Part shown: in pieces, positions 1 to 64,000 of the stretch | Numbering within the stretch: position 1 is the stretch's first letter | Layout: every line of letters starts with the position of its first letter | Assembly: GCF_000689395.1 (NCBI RefSeq) | Contig: NZ_HG966617.1 | Coordinates: 1,549,274 to 1,613,273, forward strand | Reading direction: 5' to 3' | DNA length: 64,000 bases | Origin: Candidatus Phaeomarinobacter ectocarpi | GTDB lineage: Bacteria; Pseudomonadota; Alphaproteobacteria; CGMCC-115125 | The notes under the pieces: generated by a model | The model's input: only the letters and a program-made list of their open reading frames with translations | What the model was told of the DNA's origin: nothing | Database searches by the model: none | Made by a program: the position numbers and the translations under genes

Positions 1-159
1 TGGCAGAATTTCATAAGCGCGCGGCTGGTGGGAACCTTCCAGGCCATGTTCACGGCGGCAGGACCACAAACCAATGTTGCTGCCACCTGGGGAACCGGCC
101 TGAGTGTATTGTGGGTTGCCATCCTTCTGGTGGTGATGTTGCTGGTCAGCTACGTCTGA
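1..159 (+). CDS. C-terminal tail of a membrane protein (partial)
   Basis: An open frame runs from the first base of the window to a TGA at 157-159 and encodes 52 residues. The last 20 or so are strongly hydrophobic (LSVLWVAILLVVMLLVSYV), which looks like a C-terminal transmembrane helix. The start and most of the protein lie outside the window, so no family can be named. It converges with the alpha-glucosidase gene on the other strand 29 bases further on. Confidence 0.45.
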   Translation, partial: WQNFISARLVGTFQAMFTAAGPQTNVAATWGTGLSVLWVAILLVVMLLVSYV

Positions 160-188
160 CCCGCAACACCGCCAACCCGGCGGACCTC

Positions 189-1787
189 CTACTCAGCGTT
201 CATCCCGACAAAGACACCTAGCGGGCCGACGGTAACCTGGCCCGCATCATGGCTCGCTTTGCCAAGCGTCAGTTCTTTCACCAGCACCGCATTGGTATCG
301 ATGTTGGTTTCCTCGTCCCCAAAGTTGAAGACACAGGTCATGGTCTGCGACCCGTCGCTTCGGGTGAAGGCCAGCACATCGTTGGATGATTCAAGCAGGG
401 TGATATCCCCGGTTTGCAGAACCCGGTGCGCCTTGCGCAAAGCAATCGCCCGTTTGGAAAACGCCAGCGTCGACTCTGTGTCTGCTTCCTGGGTGCTGAC
501 AGACAGGGCGGGATGCTCCGGCCCGACCGGCAGCCATGGTTCAACTGTCGAGAACCCCGCATAGCGAACATCCGGCGCCCACGGCATGGGAGAGCGGCAC
601 CCGTCCCTGCCCTTGAAGTGCGGGAAATACAACGTGCCGAACGGGTCGCGTATCTGCTCCCGGGTGACATCAATGTCGTCGAGACCCAGTTCCTCGCCCT
701 GATACATCAAGGCGGTGCCGCGCAGGCACATGAGAAGCGCCATACCGAGCTTGGCGACCTGTGCCTTGTCACGGCCCTTTGACCAGCGCGTGACGGGACG
801 GGCCACGTCATGGTTGGAAAAGGTCACGCAGGGGAACAGGTCTTCCACCGGCCCGGCGATGCGATTGTAGTAGCGGTCAAAGACCGAGCGCTCGAGATTG
901 GCTGCATCCAGCAGGGTAAATGTGTAGGCCGTGTGCAGACGATCATCGCCGCCTGCATATTGGCCGAGGATTTTCTCTCCTGCGGCAAACTCACCAAAGA
1001 CCAGCCGATCCTCATAGCTATCCACCACGTCACGGATGCGGGTCATGATGGCGACGTTCTCCGGCTGGTTCCAGTCATGGTCATGAAACTGCAGGCGGGC
1101 TGGATGGCTCCAGGAGAGGTCTGAACGCTTTTCCTTTGGCACGGCCGTATTGTCCGCCAGAGAGGCGTCATGCACATAGGAATTGGCGACATCAAGCCGG
1201 AACCCGTCAACGCCCTTGTCGAGCCAGAACCGCAACACGTCCAGCACGGCCTCGACCACGTCCGGATTGTGGAAATTGAGCTTGGGCTGCGTCCGCAGGA
1301 ACTGGTGGAAGTAATATTGCCGACGCAGCGGGTGCCACGACCATGAGGCGCCACCAAACGCTGCCAGCCAGTTGTTGGGCGGCGTGCCGTCTTCGCGCGC
1401 CTCGGTCCACACATACCAGTCGGACTTGGGATTGTCCTTTGATGTGAGGCTTTCCTGAAACCAGGCATGCTGGTCGGAGGTATGGCTCAGAACCTGATCC
1501 AGAATGACTTTCAGACCGCGTGAGTGGGCTTCTTCAAGCAGCGCATCAAACGCAGGCATGCCCCCCATGGCGGCATCAACATCCACATAATCGGCAACAT
1601 CATATCCAAAATCATCGTTCGGGGATGGATAGATGGGTGACAGCCAGATGGCGTCCACACCAAGGGAAGCAACGTAGTCAAGCTTGCGGCGAATGCCGTC
1701 CAGATCGCCAATGCCGTCTCCATTGGTATCCATATAGCTGCGTGGATAGATCTGGTAGACGACTGCCCCCTGCCACCATTCACTCAT
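189..1787 (-). CDS. GH13 alpha-glucosidase / oligo-1,6-glucosidase-like
   Basis: A 532-residue glycoside hydrolase of family 13, expected to cleave alpha-glucosidic bonds of small oligosaccharides in the cytoplasm. The (beta/alpha)8 domain starts at once with VVYQIYPRSY and a DTNGDGIGDL calcium-loop-like segment. The catalytic residues are all visible: nucleophile Asp199 in GFRLDV, acid/base Glu266 in VFGEF, and the transition-state Asp327 in SNHDVAR; motif I is DQVLSH at 97-102. I start at ATG 1787 rather than the longer frame to 1838 because family similarity begins there and GAGG lies about 9 bases upstream. No sugar transporter or LacI-type regulator is seen beside it. Substrate preference (maltose, sucrose, trehalose, isomaltose) cannot be read from the sequence. 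Confidence 0.93.
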   Translation of the reverse strand: MSEWWQGAVVYQIYPRSYMDTNGDGIGDLDGIRRKLDYVASLGVDAIWLSPIYPSPNDDFGYDVADYVDVDAAMGGMPAFDALLEEAHSRGLKVILDQVLSHTSDQHAWFQESLTSKDNPKSDWYVWTEAREDGTPPNNWLAAFGGASWSWHPLRRQYYFHQFLRTQPKLNFHNPDVVEAVLDVLRFWLDKGVDGFRLDVANSYVHDASLADNTAVPKEKRSDLSWSHPARLQFHDHDWNQPENVAIMTRIRDVVDSYEDRLVFGEFAAGEKILGQYAGGDDRLHTAYTFTLLDAANLERSVFDRYYNRIAGPVEDLFPCVTFSNHDVARPVTRWSKGRDKAQVAKLGMALLMCLRGTALMYQGEELGLDDIDVTREQIRDPFGTLYFPHFKGRDGCRSPMPWAPDVRYAGFSTVEPWLPVGPEHPALSVSTQEADTESTLAFSKRAIALRKAHRVLQTGDITLLESSNDVLAFTRSDGSQTMTCVFNFGDEETNIDTNAVLVKELTLGKASHDAGQVTVGPLGVFVGMNAE

Positions 1788-1885
1788 TCGTATTTTCCTC
1801 GTCGCGTCGGCGCAAATCACTCGTTGCGTTGAAATCAAGTCGCGCTAACCTGCCCTAGTCATTCTTCAATGCAAGGCCTTTTTCC

Positions 1886-2617
1886 GTGACCGACAAACGT
1901 ATCGCCATTCTCACAGATGCCACTCACTTTGTTGGCGACGCCATTGCGACACGGCTGAGCACAGACGGCTATCAGGTCTTTGCTGTCGATCCGGCTTTCA
2001 GCGATGCCGGCAAACGCACAGCGTTTGAGAGCCTGGGTGACGGCGTCGTAGCGCTCACCCACACCAGTGCAGGTGACGTGATTGAGCATGTGATGTCTGA
2101 AGCCGGGCATATCGACCTGCTGGCCAGCAATGATGCCTACCCGGCAATCCGTGCCCCTCTTACCGACATCACCTCAGACGCCCTGCGCGATACGCTTGAA
2201 GCACTGGTCGTAAAACCTTTCGATTTTGCGTCCCACGTGGCCGGTCACATGAAAGCGCGCAAACAGGGCAAGATCGTTTTCCTGACCTCCGCAGCGCCGC
2301 TCAATGGTCTGCCAAACTACGCGATGTACTGCGCCGCGCGCGGCGCAATGAACGCTGCAGTGAAAGCGCTGGCCAAGGAGCTGGGGCCGTCCAATGTTCA
2401 GGTGAACGCTATTGCTCCAAACTTTGTGGCGAACCCGGACTATTTCCCGCCTGAACTGATGGCTGACCCGGACAAGGCCCCCAAGATCCTCAAGAACATT
2501 CCCTTGGGCCGCCTCGGCAAACCGGAGGAAGTGGCCGCCATGGTTGCCCAACTGGCCAGCGAGGATGGCGGGTTCTTTACTGGCCAGGTCATCGCAGCAT
2601 CCGGCGGCTGGGCTTAG
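1886..2617 (+). CDS. Halohydrin dehalogenase-like SDR-fold protein
   Basis: A 243-residue single-domain Rossmann protein starting at GTG. At first sight it is a short-chain dehydrogenase, but the glycine-rich NAD(P) motif is replaced by TDATHFVG (T10-x4-F15-x-G17) and the catalytic motif is S135-x12-Y148-x3-R152 instead of YxxxK. These two signatures, T-x4-F/Y-x-G and S-x12-Y-x3-R, define halohydrin dehalogenases, which use a halide pocket in place of NAD(P) to interconvert vicinal haloalcohols and epoxides. A SND motif (81-83) as in HheC, and a PDYFPPE stretch (184-190) near the halide-site loop, also fit. It is divergent from the GH13 gene with about 98 bases between them. The motif match is seen directly; the activity and physiological substrate are inferred. 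Confidence 0.85.
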   Translation: MTDKRIAILTDATHFVGDAIATRLSTDGYQVFAVDPAFSDAGKRTAFESLGDGVVALTHTSAGDVIEHVMSEAGHIDLLASNDAYPAIRAPLTDITSDALRDTLEALVVKPFDFASHVAGHMKARKQGKIVFLTSAAPLNGLPNYAMYCAARGAMNAAVKALAKELGPSNVQVNAIAPNFVANPDYFPPELMADPDKAPKILKNIPLGRLGKPEEVAAMVAQLASEDGGFFTGQVIAASGGWA

Positions 2618-2764
2618 GCGCTTCGCACCGAGGCATTGCAACCAAGCAGAGAGATGACACGCAAAAGCCGGAGAAATTGACCGCATTCCCCACCAATCAG
2701 GTATCTGGTTTGACATCATAACGAGTTGTTCACCGGGCCCGCCTACCCTTTGTTGCCCCACCAC

Positions 2765-3388
2765 ATGCAACAAGCGAAAACTATGCTGCACTCGGACGAT
2801 TCAAGAACTGCCCTGAAGGCCTGGCTGGCTGCGCGCGGTGACGCGTTGTATCCAACGACCTCGCAGTTCGGCCCGTTCCAGATGCGTCCGTTCTTGCCCA
2901 ACATCGTCATGATCCGCCGCATGTCAGATGGCGGCCACCAGATCACGCTCGTGGGCACCGCCCTGGTGGAATCCTTTGGGGCAGATGCGACCGGTCGGGA
3001 TGTGAAAGCCGCCTATCCAAAATCTGAACACGCCCTGCTGGACCGGTTCTACGATTACATTTTTGCCCATCACAATCTCACCCAGTCACTGCGGACCTAT
3101 CAGCGGCGCAACGGTGTGAGCGTACTGATCGAACAGTTCATGATGCCGGTAGGCAATTCAAATGGCGTCCATGATCGCTATCTGCTGCTGATAAACGATA
3201 CGCCGATGCCGCAGATGCCGCTCACGGAGCCGCGCAAGGATGTGCTGATAGGCGAGTTGCAACGACGGACGGTCTATGACCCCCAGACCCTGCTTCCGGT
3301 CGACTGTGATCTGACCACCCCGCGCAACGCCGCTGCAATGGCTCAGCCTCTGCTGGACGAAACGGCTGTCAGTCACCTGCAGAGCTAG
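2765..3388 (+). CDS. PAS_5-like sensory/hypothetical protein
   Basis: About 207 residues resembling the alphaproteobacterial PAS_5 family, a stand-alone PAS-like fold with no attached kinase or cyclase. The core runs from FLPNIVMIRRM through ITLVGTALVESFGADATGRD and contains the typical arrangement of strands with the G-T-x-L-V-x-x-x-G segment. Function is unknown; ligand sensing or polar signalling is conceivable. The start is uncertain: ATG at 2765 and 2783 are both possible and neither has a good Shine-Dalgarno, while a longer frame begins with TTG at 2726. Its stop overlaps the end of the convergent sirtuin gene by 4 bases. A second protein of the same family lies at 6902-7543. Confidence 0.7.
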   Translation: MQQAKTMLHSDDSRTALKAWLAARGDALYPTTSQFGPFQMRPFLPNIVMIRRMSDGGHQITLVGTALVESFGADATGRDVKAAYPKSEHALLDRFYDYIFAHHNLTQSLRTYQRRNGVSVLIEQFMMPVGNSNGVHDRYLLLINDTPMPQMPLTEPRKDVLIGELQRRTVYDPQTLLPVDCDLTTPRNAAAMAQPLLDETAVSHLQS

Positions 3389-4125
3389 TTATGGGGAAGC
3401 AGCGCTGACAAGGTCGGGCCCGCTTCCGTGTTCAAAACCAGGTCCGCAATCTCATCCAGCTCCGTTTCTTCGCGATTGATGATGATCAGCGCCGCGCCAT
3501 TCTGTTTGGCGATGATCGGGAAACCTGCTGCGGGATACACCACAAGTGATGATCCGATGGCGATGAATAGATCACATGCCAGCGTGGCGGCTTCGGCACG
3601 CAGCATTTCTTCTTCGGGCATGCTTTGCCCAAACGAGATGGTCGCAGTCTTCAGGATGCCGCCGCACTTGCTGCATGGTGGCGGTGTGCCCGCCTGCTCA
3701 AAGCCCGCACGCACGAACTCGATTTCGTGGCGCGTGCTGCAATCAAGACATTTGGCGTAGGTCGTATTGCCGTGCAGCTCGACGATCCGCTCATCGGGGA
3801 TGCCCGAGTCCTGATGCAGATTGTCGATGTTCTGGGTAATGACGGACGTGACTTTGCCGCTTTGAACGAGCCGCGCAATCGCCATGTGGCCAGCATTGGG
3901 CTGGGCGTTGGTAAAGGTATCATCCATGTTGAACTTGCGCTGCCACGCCTCCACACGCATCGCCTCGGAGGCCATAAAGTCCTGAAAATAGATTGGCTTG
4001 TTCTGTGTCCACAGGCCACCGGGGCTGCGAAAATCCGGAATGCCGGACTCGGTTGAAATACCAGCGCCCGTAAAGACGACAACGCGTTTTGCCTGATCCA
4101 CATAATCCTTGAGTATCGTTGTCAT
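3385..4125 (-). CDS. cobB: Sir2-family NAD-dependent protein deacylase
   Basis: A 246-residue sirtuin that removes acyl groups from protein lysines while consuming NAD+. Visible are the NAD site GAGIS (20-24) followed by GIPDFRSPGGLW, the TQNIDNLH motif (98-104), catalytic His118 in VELHGN, and the structural zinc ligands C126-x2-C129 and C151-x2-C154. I choose ATG 4125 because the sirtuin core begins a few residues later and GGATGAAAG precedes it; the open frame extends further to 4191. In bacteria such enzymes typically regulate acetyl-CoA synthetase and metabolic enzymes. It is divergent from gloA with a 136-base shared promoter region. Confidence 0.92.
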   Translation of the reverse strand: MTTILKDYVDQAKRVVVFTGAGISTESGIPDFRSPGGLWTQNKPIYFQDFMASEAMRVEAWQRKFNMDDTFTNAQPNAGHMAIARLVQSGKVTSVITQNIDNLHQDSGIPDERIVELHGNTTYAKCLDCSTRHEIEFVRAGFEQAGTPPPCSKCGGILKTATISFGQSMPEEEMLRAEAATLACDLFIAIGSSLVVYPAAGFPIIAKQNGAALIIINREETELDEIADLVLNTEAGPTLSALLPHN

Positions 4126-4261
4126 TCTTTCATCCAGCTGCGTGATAGTCTGCGCAAATATGTGCTTTGACCCTAGCCCAGCCATGGGCAATCATCACGG
4201 TCAAATGGTGCCCGGCGTGCCCGGCACGAGCGCTTCCTAATCTGCCGCGAAGAGAGACGAA

Positions 4262-4681
4262 ATGAAATACCTTCACACCATGGTCCGTGTCCGAGATCTG
4301 GATGCGTCCCTTGCCTTTTACGTTGACCATCTGGGGTTGGAGCAGCGGGGCCGCTTCGACATTGAAGATGGTCGTTTCTCGCTTGTGTTTCTGTCAGCGC
4401 CTGGCGATGAGTCCGCTCAGGTGGAACTGACCCACAACTGGGATGATGAAGAACTGGATGAAGGACGCAACTTCGGACACCTGGCCTATGAAGTGGATGA
4501 TATCTACGCCATCTGCGAACGGCTTCAGGCGGCTGGCGTCACCATCAACCGCCCGCCCCGCGATGGCCGCATGGCGTTTGTCCGGTCGCCTGACAATATT
4601 TCTGTGGAGCTGCTGCAAAAAGGTGGCTCCAAGGAGCCCGCAGAACCATGGGCGTCCATGGAAAACATCGGCCACTGGTAG
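4262..4681 (+). CDS. gloA: Lactoylglutathione lyase (glyoxalase I)
   Basis: A 139-residue VOC-fold enzyme converting the methylglyoxal-glutathione hemithioacetal into S-lactoylglutathione. The four metal ligands of glyoxalase I can be placed: His5 (KYLHTM), Glu in VELTHNW, His in FGHLAYEV and Glu in SVELLQ. The length matches short bacterial nickel-type GloA. It is cytosolic and works with a glyoxalase II (GloB) not seen here. It starts the short plus-strand run gloA, Sel1-like protein, cytochrome b561, YceI; the next gene begins 10 bases after its stop, so co-transcription is likely. Confidence 0.95.
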   Translation: MKYLHTMVRVRDLDASLAFYVDHLGLEQRGRFDIEDGRFSLVFLSAPGDESAQVELTHNWDDEELDEGRNFGHLAYEVDDIYAICERLQAAGVTINRPPRDGRMAFVRSPDNISVELLQKGGSKEPAEPWASMENIGHW

Positions 4682-4691
4682 GACGGACCTG

Positions 4692-5351
4692 ATGTTCCCC
4701 ACCATGACGCGCATGTTTCTGGTCTGCTCGCTGACAGTCGGCACGGCATGGCTTGGGCTCATGGTGGTGGATGCCGAAAAGGGCTTTGTGCCATCTGCCA
4801 ACGCCCAGACGGCGCCTGACCCTCGGGAAACAGGTGCTGAAGCCGTACGGCGTCGCCAGGCCGAACAGGCGGACAAGGAAGGGGAATCCTTGACTGGCGA
4901 ATACTGGACACCGTTTGAGCTGGCCAGTGCCGGGCGCTGTGACGAGGCGATGAACGACCTGCAGGTTCTGGCCAACCGCGGCCGCGGATACGAGAATGCG
5001 CAGCACGCCCTGGGATTGTGCAAGATCAGGACGGGCAGCACGGCCGAAGGAAAAGAGTGGGTTGAACGCGCCGCCCAGGCAGGCTTGGCAGATGCACAAG
5101 CATCGCATTTGCGTGGCTACCTCGAAGGGCACACGGACTATCATCCCTATCATGTCGCCGCAAAATGGCTTTACCTCTATGAGACCAATCCCCTGCGTCT
5201 TGCCATCGGCACGGAAAACGCTCTGGATGTTTCTGAAGTGCAGGCCATTCGTGGGAGTATTCCGCGTACAGAATATCTAAGGGGCGTTCAGGCTGCTCGA
5301 AACTGGACGCCGGTTTTCTGGACCAACACAGCCCAATCAACGTCTGAATAA
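4692..5351 (+). CDS. Secreted Sel1/TPR-like repeat protein
   Basis: A 219-residue exported protein of unknown role. The N-terminus has a hydrophobic signal segment (MFLVCSLTVGTAWLGLMVV) with a likely signal-peptidase cut near SANAQ. The mature part contains helical repeats of the Sel1/tetratricopeptide type (around NDLQVLANRGRGYENAQHALG and KEWVERAAQAGLADAQASHL), usually protein-interaction scaffolds. ATG 4692 is chosen because AGGACGG lies upstream; ATG at 4704 and 4713 are alternatives. The longer open frame back to 4443 overlaps gloA and is not credible. It sits between gloA and a cytochrome b561 gene with short gaps. Confidence 0.75.
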   Translation: MFPTMTRMFLVCSLTVGTAWLGLMVVDAEKGFVPSANAQTAPDPRETGAEAVRRRQAEQADKEGESLTGEYWTPFELASAGRCDEAMNDLQVLANRGRGYENAQHALGLCKIRTGSTAEGKEWVERAAQAGLADAQASHLRGYLEGHTDYHPYHVAAKWLYLYETNPLRLAIGTENALDVSEVQAIRGSIPRTEYLRGVQAARNWTPVFWTNTAQSTSE

Positions 5352-5362
5352 AGAGGACTCGC

Positions 5363-5983
5363 ATGGCTCGCTCTTTGACCAACGACAGCACACGCTATGG
5401 CATCGTCGCAATCACTCTGCACTGGCTTATCGCCCTGGCGGTCATTGGTCTTTATGTCGTCGGTACCATCATGGAGGACATGAAGCCCTCGCTTCAGCAA
5501 TTTGAGCTGTACCAACTCCATAAATCCTTCGGCATTACAGTGCTTCTGCTGACAGTTGTTCGCCTTGTCTGGCGCGTCGCAAACCCGCAACCCGGCCTGC
5601 CGCCGGGCATGCCCGCCTGGCAAAAGCTGGCGGCGAAAGCCACCCATTGGGGTTTTTACACCCTGCTGCTGGCAGCCCCGCTTGCAGGTTGGGCCATGGT
5701 ATCGGCATCAAGCTTGAACATTCCCACCGTCATATTCGGGGTCTTTACCCTGCCCCATATCGACGCCATAGCCAGTTCCGCCAACAAGCAGGTTCTGGAG
5801 GGATGGTTCGTGGACGCCCATGCGCTGGCAGCTGATGGATTGCTGGTGCTGTTCATCGCCCATGTGGGCGCGGCGTTCTATCATCACATAAAATTGCGCG
5901 ACAGCGTTCTACTCAAAATGCTCCCGGTGTCGGAAGCTGCGTTTCTCGAGCGCCTGAACAATGAAAAGAGGACGACGTCATGA
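5363..5983 (+). CDS. Cytochrome b561-family membrane protein
   Basis: A 206-residue integral membrane protein with four predicted helices and the CybB-type layout: ALHWLIAL-like first helix (TLHWLIALAVIGLY), QLHKSFG before the second, ATHWGFYTLLL before the third, and DAHALAADGLLVLFIAHVGAA with HHIKLRD at the end. The histidines in these helices are the expected ligands of two b hemes. Such proteins pass electrons from quinol or to periplasmic partners. A GAGGA sequence precedes ATG 5363. Its stop overlaps the ATG of the following YceI gene (ATGA), and the cytochrome b561-YceI pair recurs in many bacteria, so a functional link to a lipid or quinone carrier is plausible. Confidence 0.92.
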   Translation: MARSLTNDSTRYGIVAITLHWLIALAVIGLYVVGTIMEDMKPSLQQFELYQLHKSFGITVLLLTVVRLVWRVANPQPGLPPGMPAWQKLAAKATHWGFYTLLLAAPLAGWAMVSASSLNIPTVIFGVFTLPHIDAIASSANKQVLEGWFVDAHALAADGLLVLFIAHVGAAFYHHIKLRDSVLLKMLPVSEAAFLERLNNEKRTTS

Positions 5984-6567
5984 CCCCTGCACCCTTCATC
6001 AAATCACTTGGTGCGATGGCCGCAGCAACCCTCATGACCGTTTTGCCGGTATCCGCTGCCACCTGGAGTATCGACCAGGAGGCGAGCACGCTTGGTTTTG
6101 AAGCGCAGGTCTTCGGGTCAGCTGTGCCTGGCACTTTTGGCAACTGGACGGCTGAGATTGTGTTCGATGAAGAGGCGCTGGAAACATCCACCGTATCTGT
6201 CACCATCAACATGGACAGCGCAGACACAGGCGATGGTTCGCGCGACCGCAGCCTCAAGGGGTCAGAGTGGTTCGCCGTTGAAGAGCATCCCGAGGCAACG
6301 CTCACCAGCACCGGGTTTCGCAAGCTGGATGAAGGCAGCTTTGAAATGGATGCCGACCTCACCATGCGCGGCACGACCAATCCCATCACCCTGCCCTTTA
6401 CGCTGACGGAAGCTACAGATGGCGTGGTGGCAAAGGGTTCAGTGACTGTGAACCGGACCGACTATGGCATCGGACAGGGTGACTATGTCAGCGGTGCAAC
6501 GGTCGGGCTGGATGTGGTCATTTCCATTGATGTCGCAGCGACGCCTGAAGCTGCAACGGACGACTAA
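5980..6567 (+). CDS. YceI-family periplasmic lipid/isoprenoid-binding protein
   Basis: A 195-residue exported protein with a signal peptide (hydrophobic stretch GAMAAATLMTVLPVSAA, cut before ATWSID). The mature part is the YceI lipocalin-like barrel, opening with WSIDQEASTLGFEAQVFGS, continuing with the conserved RDRSLKGSEWF and ATLTSTGF segments, and ending with VNRTDYGIGQGDYV. Family members bind polyprenoid chains such as ubiquinone precursors. It is translationally coupled to the upstream cytochrome b561 by a 4-base overlap. The two proteins may form a periplasmic redox or quinone-handling pair; that is inference from context. Confidence 0.93.
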   Translation: MTPAPFIKSLGAMAAATLMTVLPVSAATWSIDQEASTLGFEAQVFGSAVPGTFGNWTAEIVFDEEALETSTVSVTINMDSADTGDGSRDRSLKGSEWFAVEEHPEATLTSTGFRKLDEGSFEMDADLTMRGTTNPITLPFTLTEATDGVVAKGSVTVNRTDYGIGQGDYVSGATVGLDVVISIDVAATPEAATDD

Positions 6568-6573
6568 GACCAG

Positions 6574-6918
6574 TTAGCTCGCACACTTGATGCAACTGGC
6601 AGCCTTGGGATCTAGGTCCAGACGTTTGCGGGCGATGGCGTCGTCACAGTTGACGCAATAACCAAAGTCTCCCGCATCAAGACGTTTGAGGGCAGCCTCT
6701 ATTTGAACCAGTGCCAGCTTGCGGCGATCATCCACAGCCTTCGCCATGGCCTGTACCTGCATGGCGTCCATACGTGACAGTCGTCCTACGCTTTGCTGGT
6801 CTAGTGTCACGGGTGCGCGATCTGCGTCAGACGCATCCTGCTGGCGCATGAGCTCATCGCGCTCGGTCTCAAGGTGTTGCCTGAACTGTGCGAGGGCTGC
6901 GTCAGTCAGTTCCGTCAT
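6574..6918 (-). CDS. DksA/TraR-type C4 zinc-finger protein
   Basis: A 114-residue protein with an N-terminal helical hairpin rich in Glu and Gln (LAQFRQHLETERDELMRQQD ...) and a C-terminal zinc finger formed by C-V-N-C and C-I-K-C (GYCVNCDD ... ASCIKCAS). This is the DksA/TraR architecture of factors that enter the secondary channel of RNA polymerase, though it is shorter than canonical DksA. ATG 6918 is chosen because the family starts there; the frame extends to 6975. Its start overlaps the stop of the upstream PAS-like gene by 17 bases, so the two are probably co-transcribed. Confidence 0.85.
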   Translation of the reverse strand: MTELTDAALAQFRQHLETERDELMRQQDASDADRAPVTLDQQSVGRLSRMDAMQVQAMAKAVDDRRKLALVQIEAALKRLDAGDFGYCVNCDDAIARKRLDLDPKAASCIKCAS

Positions 6919-7543
6919 CTTCGACCTTGAGAGCATCCATGGTTGCCTGATCAGGCACGCCATATCCAAGATCAATGACCACGCCGTCCCGCCAGCGTGT
7001 TCCGATCATGCTCTCCTCCCTTTCCTGTCCATAGGACACCGGTGTCTGGGAAGAATGCAAACCGAGGGACAGATAAGGTGCATGACCGGTGCCCGCATCC
7101 AGAGGGAGCGCCAGGGATTCGGCACGGACCGTCATGCCGGACGCGTATTCGTTCTCATAGACGGAAAACGTACCGCACGGCAGCTCGGTTACGAGGGACA
7201 CGCCAAGGTCAATGCGGGATCGTTCTGTCTGACCAAGATAGTTCAGGAAGTTGTGCCCGGTCAGGTCAGCGCCCATGCGCTCGGCCACTGCGGTTCCCAT
7301 GAGCCGGTAAATCACCGACATGGGGGCCAGGCGTTCCATGATGGTGACGTCTGGAAGCAGTTTGGCCAGCCGGCGAAGGTCAAGGTCACTTCGTGTCGGG
7401 GCCACTTTGTCGCCGCGGACGTCTTCGTAGATCTGCAGAAACGCGCGCAGCCGGTCAGGTGCTTCAGACAAGGCAAGCGCGGGCTCATAACACTCAAGAG
7501 TGTTTGAGAGGCTTTGGCGCGACTGTGCTGCTACAGCTGACAT
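6902..7543 (-). CDS. PAS_5-like sensory/hypothetical protein (second copy)
   Basis: A 213-residue soluble protein of the same PAS-like family as the one at 2765-3388. Matching landmarks are the RRLAKLLPDVTIMERL entry, SVIYRLMGTAVAERMGADLTG corresponding to ITLVGTALVESFGADATG in the other copy, and the following FLNYL / YPKSEH region. It carries no output domain. It precedes and overlaps the DksA-like gene, which hints at a role in transcriptional adjustment, but no function is established. The start ATG 7543 is the only good one in frame. Confidence 0.7.
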   Translation of the reverse strand: MSAVAAQSRQSLSNTLECYEPALALSEAPDRLRAFLQIYEDVRGDKVAPTRSDLDLRRLAKLLPDVTIMERLAPMSVIYRLMGTAVAERMGADLTGHNFLNYLGQTERSRIDLGVSLVTELPCGTFSVYENEYASGMTVRAESLALPLDAGTGHAPYLSLGLHSSQTPVSYGQEREESMIGTRWRDGVVIDLGYGVPDQATMDALKVEDDGTD

Positions 7544-7616
7544 GGTGGCCAGTAGGTGTTGTTGAACAAGACACCAAAATGGCCTGAAAAAATGAAGAAA
7601 TGGAAAAGTGAAGAAA

Positions 7617-7691
7617 TGGTACGCCCTAGGGGAGTCGAACCCCTCTTTCCAGGTTGAAAACCTGGCGTCCTAACCGATAGACGAAGGGCGC
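7617..7691 (-). tRNA. tRNA-Glu (anticodon TTC)
   Basis: The minus strand folds as a tRNA of 75 bases: acceptor 5' GCGCCCT pairs with AGGGCGT (with a G1-T72 wobble), the D arm is followed by the anticodon stem CCAGG-loop-CCTGG carrying TTC, and the T arm is GAGGGG TTCGACT CCCCT. The 3' ACCA is encoded. In this organism glutamate-tRNA is not needed for heme because hemA here is the C4-type enzyme. Confidence 0.97.
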
Positions 7692-7807
7692 ACATAACCG
7701 CGCGTTGTTGCGCTGCGGAGAGGTTAGGTACACTGCATATGGGACGTATTCAAGTACCCAAAGTGGCAATTTATGCGACTTTTTGGGCTGATTACGGACA
7801 GAATGGC

Positions 7808-9622
7808 CTAAGTGGCCGGTGCCGCATCCTCAATATGCAACTCCACAGCGTTTCCACCCCGCCAGCTGTCCCGTTTGAGCCGCCCGGCCGCATGAATTCG
7901 CTCGTCAGATGCCCCCAGCAGCGCCTGCCCAAGAGGCTGATCGGCACTCCTGAATGCCACCGCCTTGAGATTCTTGCCGCTGGAGCCCTTGAGAGTGACG
8001 CGGACGTGGCCACTGCCGACAACATCAGCGAAGGCCACACGGGCGTCTGATATGGCAATGCGGGGTTCCGGGTTGCCTGACCCATAGGGGCCGGCCTGGG
8101 CAATCATGTCGACAAGCGACGCCGTGGCCCCGCCACATGAAATCGCACCATCCAGCGTCAGTCCCATGCTCGCCTGAGCCTGATCAACACTCTTGGCCAG
8201 GTCTTTCTCCAAAAAGGCGCTCAATTCCGGGACTTTATTGGCCGCAACCGTCAGGCCGGCAGCCATGGCATGGCCGCCACCATTGACCAGCAGGTCGCTT
8301 TCCAGCGCCCGCACCACAGCGGCGCCCAGATCAACACCGGCGATGGAGCGGCCTGAACCTTTGCCCAGTCCATTCTCGTCCAGCGCAATCACAATCGCCG
8401 GTCGGTTCGTGCGTTCCTTGATGCGGGCAGCGACAATGCCGATGACACCAGGATGCCACCCTTCACCGGCAACAATGCCCACCGGACGGTCTGCCAGGTT
8501 GTCGCGCTCGACAATGCCCATGGCGTGCTCGAGCACATCAGCCTCGATAGCCCGACGTTCCGCATTCAGAATATCCAGACGTTCGGCAATCTGTGCAGCT
8601 TCGGCCGGGTCATTGCTGGCCAAGAGCTTGGCACCCAATCCAGATGCTCCAATCCGGCCCCCCGCATTCACCCGCGGTCCCAGCATGAAGCCCGCGTGAT
8701 AGGGCGACGGCGCGCCCTCCATCTTGGAAACAGCGCCAAGGGCCATAAGACCCGCATTGCCCCGCTGGCCCATGACTTTGAGGCCCTGGGTCACAAAAGC
8801 TCTGTTGACGCCCTTAAGAGGCACCACGTCACACACGGTGCCAAGCGCCACCAGATCCAGCCATTGGGTCAGTTTCGGCTCGGGACGGCTGTCCGCAAAG
8901 AAGCCACGCTGGCGCAGCGCCCGGTTGGTGGCCACCGCAAGCATGAAGGCCACGCCAACAGCTGCGAGTTGCCCCAGTCCTGAAGGACAATCAAGGCGGT
9001 TGGGATTGACGACCGCCCAAGCCGGCGGCAGTTGCGGGCTCGCCTTGTGATGGTCGATCACCAGAACATCGAGCCCGGCCGACTTTGCTTCTTCAAGCGC
9101 TGTATGGGCCATCGTGCCGCAATCAACGGTGATGCAGACGTGCGCACCCTCTTCCGCCAACAGTCGCATGGCGATCGGGTTGGGGCCGTAGCCCTCTTTG
9201 ATGCGGTCTGGAATGTAGATGCGGGGCTTGACGCCAAGAGCGGTCAGATAGCGCTCAAGCAAAGCACTTGAGGTTGCTCCGTCTACGTCATAATCCCCAA
9301 AGACCGCGACCTGCTCTTCATTGACGATGGCGTCTGCCAGACGTGAGGCTGCTGCATCCATGTCCACCATGGTGGAGGGATCAGGCAGCAACTCACGCAA
9401 GGTGGGCGCAAGATACGTGGGAGCGGTTTCCGGAGTGACGCCACGGGCTGCAAGAATGCGCGCCAGAAACGCGTCGAGGCTCAGGGCCTGCGAGATTGTC
9501 TCCGCAACCCGTTCATCAGCAGGACGCAATGCCCAGCTGCGACCGGAGTATGACCGGGCCACGCCAAGGTAAGGCGCAGGCCCGGTCGAACTGTCGGACT
9601 GTGGATTAGCGGAACTTTGCAA
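7808..9622 (-). CDS. recJ: Single-stranded-DNA-specific exonuclease RecJ
   Basis: About 604 residues, normal for RecJ, a 5'-3' exonuclease acting in recombination, mismatch repair and replication-fork processing. The DHH domain shows FGDYDVDGATS and VIDHHK, the metal-binding motifs. The DHHA1 domain shows GKGSGRSIAG and VNGGGHAMAAG, and a C-terminal OB-fold segment follows. The start is problematic: there is no ATG after the glpX stop, and the most upstream reasonable codon is TTG at 9622, overlapping the glpX end by 17 bases. The conserved N-terminal PYLGVARSYSGRSW requires a start at or upstream of about 9570. A GTG at 9562 would cut into this block. It follows glpX, as in many alphaproteobacteria. 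Confidence 0.93.
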   Translation of the reverse strand: MQSSANPQSDSSTGPAPYLGVARSYSGRSWALRPADERVAETISQALSLDAFLARILAARGVTPETAPTYLAPTLRELLPDPSTMVDMDAAASRLADAIVNEEQVAVFGDYDVDGATSSALLERYLTALGVKPRIYIPDRIKEGYGPNPIAMRLLAEEGAHVCITVDCGTMAHTALEEAKSAGLDVLVIDHHKASPQLPPAWAVVNPNRLDCPSGLGQLAAVGVAFMLAVATNRALRQRGFFADSRPEPKLTQWLDLVALGTVCDVVPLKGVNRAFVTQGLKVMGQRGNAGLMALGAVSKMEGAPSPYHAGFMLGPRVNAGGRIGASGLGAKLLASNDPAEAAQIAERLDILNAERRAIEADVLEHAMGIVERDNLADRPVGIVAGEGWHPGVIGIVAARIKERTNRPAIVIALDENGLGKGSGRSIAGVDLGAAVVRALESDLLVNGGGHAMAAGLTVAANKVPELSAFLEKDLAKSVDQAQASMGLTLDGAISCGGATASLVDMIAQAGPYGSGNPEPRIAISDARVAFADVVGSGHVRVTLKGSSGKNLKAVAFRSADQPLGQALLGASDERIHAAGRLKRDSWRGGNAVELHIEDAAPAT

Positions 9623-10601
9623 GATAGCTATGCTGCGCCTTGATGTAGCGAACCGTGCCGGTGGAGGACCGCATGACAACAGTGTGGGTTGAAACCGTGT
9701 CCTTGCCCCACTTGATGCCTTCAAGCATGTCGCCGTCTGTCACGCCCGTAGCTGCAAACAGAACATCGCCCGAAGCCAGTTCGTTCGTGACGTATTTGCG
9801 TTCAAAATCCGTGTAGCCAACGCGTTCGGCGCGGCGGCGTTCTTCGGCATCGCGGAAGATCAAACGTCCCTGGATTTGGCCGCCAATACAGCGCAGGGCT
9901 GCCGCAGCGAGCACACCTTCGGGGGCGCCACCTGTGCCCATATACATGTCGATGCCCGTGTTGGGCTCGGCTGTGTGGATCACACCGGCAATGTCGCCGT
10001 CTGTGATCAGGGTCACCGCAGCGCCAGCATCGCGCACCGACTTGATGATGTGGGAGTGACGCGGACGGTCTAGCACGCAGACAGTGATCTGTGACGGATC
10101 AACACCCTTGGCTTTGGCAAGTGCCAGGACGTTGTCTTTGGGGTCCGCATCAAGATCCACAAGGCCTTCAGGATAGCCGCCGCCGATGGCAATCTTTTCC
10201 ATGTAAACGTCAGGTGCGTTCAAAAGGCTGCCGCCTTCCGCCATGGCGATGGTCGCCAGCGAATTGGGCATGCACTTGGCGCACAGGGTTGTGCCTTCCA
10301 GCGGATCAAGCGCGATATCAACCTTGGGGCCTGACTTGGTGCCGACTTCCTCGCCGATATAGAGCATTGGCGCTTCATCGCGCTCGCCTTCACCGATCAC
10401 GACCGTGCCGTCGATGTCCAGCGCATTGAGTTCGCGACGCATGGCGTCCACGGCGGCCTGGTCAGCGGCTTTCTCATCGCCACGGCCACGCAGACGCGAT
10501 GCAGCCACAGCGGCGCGTTCGGTCACACGGGCAAGCTCAAGCGTCAGCTCACGGTGAAGAAGAGATGCTGGTGCCTGATCGTCGGACTTGGCCTGGCTCA
10601 T
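9606..10601 (-). CDS. glpX: Fructose-1,6-bisphosphatase class II
   Basis: A 331-residue GlpX-type enzyme hydrolysing fructose-1,6-bisphosphate to fructose-6-phosphate in gluconeogenesis. Recognisable segments are IDGTVVIGEGERDEAPMLY with the metal-binding acidic residues, DIALDPLEGTTLCA (the DPLEGT motif), and MGTGGAPEGVLAAAALRC. ATG 10601 is chosen because it opens the conserved protein; the frame extends to 10658 without better support, and only a weak AAGA-type ribosome site is visible. It lies between hom and recJ on the same strand; the hom-glpX order recurs in alphaproteobacteria. Confidence 0.95.
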   Translation of the reverse strand: MSQAKSDDQAPASLLHRELTLELARVTERAAVAASRLRGRGDEKAADQAAVDAMRRELNALDIDGTVVIGEGERDEAPMLYIGEEVGTKSGPKVDIALDPLEGTTLCAKCMPNSLATIAMAEGGSLLNAPDVYMEKIAIGGGYPEGLVDLDADPKDNVLALAKAKGVDPSQITVCVLDRPRHSHIIKSVRDAGAAVTLITDGDIAGVIHTAEPNTGIDMYMGTGGAPEGVLAAAALRCIGGQIQGRLIFRDAEERRRAERVGYTDFERKYVTNELASGDVLFAATGVTDGDMLEGIKWGKDTVSTHTVVMRSSTGTVRYIKAQHSYLAKFR

Positions 10602-10685
10602 GATCTTTTGGTCTTTCGTAATCTGTGTGAAGCGCGCCAGCCGGAATGCTGGTCGCAAATAGGAATGTCGGTCTACCGCGTACGT

Positions 10686-12005
10686 TTACAGCGATTCCAC
10701 GCGAATAACATGGGGGCGGCTGGCAACGATACCGGTTTCCTCAATGGCGTTAATGGCCTTGGTGAGGGCCTGACGGGTTGAAGGATAGGTTATCACGATG
10801 ACAGGCATGTTTGCGCCCTCTACGTGATTGCGCTCCGGGCGCTGAATCATCGTCTCGATCGAGATGTCATTTTCCGCCAAAAGGCCCGTAACGGCTGCAA
10901 TTGTGCCCTTTTGGTCAGCCATCTGGAACCGCAGATAGAACGCCGTCTGGGACGTATCTTCCGGCGCCGCATTGTCTGCCGTCAGATTGTCCACGGGAAT
11001 GCCGAAAACCGGGATATCGAGCCCGCGGGCAATATCGACCGTATCAGCCACCACAGCGGAGGCCGTGGGGCCTTCACCGGCGCCTGGACCGCCAAATTCA
11101 ACCGCACCCACCCAATCGCCTTCAAGGTGGATGGCATTGCCCCCGCCGCTGACAAGTGCCAGCGGATGGGCCAGAGGTACGAGCGCCGGCTGAACCCGCT
11201 GTAGGCAACCGCCGTCGAGGCGCTGCGCCGCTGCAATCAACTTGATGCGATAGCCAAGTTCCTTGGCTGCCTCAATGTCTTCGGCTGTGATTGAGTCAAT
11301 GCCCTGAATGTCGACCGCATCAAAGTTGACGCGGGTGCCAAAGGCGATGCTGGCGAGAATAGCCAGCTTGTGGGCGGCATCAAACCCACCAATGTCCGTG
11401 GTCGGGTCGGCTTCGGCAAAACCAACATCCTGCGCCTGCTTGACCGCTGCTTCGAAACCGACGCCCTCATCTTCCATCAGGCTCAGAACAAAATTGCAGG
11501 TACCGTTCAGGATCGCGACCATGCGGTCTATGCGGTTGGCGGTAAGGCCCTCCCGCAGACCCTTGATGACTGGAATACCACCCGCCACAGCTGCTTCATA
11601 GGCGAGCACGACGCCCTTTGTTTCTGCCAGCCGCGCAAGCGCCACGCCGTGGTGCGCCAACAATGCCTTGTTGGCCGTCACAACGTGTTTGCCGTTCTCA
11701 AGGGCTGTTTGCACCAGTGAACGGGCAACACCTTCTTCGCCGCCGATGAGCTCCATCACCACATCAATATCGTCGGCAGCTGCCATATCGAGGCAGTCGT
11801 CGAACCATGGATAGGGCGAGAGATCGACGCCACGGTCCTGATCCTTGCTGCGGGCAGACACACCGCCAATGACGATTGGGCACCCTGCCCGCGCAGACAG
11901 AAGATCAGCCTGCGCCGTCAGGATCTTGATGACACCCGCGCCGACCGTGCCAAGACCGGCGATACCGACGCGGATGGGTTTGCCGCTTTTGGATTTACCG
12001 CTCAT
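10686..12005 (-). CDS. hom: Homoserine dehydrogenase
   Basis: A 439-residue enzyme reducing aspartate semialdehyde to homoserine, the branch point for threonine and methionine. The N-terminal NAD(P) domain begins GIAGLGTVGAGVIKIL. The catalytic domain contains AYEAAVAGGIPVIKGLREGL and NGTCNFVLSLMED, followed by ADPTTDIGGFDAAHKL with the substrate-binding Asp and Lys region. The C-terminal part (about 350-439; DQKGTIAAVTGLLAENDISIE) is an ACT domain, which in this family mediates threonine feedback. Its ATG overlaps the stop of the upstream aminotransferase gene (positions 12002-12005), so the two are translationally coupled. Confidence 0.97.
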   Translation of the reverse strand: MSGKSKSGKPIRVGIAGLGTVGAGVIKILTAQADLLSARAGCPIVIGGVSARSKDQDRGVDLSPYPWFDDCLDMAAADDIDVVMELIGGEEGVARSLVQTALENGKHVVTANKALLAHHGVALARLAETKGVVLAYEAAVAGGIPVIKGLREGLTANRIDRMVAILNGTCNFVLSLMEDEGVGFEAAVKQAQDVGFAEADPTTDIGGFDAAHKLAILASIAFGTRVNFDAVDIQGIDSITAEDIEAAKELGYRIKLIAAAQRLDGGCLQRVQPALVPLAHPLALVSGGGNAIHLEGDWVGAVEFGGPGAGEGPTASAVVADTVDIARGLDIPVFGIPVDNLTADNAAPEDTSQTAFYLRFQMADQKGTIAAVTGLLAENDISIETMIQRPERNHVEGANMPVIVITYPSTRQALTKAINAIEETGIVASRPHVIRVESL

Positions 12006-13255
12006 GACGCTTCAGCCGGTTTCGGATCGGGTTCATCCAGCCGCAGGTCTGGCGTTTCGCCTGCCAGAATGGCATCCGCATTCTGCATGAAGCGCCGCAC
12101 ATTGCGGGCCGCCTGACGGATGCGCTGTTCGTTCTCTACAATCGCCACGCGGACGTGGCCGTCGCCATATTCGCCAAAGCCGATGCCCGGCGAGACTGCC
12201 ACCTTGGCGTGCTCCAGCATCATCTTTGAGAATTCCAGCGAGCCGACATGGCGGAATTTCTCGGGCAGCGGTGCCCACGCAAACATCGTGGCTGGCGGAG
12301 AAGGAATATCCCACCCAGCCTGCGCCATTGACTGAACAAGGGCATCGCGTCGTGCCTGATAGGTCGCGCGCATTTCATCCACGCATTCCTGCGGGCCGTT
12401 GAGGGCAGCTGTTGCTGCCACCTGTATCGGCGTGAATGCGCCATAGTCGAGATAGGATTTGATGCGTGTCAGGGCAGCCACCAGGCGTTCATTGCCGACA
12501 GCAAAGCCCATACGCCACCCCGGCATGGAGTAGGTCTTGGAGAGCGACGTAAATTCAATCGCAACATCCTTTGCACCGGGCACCTGCAGGATGGAGGGGG
12601 GCGGCGGACAGTCGTCGAAATAGACCTCTGAATAGGCCAGGTCTGACAGCAGGAACACGTCGTGCTTGTACGCGAACTTGACCATGTCCTTGTAGAAATC
12701 GAGATCCACAACCTGCGCCGTTGGATTGGACGGGAAATTCAGAACGACCGCAGATGGTTTGGGGACGGAATGCTTCATGGCCCGTTCGAGACCCGCCATG
12801 AATTCACTCTCGGTTCCCATGGGCACGTGACGGATCACGGCACCGGAAATAATGAACCCAAAGGAATGGATAGGATAGGTCGGGTTGGGCACCAGCACCG
12901 TGTCACCGGGTGCGGTGATAGCCTGCGCGAGGTTTGCAAAGCCTTCCTTCGACCCGATCGTCGCGACGATTTCGGTTTCCGGATCAAGCTTCACGCCAAA
13001 GCGGCGCTCGTAATAGGCCGCCTGGGCCCGGCGAAGACCAGGGATGCCCTTGCTGGTCGAGTAGCGGTTGGTGCGCGGCTTTGAGACCGTTTCAACCAGC
13101 TTGTCGACGATGTGTTGTGGCGTGGGCAGATCGGGATTGCCCATGCCCAGGTCGATGATGTCCTCGCCGCGCCCACGGGCCTCGGCTTTGAGCTTGTTGA
13201 CGACTTCAAAGACGTACGGCGGAAGGCGGCGAATACGGTGAAATTCTTGCGACAT
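12002..13255 (-). CDS. alaC: PLP-dependent aminotransferase, AlaC/LL-DAP-aminotransferase-like
   Basis: A 417-residue fold-type I aminotransferase. The PLP lysine is in SLSKTYSMPGWRMGF; other landmarks are GMGNPDLPTP, NPTYPIHSFGF, LNFPSNPTAQV and LSDLAYSEVYFDD. It is closest in appearance to the alanine-forming transaminase AlaC and the related group often annotated as LL-diaminopimelate or glutamate-pyruvate aminotransferase. Position directly upstream of and overlapping hom is typical of alphaproteobacteria and suggests a role in aspartate-family amino acid metabolism. The precise amino donor cannot be settled from sequence. Confidence 0.9.
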   Translation of the reverse strand: MSQEFHRIRRLPPYVFEVVNKLKAEARGRGEDIIDLGMGNPDLPTPQHIVDKLVETVSKPRTNRYSTSKGIPGLRRAQAAYYERRFGVKLDPETEIVATIGSKEGFANLAQAITAPGDTVLVPNPTYPIHSFGFIISGAVIRHVPMGTESEFMAGLERAMKHSVPKPSAVVLNFPSNPTAQVVDLDFYKDMVKFAYKHDVFLLSDLAYSEVYFDDCPPPPSILQVPGAKDVAIEFTSLSKTYSMPGWRMGFAVGNERLVAALTRIKSYLDYGAFTPIQVAATAALNGPQECVDEMRATYQARRDALVQSMAQAGWDIPSPPATMFAWAPLPEKFRHVGSLEFSKMMLEHAKVAVSPGIGFGEYGDGHVRVAIVENEQRIRQAARNVRRFMQNADAILAGETPDLRLDEPDPKPAEAS

Positions 13256-13412
13256 AACAAAGGTTCCGGTTCCTGCCGCGGCAGGTGCTGCGGGGCATTA
13301 AAACCCCGCGCGAATGTCCAGCGGCATTAGCAGACAATCAGCGCTTTTGACAATGTCCCGGCCTGTGTCCCCTGGATGGGGCCCGGGCGGTTGGAAAGCA
13401 CAAACGGCGAAT

Positions 13413-13449
13413 GGCCGGGGTGCTGCCCGATGAGGGAACAGCCCCGGCC
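13413..13449 (-). other. Strong GC-rich hairpin upstream of the alaC-hom operon
   Basis: Inverted repeat GGCCGGGG ... CCCCGGCC (arms 13413-13420 and 13442-13449) with a partly paired loop, in the 236-base gap between the OmpA-like gene and alaC. On the minus strand it is not followed by a T-run, so it is not a classical intrinsic terminator. It could be an mRNA leader structure of alaC-hom or a processing hairpin after the OmpA-like gene. Confidence 0.4.
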
Positions 13450-13491
13450 AATGAACCCCGAGGAGAAGTCAGAAAAAAGGCCGGCTACGCG

Positions 13492-15051
13492 TTACTCGAG
13501 AAAGATTTCCGCGCGCCGGTTGCCGGCTTCGCCCGCGGGCATTGACTCGTAATATTCCGGTGCCCGGTCACCGACCGCTTCAATCACCAGATCAGACGCC
13601 GAGACGCCCTTGCGCATCAGCTCATTGGCGACGGCATTGGCACGGTCCATGGATGCTTCGAAATTGGCAAGCAGGTGAGCATTGACCGGCAGGTTGTTGG
13701 TCCGGCTGGAGGCATGGCCGACAACACGGACAGATCCTTCACCGCGTTTCTTGTGAAGTGCAGCAACCTCTGAAATCTGGGCACGGTCAGCCGCGCTCAG
13801 GTTGGATGAGCCATGGCCAAAGTAAATGGCGACCGGCGCAAATGGCCCGCCTTCAGCGTCTGAAGCGGCACCGGAGAATTCCAGCGGCTCATAAGCCTGG
13901 ATAGGAAGCGTCGGCGCTGAGCCCTGCTCCAGTGTTGGCGTAGCGGGAACCGGTGAGCCGGCTCCGATGGCTGAATAGTCAATCACCACACCATCAGCGC
14001 CGACCTGTGGTGCTGGTGCGGAAAGTTGCCCGGCGGCCTGCGCAGTGGCGGCAGGTTCACCCAGCGTCTCGTCAAAACGTGCCGCAACAACTGCAGGCAC
14101 CTGATCGCGCACCTCAACAGGCAGCGGCGGCGCCGTGGAGACAGCAAATTGAGGCTGGCCGGATGCATTTACGGGGGTGACCGCTGAACGGACAGGAACA
14201 GAAGCCGCCGGAGCAGAAGCTGCCAGGGTTTCTGTTTCATAGGTTGGAACAGAGCGAGCGGGCACGGCTGCGCGGCGCGCCGGTGCTGTCGCAACCTGAC
14301 GAACAGGCGTGGCGACCGGAGCAGTAGCGACGCGCGGCGCTGTTGCCTGCGGGGCCGCAGACGGCACAGCTGCAGGAGCAGACGGAGCTGCAGGCGCGGC
14401 CGTGGGTGCTGGCAGCGTTGCTACTTCAACCTTGGGAGTTGTGGGCGCAGGTGCGGCTGGCGCTGCAGCAACCGGCGTTTCAACAATTTCGCCATCGTCC
14501 AACTGGCCCATGCGGCGTGAGGGTACCTGGAAAGCCGGGATATCACGTGCTGGAATAACACCAGCTTCTGACGGTGCCGCAGCGGCTACGGTTTCGGTGC
14601 CGCCAGCTGTCGCAGGCAGATCAGGCAGAGGCGCAACACGGCGAGATGGCAGCGGAGATGCAGGTGGCTCGGTGCCGCCACGAAGGGCTTCACCGGAATA
14701 ACGCGCATGCTGCCGGTCAGCTACGAGGCTGTTGGCCAGATCACGCTTCGCGGTCGGGTTGCCGGTCTCGGGCACCTGAGGCGTCGACCCGGCAGTCGGG
14801 AAACTGCTGTTTTCAGAGGCAGCTTCAGCACGTGCCTGCTGAGCAGCCACATTCTCATTGGTGGTCTGGCTTGGGGCCTTGCCGGTAATCGCGTCTGACG
14901 CGGTCGAGGGCTTGGTCCAGTCCGGGAGCGTGGAACATGCAGCAAGCATGAGGCCCGCAGCCGCGGCCACCAACGGTCCTGCGCGCAGGCCAGTGCGGCG
15001 GCTCTTCATTGGCTGTTCAACGCTCACACGTGAAAGAGAAGTGTTGGTCAT
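13492..15051 (-). CDS. OmpA-family outer-membrane lipoprotein with Ala/Pro-rich linker
   Basis: About 519 residues. The N-terminus is a lipoprotein signal (GPLVAAAAGLMLAAC, lipobox LAAC), so the protein should be acylated on Cys and exported. A long low-complexity middle rich in Ala, Pro, Thr and Val (about residues 70-370) probably spans the periplasm. The last 130 or so residues form an OmpA/Pal/MotB peptidoglycan-binding domain with IYFGHGSSNLSAADRAQI, VRVVGHASSRT and MDRANAVANEL, ending NRRAEIFLE. ATG 15051 has AGAGAG upstream; ATG 15009 is an alternative. It probably tethers envelope and cell wall. The repeated Ala/Pro codons make many spurious frames on the other strand. Confidence 0.88.
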   Translation of the reverse strand: MTNTSLSRVSVEQPMKSRRTGLRAGPLVAAAAGLMLAACSTLPDWTKPSTASDAITGKAPSQTTNENVAAQQARAEAASENSSFPTAGSTPQVPETGNPTAKRDLANSLVADRQHARYSGEALRGGTEPPASPLPSRRVAPLPDLPATAGGTETVAAAAPSEAGVIPARDIPAFQVPSRRMGQLDDGEIVETPVAAAPAAPAPTTPKVEVATLPAPTAAPAAPSAPAAVPSAAPQATAPRVATAPVATPVRQVATAPARRAAVPARSVPTYETETLAASAPAASVPVRSAVTPVNASGQPQFAVSTAPPLPVEVRDQVPAVVAARFDETLGEPAATAQAAGQLSAPAPQVGADGVVIDYSAIGAGSPVPATPTLEQGSAPTLPIQAYEPLEFSGAASDAEGGPFAPVAIYFGHGSSNLSAADRAQISEVAALHKKRGEGSVRVVGHASSRTNNLPVNAHLLANFEASMDRANAVANELMRKGVSASDLVIEAVGDRAPEYYESMPAGEAGNRRAEIFLE

Positions 15052-15361
15052 AAAGCTCTCTTTTTTGACGTCCGGCCCTGCAGCAGGCACCCGGTCAGGG
15101 CGCTGCAATCCGGAAATTCCACCCGATGCGCAGCAATCGTCTGGATAACGCTGCTGCAAGTGTTCCAATGCGTCGCGAACTCCCCTCGCACCGGGACACA
15201 GTTATTCCATACCAAATGCCAGCTTAAAGCGCATTAGCCACATGGCAAATTAGGCAAATAAAATGGCCACGCGCTGCCCACCGTAAACCGACGGCAAAAG
15301 CTGCATCACAAGGGTGTGCCCGAATGCTTAACAGAGTGTTGCGATGCGCGGATTGCGTTCA
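15052..15361. other. Gene-free stretch between argC and the OmpA-like gene
   Basis: 310 bases without a convincing coding frame on either strand. It holds the presumed promoter of the OmpA-like lipoprotein gene near its left end and a locally AT-richer segment around 15205-15280 (GCTTAAAGCG, GGCAAATTAGGCAAATAAAA). No intrinsic terminator with a T-run was recognised after argC. Confidence 0.5.
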
Positions 15362-16330
15362 CTAAATCGCTGAAAGGCTTGCGCTTTCGTCTAGACCCAG
15401 CATCAGGTTGAGGCATTGAACAGCGGCACCTGAGGCGCCTTTGCCGAGATTGTCCAGTTCTGCGACCAGCAGCGCCTGACCGGGTGCGCCATGGACGCCG
15501 TCATGACCAAACACGTTCAGGCGCATCGTGTTCGTCCCGACGAGGTCTTCCCCGAACATCTCTGCAGGCGGCGAAGCCGAATCATGTGCGGCAACTGATA
15601 CGAAGCTTTCACCTTGGTAAAACTCTGTAAGCGTCTGTTTTAAATCAGAAATACTGGCGGACTTTGACAGGACTTGGAGCGGCAGCGGTACCTGTATCAA
15701 CATCCCCTGTCGGAATTGGCCGGTTGCCGGAACAAACAATGGCGCCGCATCCAGACCAGAGAAATGCTGCATTTCCGGCAAGTGCTTGTGCTGAAGCGTC
15801 AGACCATAAAGCCTATGTCCTTCAGTGATATAGGCGTCGTTCTTCTCGTTTTCGTACCGATCAATCAGCGCCTTGCCGCCGCCCGAGTAGCCGGACACCC
15901 CAAAGACAGAGGCAGGCCAGTCGGCAGCAATGAGGCCCGCGTCAACGAGAGGCCGCACAAGCCCGATAAATCCCGTGGGATAGCAGCCTGGAACCGCCAG
16001 CCGCTTGGTTTTGGCAATGCCATCCCGCTGCCCCGGTGCCATCTCGGGGAAGCCATAGGCCCAGCCGTCCAGTGTCCGGTGGGCACTGGAGGCATCAAGA
16101 ATCCGGGCATCGGGGTTCGTGACAAGCGAAACCGCTTCGCGCGCCGCATCGTCTGGCAGGCACAGAATCGACGCGTCACAGCCATTCAGGAGGTCCGCAC
16201 GGGCATCGGCATCCTTGCGGCGTGCCGGATCAATCGACACAACCTCAATATCTGACCGGGCATCCAGCCGGTCGCAGATTTGAAGGCCGGTTGTCCCGGC
16301 TTCGCCATCGATGAATACCGTATGCGCCAT
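15362..16330 (-). CDS. argC: N-acetyl-gamma-glutamyl-phosphate reductase, type 2
   Basis: A 322-residue NADPH-dependent enzyme of arginine synthesis that reduces N-acetylglutamyl phosphate to the semialdehyde. The Rossmann motif is GEAGTTG (9-15) and the catalytic cysteine is Cys116 in VPGCYPTG. The length and the [14 protein letters not shown] block match the shorter ArgC type found in alphaproteobacteria. rpsI and rplM lie about 1.9 kb away on the same strand; in relatives argC often follows rplM-rpsI directly, so the alpha/beta hydrolase, DUF2061 and globin genes appear to have been inserted between. Confidence 0.96.
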
Positions 16331-16372
16331 GATGCGCTGCCTTTACGAAAAACGAGAGATCACAAACAAGGA

Positions 16373-16398
16373 GGGAGGCGCGATGTATCACGCCTCCC
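16373..16398 (-). terminator. Putative intrinsic terminator after the alpha/beta hydrolase gene
   Basis: Stem GGGAGGCG (16373-16380) pairs with CGCCTCCC (16391-16398) around a 10-base loop. Read on the minus strand it lies 27 bases past the hydrolase stop and is followed by a T-rich tail (TCCTTGTTTGTG), so it should end that transcript before argC. Confidence 0.6.
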
Positions 16399-16425
16399 CG
16401 GATTGTCCTAGATGCTCGACGCGGC

Positions 16426-17217
16426 CTAGCTATGCACTTCGTAGAGGCGTTTCATGAGCGCGGGCGGCTCAAAGTGCTTCCAGGTGCCCTTCTTCTGGGC
16501 CAGACGGTCCGCAATGGCGAAGTAAACCAGCGGATTGACGCCCAAACCGAAATGGCTGGCAAAGACCTGAATGGATTCACGCTTGCCGCCCGGACGCTCG
16601 CGGCAGGCATCACCGGCGACGACAGCATCCGTGTTGGAGAAAATGGCTGTGGCAGGCACCGGAATGGGCGCGCCCAGCGCCTCTGTGCGCTCCTTGTCCT
16701 CAATCCGGTCCTTTGAGGCCAGAAGATTCCACATGATGCTGATGGAGTTGGCCCGCACGTCCTGAAACGGGCTGCCCATGGTGATGACACCACGCACCAG
16801 ATCCGGGTTTTCGCGGGCAGCTTCGCGCACAAGGCATCCGCCCAGGCTCCAGCCGACCAGCGACACCTTTTCGCCGGTCTTGTCGGCTAATTCCTTGGCA
16901 TTATCGACAATGGCGTCGAGATTTGCCTGCGTCGGCCCGTCATTGCGGCCATTGCGCCAGCCACGGGTGTGGTAGCCGCGGTTGCGGATATAGCGGCGCA
17001 GGGGAACTGTTGAATTGTCGTCTGTCGAAAAGCCGGGAACCACAATCACGCCATGCCCGTCACCATTGGGCGCCCGGTCCAATGCCGGCCAGGCGGCGGC
17101 GAGTGCTGCCCCCTCGCCCAGGACACGCATTTCCAGCGGCCACATGGTGGGCCGCGGCGGTGCAATCGGGCGGTATTTGTGAGGCGTCTCAGGCGTAGCG
17201 TGACCAATATCTGACAT
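16426..17217 (-). CDS. Alpha/beta hydrolase (lipase/esterase-like)
   Basis: A 263-residue cytosolic alpha/beta-hydrolase. The nucleophile elbow is GWSLGG, preceded by the helix AIVDNAKELADKTGEKVSLV. A likely oxyanion strand is GVIVVPGFSTDD, the acid may be Asp in SNTDAVVAG, and the histidine is in FASHFGLGVNP. There is no signal peptide. It resembles triacylglycerol-lipase or PGAP1-like hydrolases often called simply alpha/beta hydrolase; the substrate is unknown. It is followed by a hairpin terminator and is probably a single-gene unit. Confidence 0.85.
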   Translation of the reverse strand: MSDIGHATPETPHKYRPIAPPRPTMWPLEMRVLGEGAALAAAWPALDRAPNGDGHGVIVVPGFSTDDNSTVPLRRYIRNRGYHTRGWRNGRNDGPTQANLDAIVDNAKELADKTGEKVSLVGWSLGGCLVREAARENPDLVRGVITMGSPFQDVRANSISIMWNLLASKDRIEDKERTEALGAPIPVPATAIFSNTDAVVAGDACRERPGGKRESIQVFASHFGLGVNPLVYFAIADRLAQKKGTWKHFEPPALMKRLYEVHS

Positions 17218-17329
17218 TCAATGACCCTTGTATAAGCGGCTAGACCGCTGAAATTGCTCACCGACCACGGGTTATGGGATCAGATGCCGCCTACCCCCTT
17301 GGCACCCAACATTTTGTGTAGGGTGCCTG

Positions 17330-17563
17330 CTAAGCCGCAGCCTGTGCCGTGTCGATGGGTACCTTACGCCGACTATGGTCATGCGGATCACCAAAAGACC
17401 ATGCCCTTTCGTGCAGATGGTAGGCCACAGTCTGCACGATTGGCTCCACAAGCCCGATACCAAGCGCAACGATCCAGCTCCCCGTCAGGGCATATGCGAC
17501 GCCGATCGCCACCACCATGTGCATGATGGAATAGGTTGCTGTTTTCGTCATCGTCCGCGCCAT
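17330..17563 (-). CDS. DUF2061 small membrane protein
   Basis: A 77-residue protein with two hydrophobic helices (YSIMHMVVAIGVAYALTG and WIVALGIGLVEPIVQTVAYH), followed by the family hallmark YHLHERAWSFGD. DUF2061 proteins are small inner-membrane proteins of unknown function. ATG 17563 is preferred over 17572 because AAGGA lies about 8 bases upstream of it, while it abuts the earlier one. A GGCACCC/GGGTGCC hairpin at 17301-17327 lies just past its stop but lacks a T-run. Confidence 0.85.
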   Translation of the reverse strand: MARTMTKTATYSIMHMVVAIGVAYALTGSWIVALGIGLVEPIVQTVAYHLHERAWSFGDPHDHSRRKVPIDTAQAAA

Positions 17564-17707
17564 GTCGGCCATCCTTAGTTGCGAATTACTATTAGTTAGA
17601 TGGAGGCTCGTGCGGACGCGTCAAGGACCAGTCAGCCTCTTTCAAAAATATTCATGGTTGCAGTGCAGTCTGCAGACAACCGCGAGTAATTGAACAGGTC
17701 TGACAGG

Positions 17708-18148
17708 ATGCAAGCCCAACGCGCCACATCGGAAGTGCCCCTGATCGACGTCATTGGTGGCAGAGACGTTGTTCTGAGGGTTCACCGCGTCTTCTACGGC
17801 AAGGTTTACGCCCATCCCTGGCTCAAAGGCTTCTTTGCCAATTCGGATCGCCAGCACCAGGAAAACCAGCTCACGGACTTTTTCGTCGGCATTCTCGGGG
17901 GCCCGCTCACCTATTCAGGGCGCCTGCCCAACAAGGCCCACCCCCACCTCTTCATCACGGACGAAGTCTTCGATATCCGCCATGGACTGCTTGCAGAAGC
18001 CCTGGCCGAGGTGCGCATTGATCCCGACATCGCGGCCATCTGGCTGGAACGCGACGAGCTGTTCCGCAAGGTCATTGTCAAGAAGTCCGTCTCCGAGTGC
18101 CATGGCCGCTACAAGACAGAAGCCGTGATCGCACCGGCAAAGCCCTGA
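17708..18148 (+). CDS. Truncated hemoglobin (group 1/2-like globin)
   Basis: A 146-residue heme protein of the 2-over-2 globin fold. Features include VHRVFYGKVYAHPWLKGFF (B/C helices with the Phe-Tyr pair), GGPLTYSGRLP before the F helix, and the likely proximal His78 in KAHPHLFI followed by VFDIRHGLLAEAL (G helix). Truncated globins bind O2 or NO and often protect against nitrosative stress. ATG 17708 is taken; an upstream TTG at 17690 is possible. It stands alone between divergent and convergent neighbours, with the rpsI terminator just past its stop. Confidence 0.85.
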   Translation: MQAQRATSEVPLIDVIGGRDVVLRVHRVFYGKVYAHPWLKGFFANSDRQHQENQLTDFFVGILGGPLTYSGRLPNKAHPHLFITDEVFDIRHGLLAEALAEVRIDPDIAAIWLERDELFRKVIVKKSVSECHGRYKTEAVIAPAKP

Positions 18149-18162
18149 GCGGCCCCAAAAAG

Positions 18163-18189
18163 AAAGGGCGGTTCCAAAGAACCGCCCTT
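18163..18189 (-). terminator. Intrinsic terminator of the rplM-rpsI operon
   Basis: AAGGGCGGTTC (18164-18174) and GAACCGCCCTT (18179-18189) form an 11-bp stem with a 4-base loop. On the minus strand it is followed by TTTCTTTTT, a good T-tract, 26 bases beyond the rpsI stop. It also lies just past the globin gene on the plus strand, where the tail is poorer. Confidence 0.9.
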
Positions 18190-18214
18190 CCCCATAATTG
18201 AAATGTCCTGAAGC

Positions 18215-18721
18215 CTAGCGCTTGGAGAACTGGAAGCTCCGGCGGGCTTTCGCGCGGCCATACTTCTTACGTTCAACAACGCGGCTGTCGCGTGTCAGGA
18301 AGCCACCAGCCTTGAGCGTGCGGCGCAGGCCAGGCTCAAACAAGGTCAGAGCCTTGGAGATGCCGTGACGCACGGCGCCAGCCTGACCGGACAGACCGCC
18401 ACCGGTGACGGTGCAGACAATGTCAAACTCGGAGGCACGTTCCGTCACAACGAGAGGCTGATTGACCAGCATCCGCAGCACGGGGCGTGCGAAGTACTTT
18501 TCCTGGTCGCGGCCGTTGACCGTGATGACGCCAGTGCCGCGCTTGATCCAGACGCGGGCGACCGCATCCTTACGCTTGCCAGTGGCATAGGAGCGGCCAA
18601 GCTCGTCAATCTTCGGATCAGGAAGAACCTCAGGTTCTGCATCAACAACCGGTGCGTCCGTGACGGCGGCTGTCATTGCATCGCCCAGATCTTCCAGGGA
18701 CTTGGTTTCTGTTTCTGACAT
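18215..18721 (-). CDS. rpsI: 30S ribosomal protein S9
   Basis: 168 residues. The C-terminal 130 or so are canonical uS9: [18 protein letters not shown], the [19 protein letters not shown] block, and the basic tail [20 protein letters not shown] ending in the invariant lysine-arginine that contacts P-site tRNA. An acidic N-terminal extension of about 40 residues ([13 protein letters not shown]...) precedes it, as in many alphaproteobacteria. It starts 3 bases after rplM and is co-transcribed with it. Confidence 0.99.
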
Positions 18722-18724
18722 TCT

Positions 18725-19189
18725 CTAGTCCCTCGGCGTATTCTTGGAGTTCATGGACGCAATATCCAGCACTTCAGGCTGCTGAGCCTCATGCGGATGC
18801 TCAGTGCCCGGGTAGATCTTCAGGTTGGACATCTGCGCGCGGGACAGGGGTCCGCCCGGCAGCATGCGCTGCACGGCTTTGCGGACGATGTCCTCAGGGT
18901 TCTTGCTGGCAAGAATCCGCGTCGGATTGGTTTCCTTGATACCGCCCGGGTGGCCCGTGTGACGGTAATAGATCTTGTCGGTCATCTTCTTGCCGGTCAG
19001 AGCGATCTTGCTGGCATTGATGACGACGATGTTGTCACCGCAATCCATGTGCGGTGTGAAAGTGGGCTTGTGCTTGCCGCGAAGGCGTGTCGCGATGATG
19101 GTGGCCATACGCCCCACCACAAGGCCTTCAGCGTCGATAAGCACCCACTTCTTCTCAATATTTGAGGGGGTTGCTGTAAAAGTCTTCAT
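18725..19189 (-). CDS. rplM: 50S ribosomal protein L13
   Basis: 154 residues, full-length uL13. Landmarks are [20 protein letters not shown], the [20 protein letters not shown] segment, [13 protein letters not shown] and [21 protein letters not shown]13 is an early assembly protein of the large subunit. It is the first gene of the rplM-rpsI operon, with its promoter and leader in the 335-base gap to the bactofilin gene. Confidence 0.99.
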
Positions 19190-19524
19190 TGGTCTTTTGG
19201 GTATCCTGGTAGGTGCAGCCCCAAGTGGGAGCCTTGCCGGAAAACAAAGCGCCGGACGCGATTGCCCGGCGAAACGTGACGTTGCGCGGGTTATCTAGGA
19301 CGGCGCCTTTCATGTCAATCGGCGAATGCCCGAAAAAGCGCAATAAAACCAGCGGCTTCCATCTGCGGTATTTTGATACCCCAAATTTGGCGCGTCACCT
19401 AATTGATTGAATTGAGGGGCCATTTCCCGTTCAATCACTCGGGGATAATCAAAGGTTAATGGCATTGCTTGGGGTGGTGCCGGGACCTTGCGCTTTGAAG
19501 CGCGCGTAAACTGGGGAAATCATC
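19190..19524. other. Divergent promoter region between rplM and the bactofilin gene
   Basis: 335 bases with no convincing gene; the 62-codon minus-strand frame overlapping the rplM start is not supported. It must contain the rplM-rpsI promoter and mRNA leader (minus) and the bactofilin promoter (plus). An AT-richer zone lies around 19365-19460. No riboswitch or protein-binding leader motif was recognised. Confidence 0.5.
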
Positions 19525-20142
19525 ATGCCGGACGACGGTAGCAATCCGAGTGCACAGGGGTCTTCGCAGGCCAAACCGGCTGAAACGCCGACGCAAAAGG
19601 CTCCTGCGCCTGCCCCAACACCGGCAGCGGCCCGGCCCGCTGCACCCCGTCCCCTCTCTCAATCAGCGCCTGCGCCCACCAGAGCACCTGCACCGGCAAC
19701 CCCGGTCGCGGATGGCAAGCTCGTGCTCGGCAAGGGGGTGTCATTGGCAGGCCACGTCACCAACGCTGTCAGTGTCCTGGTCGAGGGTGATTTCAGTCAG
19801 GCGACCATCGAGGCCGGTGAACTGGTGATTGGCCAGGCCGGCCGCATCACCGGTCAGGCCGTCGTGACAAGCGCTGAAGTCCGCGGGCATTTTGAAGGTG
19901 AGTTGACCGTTCAGGACGAATTGATCGTCCATGAAACCGGCAGCGTCAGCGGCACCATTCGGTATGGCGAGTTTCAGGCAACCCGGGGCGCCCGCCTGGA
20001 AGGCGATATCCGCACCATTGGCTCCGAGGCCCCTGCCCGCGCAGATGCACCTGCGGAGGCGGAGCCCGCTGAAGTTCAGGCCGAGGCACCGGCCCCCGAG
20101 CCAGACAAACGCAGCATCGGCGGCATGCTTCGGCGCAAATAG
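19525..20142 (+). CDS. Bactofilin (polymer-forming cytoskeletal protein)
   Basis: A 205-residue bactofilin. The N-terminal 60 residues are Pro/Ala-rich and disordered. The middle (about 64-175) is the right-handed beta-helix with repeated short strands (LVLGKGVSLAGHV, VSVLVEGDFSQATIEAGELV, GRITGQAVVTSAEVRGHFEG, SVSGTIRYGEF), and the tail is again acidic and Pro-rich. Bactofilins polymerise without nucleotide and scaffold stalk, polar or cell-wall machinery. No M23 peptidase neighbour, the usual partner, is present here. GGGGAAA precedes the ATG. Confidence 0.93.
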   Translation: MPDDGSNPSAQGSSQAKPAETPTQKAPAPAPTPAAARPAAPRPLSQSAPAPTRAPAPATPVADGKLVLGKGVSLAGHVTNAVSVLVEGDFSQATIEAGELVIGQAGRITGQAVVTSAEVRGHFEGELTVQDELIVHETGSVSGTIRYGEFQATRGARLEGDIRTIGSEAPARADAPAEAEPAEVQAEAPAPEPDKRSIGGMLRRK

Positions 20143-20209
20143 CGCTTGGCCACTTGGCCAACTGACGTCTTGAGGGGGGCTGACGCGGTCCCTCCGGGGC
20201 CTTAGGCTT

Positions 20210-20227
20210 TCCCAAATGCATTTGGGA
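20210..20227. promoter_or_regulatory. Perfect 18-bp palindrome covering the Shine-Dalgarno of the enoyl-CoA hydratase gene
   Basis: TCCCAAATGCATTTGGGA is a perfect inverted repeat. Its right arm contains the start of GGGAGGA, the ribosome-binding site for ATG 20237. It could be a repressor operator or, in RNA, a hairpin limiting ribosome access. Confidence 0.6.
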
Positions 20228-20236
20228 GGATGCCTC

Positions 20237-21052
20237 ATGTCACACGCCGCTGCTGCCGTCGCTGATCCGGTTCTGATTGAACACCTGGACAAAGGCGTCG
20301 CCCGCCTGACGCTGAACCGTCCAAAGGCGCGCAACAGCCTGTCGGATGCGTTGATCGCGTCACTCCATGAAGCCGTGACCCGTTTGGGCAATGACCCTGC
20401 CGCCCGCGTCATCATTCTCGATGGTGCCGGCCCCGGCTTTTGCGCTGGCCATGATCTCAAGGAAATGACGGCCCACCGTCAGGATGCGGATGGCGGCAAG
20501 GCCTATTTTCAGGATCTGGTGTCGCGCTGTTCGGCCATGATGCAGGCCATCGTGCGCTGCCCCAAGCCGGTGATCGCTCGCGTGCATGGCATTGCGACCG
20601 CTGCCGGCTGCCAGCTTGTTGCCAGCTGCGATCTCGCACTCGCCAGCAACGACGCGCACTTTGCAACGCCGGGGGTCAATATCGGCCTGTTCTGTTCAAC
20701 ACCTATGGTGGCGCTCTCTCGAAACGTCTCGCGCAAGCACGCCATGGAGATGCTGTTGCTGGGCGAAATGCTGGATGCCAAACGCGCCGCGCAATTCGGG
20801 CTCATCAATCACTGCGTGTCAGGTGACTTTCTTGATGAAGAAGTAAACGCCTGGGCCAAGCGCATTGCCGCAAAATCCTCCCACACGCTGGCCATCGGCA
20901 AGCAAGCCTTCTACGACCAGCTTGAGCACGGCCTGAGCGACGCCTACGCCTATGCAGGTCAGGTCATGGTGCAAAACATGATGGCGCACGATGCCGAGGA
21001 AGGCATCACAGCCTTCATCGAGAAGCGCAGTCCTACCTGGGAAGATCGGTAA
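20237..21052 (+). CDS. Enoyl-CoA hydratase/isomerase (crotonase family)
   Basis: A 271-residue crotonase-fold enzyme. Visible are LNRPKARNSLSDALI, the first oxyanion-hole block GAGPGFCAGHDLKEM, and the second block ARVHGIATAAGCQLVASCDLALAS with the Gly-Cys pair. The position of one usual catalytic glutamate appears not to be Glu (CSTPMVALSRNVSRK replaces the common E-x-x-x-G region), as in several ECHDC3-like members, so hydratase activity is not assured. GGGAGGA lies about 9 bases before ATG 20237, which decides against the earlier ATG at 20216 inside the palindrome. The next gene starts 5 bases downstream. Confidence 0.88.
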   Translation: MSHAAAAVADPVLIEHLDKGVARLTLNRPKARNSLSDALIASLHEAVTRLGNDPAARVIILDGAGPGFCAGHDLKEMTAHRQDADGGKAYFQDLVSRCSAMMQAIVRCPKPVIARVHGIATAAGCQLVASCDLALASNDAHFATPGVNIGLFCSTPMVALSRNVSRKHAMEMLLLGEMLDAKRAAQFGLINHCVSGDFLDEEVNAWAKRIAAKSSHTLAIGKQAFYDQLEHGLSDAYAYAGQVMVQNMMAHDAEEGITAFIEKRSPTWEDR

Positions 21053-21057
21053 GCAAA

Positions 21058-21378
21058 GTGTCACCCTCGCACTTTACCGGTAAAGTCCCTGAACAATTCA
21101 AGCAGTTTACAGGCTTCTTCCATCAGGACATGGACGGAGGATTTGAGGAAGCTATCAGTGCATATGTGGATGGCGCGCCACCGGGTGAAGCGCTACTAGT
21201 TACACAATACTTTCAGGCCGTAATTGACCTCAATCTTGACGATAGCCAACTTAAATCATTCTGGTTTGACTGGGCCTTGGCCGAGTGGGGCCCGGCTCGA
21301 GAAATGCAGGAATTTCTTCAAGAACTACAAGACATGTTGACGGCGGCCATCGAGAAGAAAGCGGCGACTAATGAGTAG
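21058..21378 (+). CDS. Small acidic protein, possibly CdiI_2-like immunity protein
   Basis: 106 residues from GTG 21058, directly after the enoyl-CoA hydratase. The sequence is acidic with an aromatic FFHQDMDGGFEEAIS opening and a C-terminal helix EFLQELQDMLTAAIEKK. The FHQD plus terminal FLQEL-x-x-ML layout is reminiscent of the CdiI_2 family of contact-dependent-inhibition immunity proteins, but this is my own pattern reading. No CdiA, CdiB or toxin gene is next to it. The codon mix looks slightly more AT-rich than neighbours. Its end overlaps the convergent HD-GYP gene by 11 bases. Confidence 0.55.
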   Translation: MSPSHFTGKVPEQFKQFTGFFHQDMDGGFEEAISAYVDGAPPGEALLVTQYFQAVIDLNLDDSQLKSFWFDWALAEWGPAREMQEFLQELQDMLTAAIEKKAATNE

Positions 21379-22003
21379 AACGAACCGCGTCGATGTAAAT
21401 TTTCCCGATGGTTTCTTTGTGCTCGATAAAAGTCCTCAGGACTCTCTCATCGAAAATATCCGGCGTAATCCGCCCTTCCCCATTCGACAACGCCTGGCAC
21501 ACCTCCTCATGAGTTTTGCCCGGCTTGTAGGATCGTTCCCGGCGTAACGCGTCATAGACATCGCACAAGCTGACAATGCGCGACGCCATGCTCGTCTGAT
21601 TGTTTCTCAGCCCATAGGGATAGCCCGAGCCATCCGCGTGCTCGTGATGCTCTAGGGCAATCTGGCTGGCCAGTCTCATGAGTGGAAATTTCGCGGTCTG
21701 CAGTATCTTGGCGCCCGCCAAGGCATGCCCCTGCATGATCCGGTTCTGGTCCGGCGTCAGGACACCTGACGCGTGCAGGATGGCCGGTGGGATCGACATC
21801 TTGCCAACGTCATGAAGTCGTGCGGCAAGGCCGATGGCTTCGGCTTCCTCTGGTGACGAGCCCATAAAGGTCGCGATATGTTTGGCAAGAAGGCCCACCG
21901 TGTGCTCGTGGTCAGCCGTGTGCGCATCTGTGGCTGAATGCGCGGCATGGACACACGACAGTGCATCCACATGGGCGGCATTCAAAAGATGGACTGCAGG
22001 CAT
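21368..22003 (-). CDS. HD-GYP domain protein (candidate c-di-GMP phosphodiesterase)
   Basis: A 211-residue stand-alone HD-GYP domain. Key residues are visible: H64-D65 with K68 in LHDVGK, His93, the LEHHEHADGSGYP block at 118-129 with the GYP signature, and Asp148 in SLCDVYDAL. This set supports metal binding and c-di-GMP hydrolysis. No receiver or sensory domain is attached. ATG 22003 is preferred because AGGAAGGG lies just upstream; the longer frame starts with TTG at 22024. Confidence 0.9.
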   Translation of the reverse strand: MPAVHLLNAAHVDALSCVHAAHSATDAHTADHEHTVGLLAKHIATFMGSSPEEAEAIGLAARLHDVGKMSIPPAILHASGVLTPDQNRIMQGHALAGAKILQTAKFPLMRLASQIALEHHEHADGSGYPYGLRNNQTSMASRIVSLCDVYDALRRERSYKPGKTHEEVCQALSNGEGRITPDIFDERVLRTFIEHKETIGKIYIDAVRSTH

Positions 22004-22206
22004 GATCAACCCTTCCTGCCCCAACGATTAAAGCAGCGGGATTAAGGTCTGATTACTAATAGTTGCGGTCCGGTTGCAATTTCTGCAGTTCGGGGTGATG
22101 GCTCATTCTGGAATTTGAGGGTTTGTGCCAGAAACACCCACCCATCTGACTGGACGACCGCATGACGCCCGGTGTTTAGTGCCTGTCCACAAATCGGGAC
22201 CATCCA

Positions 22207-22626
22207 ATGCCCACCTATTCAGACGATCTCATCCGCACCCTCTTTGAAAACACCAAGGTCATTGCCCTTGTTGGCGCGAGTCCGAAGTCCCATCGCGCAA
22301 GCAACGAAGTGATGGGCTTCCTGCTGCGCGAAGGCTTTGACGTGTATCCGGTCAACCCGCTCAAGGTCGGCCAGGAAATTCACGGACGGACGGTTCTGGC
22401 ATCCCTTGCCGACGTCCCGGTGCCCATCGACATGGTGGATGTGTTCCGCAATGCGAGTGTTGCCGGTGAGACCGTGGACGAGGCCATCGCCGTGGGGGCC
22501 AAATCCGTATGGATGCAGCTGGGCGTCATTGACGAGGCCGCAGCCAAACGGGGGGAAGCGGCCGGACTGACAGTCATCATGGACCGCTGCCCCGCCATCG
22601 AAATTCCGCGCCTTCGGGCCGCATGA
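22207..22626 (+). CDS. CoA-binding domain protein (YccU type)
   Basis: A 139-residue single Rossmann-like CoA-binding domain. The glycine-rich entry is VIALVGASPKSHRASNEVMGFL, followed by GFDVYPVNP, VDMVDVFRNA, KSVWMQLGVIDE and MDRCPAIEIPRL. It is similar to the N-terminal domain of succinyl-CoA synthetase alpha, and the biochemical role is not established. It is followed by metY after 47 bases on the same strand, so they may be co-transcribed; this pairing is common in alphaproteobacteria. Confidence 0.92.
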   Translation: MPTYSDDLIRTLFENTKVIALVGASPKSHRASNEVMGFLLREGFDVYPVNPLKVGQEIHGRTVLASLADVPVPIDMVDVFRNASVAGETVDEAIAVGAKSVWMQLGVIDEAAAKRGEAAGLTVIMDRCPAIEIPRLRAA

Positions 22627-22673
22627 ACCAACATCTTCAGACCACAAAATGATCCGTACAGGGAGTACAACAG

Positions 22674-23951
22674 ATGAGTGAACAGGGATTTTCAACACGC
22701 GCCGTCCACGCAGGCGCGGCCCCCGACCCCACCACCGGCGCCCGCGCCACACCGATCTACCAGACATCATCCTATGTATTTGACGATGTGGACCATGCCG
22801 CCCGGCTGTTTGGCCTGCAGGAATTCGGCAATATCTACAGCCGTATCATGAACCCCACGCAGGCTGTGCTTGAAGAGCGCATCGCATCGCTTGAAGGCGG
22901 TACGGCGGCATTGGCCACAGCCTCTGGTCATGCGGCACAGCTGTTGATTTTCCACGCCATCATGCAGCCCGGTGACCGCTTTGTGGCCGCCAAGCAGCTT
23001 TATGGCGGCTCCATCAACCAGTTCGGCCACGCCTTCAAGAAGTTTGACTGGCATGTGGACTGGGTCGACATGGCGGACCCGGCTGCCGTGAAGGCCGCGA
23101 TTGGCCCCAAGACCCGTGCGATCTTCATGGAGTCCATTGCCAACCCCGGTGGCGTTGTTCAGGACGTGACGGCGATCGCGGCGATTGCCAAGGAAGCGGG
23201 CATTCCGCTCATCGTCGACAACACCATGGCGACACCCTATCTGTGCCGCCCCATTGAATTGGGGGCGGACATCGTCTGCCACTCGCTGACCAAGTTCATT
23301 GGCGGTCATGGCAACTCCATCGGCGGGATCATCGTGGACGCCGGCACCTTTGACTGGTCTGCCTCCGGCAACTACCCGACCCTGTCCGAACCGTGTGACA
23401 GCTATCACGGCCTTAAGATGCACGAGACCTTCGGCAACATCGCCTTTGCGATCACCTGCCGTGTGCTCGGCCTGCGCGACCTTGGTCCCGCCATCTCACC
23501 GCAGAATGCGTTCCTGCTGCTGACAGGGTGTGAAACCCTGGCCCTGCGCATGGAACGTCATTGCCAGAACGCCATCACCGTTGCCGAGCACCTCAAGGGC
23601 CATGACAAGGTCTCCTGGGTGTCCTATGCGGGCCTGAAGGAAGATCCGGGTCACGCCTTGATGCAGAAGATCAGCCCCAAGGGCGCCGGTGCCGTCTTCA
23701 CCTTCGGGCTGAAGGGTGGATTTGAAGCAGGCAAGACCCTGTGCAACTCGGTGGAGATGCTGTCTCACCTGGCCAATATCGGCGACACCAAGTCCCTGAT
23801 CATTCACCCCGCGTCCACCACCCACGCCCAGCTGTCACCGGAGCAACGTGCAGCAGCGGGCGCCGGTGATGACACCGTGCGTGTGTCTGTCGGCATTGAA
23901 GATGCCGCCGACATCATTGCGGATATTGATCAGGCTCTGGCCAAGGCCTGA
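22674..23951 (+). CDS. metY: O-acetylhomoserine aminocarboxypropyltransferase (sulfhydrylase)
   Basis: A 425-residue PLP enzyme of the Cys/Met metabolism family making homocysteine from O-acetyl-homoserine and sulfide. The PLP lysine is in HSLTKFIGGHG. Other blocks are GFSTRAVHAG, TPIYQTSSYVFDD, YSRIMNPTQAVLEERIASLEGG, VDNTMATPYLCRPIELGADI and the C-terminal SVGIEDAADIIADI. GGGAG precedes ATG 22674. It provides the direct sulfhydrylation route to methionine, fed by the homoserine dehydrogenase encoded at 10.7 kb. The end overlaps the convergent ctaA gene by 22 bases. Confidence 0.96.
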   Translation: MSEQGFSTRAVHAGAAPDPTTGARATPIYQTSSYVFDDVDHAARLFGLQEFGNIYSRIMNPTQAVLEERIASLEGGTAALATASGHAAQLLIFHAIMQPGDRFVAAKQLYGGSINQFGHAFKKFDWHVDWVDMADPAAVKAAIGPKTRAIFMESIANPGGVVQDVTAIAAIAKEAGIPLIVDNTMATPYLCRPIELGADIVCHSLTKFIGGHGNSIGGIIVDAGTFDWSASGNYPTLSEPCDSYHGLKMHETFGNIAFAITCRVLGLRDLGPAISPQNAFLLLTGCETLALRMERHCQNAITVAEHLKGHDKVSWVSYAGLKEDPGHALMQKISPKGAGAVFTFGLKGGFEAGKTLCNSVEMLSHLANIGDTKSLIIHPASTTHAQLSPEQRAAAGAGDDTVRVSVGIEDAADIIADIDQALAKA

Positions 23952-24994
23952 GTGCGACCCGCATCGGGCGTACCGTGGACAGCGATGTGAAGCTGCACCA
24001 TGGCGACGCCCAGCACGATGACCGCGCCGAACTGGTGGAGTCCGCCAAGCCAGACCGGCACCACGGCAACCAGCGTCCAGATGCCAATGAGTATCTGGAC
24101 GCTGATCGCTGTCGCAAACCACATGGCGGCCCGGCGCTGAAGCCTGTCTGCCCCAGCCGCCACGACGCGCCAGCAGAAAATCACAGTCAGTATGGCAATG
24201 AGATAGGCCACCATCCGGTGATTGAACTGGACGGTCAGATGCTGCTCGAACGCCGCCGCAGGCACGGTGTAGATCCCGTCTGGAATAAATGCCCCATCCA
24301 TGAGCGGCCAGGTGTTGTAGATCATCCCGGCATCGAGCCCGGCCACAAACGCACCCAGCACAATTTGCACATAGACCAGCAGCACTAGCCCGCCGGTCCA
24401 GCCGACCCAACGGCGATGTATCTCGTCGGCCGTGCCGCGGAGAATATCAAGCGCCACCCAGACCAGCGCCGCGAAGATCAGGAACGCCAGTCCCAGATGG
24501 GCTGCCAGCCGGTATTGGGAGACACTGACACGCTCCGTGAGGCCGGACGCGACCATGTACCAGCCCATGAAGCCCTGCATCCCGCCTAGTACAAACAGGC
24601 CGGCGCAAACCCATGCCAACCGCCCGCGAAGGCGGCCCGTGGCGAGAAACCAGACGAAGGGCACGAAGAACGCCAGACCAATCAACCGGCCTAGAAACCG
24701 ATGCCCCCACTCCCACCAGTAGATGGTCTTGAATTCGTCCAGGCTCATGCCCTTGTTGACCAGCTGGTACTGCGGGATTTGCCGATACTTGTCGAACTCT
24801 TCCTGCCACATCTCGGCACTCAGCGGCGGGATCGACCCGGTCACCGGTTTCCACTCGGTGATCGACAGGCCGGACCCGGTCAAACGCGTCAGACCACCGA
24901 CAACCACCATCAACGCGACGAGGGCGGCAACACCCAGCAGCCAGATGGCAATGGGACGGGTATCTGTACGGCTGGTTTCCAACGGGCTGCTCAT
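23930..24994 (-). CDS. ctaA: Heme A synthase (COX15/CtaA)
   Basis: A 354-residue membrane protein that oxidises the C8 methyl of heme O to give heme A for cytochrome c oxidase. About eight transmembrane helices are visible. The conserved histidines occur in WEWGHRFLGR, AAHLGLAFLIF, QFNHRMVAYL and GLHQFGAVIVL, and GGLTRLTGSGLSITEWKPV near the N-terminus is a strong COX15-type signature. It implies an aerobic chain with an aa3-type oxidase. It stands alone on the minus strand between metY and a DUF2842 gene. Confidence 0.97.
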   Translation of the reverse strand: MSSPLETSRTDTRPIAIWLLGVAALVALMVVVGGLTRLTGSGLSITEWKPVTGSIPPLSAEMWQEEFDKYRQIPQYQLVNKGMSLDEFKTIYWWEWGHRFLGRLIGLAFFVPFVWFLATGRLRGRLAWVCAGLFVLGGMQGFMGWYMVASGLTERVSVSQYRLAAHLGLAFLIFAALVWVALDILRGTADEIHRRWVGWTGGLVLLVYVQIVLGAFVAGLDAGMIYNTWPLMDGAFIPDGIYTVPAAAFEQHLTVQFNHRMVAYLIAILTVIFCWRVVAAGADRLQRRAAMWFATAISVQILIGIWTLVAVVPVWLGGLHQFGAVIVLGVAMVQLHIAVHGTPDAGRTQALARA

Positions 24995-25157
24995 GGGACG
25001 GATTGACGCTCGGGCTGGTGCTTTTGGCCATCTCGGCCTAAATGACTGAGTTCGAGTGACAACATAGACTGATGAACCCCACGTGCGCAGCGGCGCGATG
25101 CCGCATCATATGGCAGACCACCATGGATCCATCAGTGACCGATTTTGGAGACCGCCC

Positions 25158-25394
25158 ATGACATTCGGCATTCCCATGCGCTGGCGCAAACTCATTGGCC
25201 TCGTGGTGCTGCTGGTGTTCATGTTCCTCTATGCGATGTTTGTAATGACATTTGCGGTCTACAAACTTCCCGAAAACGGCATCTTGGAGTTCGCCTATTT
25301 TCTGGCAGCCGGTATTCTGTGGGCCATTCCGGCGGGCTTCCTCATCAAGTGGATGCAGATACCTGACCCCGGCACCCCGCCGCAGCAAATCTAG
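25158..25394 (+). CDS. DUF2842 small inner-membrane protein
   Basis: A 78-residue protein with two transmembrane helices (LIGLVVLLVFMFLYAMFVMTF and FAYFLAAGILWAIPAGFLI), joined by a short loop and ending in KWMQIPDPG. It matches DUF2842, a small family of alphaproteobacteria with no known function. ATG 25158 has GGAG 8 bases upstream; the longer frame from 25083 lacks such support. It overlaps the convergent glycosyltransferase gene by 4 bases. Confidence 0.85.
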   Translation: MTFGIPMRWRKLIGLVVLLVFMFLYAMFVMTFAVYKLPENGILEFAYFLAAGILWAIPAGFLIKWMQIPDPGTPPQQI

Positions 25395-26662
25395 TCTGCC
25401 GTCTGTTGGTCTCTCGCAATTTCAGTGATGAGATCTGCTGCCTGACGCGCGCCGCCCTCAGCCCTTAGCAAGCTGCCAATGTCCTCTGCAGCCGATGCAA
25501 TGGCTGGATCAAGCGCCTGGATGATGCGATCAGCCAGGACCTGTCCGGTGATTTTCTTTTGCTTCACCGGGCGTGGCCCGGCGCCAAGGCGAGCCACCAC
25601 ATACCCCCAGAACGGCTGATCGCCAAATACGGGACAGATGACCGTCGGCCGCCCCCAGCGCAAACCTTCGTGCGTGCTGCCGGCACCGCCATGGTGCACC
25701 ACAGCCGCACAGCGCGGGAACAGCCAGCTGTGAGGCGCGCTCTCCAATGCAAAATGCTGCGGCGGAAGATCACCGCCGGATAACCCGCTCCAGCCGGTTG
25801 CGATGATGCCGCGTTGCCCGGCCATGTCCAATGCAGCCACAACATCGCGCGTCAGTGCCCGGGCGTCCTGCGATGGCATGCTCCCAAAGCCGACATAAAC
25901 TGGAGCAGGACCAGCACTCAAGAATGCCTCGAGATCGGCAGGCGGCTGCCAGGTGTCATCAGGGTCAACGAACCAGTAACCGGTTGTCCTTTCGTGGATG
26001 CCATAATCATCCGGACTCGGAACAAGGTGCTGGCTGAAGGCGTGAAACCGCGGCACGGGATTGCCCGCAGGGTGATACCCGGTCAGGACATCAATCGAAG
26101 ATTTGGAGGGCACGTCCTGGCGCTTGGCAAACCATTTCCTGAGGAGTGAGCTGTAGCCGAGCCGCGTCAGCCACAGGAATGCGCGGTTCAGTCGCCGCGT
26201 CAGCAATCCGGATCGTCGCCAAGGATAAATCGGGTTTGGAAAGGCACCTGTGAGGGTATACGCGGGCTGCAGGTAAACAGGCATGGCCATGATGCCCAAG
26301 GAGCGCGCCGCATAAACCGCTGAAAAGGCCTTGGGGTGATAGACGATGACATCAGGGTGTTCGCGATGAGCCACGTCCCAGACATCCTGCAGCTGCGTCT
26401 GCATCAGGTCCTGAGAAAGCCGCCACGCGCGGATGAGCCCACGCACCGACCGCATGCCCTCCATCAGGACGGAGCCTTCCAGCTCAGCCTGCATATCAAC
26501 GGAAACAGGCGCTGACCGAAGCCCCGCCTTTTCAATCATGTCTGTGAAGTTGGCGGCCGTTGAGACAGCCACATCGTGGCCATCTGATTTGAGCGCGCAC
26601 CCAAGCGCGATGAAAGGTTGAACATCGCCACGTGACCCCAACGTCATCAACAAAATGCGCAC
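25391..26662 (-). CDS. GT1/GT28-type glycosyltransferase (sterol-glucosyltransferase-like)
   Basis: A 423-residue GT-B enzyme. The N-terminus MTLGSRGDVQPFIALGCAL is the classic opening of sterol/macrolide glucosyltransferases, and the C-terminal donor domain has VVHHGGAGSTHEGLRWG and PVFGDQPFWGYVVARLGAGP, which bind the nucleotide sugar. It probably glycosylates a lipophilic acceptor using UDP-sugar. It starts at GTG 26662 with AGGTGA upstream. The neighbouring exopolysaccharide locus begins about 0.9 kb away, so it may belong to that envelope region, though no direct coupling is seen. Confidence 0.88.
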   Translation of the reverse strand: MRILLMTLGSRGDVQPFIALGCALKSDGHDVAVSTAANFTDMIEKAGLRSAPVSVDMQAELEGSVLMEGMRSVRGLIRAWRLSQDLMQTQLQDVWDVAHREHPDVIVYHPKAFSAVYAARSLGIMAMPVYLQPAYTLTGAFPNPIYPWRRSGLLTRRLNRAFLWLTRLGYSSLLRKWFAKRQDVPSKSSIDVLTGYHPAGNPVPRFHAFSQHLVPSPDDYGIHERTTGYWFVDPDDTWQPPADLEAFLSAGPAPVYVGFGSMPSQDARALTRDVVAALDMAGQRGIIATGWSGLSGGDLPPQHFALESAPHSWLFPRCAAVVHHGGAGSTHEGLRWGRPTVICPVFGDQPFWGYVVARLGAGPRPVKQKKITGQVLADRIIQALDPAIASAAEDIGSLLRAEGGARQAADLITEIARDQQTAD

Positions 26663-26723
26663 AAGGTCACCTTTCTACCCCACGACGGCCTCATGTGGCG
26701 GACGCACAGGGCAGTGACAAGGC

Positions 26724-26804
26724 TTAGTCGAAACGGCCAAACGTCATCTTGTTGAGGGCAAGAAAGGCAACCATGAAGATGGCAATCGCAATAATGGCGG
26801 ACAT
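26724..26804 (-). CDS. 26-residue single-helix membrane miniprotein
   Basis: A short frame from ATG 26804 to TAA 26724 encodes 26 residues: a short N-terminus, a hydrophobic helix (AIIAIAIFMVAFLAL), then a polar end NKMTFGRFD. The composition is that of a real transmembrane peptide. The ribosome site is weak (AAAGACG). It sits alone in the 360-base gap between the GT1 gene and the 168-residue exported protein. I cannot name a family. Confidence 0.5.
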   Translation of the reverse strand: MSAIIAIAIFMVAFLALNKMTFGRFD

Positions 26805-27022
26805 GACACGTCTTTCGTCTGGGGGCGACTCATCGGGAGCCGCCGTGATTTGATCAACTGCGGCGGACTATAGAGGGTTCCCCTCCAATTCCAAGATGCG
26901 GCTTTTTGGCCGTTCGCTCGTTTCCGACCATGGGTCATTTTTGTTTTGACGCACCGGCATGAAGGGCTGACACTCTCCCCAAGCCGCAAAGGGCATTCAA
27001 AAAAACGACCCGGAGGAACCCC

Positions 27023-27529
27023 ATGTCAGCCAATATGTCAGCCATACGTTCAGGTCTCATCGCGGCCGCCTTTGCCTTTGCAGCAGGTCCGGTCATCGCC
27101 GAAGACTATGCTGCTCCAGCAGCGGACGCGTCGGCATCTGCCGCGGAAGAAGCCCCGCAGATGACAACCGGCAATGGTGAGGAAAACTGGATCATCACCG
27201 AAGGTGCCACACGTAACGGCGCGACCTTCACGTTTCCCGAAGTTCACATTGCAGAAAATGGCTGGCTGGTGATGCATCCCTTTGAGGACGGCAAACCCAA
27301 TGGCGACATTTATGTGGGTCATACCTATGTGGGCAAGGGAACCAATGCCGACGTGGAAATCACCGTCGACGATGAGCCAGCCGTCGGCGAGATGTTTATT
27401 GTGATGCTTCACAGCGACGTCAACGAGGACAAGGTGTTTGACTTTGTGTTCGTCAATGAGCGCGAAGTGGCAGACAAGGCCGTGTTCGAGGGCATGAAGA
27501 TGATTGCCCACCCCTACCCGGCACCCTAG
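27023..27529 (+). CDS. Exported DUF7282-like protein
   Basis: A 168-residue protein with a signal peptide (SGLIAAAFAFAAGPVIAED, cut after VIA). An acidic, Ala-rich linker is followed by a compact beta-rich domain: ATFTFPEVHIAENGWLVMHPF, HTYVGKGTNADVEITVDD and MFIVMLHSDVNEDKVFDFVF. This layout resembles DUF7282-type domains, found in surface proteins of archaea and bacteria. Its Asp/Asn/Glu-rich DVNEDKVFDF turn could bind a metal. CCGGAGGAACCCC precedes ATG 27023. The product should be periplasmic or extracellular; function unknown. Confidence 0.72.
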   Translation: MSANMSAIRSGLIAAAFAFAAGPVIAEDYAAPAADASASAAEEAPQMTTGNGEENWIITEGATRNGATFTFPEVHIAENGWLVMHPFEDGKPNGDIYVGHTYVGKGTNADVEITVDDEPAVGEMFIVMLHSDVNEDKVFDFVFVNEREVADKAVFEGMKMIAHPYPAP

Positions 27530-27556
27530 TCCGCACTCTGGACGGCAGCACGGGTC

Positions 27557-28615
27557 CTAAGCGACATTCACCCGGCGGAACTTGTTCCAAAGGGCGAATG
27601 GCGCACCACCCAGCAGGACTTCAACAAGATCAACATCCTGAAAGTCGCCATTAAGCGACAGGCGCGGCAAGGCCCGCAGATGATTGCCATGGGCATCAAA
27701 CAACAGGCCCTTGCGCGTCGTCACGGCAGACGCAAAGCGCTGCTCTGAAGACAGATCAAACTCGCGCAGACCAGCGGACCCTTCGTCCCCATAGGGATAG
27801 GCAAAGTGGCGTGGCCGCACGCCAAGCTCTGACTCAAGACGCGCTGTACCCGCCATCATGTCTTCGCGCGCCCGGTCCAGTGGCAGTTTTGCCAGCGCAA
27901 AGTGTGAGGCCGTATGCGCCCCGATGGTGCATAGCGGATGATCATTGAGGCGGCGCACATCGTCCCAGCGCATGGAGAGCGAGGACGCCAGGGCCTGTCC
28001 ATCGACACCGGCAAGCTCTGCAAGGCGGGCAACCGCATGTCGCGCATCATCCTCGCTGACATCACGCAGACGCCAATAGACACTTTCCCACGCGCCACGC
28101 ATTTCCTTTTCGGTGTGGGCAGCGTGGGAGATCGTCTCGCCACCGATGTCCATTTCGACATGGTCCAGTGCCCGGATGGAGGCTTCAAGCGTCAGCCACC
28201 AAAGATCGGCAATACCGTCCGGCAGGTCGGACGCCACATAGACCGCAAATGGCGCGGCATGCTTTTCAAAGATCGGCAGCGCCAGATCAGCATTGTCGAG
28301 ATAGCCATCGTCAAAGGTAAAGGCTGCAAAGGGACCCGGACCTCCCTTGCGCAACCGACGAACCATCTCGTCCAGATCGACAATGTCATATCCCAGGTCG
28401 CGAACCCGCGAGATCACCGCATCAAGAAATGCCGGTGTTACTTCCAGACCCCGGTTGGGTGCGAAATCATGTGACCGCGGTGCCTGCTCCACCACGCGAT
28501 GCAGCATGAAGATGGCCCCAAGACCGCGCCAGCTATTGCCCAGCACCCGATGCGCCCGCGTTGTGCGCAGGGTGCTCAGACCAAACTTCAAGACATCACT
28601 GCCAACCAGACGCAT
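27557..28615 (-). CDS. Polysaccharide deacetylase (CE4 / NodB fold)
   Basis: A 352-residue protein with a NodB-homology domain: FTFDDG (99-104, catalytic base and metal Asp), HTASH (metal His pair) and RHFAYPYGDEG. Such enzymes remove N- or O-acetyl groups from glycans. No signal peptide is obvious, so it may act on a lipid-linked or nucleotide-sugar intermediate in the cytoplasm. ATG 28615 has GGTGAG upstream; the longer frame begins with TTG at 28621. It is divergent from the first GNAT-type gene of the exopolysaccharide locus and likely shares its regulation. Confidence 0.9.
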   Translation of the reverse strand: MRLVGSDVLKFGLSTLRTTRAHRVLGNSWRGLGAIFMLHRVVEQAPRSHDFAPNRGLEVTPAFLDAVISRVRDLGYDIVDLDEMVRRLRKGGPGPFAAFTFDDGYLDNADLALPIFEKHAAPFAVYVASDLPDGIADLWWLTLEASIRALDHVEMDIGGETISHAAHTEKEMRGAWESVYWRLRDVSEDDARHAVARLAELAGVDGQALASSLSMRWDDVRRLNDHPLCTIGAHTASHFALAKLPLDRAREDMMAGTARLESELGVRPRHFAYPYGDEGSAGLREFDLSSEQRFASAVTTRKGLLFDAHGNHLRALPRLSLNGDFQDVDLVEVLLGGAPFALWNKFRRVNVA

Positions 28616-28766
28616 CGCCAAAACTCACCGCTGCAATTAACCAGGCCGCAGACTACCGCCCAGTGATTGCCAAGCGATTGACGCGGCCTTGCGCGGACAC
28701 AAAAGACGCAATGGCACCCTTTTTGCGGATAGACCCTTAGAAATCGGGTCCCCAAAAGGTAATCAC

Positions 28767-29984
28767 ATGAACGCCAGCGCAGCTCTGAAACACGAAGAAC
28801 TGTTGAATAATCAACAGTTTGTCGACCCCATCGGGGCTGACGACATGGTTTTCAGCACGACCAGCGACATCGCGTCGCTCCAGCGCATCTGGCGCAACCT
28901 GGAGCAACGAAGCGCCGCGCATGTGTTCCAAACATGGGCCTGGGTCTCAAATTGGCACAGTCACATCGGGCAGGCGCGCGGCATCACCCCGCATATCATT
29001 ATGGCGAGCAGTCCCGACGGTACGTTGCGCGCCCTCCTGCCCATGGGCATCGAGACCCGTGCCGGGCTGCGGACACTGGTCTGGCTCGGCGATGAACATG
29101 CGGACTTCAAGGGGCCGGTGATCGACAAGTCCCTGCTCGCAGGTCTGACAACCGACGCCACGAAAAAACTCTTTGATAAAGCCTTCCGTCTCACCCGTGG
29201 GATCGACGCGGTGAAGCTGGTCGACATGCCAACGTTGCTGAATGATGCCCTGCACCCGCTGCTGGTCTATCCCAGTCAGCTGGCACCGGCGGGATCTCAT
29301 TCCCTGACCATCAACGAAACGTTCGACGCCCTCTACAAGGCCCGGCGCGGCAGTTCCTCGCGCAAGAAACTGCGGCAGAGATCACGACGGCTGGCAGAGG
29401 CCGCTGGCCCCACAAAGTTCAAGGTCGCGCGGACACCTCAGGCACGCTCGGAAGCCATCTCCGTGCTGATTGAACAAAAACGTGCCCGACTGGCTGAAAT
29501 GGGTGCCGGGGACATTTTCGCATCCTCCAATGTGCGTGCGTTCTATCGCACCCTCGCTGAGCAGCACCCGGAGATTTGCCAGCTCTCCACCTTCCAGGCC
29601 GGTGATGACATTGTTGCCGCCAACTGGGGCCTGACCTGGGGCAGCCGGTACTACTACGTGCTGTCCACCATGACCGACGGGGAGTACCGCACTTATTCGC
29701 CTGGTCAGTTGCACCTCAATGAGCTTATCGAGTGGAGCACCATTCGTGGCTTTGACGTGTTCGATTTCACGGTCGGCGATGAAGACTACAAGGATGACTG
29801 GTGTGACACGTCAACGGACCTTTTTGACGTTTACATTGGCTTAACCATCAAGGGCCGCGCCCTTGCTTGGGGGCAGGCAAAAACCCGCGCCGCGAAGCGT
29901 TTCATCAAGCAGTCGCCACGTCTGTGGTCTGTGGCAAAAAGGCTCAGAAAACGGCTGTATGACTACCGAACGCATACGGCTTAG
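28767..29984 (+). CDS. FemAB/BioF2-like GNAT acyltransferase, copy 1
   Basis: A 405-residue cytoplasmic protein of the BioF2-like (CelD/BcsL) GNAT superfamily found in exopolysaccharide loci. Typical parts are the N-terminal ASLQRIWRNLEQR and HVFQTWAWVSNWHSHIG entry, the basic SSRKKLRQRSRRL helix, and the C-terminal acyl-donor domain with YSPGQLHLNELIEW and FDVFDFTVGDEDYKDDWCD. FemAB relatives transfer aminoacyl groups and GNATs transfer acyl-CoA groups; the donor here is unknown. ATG 28767 has AAAGGT 8 bases before it. It opens the plus-strand block and is followed by a JmjC-like gene. Confidence 0.87.
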   Translation: MNASAALKHEELLNNQQFVDPIGADDMVFSTTSDIASLQRIWRNLEQRSAAHVFQTWAWVSNWHSHIGQARGITPHIIMASSPDGTLRALLPMGIETRAGLRTLVWLGDEHADFKGPVIDKSLLAGLTTDATKKLFDKAFRLTRGIDAVKLVDMPTLLNDALHPLLVYPSQLAPAGSHSLTINETFDALYKARRGSSSRKKLRQRSRRLAEAAGPTKFKVARTPQARSEAISVLIEQKRARLAEMGAGDIFASSNVRAFYRTLAEQHPEICQLSTFQAGDDIVAANWGLTWGSRYYYVLSTMTDGEYRTYSPGQLHLNELIEWSTIRGFDVFDFTVGDEDYKDDWCDTSTDLFDVYIGLTIKGRALAWGQAKTRAAKRFIKQSPRLWSVAKRLRKRLYDYRTHTA

Positions 29985-30071
29985 TAACCCCCTTATGCGA
30001 CTGTTTCGCTGAACACACAGCCAGCACCGGCTTTGATTTTAGTGAACTGTTACATTTGGGGAGCCCCAGGC

Positions 30072-31001
30072 ATGTCCCGCATTCTGGATATCACACAAGA
30101 AAATGCCGATCGTTTTTCGACCGGCACCGTGCAGGCCAAGCACCGCTTTTTGGAAAGCGGCCTGTTCGAGGACGATGCGCTCGCGGAGCTGATTGAAGGC
30201 TATCCCGAAGAGCATATGAGCATCCACACAACAACACTCAATCCCGACGGTGTGGAGACCTGGCGTCATGGCTCCATGAAGGGCCGCACCGGTGCTGATG
30301 TGATTGAGGCGATCAAACATGGCAAGCTCTGGATCAACCTCCAGCACATGGAAGACGTCGCGCCACGTTACCACGCGCTGGTCGCCCGGGCGCTTGATGA
30401 TGTGACGGAGAAAAATCCGTCTCTCAAGCACATGCGGCACAACACCGGCATTCTGATTTCCAGCCCGTCGGCGCGGGTGCTCTATCACTGCGATATTTCG
30501 CCGGTGGTCCTGTGCCACATCCGGGGTGCAAAGCGTCTTTGGCTCTATCCCAACACGGACGAGTTCATTTCAAACAACTCTCGCGAGCAGGTCGTGCTGC
30601 GCGAAACGGAAGAAGAAGTGCCCTACTCCGAAGACATGGATGCCCATGCCCAGGTCTTTGATCTGAAGCCCGGTGATCTTCTGTCCTGGGAAATGCAGGC
30701 ACCGCATCGCGTGGACAACATCGAAGGTCTCAATGTGTCCATGACAACGGCCTACTACACGCCCGAAGCCATGAAGCAGTATGGCGTCATCTACGGCAAT
30801 GGCGTGCTGCGTCGTCTGTTCGGCATGAACCCTAAAAGCGTCGACACCAAGGGCCTTGCCGCCATGATCAAGTGCGGGCTGGCCTTTGCCGTGAAGAAGA
30901 CCGGCGTCCTTGAGGCCAATGAACGCGAATTCGTCACGACCTTCGAGGTCGATCCCACGCAGGAGCTTGGCTATGTGGAGTTTGAGGGACATCGGGCCTA
31001 G
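30072..31001 (+). CDS. JmjC/cupin-like Fe(II) oxygenase candidate, copy 1
   Basis: A 309-residue protein with a double-stranded beta-helix. The metal triad of 2-oxoglutarate oxygenases can be placed: H139-x-D141 (YHCDISPVV) and distal His212 (QAPHRVDN), with the JmjC-like stretch HIRGAKRLWLYP between. This matches the cupin_8/JmjC group, whose members hydroxylate amino-acid side chains or small molecules. No signal peptide is present. ATG 30072 is chosen over the longer 30033 frame. It follows the first GNAT gene by 87 bases and precedes the second by 26. Hydroxylating an acyl or aminoacyl group on the glycan is my inference. Confidence 0.82.
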   Translation: MSRILDITQENADRFSTGTVQAKHRFLESGLFEDDALAELIEGYPEEHMSIHTTTLNPDGVETWRHGSMKGRTGADVIEAIKHGKLWINLQHMEDVAPRYHALVARALDDVTEKNPSLKHMRHNTGILISSPSARVLYHCDISPVVLCHIRGAKRLWLYPNTDEFISNNSREQVVLRETEEEVPYSEDMDAHAQVFDLKPGDLLSWEMQAPHRVDNIEGLNVSMTTAYYTPEAMKQYGVIYGNGVLRRLFGMNPKSVDTKGLAAMIKCGLAFAVKKTGVLEANEREFVTTFEVDPTQELGYVEFEGHRA

Positions 31002-31027
31002 CGCCTGATGTTCGCCCAGGTGCACAC

Positions 31028-32269
31028 ATGTCTCAGAATGCCGCGTCACCCACATCCATAATCAGGTCTCCCGCGTCATCTGCCGGTGACGCATCGCTGC
31101 ACATTGTCCGGTCAATCGACGATGTGCAGTACCGGGTTTCGATCTACCACAATCTGGATGACTGCGCCGTTGCGTGGCGGTTGCTGGAGCAAACAGCTCA
31201 CGCGACGGCCTTTCAGCAGCATGCATGGCTGTGTGCATGGATGGCTACTGTCGGTAAGGCCAGAGAGATTGAACCCTGCATCGCGCTTGTGCGTGATCCA
31301 GATGGTGAGCTGGTGATGATCCTGCCCTTCGCCGTTGAACGGGTGATGGGTGTCTCCACGCTTGTGTGGCTGGCGCAGGACGAGGCCGACTATCACGGGC
31401 CCCTGATCCATCCAAACTGGAACAGCAACACAACACGCCAGGAACTCGGCCGCATCCTGAACGTGATTGCGACCACCGTAGCAAAGGTGGATGCGTTCAG
31501 TCTCACCAAGACGCTTACCGAAATTGAAGGTGTAAGGAATCCGCTGACCCTGTTGGAGCATGATGCCCACCCGTCGTCCGGCCACGCCATTTCACTCGAC
31601 CATGATGACTTCAATACCTTCTATGCAGCCGCGCGCAGCAAATCGACACGCAAACGCGACCGCCAGCGCCGCCGGCGTCTGGATGAGAGTGGCGATGTTG
31701 CCTTCACAATTCCCACAACCCGGGCCGACCAGCACGCCATGCTGGAAGCGATCCTCAAGCAGAAAGCCACCTGGCTCAGCGAACGCGGAATTGTCGATCC
31801 GTTCGGGTCCGACGAGGTCAAGGCCTTCCTGCACGGCCTGATTGATGACCACACCATGCGCAACAGCCTGCACTTGTCGGCGCTCACCCTTGATGGGGAC
31901 GTCATTGCGGGTAATGTCGGCTTCGTCAGAGGTGACCGGTTTTATGCCGTCATCGGTAGCGTCACCGAAGGCGAAGCGTCCCGGCACTCACCGGGCACCA
32001 TTCACTTGCATGAATTGCTGCGCTGGTGCTTTGCCAACAATATCTCGGCCTTCGATCTCACCGTGGGTGACGAGGGATACAAGAAGGACTGGTGCGACGC
32101 GCATCTGGACCTCATCGACATCCGCATTCCGCTGACTTTTTCAGGCTACCTGTTCACGCTGCCCTCGCGCCTCAAGGATACGCTGAAGCGGCGGATCAAG
32201 GCATCGCCTGCCATGTTCAACCTGGCGCTCCTTGCCCGCCGGGCTGTGCGCTCCGTCATCCCTGCATGA
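31028..32269 (+). CDS. FemAB/BioF2-like GNAT acyltransferase, copy 2
   Basis: 413 residues, clearly paralogous to copy 1. Shared blocks are AFQQHAWLCAWMATVG, the basic STRKRDRQRRRRLDESG helix, YAVIGSVTEGEASRHSPGTIHLHELL, and FDLTVGDEGYKKDWCD, which mirrors FDFTVGDEDYKDDWCD. The N-terminal 35 residues are Ser/Ala-rich and variable. CAGGTG precedes ATG 31028. Its stop overlaps the flippase start (ATGA at 32266-32269), which ties the acyltransferase to export of the glycan. Confidence 0.87.
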   Translation: MSQNAASPTSIIRSPASSAGDASLHIVRSIDDVQYRVSIYHNLDDCAVAWRLLEQTAHATAFQQHAWLCAWMATVGKAREIEPCIALVRDPDGELVMILPFAVERVMGVSTLVWLAQDEADYHGPLIHPNWNSNTTRQELGRILNVIATTVAKVDAFSLTKTLTEIEGVRNPLTLLEHDAHPSSGHAISLDHDDFNTFYAAARSKSTRKRDRQRRRRLDESGDVAFTIPTTRADQHAMLEAILKQKATWLSERGIVDPFGSDEVKAFLHGLIDDHTMRNSLHLSALTLDGDVIAGNVGFVRGDRFYAVIGSVTEGEASRHSPGTIHLHELLRWCFANNISAFDLTVGDEGYKKDWCDAHLDLIDIRIPLTFSGYLFTLPSRLKDTLKRRIKASPAMFNLALLARRAVRSVIPA

Positions 32270-33675
32270 CCGCGCTGGACACACAGCAGTCCGCAACAAA
32301 CAGCTTTGTGCGGCTGACGGCGAAGGTTGCCTCCATGCTTCCAGATCCGCTCGGCAAAAAGCTGTCCGGCCTTCTGGACAACGCGGATGATCTAGCATCG
32401 GTCCTGCGCGGTGCCGCCTCGGTGATGGCGATCCGGGTGGCCGGCGCCTGTGTCAGCTTTGTCTCCCTTGCCCTGCTCGCCCGATGGATGGGTGCCTTCG
32501 AATTCGGCATCTATGCCTATGTGTGGACCTGGATCATCTTTATCGGGACCATGGCACCGCTGGGTCTCAATACATCCTTGATGCGGTTTATCCCCGAATA
32601 CATGGCCCGCCAGCGCTGGGGACGTATCTGGGGCCTGCTCACTCAGGCGCATCTCATCGTGCTGGCCGCGTCCACGGCGGCGTCAGTTATTGGCGGCATC
32701 ATCCTGTGGATCGTCCATCCCTACATCGACGACTACTACGTTGTGCCATTTGCCGTCGCTCTTCTGGTCCTGCCGCTATACGCCCTGCTGGACACACAGG
32801 AAGGCACCGCGCGCGCATTTGGCTGGGTAACGCTGGCCTACATCATCCCCTACCTGATGCGGCCCTTGCTGCTGCTGCTTGGCATCGGCACGCTGGTTCT
32901 GGTCGGTCTTGCACCTGACGCGATCGATGCCCTGCTGGCGATGGCCGCTGCATGCATCATCGGCATCACCGTGCAGGCCATCGTGCTTGTGCGCAGCATC
33001 CGCGCCACCGTGCCACGTGCCAAGCCACGCACCCATGCGGGCTACTGGCTGATGATTTCCATGCCGATGCTGGTGTTTGAAGGCGCCTACCTTCTGATGT
33101 CATCAACCGATGTCATCATGCTTGGCCAGATCGAGGACCCGGCGTCCGTCGCGATCTACTATGCCGCGGCCCGCACCGCGAGCCTGATCGGCTTTGTCTA
33201 TTTCGCGACAACGGCCCGGACCGTTCCCAAATTTGCCGAGATCAATGCATCCGGCAGCCGGGAAGACCTGCAGAAATTTCTCGACGGCGTGAACCGCGTC
33301 AGTTTCTGGCCGAGCTTCATGGGCGTGCTGGTCCTGCTCGTCATTGGACAATACATCCTCGGGCTGTTCGGAGATGGCTTTGAGGACGGGTACTTGATCC
33401 TTGCGATCCTCTCCATGGGGTACATGGCCCGCTGCACGGTTGGCCCGCTTGAATATCTCCTGTCGATGACCGGCAGGCAGATGATCGCCACGAAGATCAT
33501 CTGCGCCTCTGCGGTGTTCAACGCCGGGCTCAACCTGCTGCTGATACCTGAACTGGGAACACTCGGCGCGGCGCTGGCGACCATCATTGCCATGCTTGTG
33601 AACCTCGCAGCTCTTGCCATCGCCGTGCATAGAAAACTGGGCATCAACGCGTTCCTGCTGCGTCCAGGGCGGTAG
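32266..33675 (+). CDS. Polysaccharide flippase (Wzx/MOP family)
   Basis: A 469-residue membrane protein of the MATE/MOP exporter superfamily with about 12-14 hydrophobic helices, including VMAIRVAGACVSFVSLALLA, FVSLALLARWMGAFEFGIYAY (the family's LGxxxFGxYA-like motif) and LLLIPELGTLGAALATIIAM near the end. It should move undecaprenyl-linked repeat units or a lipid-linked glycan across the inner membrane. ATG 32266 overlaps the stop of the GNAT gene; a longer frame back to 32092 lies inside that gene and is not used. Confidence 0.92.
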   Translation: MTALDTQQSATNSFVRLTAKVASMLPDPLGKKLSGLLDNADDLASVLRGAASVMAIRVAGACVSFVSLALLARWMGAFEFGIYAYVWTWIIFIGTMAPLGLNTSLMRFIPEYMARQRWGRIWGLLTQAHLIVLAASTAASVIGGIILWIVHPYIDDYYVVPFAVALLVLPLYALLDTQEGTARAFGWVTLAYIIPYLMRPLLLLLGIGTLVLVGLAPDAIDALLAMAAACIIGITVQAIVLVRSIRATVPRAKPRTHAGYWLMISMPMLVFEGAYLLMSSTDVIMLGQIEDPASVAIYYAAARTASLIGFVYFATTARTVPKFAEINASGSREDLQKFLDGVNRVSFWPSFMGVLVLLVIGQYILGLFGDGFEDGYLILAILSMGYMARCTVGPLEYLLSMTGRQMIATKIICASAVFNAGLNLLLIPELGTLGAALATIIAMLVNLAALAIAVHRKLGINAFLLRPGR

Positions 33676-33775
33676 GCACGCGCTGGCGTCCGCATGGCAT
33701 TGCGATTGCTGCGTACCAGCATGACCCCCGACCGCCTGTGCCCTATTGGCACACTCGGCTGCCTCAGGAAGCCAA

Positions 33776-35050
33776 ATGAGCCTGATTGAGACCAAATACA
33801 GCGAAACAGCGCAGGTGCCTGCCCCACTTTTGCGCGGCCAGACCGTGCCGCCGGCAGCGCTTGCAAACCCGCGCTTCAGTAGCCAGTGGACAACCACTGA
33901 GAAACTGGACGCCGATTTCATGGCGGAATGGACCGAACTCGCAGCCGCCGCCAGCGAACCCAACCCGTTTTACGAACCACATCTCTTGCTGCCTGCCCTG
34001 AAGCATCTGGTGGGGCGCGACAACGTCCGGATCCTGACCGTGCGCGACCGCCTGATGGCCAATCGTCTGGTCATGCTGGTCCCCCTGCAAATCACCGCGA
34101 CCTATCGCGGTATTCCAGCCCGGTGCGCCCGCCCCTGGCGCCACATCCACACATTTCTGGCAACGCCGCTTGTGCGCCATGGCAATGAAAAAGACGCCAT
34201 CAGAGGCCTGATGACCCACCTGGCTGCGGACGGCATACCCCTCCTGCGCCTGCACCACATGGCGTCTGACGGGCCGGTCAATGCCGCCCTGCGCGATATT
34301 GCCGAGGGGGCTGATACAGCCATAACAACAACGCGCACTTTTGAGCGCGCCATTTTGAAAAGCGATCTGGATGCAGATGCCTATCTGACATCCAGCATTT
34401 CGAAGAAGAAACGCAAGGAATATGGACGCCTCAAACGCCGTCTGGCCGATGAAGGTGACGTCACCTTTGAAACGCCTGACATGAACGACCCTGCCTGCGT
34501 TGAAGGCGTGGTGCTTGAGTTTCTAGAGCTCGAGCGGACCGGCTGGAAAGGAGCCGCAGGCACCGCCATTGCGTCACGACCTGCGGAAGCCCGGTTCTTT
34601 GTTGACGCTTGCCGCGCAGCCGCTGCCACGGGAAACCTGTCGCCGCTCACGCTCCGGCTCGACAATGTGCCGATCGCCAGCATCATCAACTTCAAGGGCT
34701 CAGCTGCGCGCGATACCAGCCTTTTCTCGTTCAAGATCGCCTATGACGAAACCTACGCACGCTTCTCGCCGGGTGTCCTGCTTGAGCTGGAACTGACAGC
34801 CCGTGCCCTCGCCGCAAATGACATTACCTGCGTCGACAGTTGCGCCAACCCCGACCACCCGATGATTGACCACCTGTGGCGCGAACGCCGCGCCATGCAG
34901 GACGTTACGTTGGCCACATCCAAGGCAACCTCGGCGGCGCTCATTGGCCTCACTGCGCTGAGTGAAAAGTCGGCGGCAGCGACAAAACGCCAAATCCAAT
35001 CCGCAGCGAAGGCACTCAAAAAGAGCCTGCTGAAAAGGAAGGCAGCATGA
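33776..35050 (+). CDS. FemAB/BioF2-like GNAT acyltransferase, copy 3 (divergent)
   Basis: A 424-residue protein of the same superfamily but more diverged from copies 1 and 2. It keeps EPNPFYEPHLLLPALKHL, SSISKKKRKEYGRLKRRLADEG (basic helix, here lysine-rich), SLFSFKIAYDETYARFSPGVLLELELTARA and a DSCANPDHPMIDHLWRERR end in place of TVGDExYKxDWCD. The last region resembles the FemAB/CelD form with E-R-R. AGGAAG lies 6 bases upstream of ATG 33776. Its stop overlaps the next JmjC-like gene (ATGA at 35047-35050), a second GNAT-JmjC coupling. Confidence 0.85.
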   Translation: MSLIETKYSETAQVPAPLLRGQTVPPAALANPRFSSQWTTTEKLDADFMAEWTELAAAASEPNPFYEPHLLLPALKHLVGRDNVRILTVRDRLMANRLVMLVPLQITATYRGIPARCARPWRHIHTFLATPLVRHGNEKDAIRGLMTHLAADGIPLLRLHHMASDGPVNAALRDIAEGADTAITTTRTFERAILKSDLDADAYLTSSISKKKRKEYGRLKRRLADEGDVTFETPDMNDPACVEGVVLEFLELERTGWKGAAGTAIASRPAEARFFVDACRAAAATGNLSPLTLRLDNVPIASIINFKGSAARDTSLFSFKIAYDETYARFSPGVLLELELTARALAANDITCVDSCANPDHPMIDHLWRERRAMQDVTLATSKATSAALIGLTALSEKSAAATKRQIQSAAKALKKSLLKRKAA

Positions 35051-35961
35051 ACCAGATATCTCCAATGGATCATTTTTCAGCGCACGACGGTGGCATCGAG
35101 ATGCGCGTCGGTATGTCGCCCTTCAAGATGCGTCATGATCTGGCAGGCAATCCCCTGTTCAGCCTGGAGGCCATGGCTGACCTTGCAAGTGAGTTGCCGC
35201 GCGACAAGGTCGACTACAATCTCGCCAATCTTCCTGTGGATGTCTCCGGCAAGCATGTGCCGTTCAACGGCATGTCAGCGGCAAACACGATCAAGGAAAT
35301 CGAGACCTGCGGCTCATGGATCGTCCTCAAGGGCATGGAACACGTCCCGGCCTACAATGTCCTGCTGGATGAACTGATTGATGAGCTTGCCCATTTGAGC
35401 GGCGTATCCACATCAGCCTTTGACAATCGCGTGGCCCTTGGTTTCGTCACCTCGCCGGGTGGCGTCACGCCCTATCATCTGGACTCAGAGCACAATTTCC
35501 TGCTGCAGATGTCCGGCAAGAAGACCATCACCATCCTGCCCCATCAGGCGACGACGACTGCTGAGGACACCGAAATTTCACCGGCCAAAAGCCGGTACAT
35601 CCAGTATCAGCCGGGCTTTGCTCCATTGGAGCAGACATTCGAGTTGAGCGCCGGTGACGCGGTCTGTGTGCCCTTCAACGATCCTCATTATGTGAAGAAC
35701 GGTGACGCCGTCTCCGTCTCCATGGGCATTACGTTTCATGATCTTGAAACATGGCAGCGGCGCAAGGTGGCGACCGTCAACCACATGCTCCGCCGTATCG
35801 GACTGCCGCAGGAGCGGGCCGGCACGCAACATGGAAAAGACCAAATGAAGGCCGCCGCCTATGACGCGCTCAATACCGTCGTAGATCCCATTCGGAACAA
35901 CAAGAAGGCACGGCAGTTTGTAAAGAGACACGTGCTGCGCGGCGCAGCTGCAACGCCTTAG
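35047..35961 (+). CDS. JmjC/cupin-like Fe(II) oxygenase candidate, copy 2
   Basis: A 304-residue soluble protein with the JmjC/cupin_8 metal signature: H144-x-D146 (TPYHLDSEHNFLLQMSGKK, typical HxD-x3-N-x3-Q-x-x-GxK layout) and distal His214 (NDPHYVKNG). It is related in fold to copy 1 but shares little sequence outside the core. All ligands are intact, so an active 2-oxoglutarate/Fe(II) hydroxylase is plausible. It is translationally coupled to GNAT copy 3. Its end overlaps the convergent Wzz/GumC gene by 4 bases. Confidence 0.82.
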   Translation: MNQISPMDHFSAHDGGIEMRVGMSPFKMRHDLAGNPLFSLEAMADLASELPRDKVDYNLANLPVDVSGKHVPFNGMSAANTIKEIETCGSWIVLKGMEHVPAYNVLLDELIDELAHLSGVSTSAFDNRVALGFVTSPGGVTPYHLDSEHNFLLQMSGKKTITILPHQATTTAEDTEISPAKSRYIQYQPGFAPLEQTFELSAGDAVCVPFNDPHYVKNGDAVSVSMGITFHDLETWQRRKVATVNHMLRRIGLPQERAGTQHGKDQMKAAAYDALNTVVDPIRNNKKARQFVKRHVLRGAAATP

Positions 35962-38204
35962 GCGATTTGAATGAGGCCGGCCGTATCGGTCTGCGGCAGG
36001 GCCTGTGTCGGAGCATTGGTGCCCCGCAGGAGAACGAGGCTCGTGTCCGAAGCCCGGTCGAACGACGGCGCAAGTCCAAGGACGACACTGTCCGGATCAC
36101 CTACCAGAACAATCTGCGCTGATTGAGCAAGGGCCTGCATGGCGTTTGCAATCAATGCTGGATCATCGTGAACGGGGATGGATCCCCAGCCGATGAAGCG
36201 CGCACTCGACTGCGTGTCCGGCTGCATCACCTGGGCAAAGCCACAATGGCGGCTCATGACATCGGTCAGGCCCATGGCAGGCTGTGGCGACGTCCCCACC
36301 ACCACAACACTCTTGCCCTGCTGGGCGAGAAGCCGTGCCAGCCCGACGAGACCTTTGGGACCCGACTGACCACACGCCACCCGCACCACGCGGCCTGGCA
36401 CATGCTGGCCATAGCGGCTGGGGCGTGACGCAATAAAGCGCAGAATTTCCTGAGCGGACTGGCTCAAGACCCATTGGTCATGTTGGGTCAAGGTCGGGTT
36501 GGCCGGGAGCAGCGCAATCATCTGTGTAACCGGTTGCCGGGGCACACCCTGCTGCGGTGCTGCGTAGGCAGGCATCGGTGGCGGAGGTGGCGGCGGCGCT
36601 GATCGGTAAGCCTGTTGTGGCGGCTGCGGCCGGAAGGGATCGACATATCCTCCAGCAGCATAAGCCGGTGCCGGTTGGCGACGCTGTGGCTGCGGGGCAT
36701 AGGGCTGCAGGGGCGCACGAGCAGGCTGTGACTGATAGGCATAGGCCTGCTGAGGCGCATAGGCGGCATCGTAGCCAGCGGGCACCGCTGGGGGAGCCGG
36801 TTGCTCAGAACGCCGCATGGACGCGGCAGCGGCATAGCGAGGTGCCGGTGTTGTGGCGCCCGCAAGCATCTCCGTGGCCAGCACAATCAACAGCCCGAAT
36901 GTCAGCGAGGCCATGAAGGCCAGCATCAGGATGGGGCCTTTCTTTGGGAAGGACGGGCTTTCAGGTGTTTCCGCCCGGGAGATGATCCGTGCTTCTGGAC
37001 GCTGAATGGAGCGGTCGTCCCGGGCCCCTGCTTCACTGGCACGTAAGAGAAACGATTCCAGCAGTCCGCGATTGGCGGCAGCCTCGCGTTCAAGGGATCG
37101 CAGCTCACTTTCCTGCTGCTTTTCCGTGGTGACGTCTTTCTTGAGCCGCGCGATGGAAGATCGCAGCGTTCTCTCGCGCGCGGTTGCGACACGCACATCA
37201 TTTTCCAGACGGCGGGCAATTTTGCCGACTTCAGCTGAAATGGCGCGGCGCAGATCATCGAGTTCGGCCAGACGCGCAATCATGTCAGGATGCTGGGGCA
37301 AAAGATCGGCCGACAGATCAGTGATCTGCCGTTGCAGCGCCACTTCCTGCTGCCGCAACTGGCGAATGAGCGGATTATCCAGCACTTCAGAAGATGTTTC
37401 GATGCCAGCAGGTGACTGCATCAAGGCCCGCGCACTGTCGAGACGCGCCTGCAGTTCAGAGCGGGTCGTGCTCGCGGTAATCAGCTGGGCGTTGAGGGCA
37501 GCCAGCTCCGTGTTCTTGAGCAGGTTGCCGTTTGATTCAAAGATGCCGGACTTGCGGCGAAACTCGCTGACAGCAGCTTCGGAGGCTTGCACCTGGGCGC
37601 GAAGTTTGTAGACCTGCTCATCAAGCCATGAACTCGCCCGGCGCGTGACAGCCACCTGTGCATCCAGCTGCCCGCCCACATAAAGGTCGGCAATGGCATT
37701 TGCCACCATCATGGCGCTGCGCGGATGCTCCGCCCAGAAATCAATTGCGATCACGCGGGACTCGCCCACCTGATAGACATTCAACCGGTCGAAATATGCG
37801 CTGATCACCGCTGCACGGTTGGCAGGCTTGCGCGCACCAAACCCAAACAGTCCCCCGCCCGTCGTGGAGAACTCTTCCCACGTGTCAAGTTTGAGCTGCG
37901 TCACCACCTGGTCTGCGAGCGAACGCGACAACAGGACCTGGATTTCGCTTTCAATCTTTTTCTGATCGGCCTCACGCACCGCCTGGTTGGCCAGTGGATT
38001 TGTCGCGTCAGGCGTCTGGCCTTCGATGAGAATGCGGACTTCGCCGGTGTAATGCGGTGTGACGGTGCTCAGGGCCGCATAGGCAAGAACAACGCCCGCA
38101 AGCACGAACAGCACCAGGAACCATTTACGGGCCCAGACCCGTGCCAGCAATGCCCAGACATCAAGGCCCGCTGAGCCGTCTGCCGATCTTCCGGCAGCAG
38201 ACAT
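35958..38204 (-). CDS. Wzz/GumC polysaccharide co-polymerase with degenerate BY-kinase-like domain
   Basis: About 748 residues. TM1 at 28-46, a periplasmic Wzz domain, long coiled coils (about 185-400), the Pro-rich PESPSFPKKGP motif (414-424) before TM2 (424-448). Then comes a Pro/Tyr/Gln-rich linker (about 452-560, with YDAAYAPQQAYAYQ) and a C-terminal P-loop-like domain (about 605-748). The Walker A position reads GQSGPKGL (612-619) instead of GxxxxGKT/S, and no Tyr cluster ends the protein, so tyrosine-kinase activity is unlikely. It should control chain length or export. ATG 38204 has AGGA 7 bases upstream; earlier ATG 38237 has none. It is divergent from the Wza-type gene. Confidence 0.88.
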   Translation of the reverse strand: MSAAGRSADGSAGLDVWALLARVWARKWFLVLFVLAGVVLAYAALSTVTPHYTGEVRILIEGQTPDATNPLANQAVREADQKKIESEIQVLLSRSLADQVVTQLKLDTWEEFSTTGGGLFGFGARKPANRAAVISAYFDRLNVYQVGESRVIAIDFWAEHPRSAMMVANAIADLYVGGQLDAQVAVTRRASSWLDEQVYKLRAQVQASEAAVSEFRRKSGIFESNGNLLKNTELAALNAQLITASTTRSELQARLDSARALMQSPAGIETSSEVLDNPLIRQLRQQEVALQRQITDLSADLLPQHPDMIARLAELDDLRRAISAEVGKIARRLENDVRVATARERTLRSSIARLKKDVTTEKQQESELRSLEREAAANRGLLESFLLRASEAGARDDRSIQRPEARIISRAETPESPSFPKKGPILMLAFMASLTFGLLIVLATEMLAGATTPAPRYAAAASMRRSEQPAPPAVPAGYDAAYAPQQAYAYQSQPARAPLQPYAPQPQRRQPAPAYAAGGYVDPFRPQPPQQAYRSAPPPPPPPMPAYAAPQQGVPRQPVTQMIALLPANPTLTQHDQWVLSQSAQEILRFIASRPSRYGQHVPGRVVRVACGQSGPKGLVGLARLLAQQGKSVVVVGTSPQPAMGLTDVMSRHCGFAQVMQPDTQSSARFIGWGSIPVHDDPALIANAMQALAQSAQIVLVGDPDSVVLGLAPSFDRASDTSLVLLRGTNAPTQALPQTDTAGLIQIA

Positions 38205-38496
38205 ATCGTGATCCTGGGTGGGCACACCGTAAGACATGGGCGAGCTTGCATGCTCCTCATTGCCGCTGGTGCCAAAGTCAGGGCTGCACAGCGGACATAC
38301 GCCCGCGAATCGCTCCGCGCGCAAAAATGATCCAGCCTGCTTTTTAGCGGCCTTAAGGTAACCGGGATGTTAACCCGCATTAATTTTCCCGGTTTTCCCG
38401 GCGATTTTGGCCGTCCTGTCCCCCAAAGGCGCTAAGGCGATGGTAACCGTGACCGGTCTAGGCTCGCACACCTGACACAAATTCGAAGGTGTAGCG

Positions 38497-39135
38497 GTGA
38501 CATCCATGCGTGCGTATCAAAAACTGTTTGGTGGATTGAGCCTGATGTCGGCACTCGTTTTGGCGGGCTGCGGCGGCTTTTCCAGCGAGCCACAGATGCG
38601 GGTAGCATCGGCCCCCTTGCCGGCCCATCCACAGGCTGCCAGCCAGCAGCCCATGCAGAACGCAGCGCCCATGCCGGGCCGCCTGTCCCAGTACCGATTG
38701 GACGCAGGCGATGAACTGCGGGTGATCGTGTTTGGTCAGGAAGCCCTGTCCGGCACGTTCCGTGTGGATGATTCAGGGTCGATCACCATGCCGCTCCTGC
38801 CGCCTTTGGGTGTTCGCGGGCTCTCAACAGCACAGACCAAGACATCCATTGAACAGGCCCTGTCGCAGACATTGCTGCGCAACCCGAATGTGTCCGTTGA
38901 GGTATCGCAGTTTCGTCCGTTCTTCATTCTCGGACAGGTCAACGCGCCGGGACAATATCCCTTTGTTTCGGGCATGACCGTTGAGACCGCTGTTGCCATC
39001 GCCGGTGGGTACACCTACCGCGCCAATACTTCGCGCGCACGGATTACCCGCACGGCCTCAAACGAGTTCAAGGCGGAGACCAACGCTCTGGTGATGCCCG
39101 GCGACACCATCTTTATCCGCGAACGGTTCTTCTAA
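38497..39135 (+). CDS. Wza-type polysaccharide export lipoprotein (short OPX)
   Basis: A 212-residue outer-membrane lipoprotein: signal GGLSLMSALVLAGC with lipobox Cys25, then the poly_export domain (YRLDAGDELRVIVFGQEALSGTFRVDD, ISQ-like VSVEVSQFRPFFILGQV) and an SLBB segment (NAPGQYPFVSGMTVETAVAIAGGYTYRA). It is much shorter than E. coli Wza and lacks the C-terminal alpha-barrel helix, so another protein may form the outer pore. GTG 38497 is chosen because GAAGG is 7 bases upstream; ATG 38506 is the alternative. It heads the plus-strand run Wza, GT4, ligase. Confidence 0.9.
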   Translation: MTSMRAYQKLFGGLSLMSALVLAGCGGFSSEPQMRVASAPLPAHPQAASQQPMQNAAPMPGRLSQYRLDAGDELRVIVFGQEALSGTFRVDDSGSITMPLLPPLGVRGLSTAQTKTSIEQALSQTLLRNPNVSVEVSQFRPFFILGQVNAPGQYPFVSGMTVETAVAIAGGYTYRANTSRARITRTASNEFKAETNALVMPGDTIFIRERFF

Positions 39136-39144
39136 GCCCAGATC

Positions 39145-40380
39145 ATGACCGCATCAACGCACCACATCGAGCATGAGGCAGAGCGTAAGCTCAACATTCT
39201 GCATGTGTTTCGCGCGCCTGCCGGCGGGCTCTTTCGCCATGTCCAGGATCTGGTGCGTGGACAGGTCGCTGCCGGTCACAGGGTTGGCATCGTCTGCGCG
39301 TCAAACGATGTGTCACCTGCGGCTGAAAAAGCGCTTCTGGCGCTGGAGCCGGACCTGGCCCTTGGTATGCGCCGCATCTTCATGTCGCGCCTGGCAGATC
39401 CGCGAGACCTGGCAGCCATCACGACTGTGCGGGCGCTGCGATCAAGCCAGCAACTGGACATTGTGCACGGCCACGGCGCCAAAGGCGGCCTGATGGCCAG
39501 GCTGGCTGTGCACCGTCCGCCCAACGACGCCGCACCGGATCGCCGGGCCCGTTCTGTCTACACGCCCCATGGCGGTTCATTGCACTACGACGCGACATCC
39601 CTGTCCGGCATGGCGTATCTCGCCGTCGAAAAACTCCTCAACAGCCAAACCGACGCCTTCATCTTTGAAAGCGAATTCGCACGCAGTGTGTTTGCGCGAA
39701 AGATTGGTGCGCCAAAAGGCAATTCCCAGATCGTGCACAACGGTGTGGGTGAAACGGATTTTCTGCCGCTGCCAAACCGACAGAGCACCTACGACATCGC
39801 CTTTGTCGGCGAGTTGCGGATGCTCAAAGGCATTGACATCCTGCTGGACGCCCTCGCGACCCTGCGCGGGCGCAATCTGCGGATCGTCATTGCTGGCGAT
39901 GGCCCTGACCGGGACCACTTCATCGACCGGGCCTGCAACCTCGGCCTGGCACCCATGGTGACATTCCCCGGTGCGCTGCCCGCACGCGAGGTGTTTGCCT
40001 CCTCGAAAATGCTGGTGGTGCCGTCGCTGGCGGAGTCCCTGCCCTACATCGTTCTTGAGGCGCTGGCCGCAGCAATGCCGCTCGTGGCGACCAACTGTGG
40101 CGGCATTCCGGAAATCTTTGCCGATCGCGCTGACAGTCTTGTGCCGCCGGGCGATGCCCTGGCGCTGGCAGAGGCTCTTACGCGCACACTGGATGCGCCG
40201 GCCCAGGCAGACGCAGTTGCAAAGCAGATGCGCCAGGACATTGCGCACCGTTTTTCTGTCGGCACCATGGTGCGCGGCGTCGATGACGTTTATCGCACCG
40301 CGCTGACCGGTCTGCCGGTACGTGACGGCGTACCGCAGGTGATGATCCCCGCAACGCCGCATTCCGCCAACGGGGCCTGA
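39145..40380 (+). CDS. Family 4 glycosyltransferase
   Basis: A 411-residue GT-B enzyme transferring a sugar from a nucleotide donor to a lipid-linked acceptor. The acceptor domain has HVFRAPAGGLFRHVQDLV, and the donor domain has IAFVGELRMLKGIDILLDAL and the E-x7-E motif in PSLAESLPYIVLEALAAAMP followed by NCGGIPEI. It begins 9 bases after the Wza-type gene and ends 1 base before the ligase gene, a tight operon. It is the only GT4 in this locus, so either the repeat unit is simple or other transferases lie elsewhere. Confidence 0.93.
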   Translation: MTASTHHIEHEAERKLNILHVFRAPAGGLFRHVQDLVRGQVAAGHRVGIVCASNDVSPAAEKALLALEPDLALGMRRIFMSRLADPRDLAAITTVRALRSSQQLDIVHGHGAKGGLMARLAVHRPPNDAAPDRRARSVYTPHGGSLHYDATSLSGMAYLAVEKLLNSQTDAFIFESEFARSVFARKIGAPKGNSQIVHNGVGETDFLPLPNRQSTYDIAFVGELRMLKGIDILLDALATLRGRNLRIVIAGDGPDRDHFIDRACNLGLAPMVTFPGALPAREVFASSKMLVVPSLAESLPYIVLEALAAAMPLVATNCGGIPEIFADRADSLVPPGDALALAEALTRTLDAPAQADAVAKQMRQDIAHRFSVGTMVRGVDDVYRTALTGLPVRDGVPQVMIPATPHSANGA

Positions 40381-40381
40381 C

Positions 40382-41653
40382 ATGTCTGCCACGGCAGTAC
40401 ATCCACCTGTGCACGCATCTCCACAGGCACCTGACCTGTCGTCGTCTGCGCGATGGAGCCAAAGTCTCGACATCGCCAACACGGCCTTTGCATCGGTATT
40501 GCTGTTCTGCCTGATGGCAAGCTCGCATTACGTGCTGCGCGAGCCCGCGCCGTACGACCTGATGATGGTCGCGACAGCGGGCATGCTGTTCATGCTGGGA
40601 CTGCGCATCCCGGCAGGTGTAGCCCTGCCCTTTGGTCTCATGGCGCTGGTCCTGTGCGGCTACATGATCGGTGGGACGAATGCGCGATACATTGATCTGT
40701 CGATCACGTTTCTGCAGACCTCGACCTACCTGACCCTTACCTTTGCGTTTTACACCGCCGTCGTGGCGGCCTCCCCGGACAGGGCTTTGAAAGCCCTGTG
40801 GGGCGGGTACATTCTCGCAGGCCTGTGCGCGGCGTTTCTGGGCATCGGGGGCTATCTGGGATTCATTCCCGGCAGCGACATTCTGCTGGGCGCCGGGCGC
40901 GCCAAGGCCCTGTTTGAAGACCCCAACGTGTACGGACCATTTCTGGTGCCGCCGACGATCTATGCAATCTGGCGCATGACAACACGTGGTGTGGGACCGG
41001 CCGTCTTTTTCTGGGGCCCGATCGCCACCATCCTCGTGCTCGGACTGTTCCTCAGTTTCTCACGCGGCGCGTGGCTGCACATGATGCTCTCCGCCGGCGC
41101 TTTTGCAGTGCTGGCCGGCATGGCGCCGGAAACCCGTGGGCAACGCGGGCGCATCGTGATGATCGCCATGCTCCTTGGGGTCATGCTGACCCTTGCCATT
41201 GGCTGGGCAATCAGCATCCCCGAAGTCCGCGAGCTGCTGGAGCAGCGCCTTGGACTGCAGTCCTATGACACCAAGCAGGGCGGACGGTTCTCCGGCCAGT
41301 TTGAAGCCCTCAAGATGGCAATGCTCAATCCATTCGGGATTGGTCCCAACAACTGGGGCATGATTGCCGCCCAGGACACCCACAACGTCTATTTGAATGT
41401 TTTTGTCGGGGGCGGGTTCCTGAGCCTTGTAGGCCTTGTCGGCGCATTTGGCCTCACCGTGGTGCGCGGCTTCAGATATGCCATGACCGGCCCAAGGCGC
41501 GGTGTGTTCATCGTGGCCTTTGCAAGTTTCATCGGACTGATCGCTGAAGCCATCATCATCGACATCAACCACTGGCGGCATTTGTATCTGCTGATGGGCA
41601 TGATGTGGGGTCTGATGCTGGCCGCACCACCTGCCGCCCACACGCGCCGCTAA
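40382..41653 (+). CDS. O-antigen ligase / Wzy-like polymerase
   Basis: A 423-residue membrane protein with about ten hydrophobic helices and the O-antigen ligase family signature, including the FEDPNVYGPFLVP and LFLSFSRGAW blocks (the conserved SRG motif), a large loop with LEQRLGLQSYDTKQGGRFSGQF, and MLNPFGIGPNNW followed by DTHNVYLNVFVGGG (the TAHN-like motif). It should polymerise or ligate glycan repeat units on the periplasmic side. It is the last gene of the locus. Confidence 0.9.
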   Translation: MSATAVHPPVHASPQAPDLSSSARWSQSLDIANTAFASVLLFCLMASSHYVLREPAPYDLMMVATAGMLFMLGLRIPAGVALPFGLMALVLCGYMIGGTNARYIDLSITFLQTSTYLTLTFAFYTAVVAASPDRALKALWGGYILAGLCAAFLGIGGYLGFIPGSDILLGAGRAKALFEDPNVYGPFLVPPTIYAIWRMTTRGVGPAVFFWGPIATILVLGLFLSFSRGAWLHMMLSAGAFAVLAGMAPETRGQRGRIVMIAMLLGVMLTLAIGWAISIPEVRELLEQRLGLQSYDTKQGGRFSGQFEALKMAMLNPFGIGPNNWGMIAAQDTHNVYLNVFVGGGFLSLVGLVGAFGLTVVRGFRYAMTGPRRGVFIVAFASFIGLIAEAIIIDINHWRHLYLLMGMMWGLMLAAPPAAHTRR

Positions 41654-41661
41654 AACAAACA

Positions 41662-41692
41662 GGCCGCGTCTGACATCACGTCAGACACGGCC
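41662..41692 (-). terminator. Hairpin terminator after tRNA-Pro (probably bidirectional)
   Basis: GGCCG-C-GTCTGAC (41662-41674) pairs with GTCAGAC-A-CGGCC (41680-41692) with a single mismatch. On the minus strand it is followed by TGTTTGTTTTA, fitting termination of the tRNA-Pro transcript. It also lies 9 bases past the ligase stop on the plus strand, where the tail is poorer. Confidence 0.8.
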
Positions 41693-41716
41693 CGCTAAGT
41701 GGCGTATCGCCGAATA

Positions 41717-41793
41717 TGGTCGGAGCGGCCGGATTTGAACCGACGACCCCTTGTCCCCCAGACAAGTGCGCTACCAGGCTGCGCTACGCTCCG
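41717..41793 (-). tRNA. tRNA-Pro (anticodon GGG)
   Basis: The minus strand folds into a 77-base tRNA with acceptor CGGAGCG pairing with CGCTCCG, D arm GCGC-AGCCTGGTA-GCGC, anticodon stem CTTGT-CTGGGGG-ACAAG giving GGG, and T arm TCGGTTCAAATCCGG; the ACCA end is encoded. Placement next to merR-ihfA-fabH-plsX is usual in alphaproteobacteria. Confidence 0.97.
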
Positions 41794-41900
41794 TTAGACC
41801 GCGACAGGACATGAATTCCTGCCGGGAGGGAGGCGGACTATAGGGGCGGTTCTGCCGATCCGCAACGCTATCTCCGCCAGAATTTGTGCTCAATTCAGGG

Positions 41901-42404
41901 TCAGAACCAGGTGGCCGCGCGGGCATTCTCAAGCTTGGCTTTGAGGCCTTCCAGCTCTTCCAGAAGCAGCTCAAGTTCAATCTGCTGGTCTTCTGTCAGC
42001 GGCACAGGAGGAAACGGTGCCGGGGCCACGTGCTGCGCCGGTTCGGGCGCAGGCGCCACATCTTCTTCGATGGCTGGTTCGGTGATCTCACCGGCCGCTT
42101 CCGCCTCGGCGAGTTCAGCTGCGTATTCCTCGCGGCCGATTTCACTCACATGGCGCACGCCCTGCTCGCGGAACACCTTCTGAACGCCCTTGATCGTGTA
42201 GCCGTCGTGATAAAGCAGCGTGCGAATGCCGCGCAGCAGATCAACATCTTCAGGCCGGTAGTAGCGGCGGCCACCACCACGCTTCAGCGGCTTGATCTGT
42301 GTGAATTTGGTTTCCCAGAAACGCAGCACGTGCTGAGGCACATCAAGGTCCATGGCGACCTCGGATATGGTTCTAAATGCGTCTGGTGACTTCTGCACGT
42401 TCAT
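41901..42404 (-). CDS. MerR-family transcriptional regulator
   Basis: A 167-residue regulator with an N-terminal MerR winged helix: [28 protein letters not shown] and [20 protein letters not shown]. The C-terminus is Glu/Pro/Ala-rich and ends in a predicted coiled coil ([21 protein letters not shown]). No cysteine metal site is evident. This MerR type is conserved after ihfA in alphaproteobacteria, with no characterised ligand. GAGGG precedes ATG 42404. It lies 35 bases after ihfA and is probably in the same transcript. Confidence 0.93.
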
Positions 42405-42439
42405 GGAACCCTCAGGCCCGGAATCGGGGCTCAACCGGG

Positions 42440-42775
42440 TTAGGCGACTTCAGGAGTATCAGAGCTCGGCGCGTCATCGCGCGGGGCGGACTTGTTGACC
42501 CGGTCCTTCAGCACATGGCTTGGACGGAACACCAGCACACGCCGTGGCTTGATGGGTACTTCTTCGCCGGTCTTGGGGTTACGCCCCACACGACCACCTT
42601 TTTCGCGCACGGAAAATGCGCCGAAGGACGAGACCTTGACGGTTTCACCCTGCTCAAGGCTGGACGAAATCTCTTCCAGCACCCGCTCGACAAAATCAGC
42701 GGATTCGTTGCGGGAAAGGCCGACTTCCTGATAGACGGCCTCGCTCAGATTTGCGCGTGTAAGTGTACGACTCAT
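42440..42775 (-). CDS. ihfA: Integration host factor subunit alpha
   Basis: A 111-residue DNA-bending protein. Marks are [57 protein letters not shown] (the beta-arm with the Pro that intercalates DNA) and LKDRVN. IHF alpha pairs with IHF beta and shapes promoters, replication origins and recombination sites. GAGGAG is upstream at a rather long distance. The order fabH-ihfA-merR is conserved in alphaproteobacteria. Confidence 0.97.
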
Positions 42776-42883
42776 GGGTGCTTTTGTACTCCTCAAGCGG
42801 TCTTATCGCAAGCAGCTTAAATGCCGCAACCCCAATGCGGCCAATAGCTTAACTCAAAAAGTTAATGCATTCGCGCGGGTGAT

Positions 42884-43852
42884 CTACCAGCGAATGAGCG
42901 CAGATCCCCACGTAAAGCCGCCGCCCATGGCCTCCAGCAGCACCATATCGCCCTGCTTGATGCGTCCATCCTTGACCGCCACATCCAGCGCCAATGGCAC
43001 AGAGGCGGCAGATGTGTTGGCATGCTGCCCGACCGTCATCACCACGGTTTCAGGGGCAAGGCCGATGCGTTTGGCCGTCGCATCCAGAATGCGCTTGTTG
43101 GCCTGATGGGGCACAAACCAGTCAATATCCTTGGCCTCAAGGCCCGTTGCGTCCAGCGCCTCATCAATGGCTTCAGCAATGTTCACCACGGCGTGGCGAA
43201 ACACTTCCTGGCCCTCCATCCGCAGATGACCCACGGAGCCCCGTGACGGACCACTGTCCACATAAAGCTTGCTGCGATGACGACCGTCAGAATGCAGATG
43301 AGTTGTCAGGACGCCGCGATCCGTATTGGACCCCTCGCCTTCGCCAGCCTGCAACACGATCGCGCCCGCGCCGTCGCCGAACAGAACTGCTGTCGTGCGG
43401 TCTTCCCAGTCGAGAATGCGCGAGAAGGTTTCAGCGCCGATGACCAGCACGTTCTTCGCCTGGCCCGCCTTGATGAAATTGTCCGCCGTCGCGACCGCGT
43501 ACACAAAGCCCGAGCACACCGCCTGCATGTCAAACGCAAAGCCGCGCTCCATGCCCAGTGCGGCCTGCACGACCGTTGCCGTCGCCGGGAACGTGTCATC
43601 CGGTGTCGCCGTTGCCAGAATGATCAGGTCCAGATCATCCGCATGCACGCCCGCATTGGCCAGCGCATCCTTAGAGGCTGCAATGGCCAGATCGGAGGTC
43701 AGTTCACCGTCGGCAGCGATATGGCGCTGATGAATACCCGTGCGGGCGGTAATCCAGTCGTCAGACGTGTCCACCAACGTGGCCATCTCGGCATTGGTGA
43801 TGATGCGCTCCGGCAGATACGCGCCGACGCCTTTTACGATTGAACGGATCAT
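42884..43852 (-). CDS. fabH: 3-oxoacyl-ACP synthase III
   Basis: A 322-residue thiolase-fold enzyme that condenses acetyl-CoA with malonyl-ACP to start fatty-acid synthesis. The active-site cysteine is Cys113 in [10 protein letters not shown], with His in [11 protein letters not shown] and Asn in [15 protein letters not shown]. Length is normal. ATG 43852 overlaps the plsX stop (43849-43852), coupling the two lipid genes. The product is cytosolic. Confidence 0.98.
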
Positions 43853-44922
43853 GCCGTGCTGGGCTCCGGTGTTGCTTCTGCCTGTTCGGCGGCGTCGTCG
43901 CGCCCGCCTTGAACCTGTTCCAGGTCGACGGCGATCTTCTTGATGATGTCGTTGCGGGCCATGTCGATGGCCAGGTCGAGTGCTGCGGCGATGCCTTCAG
44001 CCGTTGCTGACCCGTGGCTTTTGACGACAACCCCATTGAGCCCCAGAAACACGCCGCCATTCACGCGGCTTGGATCCATGCGCTGACGCAGGACATTGAA
44101 CGCACCGCGCGCAAACAGATAACCGATGCGCGAGGCCAGTGACCGGCGCATGGCATTGGACAGATAGTCACCAATCAGCCGTGCCGTGCCTTCGGCGGTC
44201 TTGAGAGCGATGTTGCCGGTGAACCCGTCGGTCACCACGACATCCACCGTCCCTTTCGAGATGTCATCGCCTTCCACAAAGCCGGCAAACTCAAAGTCCA
44301 GATGGGTGGACCGCAGTGTTTCAGCGGCGGCCTTGATCTGCTCATTGCCCTTCATCTCTTCGGCACCGATGTTCAGCAGACCAACCGTCGGCTTGGGCTG
44401 GCCCAGCGCCGTGCGCGCCATGGCTTCCCCCATGATAGCGAAGTTCACCAGCGCATCATGCTCGGCAACCACATTGGCACCCACATCCAACACCACGGTT
44501 TCCCCGCGCATGGTGGGCCAGATCGCCGCCAAAGCCGGGCGGCTGATGCCCGGCATGGTGCGCAGGACCATCCGCGCCATGACGGTAAGCGCACCGGTGT
44601 TGCCACAGCTCACAGCCGCATGCGCCCGTCCCTGCTTTACCGCATCAATGGCCAGCCACATGCTGGAAACCTTGCGGCCCGCGCGCAGCGCCTGGCTCGG
44701 CTTGTCATCCATGGAGATGGCAACGTCCGTGTGGTGGATGGTGGAGACGGCCTTGAGCTCAGCGTCCGCATCCAGAAGCGGCTTTAGCTGCCCTTCGTCG
44801 CCGTGAAATTCGTAGCGAACATCGGGTTGGCGAACGCGAGCAATACTCGCCCCACTGACCACAGCTTCACATCCCAGATCGCCACCCATGGCATCCAGAG
44901 CGATGGTAATGCTGCTGGCCAA
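43849..44922 (-). CDS. plsX: Phosphate acyltransferase PlsX
   Basis: A 357-residue enzyme making acyl-phosphate from acyl-ACP for phospholipid synthesis. Recognisable blocks are [75 protein letters not shown] and [13 protein letters not shown]. It starts at TTG 44922 with GGAG about 7 bases upstream; no in-frame ATG is nearby. The usual rpmF is missing between yceD and plsX, as is common in alphaproteobacteria. Confidence 0.97.
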
Positions 44923-45104
44923 TAAGAACTCCGCTTCAAATCAGTTGCCCGGCTGGCACGGGGACGAGACCCCGGCACCGGAACAGGAATGAATGCCTGC
45001 AGCGATAAATAGGAAGCGAATCCACCAAATAGGACCCCTGCGCAGGCGGCGTGCAACATAAAGCAACGCCGCAGCAACTCAACCTTGACACTAACTAATT
45101 GGTT

Positions 45105-45668
45105 TTATTGATCTTTGCCGTTGGGCTTCAAAGCCGCCAACGCAGCAAATGGAGACGGCTCCTCGGGCGTTGTCGCCTCTTCGGGAATCGCCGCGCCGGC
45201 CTTTCGCGGATAGGGATCAAGGGCCAGCGACAGATACTGAACGGTGACGTCGCCCGCATCGAAACAGGTTCCCGTCTCCCCGCCCAAAGGCTCCGGGGCA
45301 TCGTCTTCCGGCGAGACATCAATCTCCTGACCCGGCTTGGGGTCATCGATCATCTTTGCCGGCAGGAACTTCACTTCGAACGCGTCACGCACCGTTGCGG
45401 GCACAGGCTCCAAGGTGACAACGCAGGTCTGCACCACATCAGCCTCGAACGTCGCTGTCATCCGCGCACCCGAGCCACGCCAGGGACGCACCGCGATGCG
45501 AATGTCAAAACGATCAATGGCCTGCAGACCAAGGCGCTCAGCAACGGCGGCCATCTCAGCTTCTGTCGGCCGGATGGGGCGTTCGATGCCGGTCGCAGGC
45601 AGGGATGCCACATCCACAACATAGGAGTACTCAGGCTCATGCGCGTCAGGGGAACCAGTGTCAGCCAT
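45105..45668 (-). CDS. YceD family protein (DUF177)
   Basis: A 187-residue acidic protein with the DUF177/YceD pattern: RFDIRIAVRPWRGSGARMTATFEADVVQTCVVTLEPVP (the conserved C-V-T-L-E-P-V block; a Cys is present), followed by an Asp/Pro-rich middle and LDPYPRK. In other bacteria YceD lies beside rpmF and is linked to 23S rRNA or ribosome accumulation. ATG 45668 has AAGGTGA upstream; GTG 45674 is possible. Its start overlaps the stop of the upstream chaperone gene by 8 bases. Confidence 0.92.
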   Translation of the reverse strand: MADTGSPDAHEPEYSYVVDVASLPATGIERPIRPTEAEMAAVAERLGLQAIDRFDIRIAVRPWRGSGARMTATFEADVVQTCVVTLEPVPATVRDAFEVKFLPAKMIDDPKPGQEIDVSPEDDAPEPLGGETGTCFDAGDVTVQYLSLALDPYPRKAGAAIPEEATTPEEPSPFAALAALKPNGKDQ

Positions 45669-46218
45669 GTGCACTCACCTTGGGAAAATCGACACGTCCG
45701 TCGCTGATGGCGTCAATCGACTGTGACGCCAGTGACGCCTGAGCCGCACGCAGATAGGACGCCAGCGCCGCCAGGCTATCGGGGGCAGCAGTTGCGTCCG
45801 CAAAAATGTTCCGGTCGATTGCCTCGATCAGCGCCACGTCATTGGGTTGGGCCAGTGCCTCATCATAGGCTTCGCCACGCCCATAGAACTTGGCGGCCAT
45901 TTTCTGAATGCGCTTGCTGATGCCCATGTCACCCACACCCAGCTCCCGAAGCGCATGGTCCATGTCACGGAACATGTGGTCGAACAGGTCCTGAGACAAT
46001 TCGCCCGCCGCCTCGCCCCCGTCACGCAGCCGCGCCACGACGAGATAGCAGTGCATCACCAGCATATCGAACCGCCCGTCCACGCTGTCCGGCACACCCA
46101 GAGCCGCATAGAAATGCGGGTCACGCGATTGCGTCATGATCGTGGTGTACAGCGCGTTCAGCACCGGCTGGTGGCTCTTGTCGGCCCGGAATGGGGCCAG
46201 TATGCGGTCTAAAACCAT
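45661..46218 (-). CDS. Ubiquinol-cytochrome c chaperone (CBP3-like)
   Basis: A 185-residue protein of the ubiquinol-cytochrome c chaperone family, bacterial counterparts of mitochondrial Cbp3, which assists cytochrome b and complex III assembly. The central pattern PHFYAALGVPDSVDGRFDMLVMHCYLVVARL, SQDLFDHMFRDMDHALRELGVGDMGISKRIQKMAAKFYGR is typical. GAGAGGACGACC precedes ATG 46218; the frame extends further but without support. It overlaps yceD and implies a cytochrome bc1 complex encoded elsewhere. Confidence 0.93.
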   Translation of the reverse strand: MVLDRILAPFRADKSHQPVLNALYTTIMTQSRDPHFYAALGVPDSVDGRFDMLVMHCYLVVARLRDGGEAAGELSQDLFDHMFRDMDHALRELGVGDMGISKRIQKMAAKFYGRGEAYDEALAQPNDVALIEAIDRNIFADATAAPDSLAALASYLRAAQASLASQSIDAISDGRVDFPKVSAHG

Positions 46219-46385
46219 GGTCGTCCTCTCTGGCGCGCTCCAACATGTGAAGGCGCAGCCTGCATTAAGCCCAAATGACCCTCTTGCCAAGAAGGCCGCC
46301 GCTCTTCATGAATTGGCATATGATTTGGTGCGCCGGACGAAATCGTCGATATTTGTCTCAGCGCCCGCCATCCACGGAGAGTAAA

Positions 46386-46910
46386 GTGCGCAGGCAATCG
46401 TCAATTTCACTGTGGCTCAACAGCGCAGGCACCCGCAAAATCTTCACCCGCAAAACCCTCAAAGGATCCGCTTTGGCCGTCGTGCTGGCGGCAGGGCTGG
46501 CAGCATGCGTGCCCACAGTTACCCAGCGCGGTTACGTTCCCAACGAAGACCTGATCTCCGAAATCCGTGTCGGCATCGACAACAAGGACAGCGTGCTCAG
46601 CAGTTTTGGCTCCCCCTCCACCGTGTCCACTGTGGAAGGCGACTCCTGGTACTACATCTCGAGCATCCACGAACAGCTGATGTTCTACCGGGAAGAAGCG
46701 GTCGATCGTGAAATCGTCGCGGTCTATTTCGATGAAAACGAGAACGTCAAGCAGCTCGGTTACTACGGGCTTGAAGATGGCAAGATCGTGAACTTCATCA
46801 GCCAGGAAACACCAACCCGCGGCAAGGAACTCACCTTCCTGCAGCAGATGTTCGGCAACCTTGGCCGCTTCAGCGGTGCCACCCGTGCCGACCCGACACC
46901 GGGCCTCTAG
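46386..46910 (+). CDS. bamE: Outer-membrane assembly lipoprotein BamE (SmpA/OmlA)
   Basis: A 174-residue exported protein. The signal region LKGSALAVVLAAGLAAC carries a lipobox (LAAC), and the SmpA/OmlA domain follows with LISEIRVGIDNKDSVLSSFGSPS, GDSWYYISS and AVYFDENENVKQLGYYGLEDGK. BamE helps the BAM complex fold beta-barrel proteins. GTG 46386 is chosen because GGAGAG lies immediately upstream; the frame continues to 46275 without support. It is divergent from the chaperone-yceD-plsX operon, a common arrangement in this class. Confidence 0.93.
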   Translation: MRRQSSISLWLNSAGTRKIFTRKTLKGSALAVVLAAGLAACVPTVTQRGYVPNEDLISEIRVGIDNKDSVLSSFGSPSTVSTVEGDSWYYISSIHEQLMFYREEAVDREIVAVYFDENENVKQLGYYGLEDGKIVNFISQETPTRGKELTFLQQMFGNLGRFSGATRADPTPGL

Positions 46911-46922
46911 CCTTTGCCTGAA

Positions 46923-47369
46923 ATGACGCAGGTCCGGGAAGGTGGCTGTCGATGTGGACAGCTTCGCTTTCGGATGCCCTGGCCACCGATGATCACCATG
47001 GCGTGCCATTGTACCGGGTGTCAGCGGATGACCGGTGGTCCCTATTCACTCAGCGCCATGGTGGCCGGTGATGCCTTTGAGGTCACCAAGGGCCAGCCCG
47101 TTGTCGGCGGTCTCAAGGGCGACGAGATAGACCACATGTTCTGCCCCGACTGCATGAGCTGGGTCTTCACCCGGGTGATGGACGGCGCCTTCATCAATGT
47201 CCGCTCCCCGATGCTGGACGACACGTCTGGCACAGAGCCCTTCATTGAGAGCTATACATCCGAAAAACTCGACTGGGTCCAATTGAAGACGCCGCACAGT
47301 TTTGAAAAGTTTCCCGAGATGGATGACTACACAGCGATCATTCAGACTTATGCGGCGCAGCACGGCTGA
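46923..47369 (+). CDS. GFA-family zinc-binding protein
   Basis: A 148-residue protein of the GFA/DUF636 fold named after glutathione-dependent formaldehyde-activating enzyme. Zinc ligands can be placed as C-R-C in GGCRCGQLRF, C-x-x-C in MACHCTGCQRM and C-x-x-C in FCPDCMSW. The family is large, and most members have unknown or scavenging roles, so formaldehyde activity should not be assumed. ATG 46923 is used; a TTG three codons earlier is possible. No clear ribosome site is seen, though it follows bamE by only 12 bases. Confidence 0.9.
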   Translation: MTQVREGGCRCGQLRFRMPWPPMITMACHCTGCQRMTGGPYSLSAMVAGDAFEVTKGQPVVGGLKGDEIDHMFCPDCMSWVFTRVMDGAFINVRSPMLDDTSGTEPFIESYTSEKLDWVQLKTPHSFEKFPEMDDYTAIIQTYAAQHG

Positions 47370-47397
47370 GACCTGACGTGCCAGTGTCATGCACTGC

Positions 47398-47514
47398 TTG
47401 GATTGTCCGGTTAAACCGGACAATGGCGAGGCAGAGAAAGCAGTCGCTAAGAAAGGATCGGTGGCGAAACACCACACAACGCCATCCCACGGCTTGACCG
47501 GGGGATCCAGCTTC
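47398..47514. repeat. REP-like intergenic palindromic element (two units)
   Basis: Two palindromic units sit between the GFA gene and hppA. The first is ATTGTCCGG-TTAAA-CCGGACAAT (47402-47424). The second is a related CATCCCACGGCTTGACCGG / GGGGATCCAG block (about 47484-47513) resembling dispersed repeats of alphaproteobacterial genomes. No other copy was noticed in this window. Confidence 0.6.
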
Positions 47515-47550
47515 AGGGCCGGCTGTCCAGATAGTCCGCCCTCCTCAAAG

Positions 47551-47584
47551 AAAAAGGCGGCGCCCCAACCGGGACGCCGCCTTC
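47551..47584 (-). terminator. Intrinsic terminator of hppA
   Basis: On the minus strand AAGGCGGCG TCCCGGTTGGGG CGCCGCCTT forms a 9-bp stem with further inner pairing, followed directly by TTTTT. It lies 23 bases past the hppA stop codon and should end the hppA message. Confidence 0.92.
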
Positions 47585-47606
47585 TTTGTCTTGGATGGTC
47601 TGACGC

Positions 47607-49724
47607 TTAGTGAGCCAGAACGGCCAGCAGCAGCAGAGCCACGATGTTCGTGATCTTGATCATCGGGTTCACAGCCGGACCGGCAGTGTCCTTGTAGGGA
47701 TCACCAACGGTATCGCCTGTGATGGCAGCCTTATGGGCATCAGAGCCCTTGCCGCCATGGGCACCGTCTTCAATCACCTTCTTGGCGTTATCCCACGCAC
47801 CGCCACCGGCAGTCATGGAAATGGCCACGAAGAGGCCTGTCACGATCACGCCCAGGAGCATCGCGCCCAGAGCAGAGAACGCAGCTGACTTGTCGGCAAC
47901 CGCAGAGATCACAAAGAACAATACGACCGGTGACAGAACCGGCAGCATTGACGGAATGATCATTTCGCGGATGGCAGCCTTGGTCAGCAGATCAACCGCC
48001 TGCTTGTAGTCTGGCTTTTCCGTACCCTGCATGATGCCTGGCTTTTCTTTGAACTGACGGCGCACTTCTTCAACGATGGCTGCAGCAGCACGGCCAACGG
48101 CCATCATGCCCATGGCACCGAAGAGGAATGGCAACATGCCGCCCATCAGCAGGCCAACCACGACGTAGGGGTTGGACAGCGAGAAGTCGACGCTGATGCC
48201 AGCGAAGTATGGATACAGTTCCGGGTTTGCTGCGAAGAATTTGATGTCCTCGGTGTAAGCCGCAAACAGCACCAGAGCGCCAAGACCAGCTGACCCAATG
48301 GCATAGCCCTTGGTCACAGCTTTTGTGGTGTTGCCAACCGCATCAAGCGCGTCAGTGGTCTTGCGGACGCTTTCGTCCAGCTCGGCCATTTCAGCAATAC
48401 CGCCGGCGTTGTCGGTCACAGGACCAAACGCGTCGAGCGCCACAACCATGCCGGCAAGAGCCAGCATCGTGGAAACCGCAATGGCGATGCCGAAAAGACC
48501 TGCCAGATTGAAGGTCACAATGATGCCCGCAACGATAACGATGGCGGGAAGCGCTGTGGCTTCAAGCGAGACGGCCAGACCCTGGATCACGTTTGTGCCG
48601 TGACCGGAGACGGAAGCCTGAGCAACGGACTGCACAGGGCGGTAGTTGGTGCCCGTGTAGTACTCGGTGATCCAGATGATGAGACCGGTGATGACCAGAC
48701 CGGCAATACCGCAAAGGTAAAGCGCCATGCCATCGAAGGTCAGACCATTGGTCAGCGTGTAGGACGTATCCAGACCAACCACTTCGTCAGTGACGAAGTA
48801 GAGAGCGATCAGCGAAAGCACTGCAGAGGCGATGAAGCCTTTGTAGAGCGCACCCATGATGCTGCCGTTGGACCCCAGCCGCACGAAGAACGTGCCGATG
48901 ATCGACGTCACGATACAGGTCGCACCGATGACGAGCGGATAGATCATCATTGTTTCGCCAGCACCGCCGATGAAGAAGATCGAGGCCAGAACCATGGTGG
49001 CAACAATCGTCACCGCATAGGTTTCAAACAGGTCAGCCGCCATGCCCGCGCAGTCGCCCACGTTGTCGCCCACGTTGTCGGCGATGGTCGCAGGGTTGCG
49101 GGGATCATCTTCGGGAATGCCGGCTTCGATCTTGCCGACGAGGTCACCGCCAACATCCGCACCCTTGGTGAAGATGCCGCCGCCAAGACGGGCAAAGATG
49201 GAAATGAGTGACGCACCAAAGCCAAGCGCCACCAGCGCATCAATCACCTGACGTGAATTGGCCGCGTGACCCAGCGTGTCTGTCAGCACCGTGTAATAGA
49301 CAGCCACACCCAGAAGGGCGAGACCGGCCACCAGCATGCCTGTAACAGCACCGGACTTGAACGCGATGTTCAGGCCGGCTGCGAGGCTTTCAGATGATGC
49401 CTGTGTTGTCCGGACGTTGGCACGCACGGACACGACCATGCCGATATAGCCGGCAACGCCGGACAGAATGGCACCGGCAGCAAAACCGACTGCTGTCAGC
49501 ATGCCAAGCAGCGCCCAGACGATGCCAAAGATCACCACGCCTACGACGGCAACGGTTGAGTATTGGCGGTTAAGATATGCAGCTGCACCTTCCTGAATGG
49601 CGCCTGCAATTTCCTGCATGCGCGCATTACCCGGGCTCGCCGCCAGCACGGAGCGAATTGCCCACGCGCCATAGACGAGCGAAAGAGCGCCCGCGGCCAG
49701 AATGGCCATCATGGTTGTACTCAT
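47607..49724 (-). CDS. hppA: Membrane H+-translocating pyrophosphatase (K+-insensitive)
   Basis: A 705-residue, about 16-helix membrane pump that hydrolyses pyrophosphate to move protons out of the cytoplasm. Active-site blocks are [59 protein letters not shown] and [22 protein letters not shown]. The [10 protein letters not shown] segment has Lys where K+-dependent enzymes have Ala, which marks the K+-insensitive class. It is a single-gene unit with its own terminator. It recovers energy from biosynthetic pyrophosphate. Confidence 0.98.
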
Positions 49725-49954
49725 TTTCGGAATGTTCCCCTGACTAGGTCTGCCGGAGAGCCGACAGCCAATCTATTGGTTTGTATTTCGACGGGTGAAG
49801 CCCTGTAAGGCAGCGCCGGACCGCATCCGGTGCAACCAACCCCTCCCCCGCGTTTGATGGCGCCACAATGCCAAAGGTCCCCGGCCAAGGCAACCGGCGT
49901 TAACAGTTTGAAACCATGCGCGGAAACCGCGGGATTGAGGCACTTACAGGGCTG

Positions 49955-50563
49955 TCAGGGAGCGTCAATCACCATCCACGACCAGGTCACGCCAGCAGCC
50001 TTGTTGCCGGCCTGAACGGACTCCGTGTACCGGGTAAAGCGCAGGGTGAGCCCGCAGTCATGTGCCAGGGCCTGCGTCTCAGCGTCGGTACCGCCGAAGA
50101 CCGCGCGGCTGGCAGCGCCCGGACCATGCCGCACGGACATTGCCATTGCCGCCTGCGGCGCCATCAAGGAGCGCAATGTGGCCATCGCAGCGGCGCGCGT
50201 GGCTGTCTCTATGTGCTGCCAGACGGCACTCAGAAGCACAAAATCATAGGGTTCCCCTAGGGACACCGCAGCATCAAGACCGGGCAGCGCGGCATCCAGC
50301 CATCTGATCCCGGCATCCGCATATGTTTGAGCAGCAGCCTGCCGGAAGGCTTCCACCGGCTCACAGGCCGTGACCGCATGTCCCTGCGCTGCAAACCAGG
50401 CCGGGTTGCGACCAGCCCCCGCGCCCACATCCAGAACACGGCACGGGGATGTCGGCAGCACATCAAGGATGGGGCCAAGCACACTGTCGGTTGGAATAGA
50501 CTTGAACCGGGTGATGAGTTCGGCAGCCGCCGCTTCATATCCCTCAATCACCTCGATCGACAT
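49955..50563 (-). CDS. Class I SAM-dependent methyltransferase
   Basis: A 202-residue Rossmann methyltransferase. SAM-binding motif I is VLDVGAGAGRNPAWFAAQGHAVTACEP; later motifs are YDFVLLSAVWQHI and RSLMAPQAAMAMSVRHGP. It resembles small-molecule or UbiE-like methyltransferases, but the substrate cannot be assigned. ATG 50563 is preferred because GAGGAAG lies 5-7 bases before it; ATG 50590 is possible. It follows thiL on the same strand after a 71-base gap, so may be read from the same promoter. Confidence 0.88.
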   Translation of the reverse strand: MSIEVIEGYEAAAAELITRFKSIPTDSVLGPILDVLPTSPCRVLDVGAGAGRNPAWFAAQGHAVTACEPVEAFRQAAAQTYADAGIRWLDAALPGLDAAVSLGEPYDFVLLSAVWQHIETATRAAAMATLRSLMAPQAAMAMSVRHGPGAASRAVFGGTDAETQALAHDCGLTLRFTRYTESVQAGNKAAGVTWSWMVIDAP

Positions 50564-50634
50564 CACCGCTTCCTCGATGTGGGTGGACATCAAAGCGTGG
50601 GCGATTCGCCGAGGAATAAAAACCTCAGCGGCAC

Positions 50635-51630
50635 TCAGAAGTGTCGATAGCCCATCTTAGGGACATCGAGAGCCATACCCTGCCCGTCGACAACGCTGAC
50701 CTCGCCCGCCTTGCCCGGTGCCAGGTCCCCAATCCGGGTCACCGGCGTTTCGGTGTCCCCGGAGGCTTCGGCAATCGCCTCTGCGGCATCAGCGGGGGCC
50801 GCAAACAGGATTTCATAATCATCGCCCGCACCCAGAAGGGACAGATGCAGCGACCGGTCTTTTTTCACGACCCGGGTTGCCGAGGATGACAGCGGTACGC
50901 GATCAAAGTCGATCCGCGCCGCCAGACCCGAGGCGTCAGCCAGATGGCCGGCATCGGCAATCAGACCATCGGATACGTCCAAAGAGGCGGAGGCAAAACC
51001 CGAAAGCTTGCGGCCAAAATCCGCCCTTGGCTGCGGCAGACGATAGCGCCCCTCCAGGCGCGTGCGGGTCCCAAGGGCGACCGCCCCCAGCTCACCCCGC
51101 AAGATCCTGAGACCAAGCCCGGCGTCTCCGATGGTGCCGGTGACATAAAGACCGTCGCCAGCCATGGCGCCCGCGCGTGTGACCATGCCCCCCTCGCCCA
51201 GCCTGCCGATGGCAGTCAAAGAAAAAGTGTCGGGGCCAGGTGTCCGAACAGTGTCCCCGCCGATGAGAACAAGACCAAAGGCTGACATGTCTTCGGCAAG
51301 CCCGTTTGCAAAGGCCTCCAGCCAGGAAATATCCCGCTGCTGGTTGAACGCCGCTGACAGAAGACAGCCAACCGGCTGCGCGCCCTTGGCGGCAAGGTCG
51401 GAGATATTCACCCGCACAAGCTTTTGGGCAATTTGGTCTGCCGGGTCATCAGCAAGAAAATGCACACCGGCGACAATCATGTCGCTGGTGATGCAGCTGC
51501 GACCGTCCGTATCAGGAACAAGCCCGACGTCGTCAGTCAGGTTCAGGCCGTGGGGACTGTCAGACAAAGGGGCAAACAGGCGGGCAATCAGGTCGAACTC
51601 GGTTTCAGAGTTGCCATCCTGCTGTGCCAC
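50635..51630 (-). CDS. thiL: Thiamine-monophosphate kinase
   Basis: A 331-residue kinase converting thiamine phosphate to the diphosphate cofactor. Landmarks are FDLIARLFAPLSDSPHGLNLTDDVGLV (metal Asp pair), VRVNISDLAAKGAQPVG, GGDTVRTPG and FASASLDVSDGLIADAGHLADASGLAA. It starts at GTG 51630, which overlaps the nusB stop by one base (TAGTG), so nusB and thiL are translationally linked. This nusB-thiL order is classic in proteobacteria. Confidence 0.97.
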   Translation of the reverse strand: MAQQDGNSETEFDLIARLFAPLSDSPHGLNLTDDVGLVPDTDGRSCITSDMIVAGVHFLADDPADQIAQKLVRVNISDLAAKGAQPVGCLLSAAFNQQRDISWLEAFANGLAEDMSAFGLVLIGGDTVRTPGPDTFSLTAIGRLGEGGMVTRAGAMAGDGLYVTGTIGDAGLGLRILRGELGAVALGTRTRLEGRYRLPQPRADFGRKLSGFASASLDVSDGLIADAGHLADASGLAARIDFDRVPLSSSATRVVKKDRSLHLSLLGAGDDYEILFAAPADAAEAIAEASGDTETPVTRIGDLAPGKAGEVSVVDGQGMALDVPKMGYRHF

Positions 51631-52118
51631 TAGACATCACCCAGATGCTCACGGGCCAGACGGTCCAGCACCGCGTTGACGACCTTTGGCTCGTCCCCAT
51701 CAAAGAAGGCTCGGGCCACGCCCACATATTCGTTGATGACTGCCTTGGGCGGTACGTCGGAGCGCCCGTAGATTTCAAACGTGCCCGCACGCAAAGTGGC
51801 GCGCAACGTGGCATCCAGCCGGGGCAGCCGCCAGCCTGACGCCAGGGCTTTGTCGATGGCCGGGTCAAGTTCCGCCTGCTTCTCCACGACGCCGCGCACG
51901 ATGGACTCAAAAAAGTCCGCGTCAGCCGGATTGTCGTCGTTCAGTTCTTCTGCCGTTTCACCATCATAGGTGCGGCCCAGACGGGCGGCGCGAAACTCAG
52001 CAATAACATCGCCGATGTCAGCACTGCCGATATCCATCTGATAGAGCGCCTGCACAGCCGCCAACCGCGAATTGCTGCGGGCTTCGTGGGGCTGTTGTTG
52101 TGCGGGCTTCTTGCTCAA
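51630..52118 (-). CDS. nusB: Transcription antitermination factor NusB
   Basis: A 162-residue all-helical RNA-binding protein that works with NusE (S10) at boxA of rRNA operons. Recognisable are SNSRLAAVQALYQMDIG, FFESIVRGVVEKQAELDPAIDKAL, LPRLDATLRATLRAGTFEIYGR and PPKAVINEYVGVARAFFDGDEPKVVNAVLDRLA. The start is TTG 52118, which overlaps the ribH stop as TTGA, so its translation depends on ribH. The N-terminal 15 residues are Gln/Pro-rich. Confidence 0.97.
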   Translation of the reverse strand: MSKKPAQQQPHEARSNSRLAAVQALYQMDIGSADIGDVIAEFRAARLGRTYDGETAEELNDDNPADADFFESIVRGVVEKQAELDPAIDKALASGWRLPRLDATLRATLRAGTFEIYGRSDVPPKAVINEYVGVARAFFDGDEPKVVNAVLDRLAREHLGDV

Positions 52119-52582
52119 AGTCCATCCACCTTCATGGCGCGTTTGTGGGCGATCATCGCCAATGTGGCAGCAGCAGCACCGCCACCCTTGTTCTTGTCGT
52201 CTACCTTGGCCCGCGCCCAGGCCTGGTCTTCGTTCTCAACCGTCTGAATGCCATTGCCCAGGGCCAGTGCGTGCTCGACGCTCAGGTCCATAAGCGCCCG
52301 CGCGCTTTCAAATGCAACAATATCGAAATGCGCTGTTTCGCCACGTATGACACAGCCAAGGGTCACAAAGCCATCATAGGACGTCTGGCCACCGGTCACC
52401 TTCATGGCGCGAAGGGCGTACACCACAGCCGCCGGGATCTCCAGAACGCCGGGAACTTCCATGCGCTCATAGGTACCGCCGGCAGCTTCAATTTCTGCAA
52501 TGGCACCACGCGCCATTTCATCCGTGAGTTCGGGATAAAAGCGTGCTTCGATAATCAGAATATGTGGTTTTTTGTTATTCAT
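52115..52582 (-). CDS. ribH: 6,7-dimethyl-8-ribityllumazine synthase
   Basis: A 155-residue enzyme that condenses the pyrimidine and butanone phosphate to the riboflavin precursor and assembles into pentamers or icosahedra. Conserved parts are ILIIEARFYPELTDEMARGA, YERMEVPGVLEIPAAVVYAL, GFVTLGCVIRGETAHFDIV and GNGIQTVENEDQAWARA. ATG 52582 is chosen because the family starts there; the open frame runs on into ribBA. It lies 19 bases after ribBA and overlaps nusB by 4. Confidence 0.97.
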   Translation of the reverse strand: MNNKKPHILIIEARFYPELTDEMARGAIAEIEAAGGTYERMEVPGVLEIPAAVVYALRAMKVTGGQTSYDGFVTLGCVIRGETAHFDIVAFESARALMDLSVEHALALGNGIQTVENEDQAWARAKVDDKNKGGGAAAATLAMIAHKRAMKVDGL

Positions 52583-52601
52583 GGTTTTTCTTCTGCCTGG
52601 A

Positions 52602-53720
52602 TCAGCTCTTGGTGATCGGACGCATGCCGACAACCTCAAGGCCGTACCCGTCGATACCGACAATGGTGGGGTTTGGTGAATTTGAAAGAAGTTCCATCTT
52701 GCGGATGCCCAGATCGAGCAGGATCTGCGCGCCAACCCCATATTCGCGCAGGCGACGCGGCCCCTGCTGCAGGCGGGTCTCGTCATCGGTCAGCAGCATG
52801 TCTGACACGATGGTCGCGTCCGTATCACGGATGATGACGATGACGCCGCGGCCTTCCTTGTCGATGGCCTTCATGGATTCTTCGATGAGATGCGAGCGCC
52901 CGCCCTTGGCACCCAGAATGTCATCAAACACGTTGATGGCATGCATGCGCACAAGCACGGGGTCGGGCGTGGTAATGTCACCCTTCACAAGCGCAATATG
53001 CTCAGAGTACTGAACATTGTTCCGGTAGACGATCATCTGGAATTCGCCGGCGTTTTCCGTCTCAAACGTCCGGTCGATGGCCCGCTGCATGAAATTGTCA
53101 TGCTTGCGGCGATAGGCGATCAGGTCCGCGATGGTCGCGACTTTGAGATTGTGCAGCTGTGAAAACTGAATGAGGTCCGGCAGGCGCGCCATGGTTCCGT
53201 CATCATTCATGATCTCGCAGATCACACCAGCCGGGTTCAGACCCGCAAGGCGTGAGACGTCAACGGCGGCTTCCGTGTGGCCGGCTCGCACAAGCACGCC
53301 ACCCTTCTTGGCAACCAGCGGGAACACATGGCCCGGCGTCGCGATGTCTGCGTAGTTCTTTGTGGGGTCCACGGCGACCGCAATCGTGTGCGCCCTATCA
53401 TGGGCGGAAATACCAGTGGTGACACCTTCGCGGGCTTCAATCGAAATGGTGAAAGCCGTCTGGTGCCGCGACTGGTTGTGCGACGACATCAAATGCAGGT
53501 TGAGCTGCTCGGACCGCTCCTCCGTCATCGACAGGCAGATCAGGCCGCGACCATATTTCGCCATGAAGTTGATCGCATCCGGGGTCGCCATCTGCGCTGG
53601 GATCACCAGATCGCCTTCGTTCTCGCGATCCTCCGCATCCACCAGAATGAACATCTTGCCGTTGCGGGCGTCTTCGATGACATCCTCGATCGGGGACAGG
53701 AATTCGGAAAACTCGCTCAT
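52602..53720 (-). CDS. ribB: RibBA: DHBP synthase with degenerate GTP-cyclohydrolase-II domain
   Basis: 372 residues, two domains. Residues 1-205 are a full 3,4-dihydroxy-2-butanone-4-phosphate synthase: DAEDRENEGD (28-37) for metal and substrate, TTGISAHDRA (101-110) and AGHTEAAVD (146-154). Residues 210-372 have the GTP cyclohydrolase II fold, but the zinc cysteines are gone: the HSEC position reads HAIN (260-263), RCDC is replaced by AKGG (271-274), and the LRQEGRGIGL block reads IRDTDATIV. GTP cyclohydrolase activity is therefore unlikely. AAGGAG sits 5 bases before ATG 53720. A separate ribA must exist elsewhere. Confidence 0.93.
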   Translation of the reverse strand: MSEFSEFLSPIEDVIEDARNGKMFILVDAEDRENEGDLVIPAQMATPDAINFMAKYGRGLICLSMTEERSEQLNLHLMSSHNQSRHQTAFTISIEAREGVTTGISAHDRAHTIAVAVDPTKNYADIATPGHVFPLVAKKGGVLVRAGHTEAAVDVSRLAGLNPAGVICEIMNDDGTMARLPDLIQFSQLHNLKVATIADLIAYRRKHDNFMQRAIDRTFETENAGEFQMIVYRNNVQYSEHIALVKGDITTPDPVLVRMHAINVFDDILGAKGGRSHLIEESMKAIDKEGRGVIVIIRDTDATIVSDMLLTDDETRLQQGPRRLREYGVGAQILLDLGIRKMELLSNSPNPTIVGIDGYGLEVVGMRPITKS

Positions 53721-53810
53721 ACATGCTCCTTGCCAGGCCGCTCGGCCGCTTGGATTTCTTGTGTTTCTATTGGGGTCAGGCGGTCTTTTGCCCAGATGTC
53801 CGTCTGTATC

Positions 53811-54419
53811 TTATTTGGCTGCAAACTCTATCTGGCGAGCGACATAGCGCGCCAGCATGTCAATTTCCAGATTTACCGGGTCACCATCCTTAAGATCGCC
53901 CAGCGTCGTCTGTGTCTGAGTGTGGGGAATGATGTTCACCCCGAAGGTGTCCTGCCCCACTTCATTCACCGTCAGGGAGATGCCATCTATGGAGATGGAG
54001 CCTTTTGAAGCGATGTAAGGCGTCAGGTCCGCAGGCGCCTTGAAGGTCAGCCGCCAGCTGTCGCCTTCGGGCTTCTGGCTCACCAGACTGCCAACCCCAT
54101 CAACATGACCACTCACAATGTGGCCGCCCAGCTCATCGCCCGCCTTAAGGGCGCGTTCAAGATTGATCCGCGTCCCTTCCTTCCAGGACCCCAGCTTGGT
54201 CAGGTTGAGGGTTTCGCCGGAGGCTTCCACATCAAACCAGAAGGTCTTGTCATCCACCCGGCCTTTGTCGATCACCGTCAGGCAGGCACCGGAGCAGGCA
54301 ATGGATGCGCCTAGGTCAATGCCATCCGCCTCATAGATGGTGGCGATCCGAAAACGGGTATCGCCGCGTTCCTCGATCTGGGTAACCTTGCCGATGTCAG
54401 TAATGATGCCGGTAAACAT
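53811..54419 (-). CDS. ribE: Riboflavin synthase, alpha chain
   Basis: A 202-residue enzyme with two tandem lumazine-binding barrels that dismutates 6,7-dimethyl-8-ribityllumazine to riboflavin. The start MFTGIITDIGKV is diagnostic. Other blocks are DLGASIACSGACLTVID, LERALKAGDELGGHIVSGHVDGVG and KGSISIDGISLTVNEVG. It lies between ribD and ribBA on the same strand with short gaps (19 and 90 bases), completing a rib operon. Confidence 0.97.
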   Translation of the reverse strand: MFTGIITDIGKVTQIEERGDTRFRIATIYEADGIDLGASIACSGACLTVIDKGRVDDKTFWFDVEASGETLNLTKLGSWKEGTRINLERALKAGDELGGHIVSGHVDGVGSLVSQKPEGDSWRLTFKAPADLTPYIASKGSISIDGISLTVNEVGQDTFGVNIIPHTQTQTTLGDLKDGDPVNLEIDMLARYVARQIEFAAK

Positions 54420-54438
54420 ATGTGTCTCTCGTATTTCG

Positions 54439-55557
54439 CTAAATGTCGTGACGGACGCGCAGGCTAGTCAGCACGTCCTCGCCAAGGGCGATGACCGCCT
54501 GACGCTCAAAACCAGCATCAAGATCAATGTCATCAAGCCCCAGTCCGGCGACAGCAGAATAGCCGTCGTCGCCAATAATCTTCGGTGCCTGAAACCACTC
54601 GATGCGATCAATCAGATTGTCGCGCAGCAGACTGGCGGCCAGGCGCGCTCCGCCCTCCACCATCACCCGCGTGATGCCGCGCTCAGCAAGGAGCGTCAGG
54701 GCAGCGCCCATATTCATCTGGTTGTCCGGACCAAGCGGAACCGTGATGAGGTCAACACCCTGCTCCTCAAACGCCTGCGCCCGATCCTTGTCCGCATCTT
54801 CACGCGTCAGAAGAATGACCGGTGTGTCAGACGCCGTCCGAACCAGCTTTGACGTAAGGGGAAGTCTGAGACGTCCATCCGCAATCACGCGAATGGGCGA
54901 CCGGCCGGAGAGCCCTGGCAATCTGCAGGTCAGCTGCGGGTCATCGACAATGGCAGTTGCGCTGCCGATCATGATGGCGTCGGCCTGCGCGCGCATGAGG
55001 TGGGTCCGCTCGCGCGCCATTTCACCCGTGATCCAGTGGCTCTTGCCGGTATGGGTGGCAATCTTGCCGTCCAGCGTTGAGGCAATTTTCAAAAGAACCT
55101 CGGGACGGTTTCGGGTCACCCGGCATGTGAACCCGGAATTGGCGTCCTTGGCTTCATCCTCAAGCACGCCTTCCGTCACCGAGATACCGCCGTCCTTCAA
55201 CATGGCGACGCCCTGACCATTCACCCGTGGATCATCGTCCGTACACGCCACAACAGCGCGGGAAATGCCTGCATCAATCAGAGCCTGTGCACATGGTCCG
55301 GTCTTGCCGGTGTGGGCACAGGGTTCAAGGGTGACATAGGCAGTTGTGCCGCGCGCCCGTGCACCCGCCCGGCCAATGGCCTGTGTCTCTGCGTGGGGAC
55401 GACCGCCCGGTTGCGTCCAGCCCCGGCCTACGACCAGGGGAACATCACCGGATGTATCAACCAGCACGCAGCCGACAGATGGATTGGGAGCAACCTGGCC
55501 CAGACCGCGACGCGCAAGCGTCAGCGCCATGCGCATAAAGCGCAGGTCTATGGCCAT
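54439..55557 (-). CDS. ribD: Bifunctional pyrimidine deaminase/reductase RibD
   Basis: A 372-residue bifunctional enzyme for the second and third steps of riboflavin synthesis. The N-terminal deaminase has PNPSVGCVLVD, the zinc motif with PHAETQAI and TLEPCAHTGKTGPCAQALI. The C-terminal reductase has VLLKIASTLDGKIAT, SHWITGE and the substrate site near VMVEGGARLAASLL. ATG 55557 has AAGGAACGG upstream; the frame runs to 55629 with a poor, basic leader. It is the first rib gene after nrdR. Confidence 0.96.
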   Translation of the reverse strand: MAIDLRFMRMALTLARRGLGQVAPNPSVGCVLVDTSGDVPLVVGRGWTQPGGRPHAETQAIGRAGARARGTTAYVTLEPCAHTGKTGPCAQALIDAGISRAVVACTDDDPRVNGQGVAMLKDGGISVTEGVLEDEAKDANSGFTCRVTRNRPEVLLKIASTLDGKIATHTGKSHWITGEMARERTHLMRAQADAIMIGSATAIVDDPQLTCRLPGLSGRSPIRVIADGRLRLPLTSKLVRTASDTPVILLTREDADKDRAQAFEEQGVDLITVPLGPDNQMNMGAALTLLAERGITRVMVEGGARLAASLLRDNLIDRIEWFQAPKIIGDDGYSAVAGLGLDDIDLDAGFERQAVIALGEDVLTSLRVRHDI

Positions 55558-55665
55558 CCGTTCCTTGGGGGCCACCTGTTCTTTGGGGGAAAGATCCACC
55601 CTCTTCTCCGGTCTTGTGCTCTTGCGCACTGCCGGGCCGCACCATGCGGCATCGAGAATGCGCTG

Positions 55666-56142
55666 TTAGTCTTCTTCGCCGTTTTCGTCCTCAGAGTCGC
55701 CCAGGCCACCGAGGAAATTCTCAAAATCCTTGGCTTCCCGGAAATTCCGGTACACCGATGCAAACCGCACATAGGCCACTTCATCGAGCAGCTTCAGGCG
55801 CTCCATCATCAGTTCACCGACCATCGAGGCCGGAATGTCGGATTCGCCCGTACTCTCGAGCTCACGCACGATTCCGGACACCATACGCTCCACCCGTTCT
55901 GGCTCAACCGGACGTTTGCGCAAGGATATTTGCAGTGACCGCATCAGCTTGTCCCGGTCAAACGGTTCCCGCTTGCCGTTGCGCTTGACGACCGTCAGAT
56001 CGCGAAGCTGGACGCGTTCAAAGGTGGTAAAGCGAGCACCACAGGCCGGACAGAACCGACGTCGACGGATCGCGGCCGCGTCTTCGGTTGGCCGTGAGTC
56101 CTTAACCTGTGTGTCCTCATTGCCGCAAAACGGGCAGCGCAT
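55666..56142 (-). CDS. nrdR: Transcriptional repressor NrdR
   Basis: A 158-residue repressor of ribonucleotide reductase genes. The N-terminal zinc ribbon is [18 protein letters not shown] ... [13 protein letters not shown] (four Cys), and the ATP-cone domain starts [20 protein letters not shown]. It ends in an acidic tail after the conserved [13 protein letters not shown]. It binds NrdR boxes when ATP/dATP levels change. Position between glyA and ribD is usual in alphaproteobacteria. Confidence 0.98.
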
Positions 56143-56221
56143 ATCCCAATATCCCCAGAAAACCGGACTTCAACGATAGGCTCAAACGAGGCAGAAGCCT
56201 GAATCAAGCCCGGGTCTCTGT

Positions 56222-57520
56222 TTACCCGTAAATCGGGAAACGTGCACACAATTCGAGGACCCGCTCTTTGACGGAGGCCTCAACAGCCCCGTTGTCCTCA
56301 GGATTGGCCACCAGGCCATCCAGAACTTCGGTGATGAGATCACCAATGAGCGAGAACTCAGCTACGCCAAAGCCGCGTGTCGTGCCGGCCGGCGTTCCCA
56401 GACGAACCCCGGACGTAATGGCCGGAGGGGCTGGATCAAACGGCACACCGTTCTTGTTGCAGGTGATGTGCGCGTTTTCGAGGGAATGCTCGGCTGCCTT
56501 GCCGGTGAGGTTTTTGGGACGCAGGTCCACCAGCATCAGATGGCTGTCGGTGCCGCCGGACACGATGTCCACGCCGCCCTTTTGCAGCGCCGAAGACAGG
56601 GCGCGTGCATTCTCGACGACATTTTGTGCGTAGATCTTGAAGCTGGGCTGGAGGGCTTCCCCGAACGCAACCGCCTTGCCGGCAATCACATGCATCAGCG
56701 GACCGCCCTGAATGCCGGGGAAAATGGCTGAATTGATCTTCTTCGCCAGCTTCTCGTCATTGGTGAGGATCATGCCGCCGCGGGGGCCACGAAGCGTCTT
56801 ATGCGTGGTGGTGGTGCAGACATCCGCATAGGGCAGCGGGCTGGGATAGACCCCGCCGGCCACCAGACCTGCAAAGTGCGCCATGTCGACCATCAAGAAG
56901 GCATCAACACTATCTGCGATTTCACGGAATTTGGCGAAGTCGATGACCGGTGAATAGGCAGAGCCACCAGCAATAATCAGCTTGGGTTTGTGCTCCTGCG
57001 CGAGCGTGGCCACGTCATCATAGTCAATGTGACCGTCCTGCTTGCGCACCCCGTACTGCACAGGGTTGAACCACTTGCCCGACTGGTTCGGCTTTGCGCC
57101 GTGGGTCAGGTGCCCGCCCGCATCAAGGCTCATGCCCAGAATGGTATCGCCGGGCTTGATCATCGCCATCATGGCGCCCTGGTTGGCCTGACTGCCGGAG
57201 TTGGGCTGCACATTGGCGAACTCACAATTGAACAGACGCTTGGCGCGCTCAATCGCCAGCACTTCAACTTCGTCGACAAATTCACAGCCACCGTAGTAGC
57301 GGCGCCCGGGATAGCCCTCAGCGTATTTATTGGTGAGGACCGAGCCCTGCGCTTCAAGGACAGCGCGGCTGACGATGTTCTCTGAGGCAATCAGCTCAAT
57401 CTGCGTTTGCTGCCGGCCCAGCTCACGACCGACGGAGGCAAAGACATCCGGGTCCGTCTCGGCCAAAGACCGGCTGAAGAAACCATCATTTGCCGAGTTA
57501 TCAGCGTCTTGAAGTGACAT
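56222..57520 (-). CDS. glyA: Serine hydroxymethyltransferase
   Basis: A 432-residue PLP enzyme interconverting serine and glycine with transfer of a one-carbon unit to tetrahydrofolate. The PLP lysine is in [14 protein letters not shown]; other blocks are [51 protein letters not shown] and [19 protein letters not shown] 57520 is taken because GAGG is 7 bases upstream; TTG 57526 is just before it. It precedes nrdR with a 79-base gap. Confidence 0.98.
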
Positions 57521-57932
57521 GGGCAATCCTCGATATCAGGTGCTGTAGTGGCATTTTGTTGAGCGGTACGTCAGGCCATCAAAGACTCGCTAAAAGCCTG
57601 TGCAGCAGGAGGTAATCCGGTTGCTGCCAGCAAGCAAGTCGGCGGCCCGAAAACCAGCCTTGCGCACCTCCCGCCTCATCCCGTTTACCTACCACAAAGG
57701 GGAAGCCTGGTGCCGGGCAGAGTTCAGGTCAAAGGTCAGAAATTTGAGGTCAAAATAGTCGGGATGAGTGTAATGAGTTGAATTAAACACAACCAGACAC
57801 GACTACTGCGGGCTGATTTCAGCAATACAATGTTCCACCACTTTTATTTGCAATAGTTGAATTGCCATCTCCCAGATAGCCATCTATATGCAGGGAATAG
57901 CTGAAATGACAGTGCCCAACCGGAGGCTAGGA
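57521..57932. other. Long divergent control region between glyA and mucR
   Basis: 412 bases without a gene. The right half (about 57715-57890) is clearly more AT-rich than the rest of the window, consistent with MucR binding to AT-rich DNA with T-A steps. It contains three AGGTCA hexamers at 57726, 57733 and 57747 spaced by multiples of 7 bases. A GGAGG ribosome site stands before the mucR start. No glycine riboswitch or other known aptamer was recognised upstream of glyA. Confidence 0.55.
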
Positions 57933-58376
57933 ATGAGTGACTTTGATAAAGACTTGGACGCCATTGATCGCGAAGAAGTCGTGCGCCTGACGGCAGACGT
58001 TATTGCAGCTTATGTAAGCAACAACGAGCTTTCACCAGCTGAACTGCCAGAGTTGATTCGGGCCGTTCATGGTGCTCTTGGCGGCGCTGCAGGCGCCGAC
58101 GCCACGCCACCGGCTGAAAAGCAGAAACCGGCTGTGCCCATCAAGCGGTCCGTCACGCCGGATTACATTGTCTGCCTGGAAGACGGCAAGCGCCTCAAAA
58201 TGCTCAAGCGCTACCTGCGGTCCCACTACGGCATGTCGCCGGACGACTACCGCTCCAAGTGGAACCTGCCCGCCGACTATCCGATGGTTGCCCCCAACTA
58301 CTCCAAGCAGCGCTCGCAGTTTGCCAAGGACATTGGCCTTGGCACCGGTGGCCGAGGTGGCCGCGGCGGTCGGTAA
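57933..58376 (+). CDS. mucR: MucR/Ros-family transcriptional regulator
   Basis: A 147-residue MucR protein: N-terminal helical oligomerisation part (REEVVRLTADVIAAYVSNN), then the zinc-finger-like DNA-binding region YIVCLEDGKRLKMLKRYLRSHYGMSPDDYRSKWNLP and a Gly/Arg-rich tail. The second zinc Cys of the CxxC pair is Asp here (C-L-E-D). MucR proteins are H-NS-like silencers of exopolysaccharide, motility and cell-cycle genes, so this may control the 27-42 kb glycan locus. ATG 57933 with GGAGG 7 bases before decides the start. Confidence 0.95.
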   Translation: MSDFDKDLDAIDREEVVRLTADVIAAYVSNNELSPAELPELIRAVHGALGGAAGADATPPAEKQKPAVPIKRSVTPDYIVCLEDGKRLKMLKRYLRSHYGMSPDDYRSKWNLPADYPMVAPNYSKQRSQFAKDIGLGTGGRGGRGGR

Positions 58377-58402
58377 CGGGTCTTCATGGTCCGAACAAAC
58401 AA

Positions 58403-58435
58403 AAGGCGCTGCCCCTCGGGTCAGCGCCTTTTTTT
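58403..58435. terminator. Bidirectional terminator between mucR and the DUF6898-like gene
   Basis: AAGGCGCTG (58403-58411) and CAGCGCCTT (58422-58430) form a stem with a 10-base loop, followed by a T-run on the plus strand. On the minus strand the tail reads TTTTGTTTGTT. The right arm overlaps the stop codon of the convergent gene. Confidence 0.92.
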
Positions 58436-58642
58436 CGGCAGGTCTGCAAGCGCTTTTTCGAGTTTGCGCAAGGCGATGCGTTTGAGATCAGCCTCGGTAA
58501 CGCGGGCGTCTCCCACAATGGAGACCTCCGTCCCCGTCCCTTCATGGACGGCGCTGACCTTCACATAGGCGCCCCGCGGCACGAATTCGAAATAGACCCG
58601 CTCAGTTGACGCATTCCCGGACGGTTTGCGTGAGCCCACCAT
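58421..58642 (-). CDS. Small DUF6898-like hypothetical protein
   Basis: A 73-residue basic protein with core VYFEFVPRGAYVKVSAVHEGTGTEVSIVGD and a C-terminal helix ADLKRIALRKLEKAL. It looks like the short alphaproteobacterial family sometimes labelled DUF6898; no function is known. It stands 5 bases past the hemA stop on the same strand, so is probably co-transcribed with hemA, and ends in the bidirectional terminator shared with mucR. Confidence 0.75.
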   Translation of the reverse strand: MVGSRKPSGNASTERVYFEFVPRGAYVKVSAVHEGTGTEVSIVGDARVTEADLKRIALRKLEKALADLPKKRR

Positions 58643-58647
58643 GGGGA

Positions 58648-59877
58648 CTAGGCCGCCCGACTGCGATCAATCTTGAATTCGCTGAACACCTGATCCAGCG
58701 CATCCACCAAAGCGGCAATCTTGCCATCGTCATGGAACGGCCCCGGCGTGAACCGCAGGCGCTCCGTGCCGCGCGGAACAGTCGGATAGTTGATCGGCTG
58801 CACATAAATGTTGTGCGCTTCAAGAAGGCGATCCGAGATCGCTTTGCAGGCCACCGGGTCCCACACCATCACAGGCACGATGTGGCTCGGCGTATCCAGC
58901 ACGGGAAGCCCGCGCGCTTTCAGGTCAGCCTTGAGTTTTGCCGCCTGCATCTGCTGCGCGTCACGTTCAGCACGGCTGGCCTTGAGATGGCGCACACTGG
59001 CCAGCACACCAGCTGCCAAGACGGGTGACAGCGACGTCGTGAAGATGAAACTCTGCGCATAGGAGCGCACCACATCAACGATGCGTGCGGATGCTGCAAT
59101 GTAGCCGCCCATCACGCCAAAGCCCTTGGCGAGCGTGCCTTCGATGATGTCCACCTTGTCGAGAACATCATCCCGGTCCGCGATGCCGCCGCCGCGCTGG
59201 CCATAGAGGCCAACCGCATGGACTTCATCAAGATAGGTGAGCGCATTGTACTTTTTGGCCAGATCACAGATCGCACCAATGTCGGCAATGTCGCCGTCCA
59301 TGGAATAGACGCTTTCAAAGGCAACCACCTTTGGCACCGACGGATCCGAGTCGGCGAGCAGCTCTTCGAGATGCTCAAGGTCGTTGTGCCGGAAAATGCG
59401 CTTGGGACCGCCGCCATGGCGAATGCCTTCAATCATCGACGCGTGGTTCATCTCGTCGGAGAAGATCACACAGCCCTTGAGAATGCGGGCAAGGCTTGAG
59501 AGCGTCGCTTCGTTGGCGACGTAGCCGGACGTAAAGAGCAGCGCTGCTTCCTTCTGGTGAAGGTCGGCAAGTTCGCGCTCAAGTTCGATGTGGTAGTGGT
59601 GCGTGCCGGAGATGTTCCGCGTGCCGCCGGATCCAGCACCGGTCACTTCCAGCGCCGTATGCATGGCTTCCAGAACCTTGGGGTGTTGCCCCATGCCCAG
59701 ATAGTCATTCGAGCACCACACGGTGATGGTGTCGTCCAGAACGCCATCTATGTAGCGCTTGGCCGTCGGATACGCGCCCTGCTGCCGCTCGAGTTCGGCA
59801 AAAACCCGGTAGCGTCCCTCAGCACGCAGCGTGTCCAAAGCACCCTGCAAGGCATCGTCATAATTAATCCGGTTCAT
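58648..59877 (-). CDS. hemA: 5-aminolevulinate synthase (C4 pathway)
   Basis: A 409-residue PLP enzyme joining glycine and succinyl-CoA to give aminolevulinate, the first step of heme synthesis in alphaproteobacteria. Marks are [66 protein letters not shown] and the PLP Lys251 in [18 protein letters not shown] 59877 has AGAGGG 8 bases upstream; the frame runs to 59946. A two-gene unit with the DUF6898-like protein is likely. Confidence 0.98.
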
Positions 59878-60183
59878 TTGCCGGCCCTCTCCGTCTTCCC
59901 GCAGAAGCCTTTTCACCAGCCGCCCATCCCGGACGGGCGGTTGCAAAGCTTCACCCGCAACAACTCTCGCGGGATTATGGTTGACGTTTTGTTAACCCGG
60001 ACATTTTGCCGGTGTCTTTGATCCACGTCTAAGGATCGCGACTTGTGATCAATCTGTGACGTTCAATCTATGCCACGTAGCCAAAGTCCGCAAAGTGCGG
60101 ATTGCCGCACGAAAATGGGGTCCAATGCGCCCAAAGGCCAGAAAATTTTGTCTGGCGGGCCGGTCACCCCCATGCGGACGGTG
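59878..60183. other. Gene-free region upstream of hemA
   Basis: 306 bases between the hemA start and the end of the glycerophosphodiesterase gene. It should hold the hemA promoter; the AT-rich GTTGACGTTTTGTTAACC around 59979-59997 is a visible feature. I saw no full FNR (TTGAT-N4-ATCAA) site. A short GCCAGA/TCTGGC inverted repeat with a T-rich loop lies near 60139-60155, on the downstream side of the glycerophosphodiesterase gene. Confidence 0.45.
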
Positions 60184-60951
60184 TCAGGCCCAAAGTCCCC
60201 GCTCCTCAAGTACTTGTTTGAGCAGCGCCGGCTTGTCGGTCATCAGGCCATCCACGCCCAGATCCAGCAGCCGTCTCATTTCGTCGGGATCATCAATCGT
60301 CCAGATATGTACCTGCAAACCGTTCGCATGACAGGTATCGATGAAGGACTTGTTTCCCAGGGTCACACCGAACTGGACCACGGGAATCTGCGTACAGCCA
60401 AACGCCGTGTGACTGCCGATGGGTATGCCCCAGGCCCGAAACCGCATCCACGATGTCGCCCATGGCCCCATGCTGGTGCACAGCTTTGGCCCCAGCGCGT
60501 CCCGCATCTGCTGAAGCCGTCGGTCTGAGAACGATCCGATGCAGACACGCTCAATTGCATTGGTGCGCTGAATGGCCTCGATCAACGGCGCCACGCAGGC
60601 ATCATGTTTGGGGTCGATGTTGAAACGGGTCTCGGGAAATGACCCCAGCAGATCTTCCATCAAGGGAATCGGTTCACGACCTTCAATCAGCGCCGCTTTG
60701 ACCTCGGCATAATCGAGTTCCTCGATCGCGCCTTGCTGATTGGTTACCCGGTCCAGCCGGTCATCATGAAAGGACAGCAACACGCCGTCACGGGTCGCAT
60801 AGGCATCGGTTTCTATGTACCGGTAGCCCATGTCCACGGCAGCCTGAAAAGCCGCCATGGTGTTTTCCGGAAAATCCACAGCGCCGCCACGATGGGCAAA
60901 CGCCAGGATTCCGTCATGCTCGAGATAAGCGAATTTTGCAGGTCGACTCAT
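60184..60951 (-). CDS. ugpQ: Glycerophosphodiester phosphodiesterase
   Basis: A 255-residue GDPD TIM-barrel enzyme releasing glycerol-3-phosphate from phospholipid head-group diesters. The active-site motif is FAHRGGAVDFPENTMAAF (HRG and ENT), followed by YIETDAYATRDGVLLSFHDDRLDRVTN with metal Glu/Asp and the catalytic His. No signal peptide is present, so it acts in the cytoplasm. It begins 9 bases after the L,D-transpeptidase gene and is co-transcribed with it. Confidence 0.95.
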   Translation of the reverse strand: MSRPAKFAYLEHDGILAFAHRGGAVDFPENTMAAFQAAVDMGYRYIETDAYATRDGVLLSFHDDRLDRVTNQQGAIEELDYAEVKAALIEGREPIPLMEDLLGSFPETRFNIDPKHDACVAPLIEAIQRTNAIERVCIGSFSDRRLQQMRDALGPKLCTSMGPWATSWMRFRAWGIPIGSHTAFGCTQIPVVQFGVTLGNKSFIDTCHANGLQVHIWTIDDPDEMRRLLDLGVDGLMTDKPALLKQVLEERGLWA

Positions 60952-60960
60952 GGGCCGAGT

Positions 60961-62307
60961 TTAGAGGGAAGCGTGACGCCCGTCGCGGCCATAAATATCG
61001 TCGCGGAAATTAACAACGCCATGCTCGTCCACCCACGCTGTGAGATAGAGCATGTAAACCGGCACAGTCTTTTTCAGACGCACATCCTTGCGCGCACCGC
61101 TAGCCACCAGCGCGTCTACCCGCTTGCGGTCCCAGCCCTGCGCTTTGAGGATCCACGTGGTGAGATCATGCACATGCTCCACACGCACACAGCCAGACGA
61201 GTTCGCCCGGACGTTCCGCCCGAACAGGCTCTTGGACGGTGTATCATGCAGATAGACCGCATGCGGATTAGGGAAGTGAATCTTGACGGTGCCCAGTGAG
61301 TTGCGCGGACCCGGGTCCTGACGGAACAGGAAGGTGCGTTCGTTCACTTGGTTCCAGTTGACCTTGTACGGATTAACTTCACGTCCGCCATAGCCGCGAT
61401 AGACACGCATATTGAGCCGCTTGAGGTAGCTCGGGTCGCGACGGACCTGGGGTAGAATGTCCTTGCGGGCAATTGACTGCGGCACGTGCCAATAGGGATT
61501 GAACGCAAGGAACGTGATCTTGGACGTATATTCCGGGGTCTGACGATCGACCTTGCCGATCACCACACGGTGACGACGTTCCACACGGCCATTCGCTACG
61601 GCTTCCAGCTTCTGACCGGCAATGTTCACAAAGATGTAGCGCTCACCCAGCGTGGTGGAGAGTTTGTTGATCCGCTTGAGATTGCGCTCAAGCAGCGCCA
61701 GACGCGCTTTGGCGGACATGTTGAGTGCTTCAAGTGTCCGGCGACCGATAACACCATCCGGTAAAAGGCCATTGCGTGACTGAAAGCGCTGCACGGCCCG
61801 AGTTACATCAGCATCAAACACGGTCGGGTTGCCACCGGCACCGGTAAGGTCACCCGTTGCAATCAGGCGCTTGCGAAGCAGCGGCACGCGCAGCTCATCC
61901 ACGATGCCTTCTTCCAGCTTGCCGCCGGTCTTGGGAATACGCTCCCAGCCGCCCCACTCCACGATGTTCTTGTACATGGAGATAGCGCGCAGCAGCGGCC
62001 AGTAGCCAGCGTCACCCAGCGTGGGAGCATCCGACATCGGTGCTTTGGCGTTTTCAAAATCTTCAATGCGCCGTGGTGCATCCCACGGGTCGATCCAGTC
62101 AACGGCCCAGGGGTCATCCACAAAGGAACTGCTCGGCGACGAGCGGTCAGAATAATCCTGGGACGGGGCTGCCGGCGCAGCAGCCGGGCTGTCGCCAAAA
62201 ATGTCATAGGACCGCGCAGGCTCGGCATTGGCCGCAACAGCAGCCAATGCACCGAGCGCCATAACCGTGGCAGCAAATAGGACGGTCTTGATCAGTGTGC
62301 GTGCCAA
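60961..62307 (-). CDS. L,D-transpeptidase (YcbB/LdtP-like) with peptidoglycan-binding domain
   Basis: A 448-residue periplasmic enzyme that forms 3-3 peptidoglycan cross-links or links proteins to the wall. The signal peptide is VLFAATVMALGALAAVAANAEP. A peptidoglycan-binding segment follows (FDADVTRAVQRFQSRNGLLPDGVIGRRTLEALN), then the YkuD catalytic domain with YLHDTPSKSLF and the active-site SGCVRVEH (Cys373). The start is TTG 62307; an in-frame stop blocks longer options. It is followed by ugpQ. An LdtR-like MarR gene lies about 1.2 kb away. Confidence 0.93.
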   Translation of the reverse strand: MARTLIKTVLFAATVMALGALAAVAANAEPARSYDIFGDSPAAAPAAPSQDYSDRSSPSSSFVDDPWAVDWIDPWDAPRRIEDFENAKAPMSDAPTLGDAGYWPLLRAISMYKNIVEWGGWERIPKTGGKLEEGIVDELRVPLLRKRLIATGDLTGAGGNPTVFDADVTRAVQRFQSRNGLLPDGVIGRRTLEALNMSAKARLALLERNLKRINKLSTTLGERYIFVNIAGQKLEAVANGRVERRHRVVIGKVDRQTPEYTSKITFLAFNPYWHVPQSIARKDILPQVRRDPSYLKRLNMRVYRGYGGREVNPYKVNWNQVNERTFLFRQDPGPRNSLGTVKIHFPNPHAVYLHDTPSKSLFGRNVRANSSGCVRVEHVHDLTTWILKAQGWDRKRVDALVASGARKDVRLKKTVPVYMLYLTAWVDEHGVVNFRDDIYGRDGRHASL

Positions 62308-62715
62308 AACGGAACGATCCCAATTCTAATAGGTGGCATGAGGGGGGGAACCCTTAGAATTACCCCACTCTTTGCAACATTCAGACCGGCAGGGCCCAGG
62401 CAGGACCAGCGCGTTTGCTCACTGAAAATCCCCTGGTTCCCGCAGGCCCATGTTAGCCATAGGTCCAACCGAGAAAAGCCACTCCATCCGCGCATTTGCG
62501 ACAAGCGACGTGGCGTCACCGCTCCCCCAAGCGTTAAAAGCCACGGGAAAAAATCTAGCGCCCTTTGCGCCAGCCCGCTAGGTAATAGTTTGTTAACCAT
62601 GATCATGGTGCGCGACGGCCCTGTGGGACCACAAACAGGCACCGTTCCTGCACCGGCCAAACCATCACCGTGATGTCCCTGCCGCCCATGCGGCCAGACC
62701 AAAGGCAAATCAGTT
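62308..62715. other. Divergent promoter region with a 14-bp palindrome
   Basis: 408 bases between the L,D-transpeptidase and DUF1295 genes. The 111-codon plus-strand frame inside it is rich in Arg, Pro and Ser and not credible as a gene. A perfect palindrome ACCATGATCATGGT stands at 62596-62609 and is a candidate operator. A G-run (GAGGGGGGG) at 62341-62349 and otherwise unremarkable sequence fill the rest. Confidence 0.5.
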
Positions 62716-63495
62716 TTGACGGCTTTAAGTCTCATCGGTCTCAATCTGCTTGTTGTCGGCCTTGTCGTACTTGGTCTGTGGCTGCTCAGCCTTCGTCTGA
62801 AGGATGTGAGCTTCGTGGATGCCTTCTGGCCCGTGGGCTTTGGTGTCGTTGCCTGGACCACTTTTCTGGCCGTAGACGTCGAACACAGCCGGGCGACACT
62901 CCTTTTGGGTTTCACCAGCCTGTGGTCGCTGCGTCTGGGCGTCTACCTGTTGTCCCGCTGGCTGTCTGAGCCCCACGAGGACAAACGGTATCAGGCGATG
63001 CGCCGCAACCGGCCTCATTTCAAATGGCAAAGCATCTATGTCGTCTTCGGCCTCCAGGGAGCGTTGATCGTCATGGTCGGTGTTCCGGTCATCTTCGGCA
63101 TCGCCAATGCGCAGGCCCCGCTGGGCTGGCTCGATGCCATGGGCGTTCTCTTCTTCACTGCCGGCTTCATGTGTGAGTCCCTGGCTGACAGTCAGCTCGC
63201 AGCATTCAAGCGCGACAAGGACAATGAGGGCGTGGTGATGGACAAGGGCCTGTGGGCCTGGTCCCGACATCCCAACTATTTCGGCAATACCCTGATCTGG
63301 TGGGGCCTCTTCCTAATTGCGGCGTCAGACACAGCAAACCTGTGGACGGTTGTTGGTCCCATCCTGATGACGTGGCTGATTTTGAAGATTTCCGGGGTGT
63401 CGCTACTGGAGCGCGGACTGCACAAGTCCCGGCCCGGCTACGACGCCTATGTGGCCCGGACCAGTGCGTTCATTCCCCTGCCGCCCCGGAAGTAG
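62716..63495 (+). CDS. DUF1295 membrane protein (isoprenylcysteine methyltransferase / steroid reductase-like)
   Basis: A 259-residue membrane protein with about six helices. The C-terminal block WSRHPNYFGNTLIWWGLFLIA and SGVSLLERGLHKSRPGYDAYVARTSAFIPLPPRK is diagnostic of the DUF1295 group, related to isoprenylcysteine carboxyl methyltransferases and 3-oxo-5-alpha-steroid 4-dehydrogenases. The substrate is unknown, probably a lipid. It starts at TTG 62716, with AAAGG about 10 bases upstream; no in-frame ATG is suitable. Its end is 18 bases from the convergent MarR gene. Confidence 0.9.
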   Translation: MTALSLIGLNLLVVGLVVLGLWLLSLRLKDVSFVDAFWPVGFGVVAWTTFLAVDVEHSRATLLLGFTSLWSLRLGVYLLSRWLSEPHEDKRYQAMRRNRPHFKWQSIYVVFGLQGALIVMVGVPVIFGIANAQAPLGWLDAMGVLFFTAGFMCESLADSQLAAFKRDKDNEGVVMDKGLWAWSRHPNYFGNTLIWWGLFLIAASDTANLWTVVGPILMTWLILKISGVSLLERGLHKSRPGYDAYVARTSAFIPLPPRK

Positions 63496-63513
63496 CGACA
63501 GGGGAAGAAGGCA

Positions 63514-64000
63514 CTAAAGGCGGTAGCGGATCTGATCGGTCCAGAAGCGCTCAAGACGGCGCAGCGTGGTGTTGATGATCGACAGGTCGTCTTCTGCCAC
63601 TTCACCAACAGGCTGCAAAGACAACAGGTGACGCTCATAGAGCTCATCCACCAGTTCGTTGATCTCCATACCCTTCTCGGTAAGGCTTACACGCACGGAC
63701 CGGCGGTCTGCTTCAGACCGTTTGTGATGGATGTAACCCGTATCCACCAGCTTTTTCAGATTGTAGGAAACATTGGACCCAAGGTAATGGCCGCGTGTCC
63801 GCAGCTCACCAGCGGTCAACTCGGCGTCGCCAATGTTGAACAGCAGCAAGGCCTGCACACTGTTGATTTCATCGCAGCCAATACGGTCCAGCTCGTCCTT
63901 GATGACATCAAGCAGGCAGCGGTGGAGCCGCTCAACAAATGTCAGCGTTTCAAGGTAATGGGCCTTGAGAGCGGAAACATCCGTTTCCGGCGTCTCATCC
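63514..64000 (-). CDS. ldtR: MarR-family regulator, LdtR-like (partial, 5' end outside window)
   Basis: The reading frame runs open to the right edge of the window (63514 to beyond 64000), giving at least 161 residues; the 114-residue version starting at GTG 63858 is only its C-terminal part. The winged helix is clear: INSVQALLLFNIGDAELTAGEL, RGHYLGSNVSYNLKKLVDTGYIHHKRSEADRRSVRVSLTEKG, with a dimerisation helix ending RRLERFWTDQIRYRL. The wording matches the LdtR subgroup known from Rhizobiales and Liberibacter, which controls an L,D-transpeptidase gene and osmotic tolerance. Such a transpeptidase gene is at 60961-62307. Confidence 0.88.
   Translation of the reverse strand, partial: DETPETDVSALKAHYLETLTFVERLHRCLLDVIKDELDRIGCDEINSVQALLLFNIGDAELTAGELRTRGHYLGSNVSYNLKKLVDTGYIHHKRSEADRRSVRVSLTEKGMEINELVDELYERHLLSLQPVGEVAEDDLSIINTTLRRLERFWTDQIRYRL

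Follow-up and report, generated by a model that had tools for sequence, protein, structure and literature searches.

A surface-glycan locus of Candidatus Phaeomarinobacter ectocarpi in which FemX-like GNAT proteins stand beside predicted JmjC-type hydroxylases

Why should a bacterial polysaccharide export locus carry genes for JmjC-type proteins? The question is raised by a surface-glycan gene cluster in a 64,000-nt stretch of the Candidatus Phaeomarinobacter ectocarpi genome (the window), in which an initial annotation had recognised export functions, a GT4 glycosyltransferase and a CE4 deacetylase interleaved with three FemAB/GNAT transferases and two JmjC proteins. Profile searches recovered every one of these genes where it had been placed (Table 1), and a complete Wzx/Wzy-dependent pathway set (Wzx, Wzy, Wzz and Wza) occupies positions 32266-41653. 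All three GNAT genes score above the PF13480 cut-off of 22 bits, with GNAT2 a paralogue of GNAT1 at 32% identity, and the Wzz/GumC-type protein matches TIGR01005 at 222 bits, under the cut-off of 411.7.

Table 1. Genes of the surface-glycan cluster at 27557-41653, with positions in the window and profile matches
Feature	Position	Strand	Profile match
CE4 polysaccharide deacetylase	27557..28621	-	PF01522 59.4 bits
GNAT1, FemX-like tandem-GNAT transferase	28767..29984	+	PF13480 105.5 bits
JmjC1, JmjC/Cupin_8 hydroxylase fold, HxD...K...H	30072..31001	+	PF13621 33.4 bits (cut-off 27.4)
GNAT2, PF13480 transferase, GNAT1 paralogue	31028..32269	+	PF13480 104.4 bits
Wzx-type MOP flippase	32266..33675	+	PF01943 45.7 bits; MurJ and SpoVB matches weak
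GNAT3, PF13480 transferase	33746..35050	+	PF13480 67.4 bits
JmjC2, JmjC/Cupin_8 protein, HLD...K...H kept	35047..35961	+	PF08007 (JmjC_2) 25.4 bits (cut-off 22)
Wzz/GumC-type chain-length protein, C-terminal kinase-like region	35958..38324	-	PF02706, GNVR
Wza-type outer-membrane export protein	38497..39135	+	PF02563 (Poly_export), SLBB
GT4 glycosyltransferase	39145..40380	+	PF13692, PF00534
Wzy_C polymerase/ligase	40382..41653	+	PF04932 41.0 bits

The likely start of GNAT1 is a methionine aligned in 36/36 rows of the GNAT alignment, its longest reading frame opening at 28689, and that of JmjC1 was placed at 30072, rather than at 30033 where the longest frame begins, because the orthologue in a second genome of the genus (G002) has a stop codon in frame further upstream. 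Compared with G002 orthologues, the ten locus genes other than Wza have dN/dS values of 0.04-0.10, and the frames therefore behave as real genes. The gene order recurs in two genomes of the same genus, G001 and G002, and is not mere chance. The annotation had most genes joined by 4-base ATGA overlaps or short gaps; the gaps were confirmed, but between genes on the same strand a 4-base overlap occurs at just two junctions, GNAT2-Wzx (32266, ATGA) and GNAT3-JmjC2 (35047), and from 1 to about 90 bp separate the genes at the remaining ones. A further four-base overlap joins JmjC2 and Wzz, which are convergent. Since the CE4 and Wzz genes lie on the minus strand, we take the core of the locus to be the plus-strand six-gene run GNAT1-JmjC1-GNAT2-Wzx-GNAT3-JmjC2.

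The annotation also held that no standard exopolysaccharide pathway is known to be built in this way, which is too broad for the transferases. FemAB-type GNATs are already known in such pathways, both as HfsK and as an XrtA-associated FemAB model in NCBIfam, and it is therefore the JmjC partner that is the unusual element. HfsK and its paralogues CC2278 and CC1244, of the Caulobacter holdfast, are by description FemX-like GNATs, three in number as here, linked to exopolysaccharide genes and with a CE4 deacetylase in the pathway, again as in the window; the accessible part of that description mentions no JmjC partner for HfsK (PMC5362036). HfsK-type GNATs are needed for strong bacterial glue in Caulobacter. 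HfsK proteins, with a reaction that is so far putative, are the nearest studied relatives; according to the portion available of a study of Hirschia baltica, their deletion had no effect on the holdfast (PMC8449245). We considered membership of the conserved holdfast (hfs) pathway itself and rejected it: a WecG-type transferase marks that pathway, as the available text of PMC11340318 has it, and a search of the window's own genome for the WecG family (HfsJ type, PF03808) gave no match, the Caulobacter vibrioides control being positive. The best NCBIfam match of the CE4 protein is HfsH, at 35.9 bits far under the cut-off of 400. Two initiating phosphoglycosyl transferases (PF02397) are encoded about 1 Mb from the locus, at C1:2553787 and C1:2584230; the presence of PF02397 is not holdfast-specific. 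An XrtA/PEP-CTERM exopolysaccharide locus was likewise rejected. The NCBIfam FemAB, Wzz and export models of that system match window genes weakly, all three matches falling under their cut-offs (for the FemAB model, TIGR03019, GNAT1 reaches 12.2 bits against 260.35 and GNAT2 and GNAT3 are not among the matches listed), and the window differs from such loci in having two JmjC genes.

The check suggested in the annotation, a search for the same GNAT-JmjC-Wzx neighbourhood in other genomes, found the GNAT-JmjC pair conserved widely and Wzx with it in a subset of genomes. Among 42 genomes collected through JmjC alone, the window's own genome and two congeners included, a PF13480-type GNAT lies within 500 bp of JmjC in 32, on the same strand in 31; in two more (G012 and G145) only Wzx intervenes, and in eight there is no GNAT near JmjC. 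Removal of the window's genus leaves linkage in 29 of 39 genomes. The fragmented genome G003, which stands outside this count, does carry the pair. The pairing occurs in several gene orders, with Wzx or GT2 intervening in some, and in several lineages it adjoins housekeeping genes, for example H+-PPase or hisS-hisZ. On a JmjC tree of 96 genes (from 99 frames, with lengths of 240-460 aa), 40 of them unlinked to a GNAT, the linked and unlinked states require 12 changes, and both gene orders are present. One locus, L045, was dropped from one locus comparison, being apparently the same contig as L033.

Beyond the genus, a genome of another family (G323) keeps the order CE4-GNAT-Wzx-GNAT-JmjC-Wzz-Wza-GT4-Wzy at 33-61% identity, with JmjC1 and one GNAT missing. 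Elsewhere the transferase and the flippase are a single protein: an 889-aa Wzx-GNAT fusion (PF01943 and PF13480) is present at full length in 13/13 genomes of one genus and, with G744, where the two halves share one 863-aa frame, in 14 of the 18 genomes of the family. The GNAT3 profile picks up this fusion at 171 bits, GNAT3 being the type that is fused to Wzx. JmjC follows the fusion directly in all five genomes checked, and the fusion with its adjoining JmjC ties the transferase to the flippase.

Polysaccharide genes are not a constant feature of JmjC neighbourhoods. We compared 40 JmjC regions from outside the window's genus, some of which share one genome and some of which end at contig ends, with 20 control regions sited before gene content was looked at (one was moved off a known GNAT). 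Any polysaccharide gene was found in 13/40 against 3/20 (p 0.22), at least two kinds in 7/40 against 0/20 (p 0.08), and Wzx in nine against none. The profile search, which may miss distant genes, found no polysaccharide gene in the other 27 JmjC regions, so an exopolysaccharide substrate is not obligatory, and the comparison counts against a role confined to exopolysaccharide. For the majority of these genomes, where the pair stands by itself, a different lipid or a protein could be what it acts on. Among the named JmjC loci, 28/79 have a polysaccharide gene, 22 of the 28 having at least two kinds, a count biased upward because these loci had supplied the seed sequences for some of the profiles.

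The GNAT1 model (pLDDT 90.0) has two GNAT domains in a FemX-like arrangement; GNAT2 and GNAT3 were assigned to the FemABX-like transferases by PF13480. In rankings from VIA-align, which for GNAT1 as for JmjC1 re-scores Foldseek matches and may thus leave out other families, the closest structure is FemX (1xf8; Z 21.6, 296 residues aligned, rmsd 3.1), followed by FemA (Z 21.1), the tRNA-dependent peptide synthases Sba18/Sbb17 (19.4), 2hqy (17.0), which is a protein of unknown function, and MprF (7f47; 16.8), with N-myristoyltransferases ranking lower (Z about 14). The likeness to FemX, FemA and FemB extends in the model to the apparent positions of the catalytic lysine and a basic helix, whereas gene context differs and the GNAT profile did not find FemX among sequences of solved structures at E up to 1; its matches there were weak and mostly off-family (Sbb17 at E 0.36), and GNAT1 as a single sequence gave chance-level matches only. 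In the GNAT alignment (36 rows: 32 of 45 listed frames, the three window rows and L045), K368 of GNAT1 is kept in 30 rows, and a basic helix spans 222-239. Judged from aligned ranges, this lysine and helix would sit at about the places of Lys305 and the tRNA-binding helix described for FemX in PMC12945691. The conserved lysine and the basic helix point to aminoacyl-tRNA as a candidate donor.

For JmjC1, the model (pLDDT 93.3) is closest to YcfD (4liv; Z 17.5, 189 residues aligned, rmsd 2.9), followed by NO66 (16.7), JMJD5 (15.2), KDM6-type lysine demethylases (also 15.2) and TYW5 (14.8). YcfD, NO66, JMJD5 and TYW5 are mostly amino-acid or amino-acid-like hydroxylases, TYW5 acting on its tRNA base. 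JmjC1 has in common with these four the JmjC double-stranded beta-helix and the HxD...H motif with its 2OG lysine, but the window JmjC proteins are tied to transferase and flippase genes and not to ribosome or histone functions. By sequence, TYW5 is the best match (E 7e-8). Across the 44 rows of the JmjC alignment (41 of 78 listed frames, the two window rows and L045), H152, K167 and H225 are invariant and D154 is present in at least 90%. The Fe(II)/2OG residues are retained in JmjC1 and JmjC2 alike. The transferase and oxygenase roles proposed in the annotation are supported in part: they gain from the folds, which indicate an aminoacyl-tRNA-type transferase and a hydroxylase, and gain nothing significant from enrichment of polysaccharide genes near JmjC.

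We therefore consider a model in which the six-gene run is a decorate-hydroxylate-flip module within a Wzx/Wzy polysaccharide locus, and would give the full scheme an even chance of being right. Acting at the cytoplasmic face, the FemX-like GNATs would load an aminoacyl group onto an undecaprenyl-linked sugar, at either an amine or a hydroxyl; the donor would most likely be aminoacyl-tRNA and, less likely, an acyl-CoA providing an acyl group. The JmjC enzymes, drawing on Fe(II), O2 and 2-oxoglutarate, would hydroxylate the attached group, or the donor; Wzx would flip the decorated product, Wzy and Wzz would polymerise it, Wza would export it, and the CE4 enzyme could expose further amines. In this model we infer the substrate, the donor, the order of steps and the hydroxylation itself. 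The JmjC partner and the Wzx-GNAT fusion may also be clues to the HfsK-type reaction, suggesting a product that is hydroxylated and made before flipping. MprF is the nearest precedent for aminoacylation followed by flipping, a logic set out in the available part of PMC8131360. It resembles GNAT1 in its tandem-GNAT fold and the Wzx-GNAT genus in having transferase fused to flippase. The window differs in that its flippase is of the Wzx/MOP type (by PF01943 and MurJ-type models) and encoded separately, not as an MprF-type domain fused to the transferase, in the added JmjC hydroxylase, and in a substrate that is probably a lipid-linked glycan rather than phosphatidylglycerol.

The transferases might instead be N-acyltransferases that draw on acyl-CoA and put acyl groups back on amines left by CE4 deacetylation, with JmjC hydroxylating the acyl chain to give, for example, a hydroxyacyl-amide sugar. 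PF13480 is a broad family, N-myristoyltransferases come next in the fold ranking, and a CE4 gene adjoins the module both in the window and in G323; for HfsK, the studied relative, PMC5362036 proposes a putative acyltransferase role, the possible targets being amines that HfsH uncovers. We nevertheless think this reading unlikely, as the best folds of known function for GNAT1 (FemX, FemA, Sba18/Sbb17, MprF and relatives) use aminoacyl-tRNA, and amino-acid side chains are the target of most JmjC fold neighbours. No more probable, in our view, is that the pair acts on another molecule, be it a membrane lipid, a peptide or a protein, its place in a polysaccharide locus being a lineage-specific accident. 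The many JmjC regions in which profiles found no polysaccharide gene (27/40) and the housekeeping neighbours of the pair in several lineages would fit such an accident; the presence of Wzx in 9/40 JmjC regions against 0/20 controls, a Wzx-GNAT fusion throughout one genus and near-complete synteny with G323 would not. Far less credible is a role for the JmjC proteins as YcfD-like hydroxylases of ribosomal or regulatory proteins, perhaps oxygen sensors acting on the GNAT or on translation, rather than as biosynthetic enzymes. Ribosomal oxygenases, YcfD and NO66, are indeed the nearest folds, but identity to them is just 10-17%, one locus holds two different JmjC genes, each adjoining a GNAT, and the pairing recurs in several orders, with Wzx or GT2 between.

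A wider form of the decorate-hydroxylate-flip model, that of a widespread, unrecognised alphaproteobacterial system moving amino acids from tRNA to lipid-linked glycans for JmjC hydroxylation and Wzx export, is tentative and we hold it doubtful, if somewhat better placed than any of the alternatives just discussed. Hydroxylation might there perhaps occur already on the tRNA, by analogy with TYW5. Were this system real, surface chemistry would depend directly on O2 and 2-oxoglutarate, oxygen-dependent hydroxylation would join bacterial surface-glycan chemistry, and an MprF-like logic would apply to polysaccharides. Among the matches listed in a literature search we found no description of a GNAT-JmjC pair, although Iyer et al. 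2010 (doi 10.1093/nar/gkq265) may mention it; 2-oxoglutarate dioxygenases, including JmjC types, have been placed beside tRNA-related peptide-synthesis genes, as given in the available part of PMC2922099, which cites that survey.

A link to histidyl-tRNA was considered and given no weight. In the Hyphomicrobium group, 10 loci have hisS after the pair, and 9 of these have hisZ as well. The gaps run from 18 to 375 bp (an apparent overlap in L084 probably reflects an early start codon), and this neighbourhood has the look of two housekeeping genes, hisS-hisZ, next to a single insertion that was inherited.

The CE4 deacetylase, three FemX-like GNATs, two JmjC proteins and Wzx, Wzz, Wza, GT4 and Wzy proteins of the initial annotation are all found in this surface-glycan locus. 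CE4 (minus strand) precedes a plus-strand run, GNAT1-JmjC1-GNAT2-Wzx-GNAT3-JmjC2, followed by Wzz (minus) and Wza-GT4-Wzy (plus), and the flanks are chiefly housekeeping (COX15, a Cys/Met PLP enzyme, FabH, a PlsX-type protein, BamE and an H+-PPase). The window covers 1,549,274-1,613,273 of a 3.4 Mb genome in one contig, and three of that genome's four PF13480 matches lie in the locus. There is no initiating transferase within it, and the two PF02397 genes are approximately 1 Mb away. The closest named relative is a Candidatus Phaeomarinobacter MAG (JmjC1 identity 76%); a described member of this group is associated with brown algae (PMC4110880). The genus yielded three further genomes. Of these, G001 and G002 retain the locus in unchanged order, and G003 retains CE4-GNAT1-JmjC1-GNAT2 up to where its 6.3 kb contig stops. 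For ten genes tested against G002, dN/dS was 0.04-0.10. The GT28/DUF7282 genes beside the locus have relatives at the same position in G002 and G003, with none seen in the G001 stretch. The Wzz protein has a kinase-like C-terminal region that, by eye, seemingly lacks a proper Walker A motif and may be a pseudokinase.

Features and coordinates in the window and in compared loci (L-numbers)
Feature	Location	Remark
EryCIII-like GT28 glycosyltransferase (minus) and DUF7282 protein	window 25391-27529	just beyond the locus limits
GNAT3	window 33746-35050	
Wzz protein	window 35958-38324	
tRNA-Pro (ggg)	window 41717-41793	directly adjoins locus end
Wzx-GNAT fusion protein	L149:5473-8142; also L182-L186	
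JmjC relative	L039:9340-10272	
JmjC, GT2 glycosyltransferase, GNAT	L139:8042-11055	same strand

The GNAT-JmjC neighbourhood does recur widely in other genomes, with Wzx in a subset of them. JmjC relatives occurred in 16 of 385 genomes sampled from the class and 35 of 398 from the phylum (eight common to both sets), and a scan of named genomes gave 277, of which 80 were retained. When 42 JmjC-bearing genomes (15 + 27) were searched for GNATs, one lay within 500 bp of JmjC in 32, on the same strand in 31 of these. In two further genomes (G012 and G145) Wzx separates the two genes, and in eight the JmjC has no nearby GNAT. Excluding the genome studied here and two congeners, linkage stands at 29/39. 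Of the 35 from the phylum sample, two belong to other classes, and in both of these JmjC lacks an adjoining GNAT. The searched genomes hold 114 GNAT matches in total, on average fewer than three per genome even with fragments of a single gene counted separately, so chance neighbours should be rare. In a set of named and unnamed loci, the genes lay within 300 bp in 54 of 93 (53 on one strand); since this set includes near relatives (Bradyrhizobium, Hyphomicrobium, Methylobacterium), the JmjC tree is the better guide. On this tree, built by a quick method and with long branches joining in places, the linked and unlinked states require 12 changes between them, 11 forced by well-supported branches. 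Together with the occurrence of both gene orders, this points to a retained GNAT-JmjC partnership around which genes were repeatedly lost, gained or rearranged.

Several loci have further neighbours. In ten Hyphomicrobium-group loci (L064, L070, L084-L086, L096, L100, L105, L110 and L121) hisS follows JmjC-GNAT, with hisZ too in nine, probably as one inherited arrangement. In L139 a GT2 gene lies between JmjC and GNAT. L175 and L176 come from different genomes of a single genus; in both, the pair adjoins a member of one gene family, represented in L175 by a CHASE2-PAS-GGDEF-EAL c-di-GMP enzyme; HfsK, a related GNAT of the Caulobacter holdfast, binds c-di-GMP. L101, L107, L067 and L108 carry cyanobacterium or Deltaproteobacteria MAG labels, yet their JmjC genes group with alphaproteobacterial ones, and they are probably misbinned contigs.

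The flippase takes part in this linkage. The order is JmjC-Wzx-GNAT in L034, L035 and L066, JmjC-Wzx-GNAT-JmjC-GNAT in L075 and GNAT-JmjC-Wzx-GNAT in L093, whilst G323, a genome from a different family, carries CE4-GNAT-Wzx-GNAT-JmjC-Wzz-Wza-GT4-Wzy at 33-61% identity, matching the window in order and strands minus JmjC1 and one of GNAT1/GNAT2. In G464, Wzx and GNAT form a single 889-aa protein (PF01943 plus PF13480) whose gene, as its end is predicted, shares four bases with JmjC. This fusion, the only frame in the screened loci to carry two domains from these families, is full length in 13/13 genomes of that genus, probably occurs in G744, and is directly followed by JmjC in all five loci checked. 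A stable transferase-flippase fusion strongly suggests that the flippase's cargo is the product of the fused transferase; carried over by homology, the same would hold for the window.

Most likely, the FemX-like GNATs would act in the cytoplasm, placing an aminoacyl or acyl group on a lipid-linked sugar; JmjC would then hydroxylate the group so carried, Wzx would flip the product, and Wzy/Wzz/Wza would complete the polymer. The logic is that described for MprF, which pairs a flippase with tandem-GNAT aminoacyl transfer (PMC8131360), but here the flippase is Wzx-type and a hydroxylase is added.

Predicted structures are consistent with these roles. The GNAT1 model (pLDDT 90.0) is closest to FemX (Z 21.6, 296 aligned, rmsd 3.1), then FemA (Z 21.1), Sba18/Sbb17 (Z 19.4), 2hqy, a protein of unknown function (Z 17.0), and MprF (Z 16.8), with N-myristoyltransferases and other tandem GNATs following at Z ~14. 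In FemX, Lys305 is described as catalytic and a basic helix as binding tRNA (PMC12945691). Judged from aligned ranges, these may correspond to GNAT1 K368 (lysine in 30/36 rows) and a basic helix in which K226 is conserved in 33/36 rows and R233 in 30/36; position 230 is arginine in 31/36 and glutamine in GNAT1. The JmjC1 model (pLDDT 93.3) matches YcfD (Z 17.5, 189 aligned, rmsd 2.9), NO66 (Z 16.7, 221, 3.8), JMJD5 (Z 15.2, 198, 3.3), KDM6-type demethylases (Z 15.2, 244, 3.7) and TYW5 (Z 14.8, 220, 3.5); by sequence TYW5 is top (E 7e-8) and JMJD5 next (E 0.001). H152, K167 and H225 are invariant in a 44-row alignment, and D154 is present in at least 90% of rows. Outside that set, the L039 relative has lost the HxD motif and adjoins an H+-PPase, with no GNAT beside it.

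Several results count against the proposed pathway. Polysaccharide genes of any kind were present in 13/40 JmjC regions vs 3/20 controls (p 0.22), two or more kinds in 7/40 vs 0/20 (p 0.08), and Wzx alone in 9/40 vs 0/20; 28 of 79 named loci had one of any kind. With such genes in a minority of JmjC regions, the GNAT-JmjC pair, or a lone JmjC, stands apart from them in most of these genomes; there it would either act in trans on a glycan lipid or have another substrate. The conserved holdfast pathway was also considered. PF03808 is described as a mark of it (PMC11340318); this family has no match in the genome studied here, so the locus is not that pathway. In Hirschia baltica, HfsK relatives are reported as dispensable for the holdfast (PMC8449245).

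GNATs of the PF13480/HfsK family are already known in exopolysaccharide pathways (PMC5362036). Among the literature matches listed, which did not cover a survey cited by PMC2922099, we found neither the JmjC partner nor a Wzx-GNAT fusion described; PMC2922099 itself presents a related idea, noting that dioxygenases of JmjC type occur next to genes for tRNA-related peptide synthesis. GNAT3 and the fused GNAT of L149 match the NCBIfam BspF model at 175 and 178 bits (cut-off 775). BspF is a proposed effector; as relatives of it have flippase and JmjC genes for neighbours, the family may have originated in envelope-glycan synthesis.
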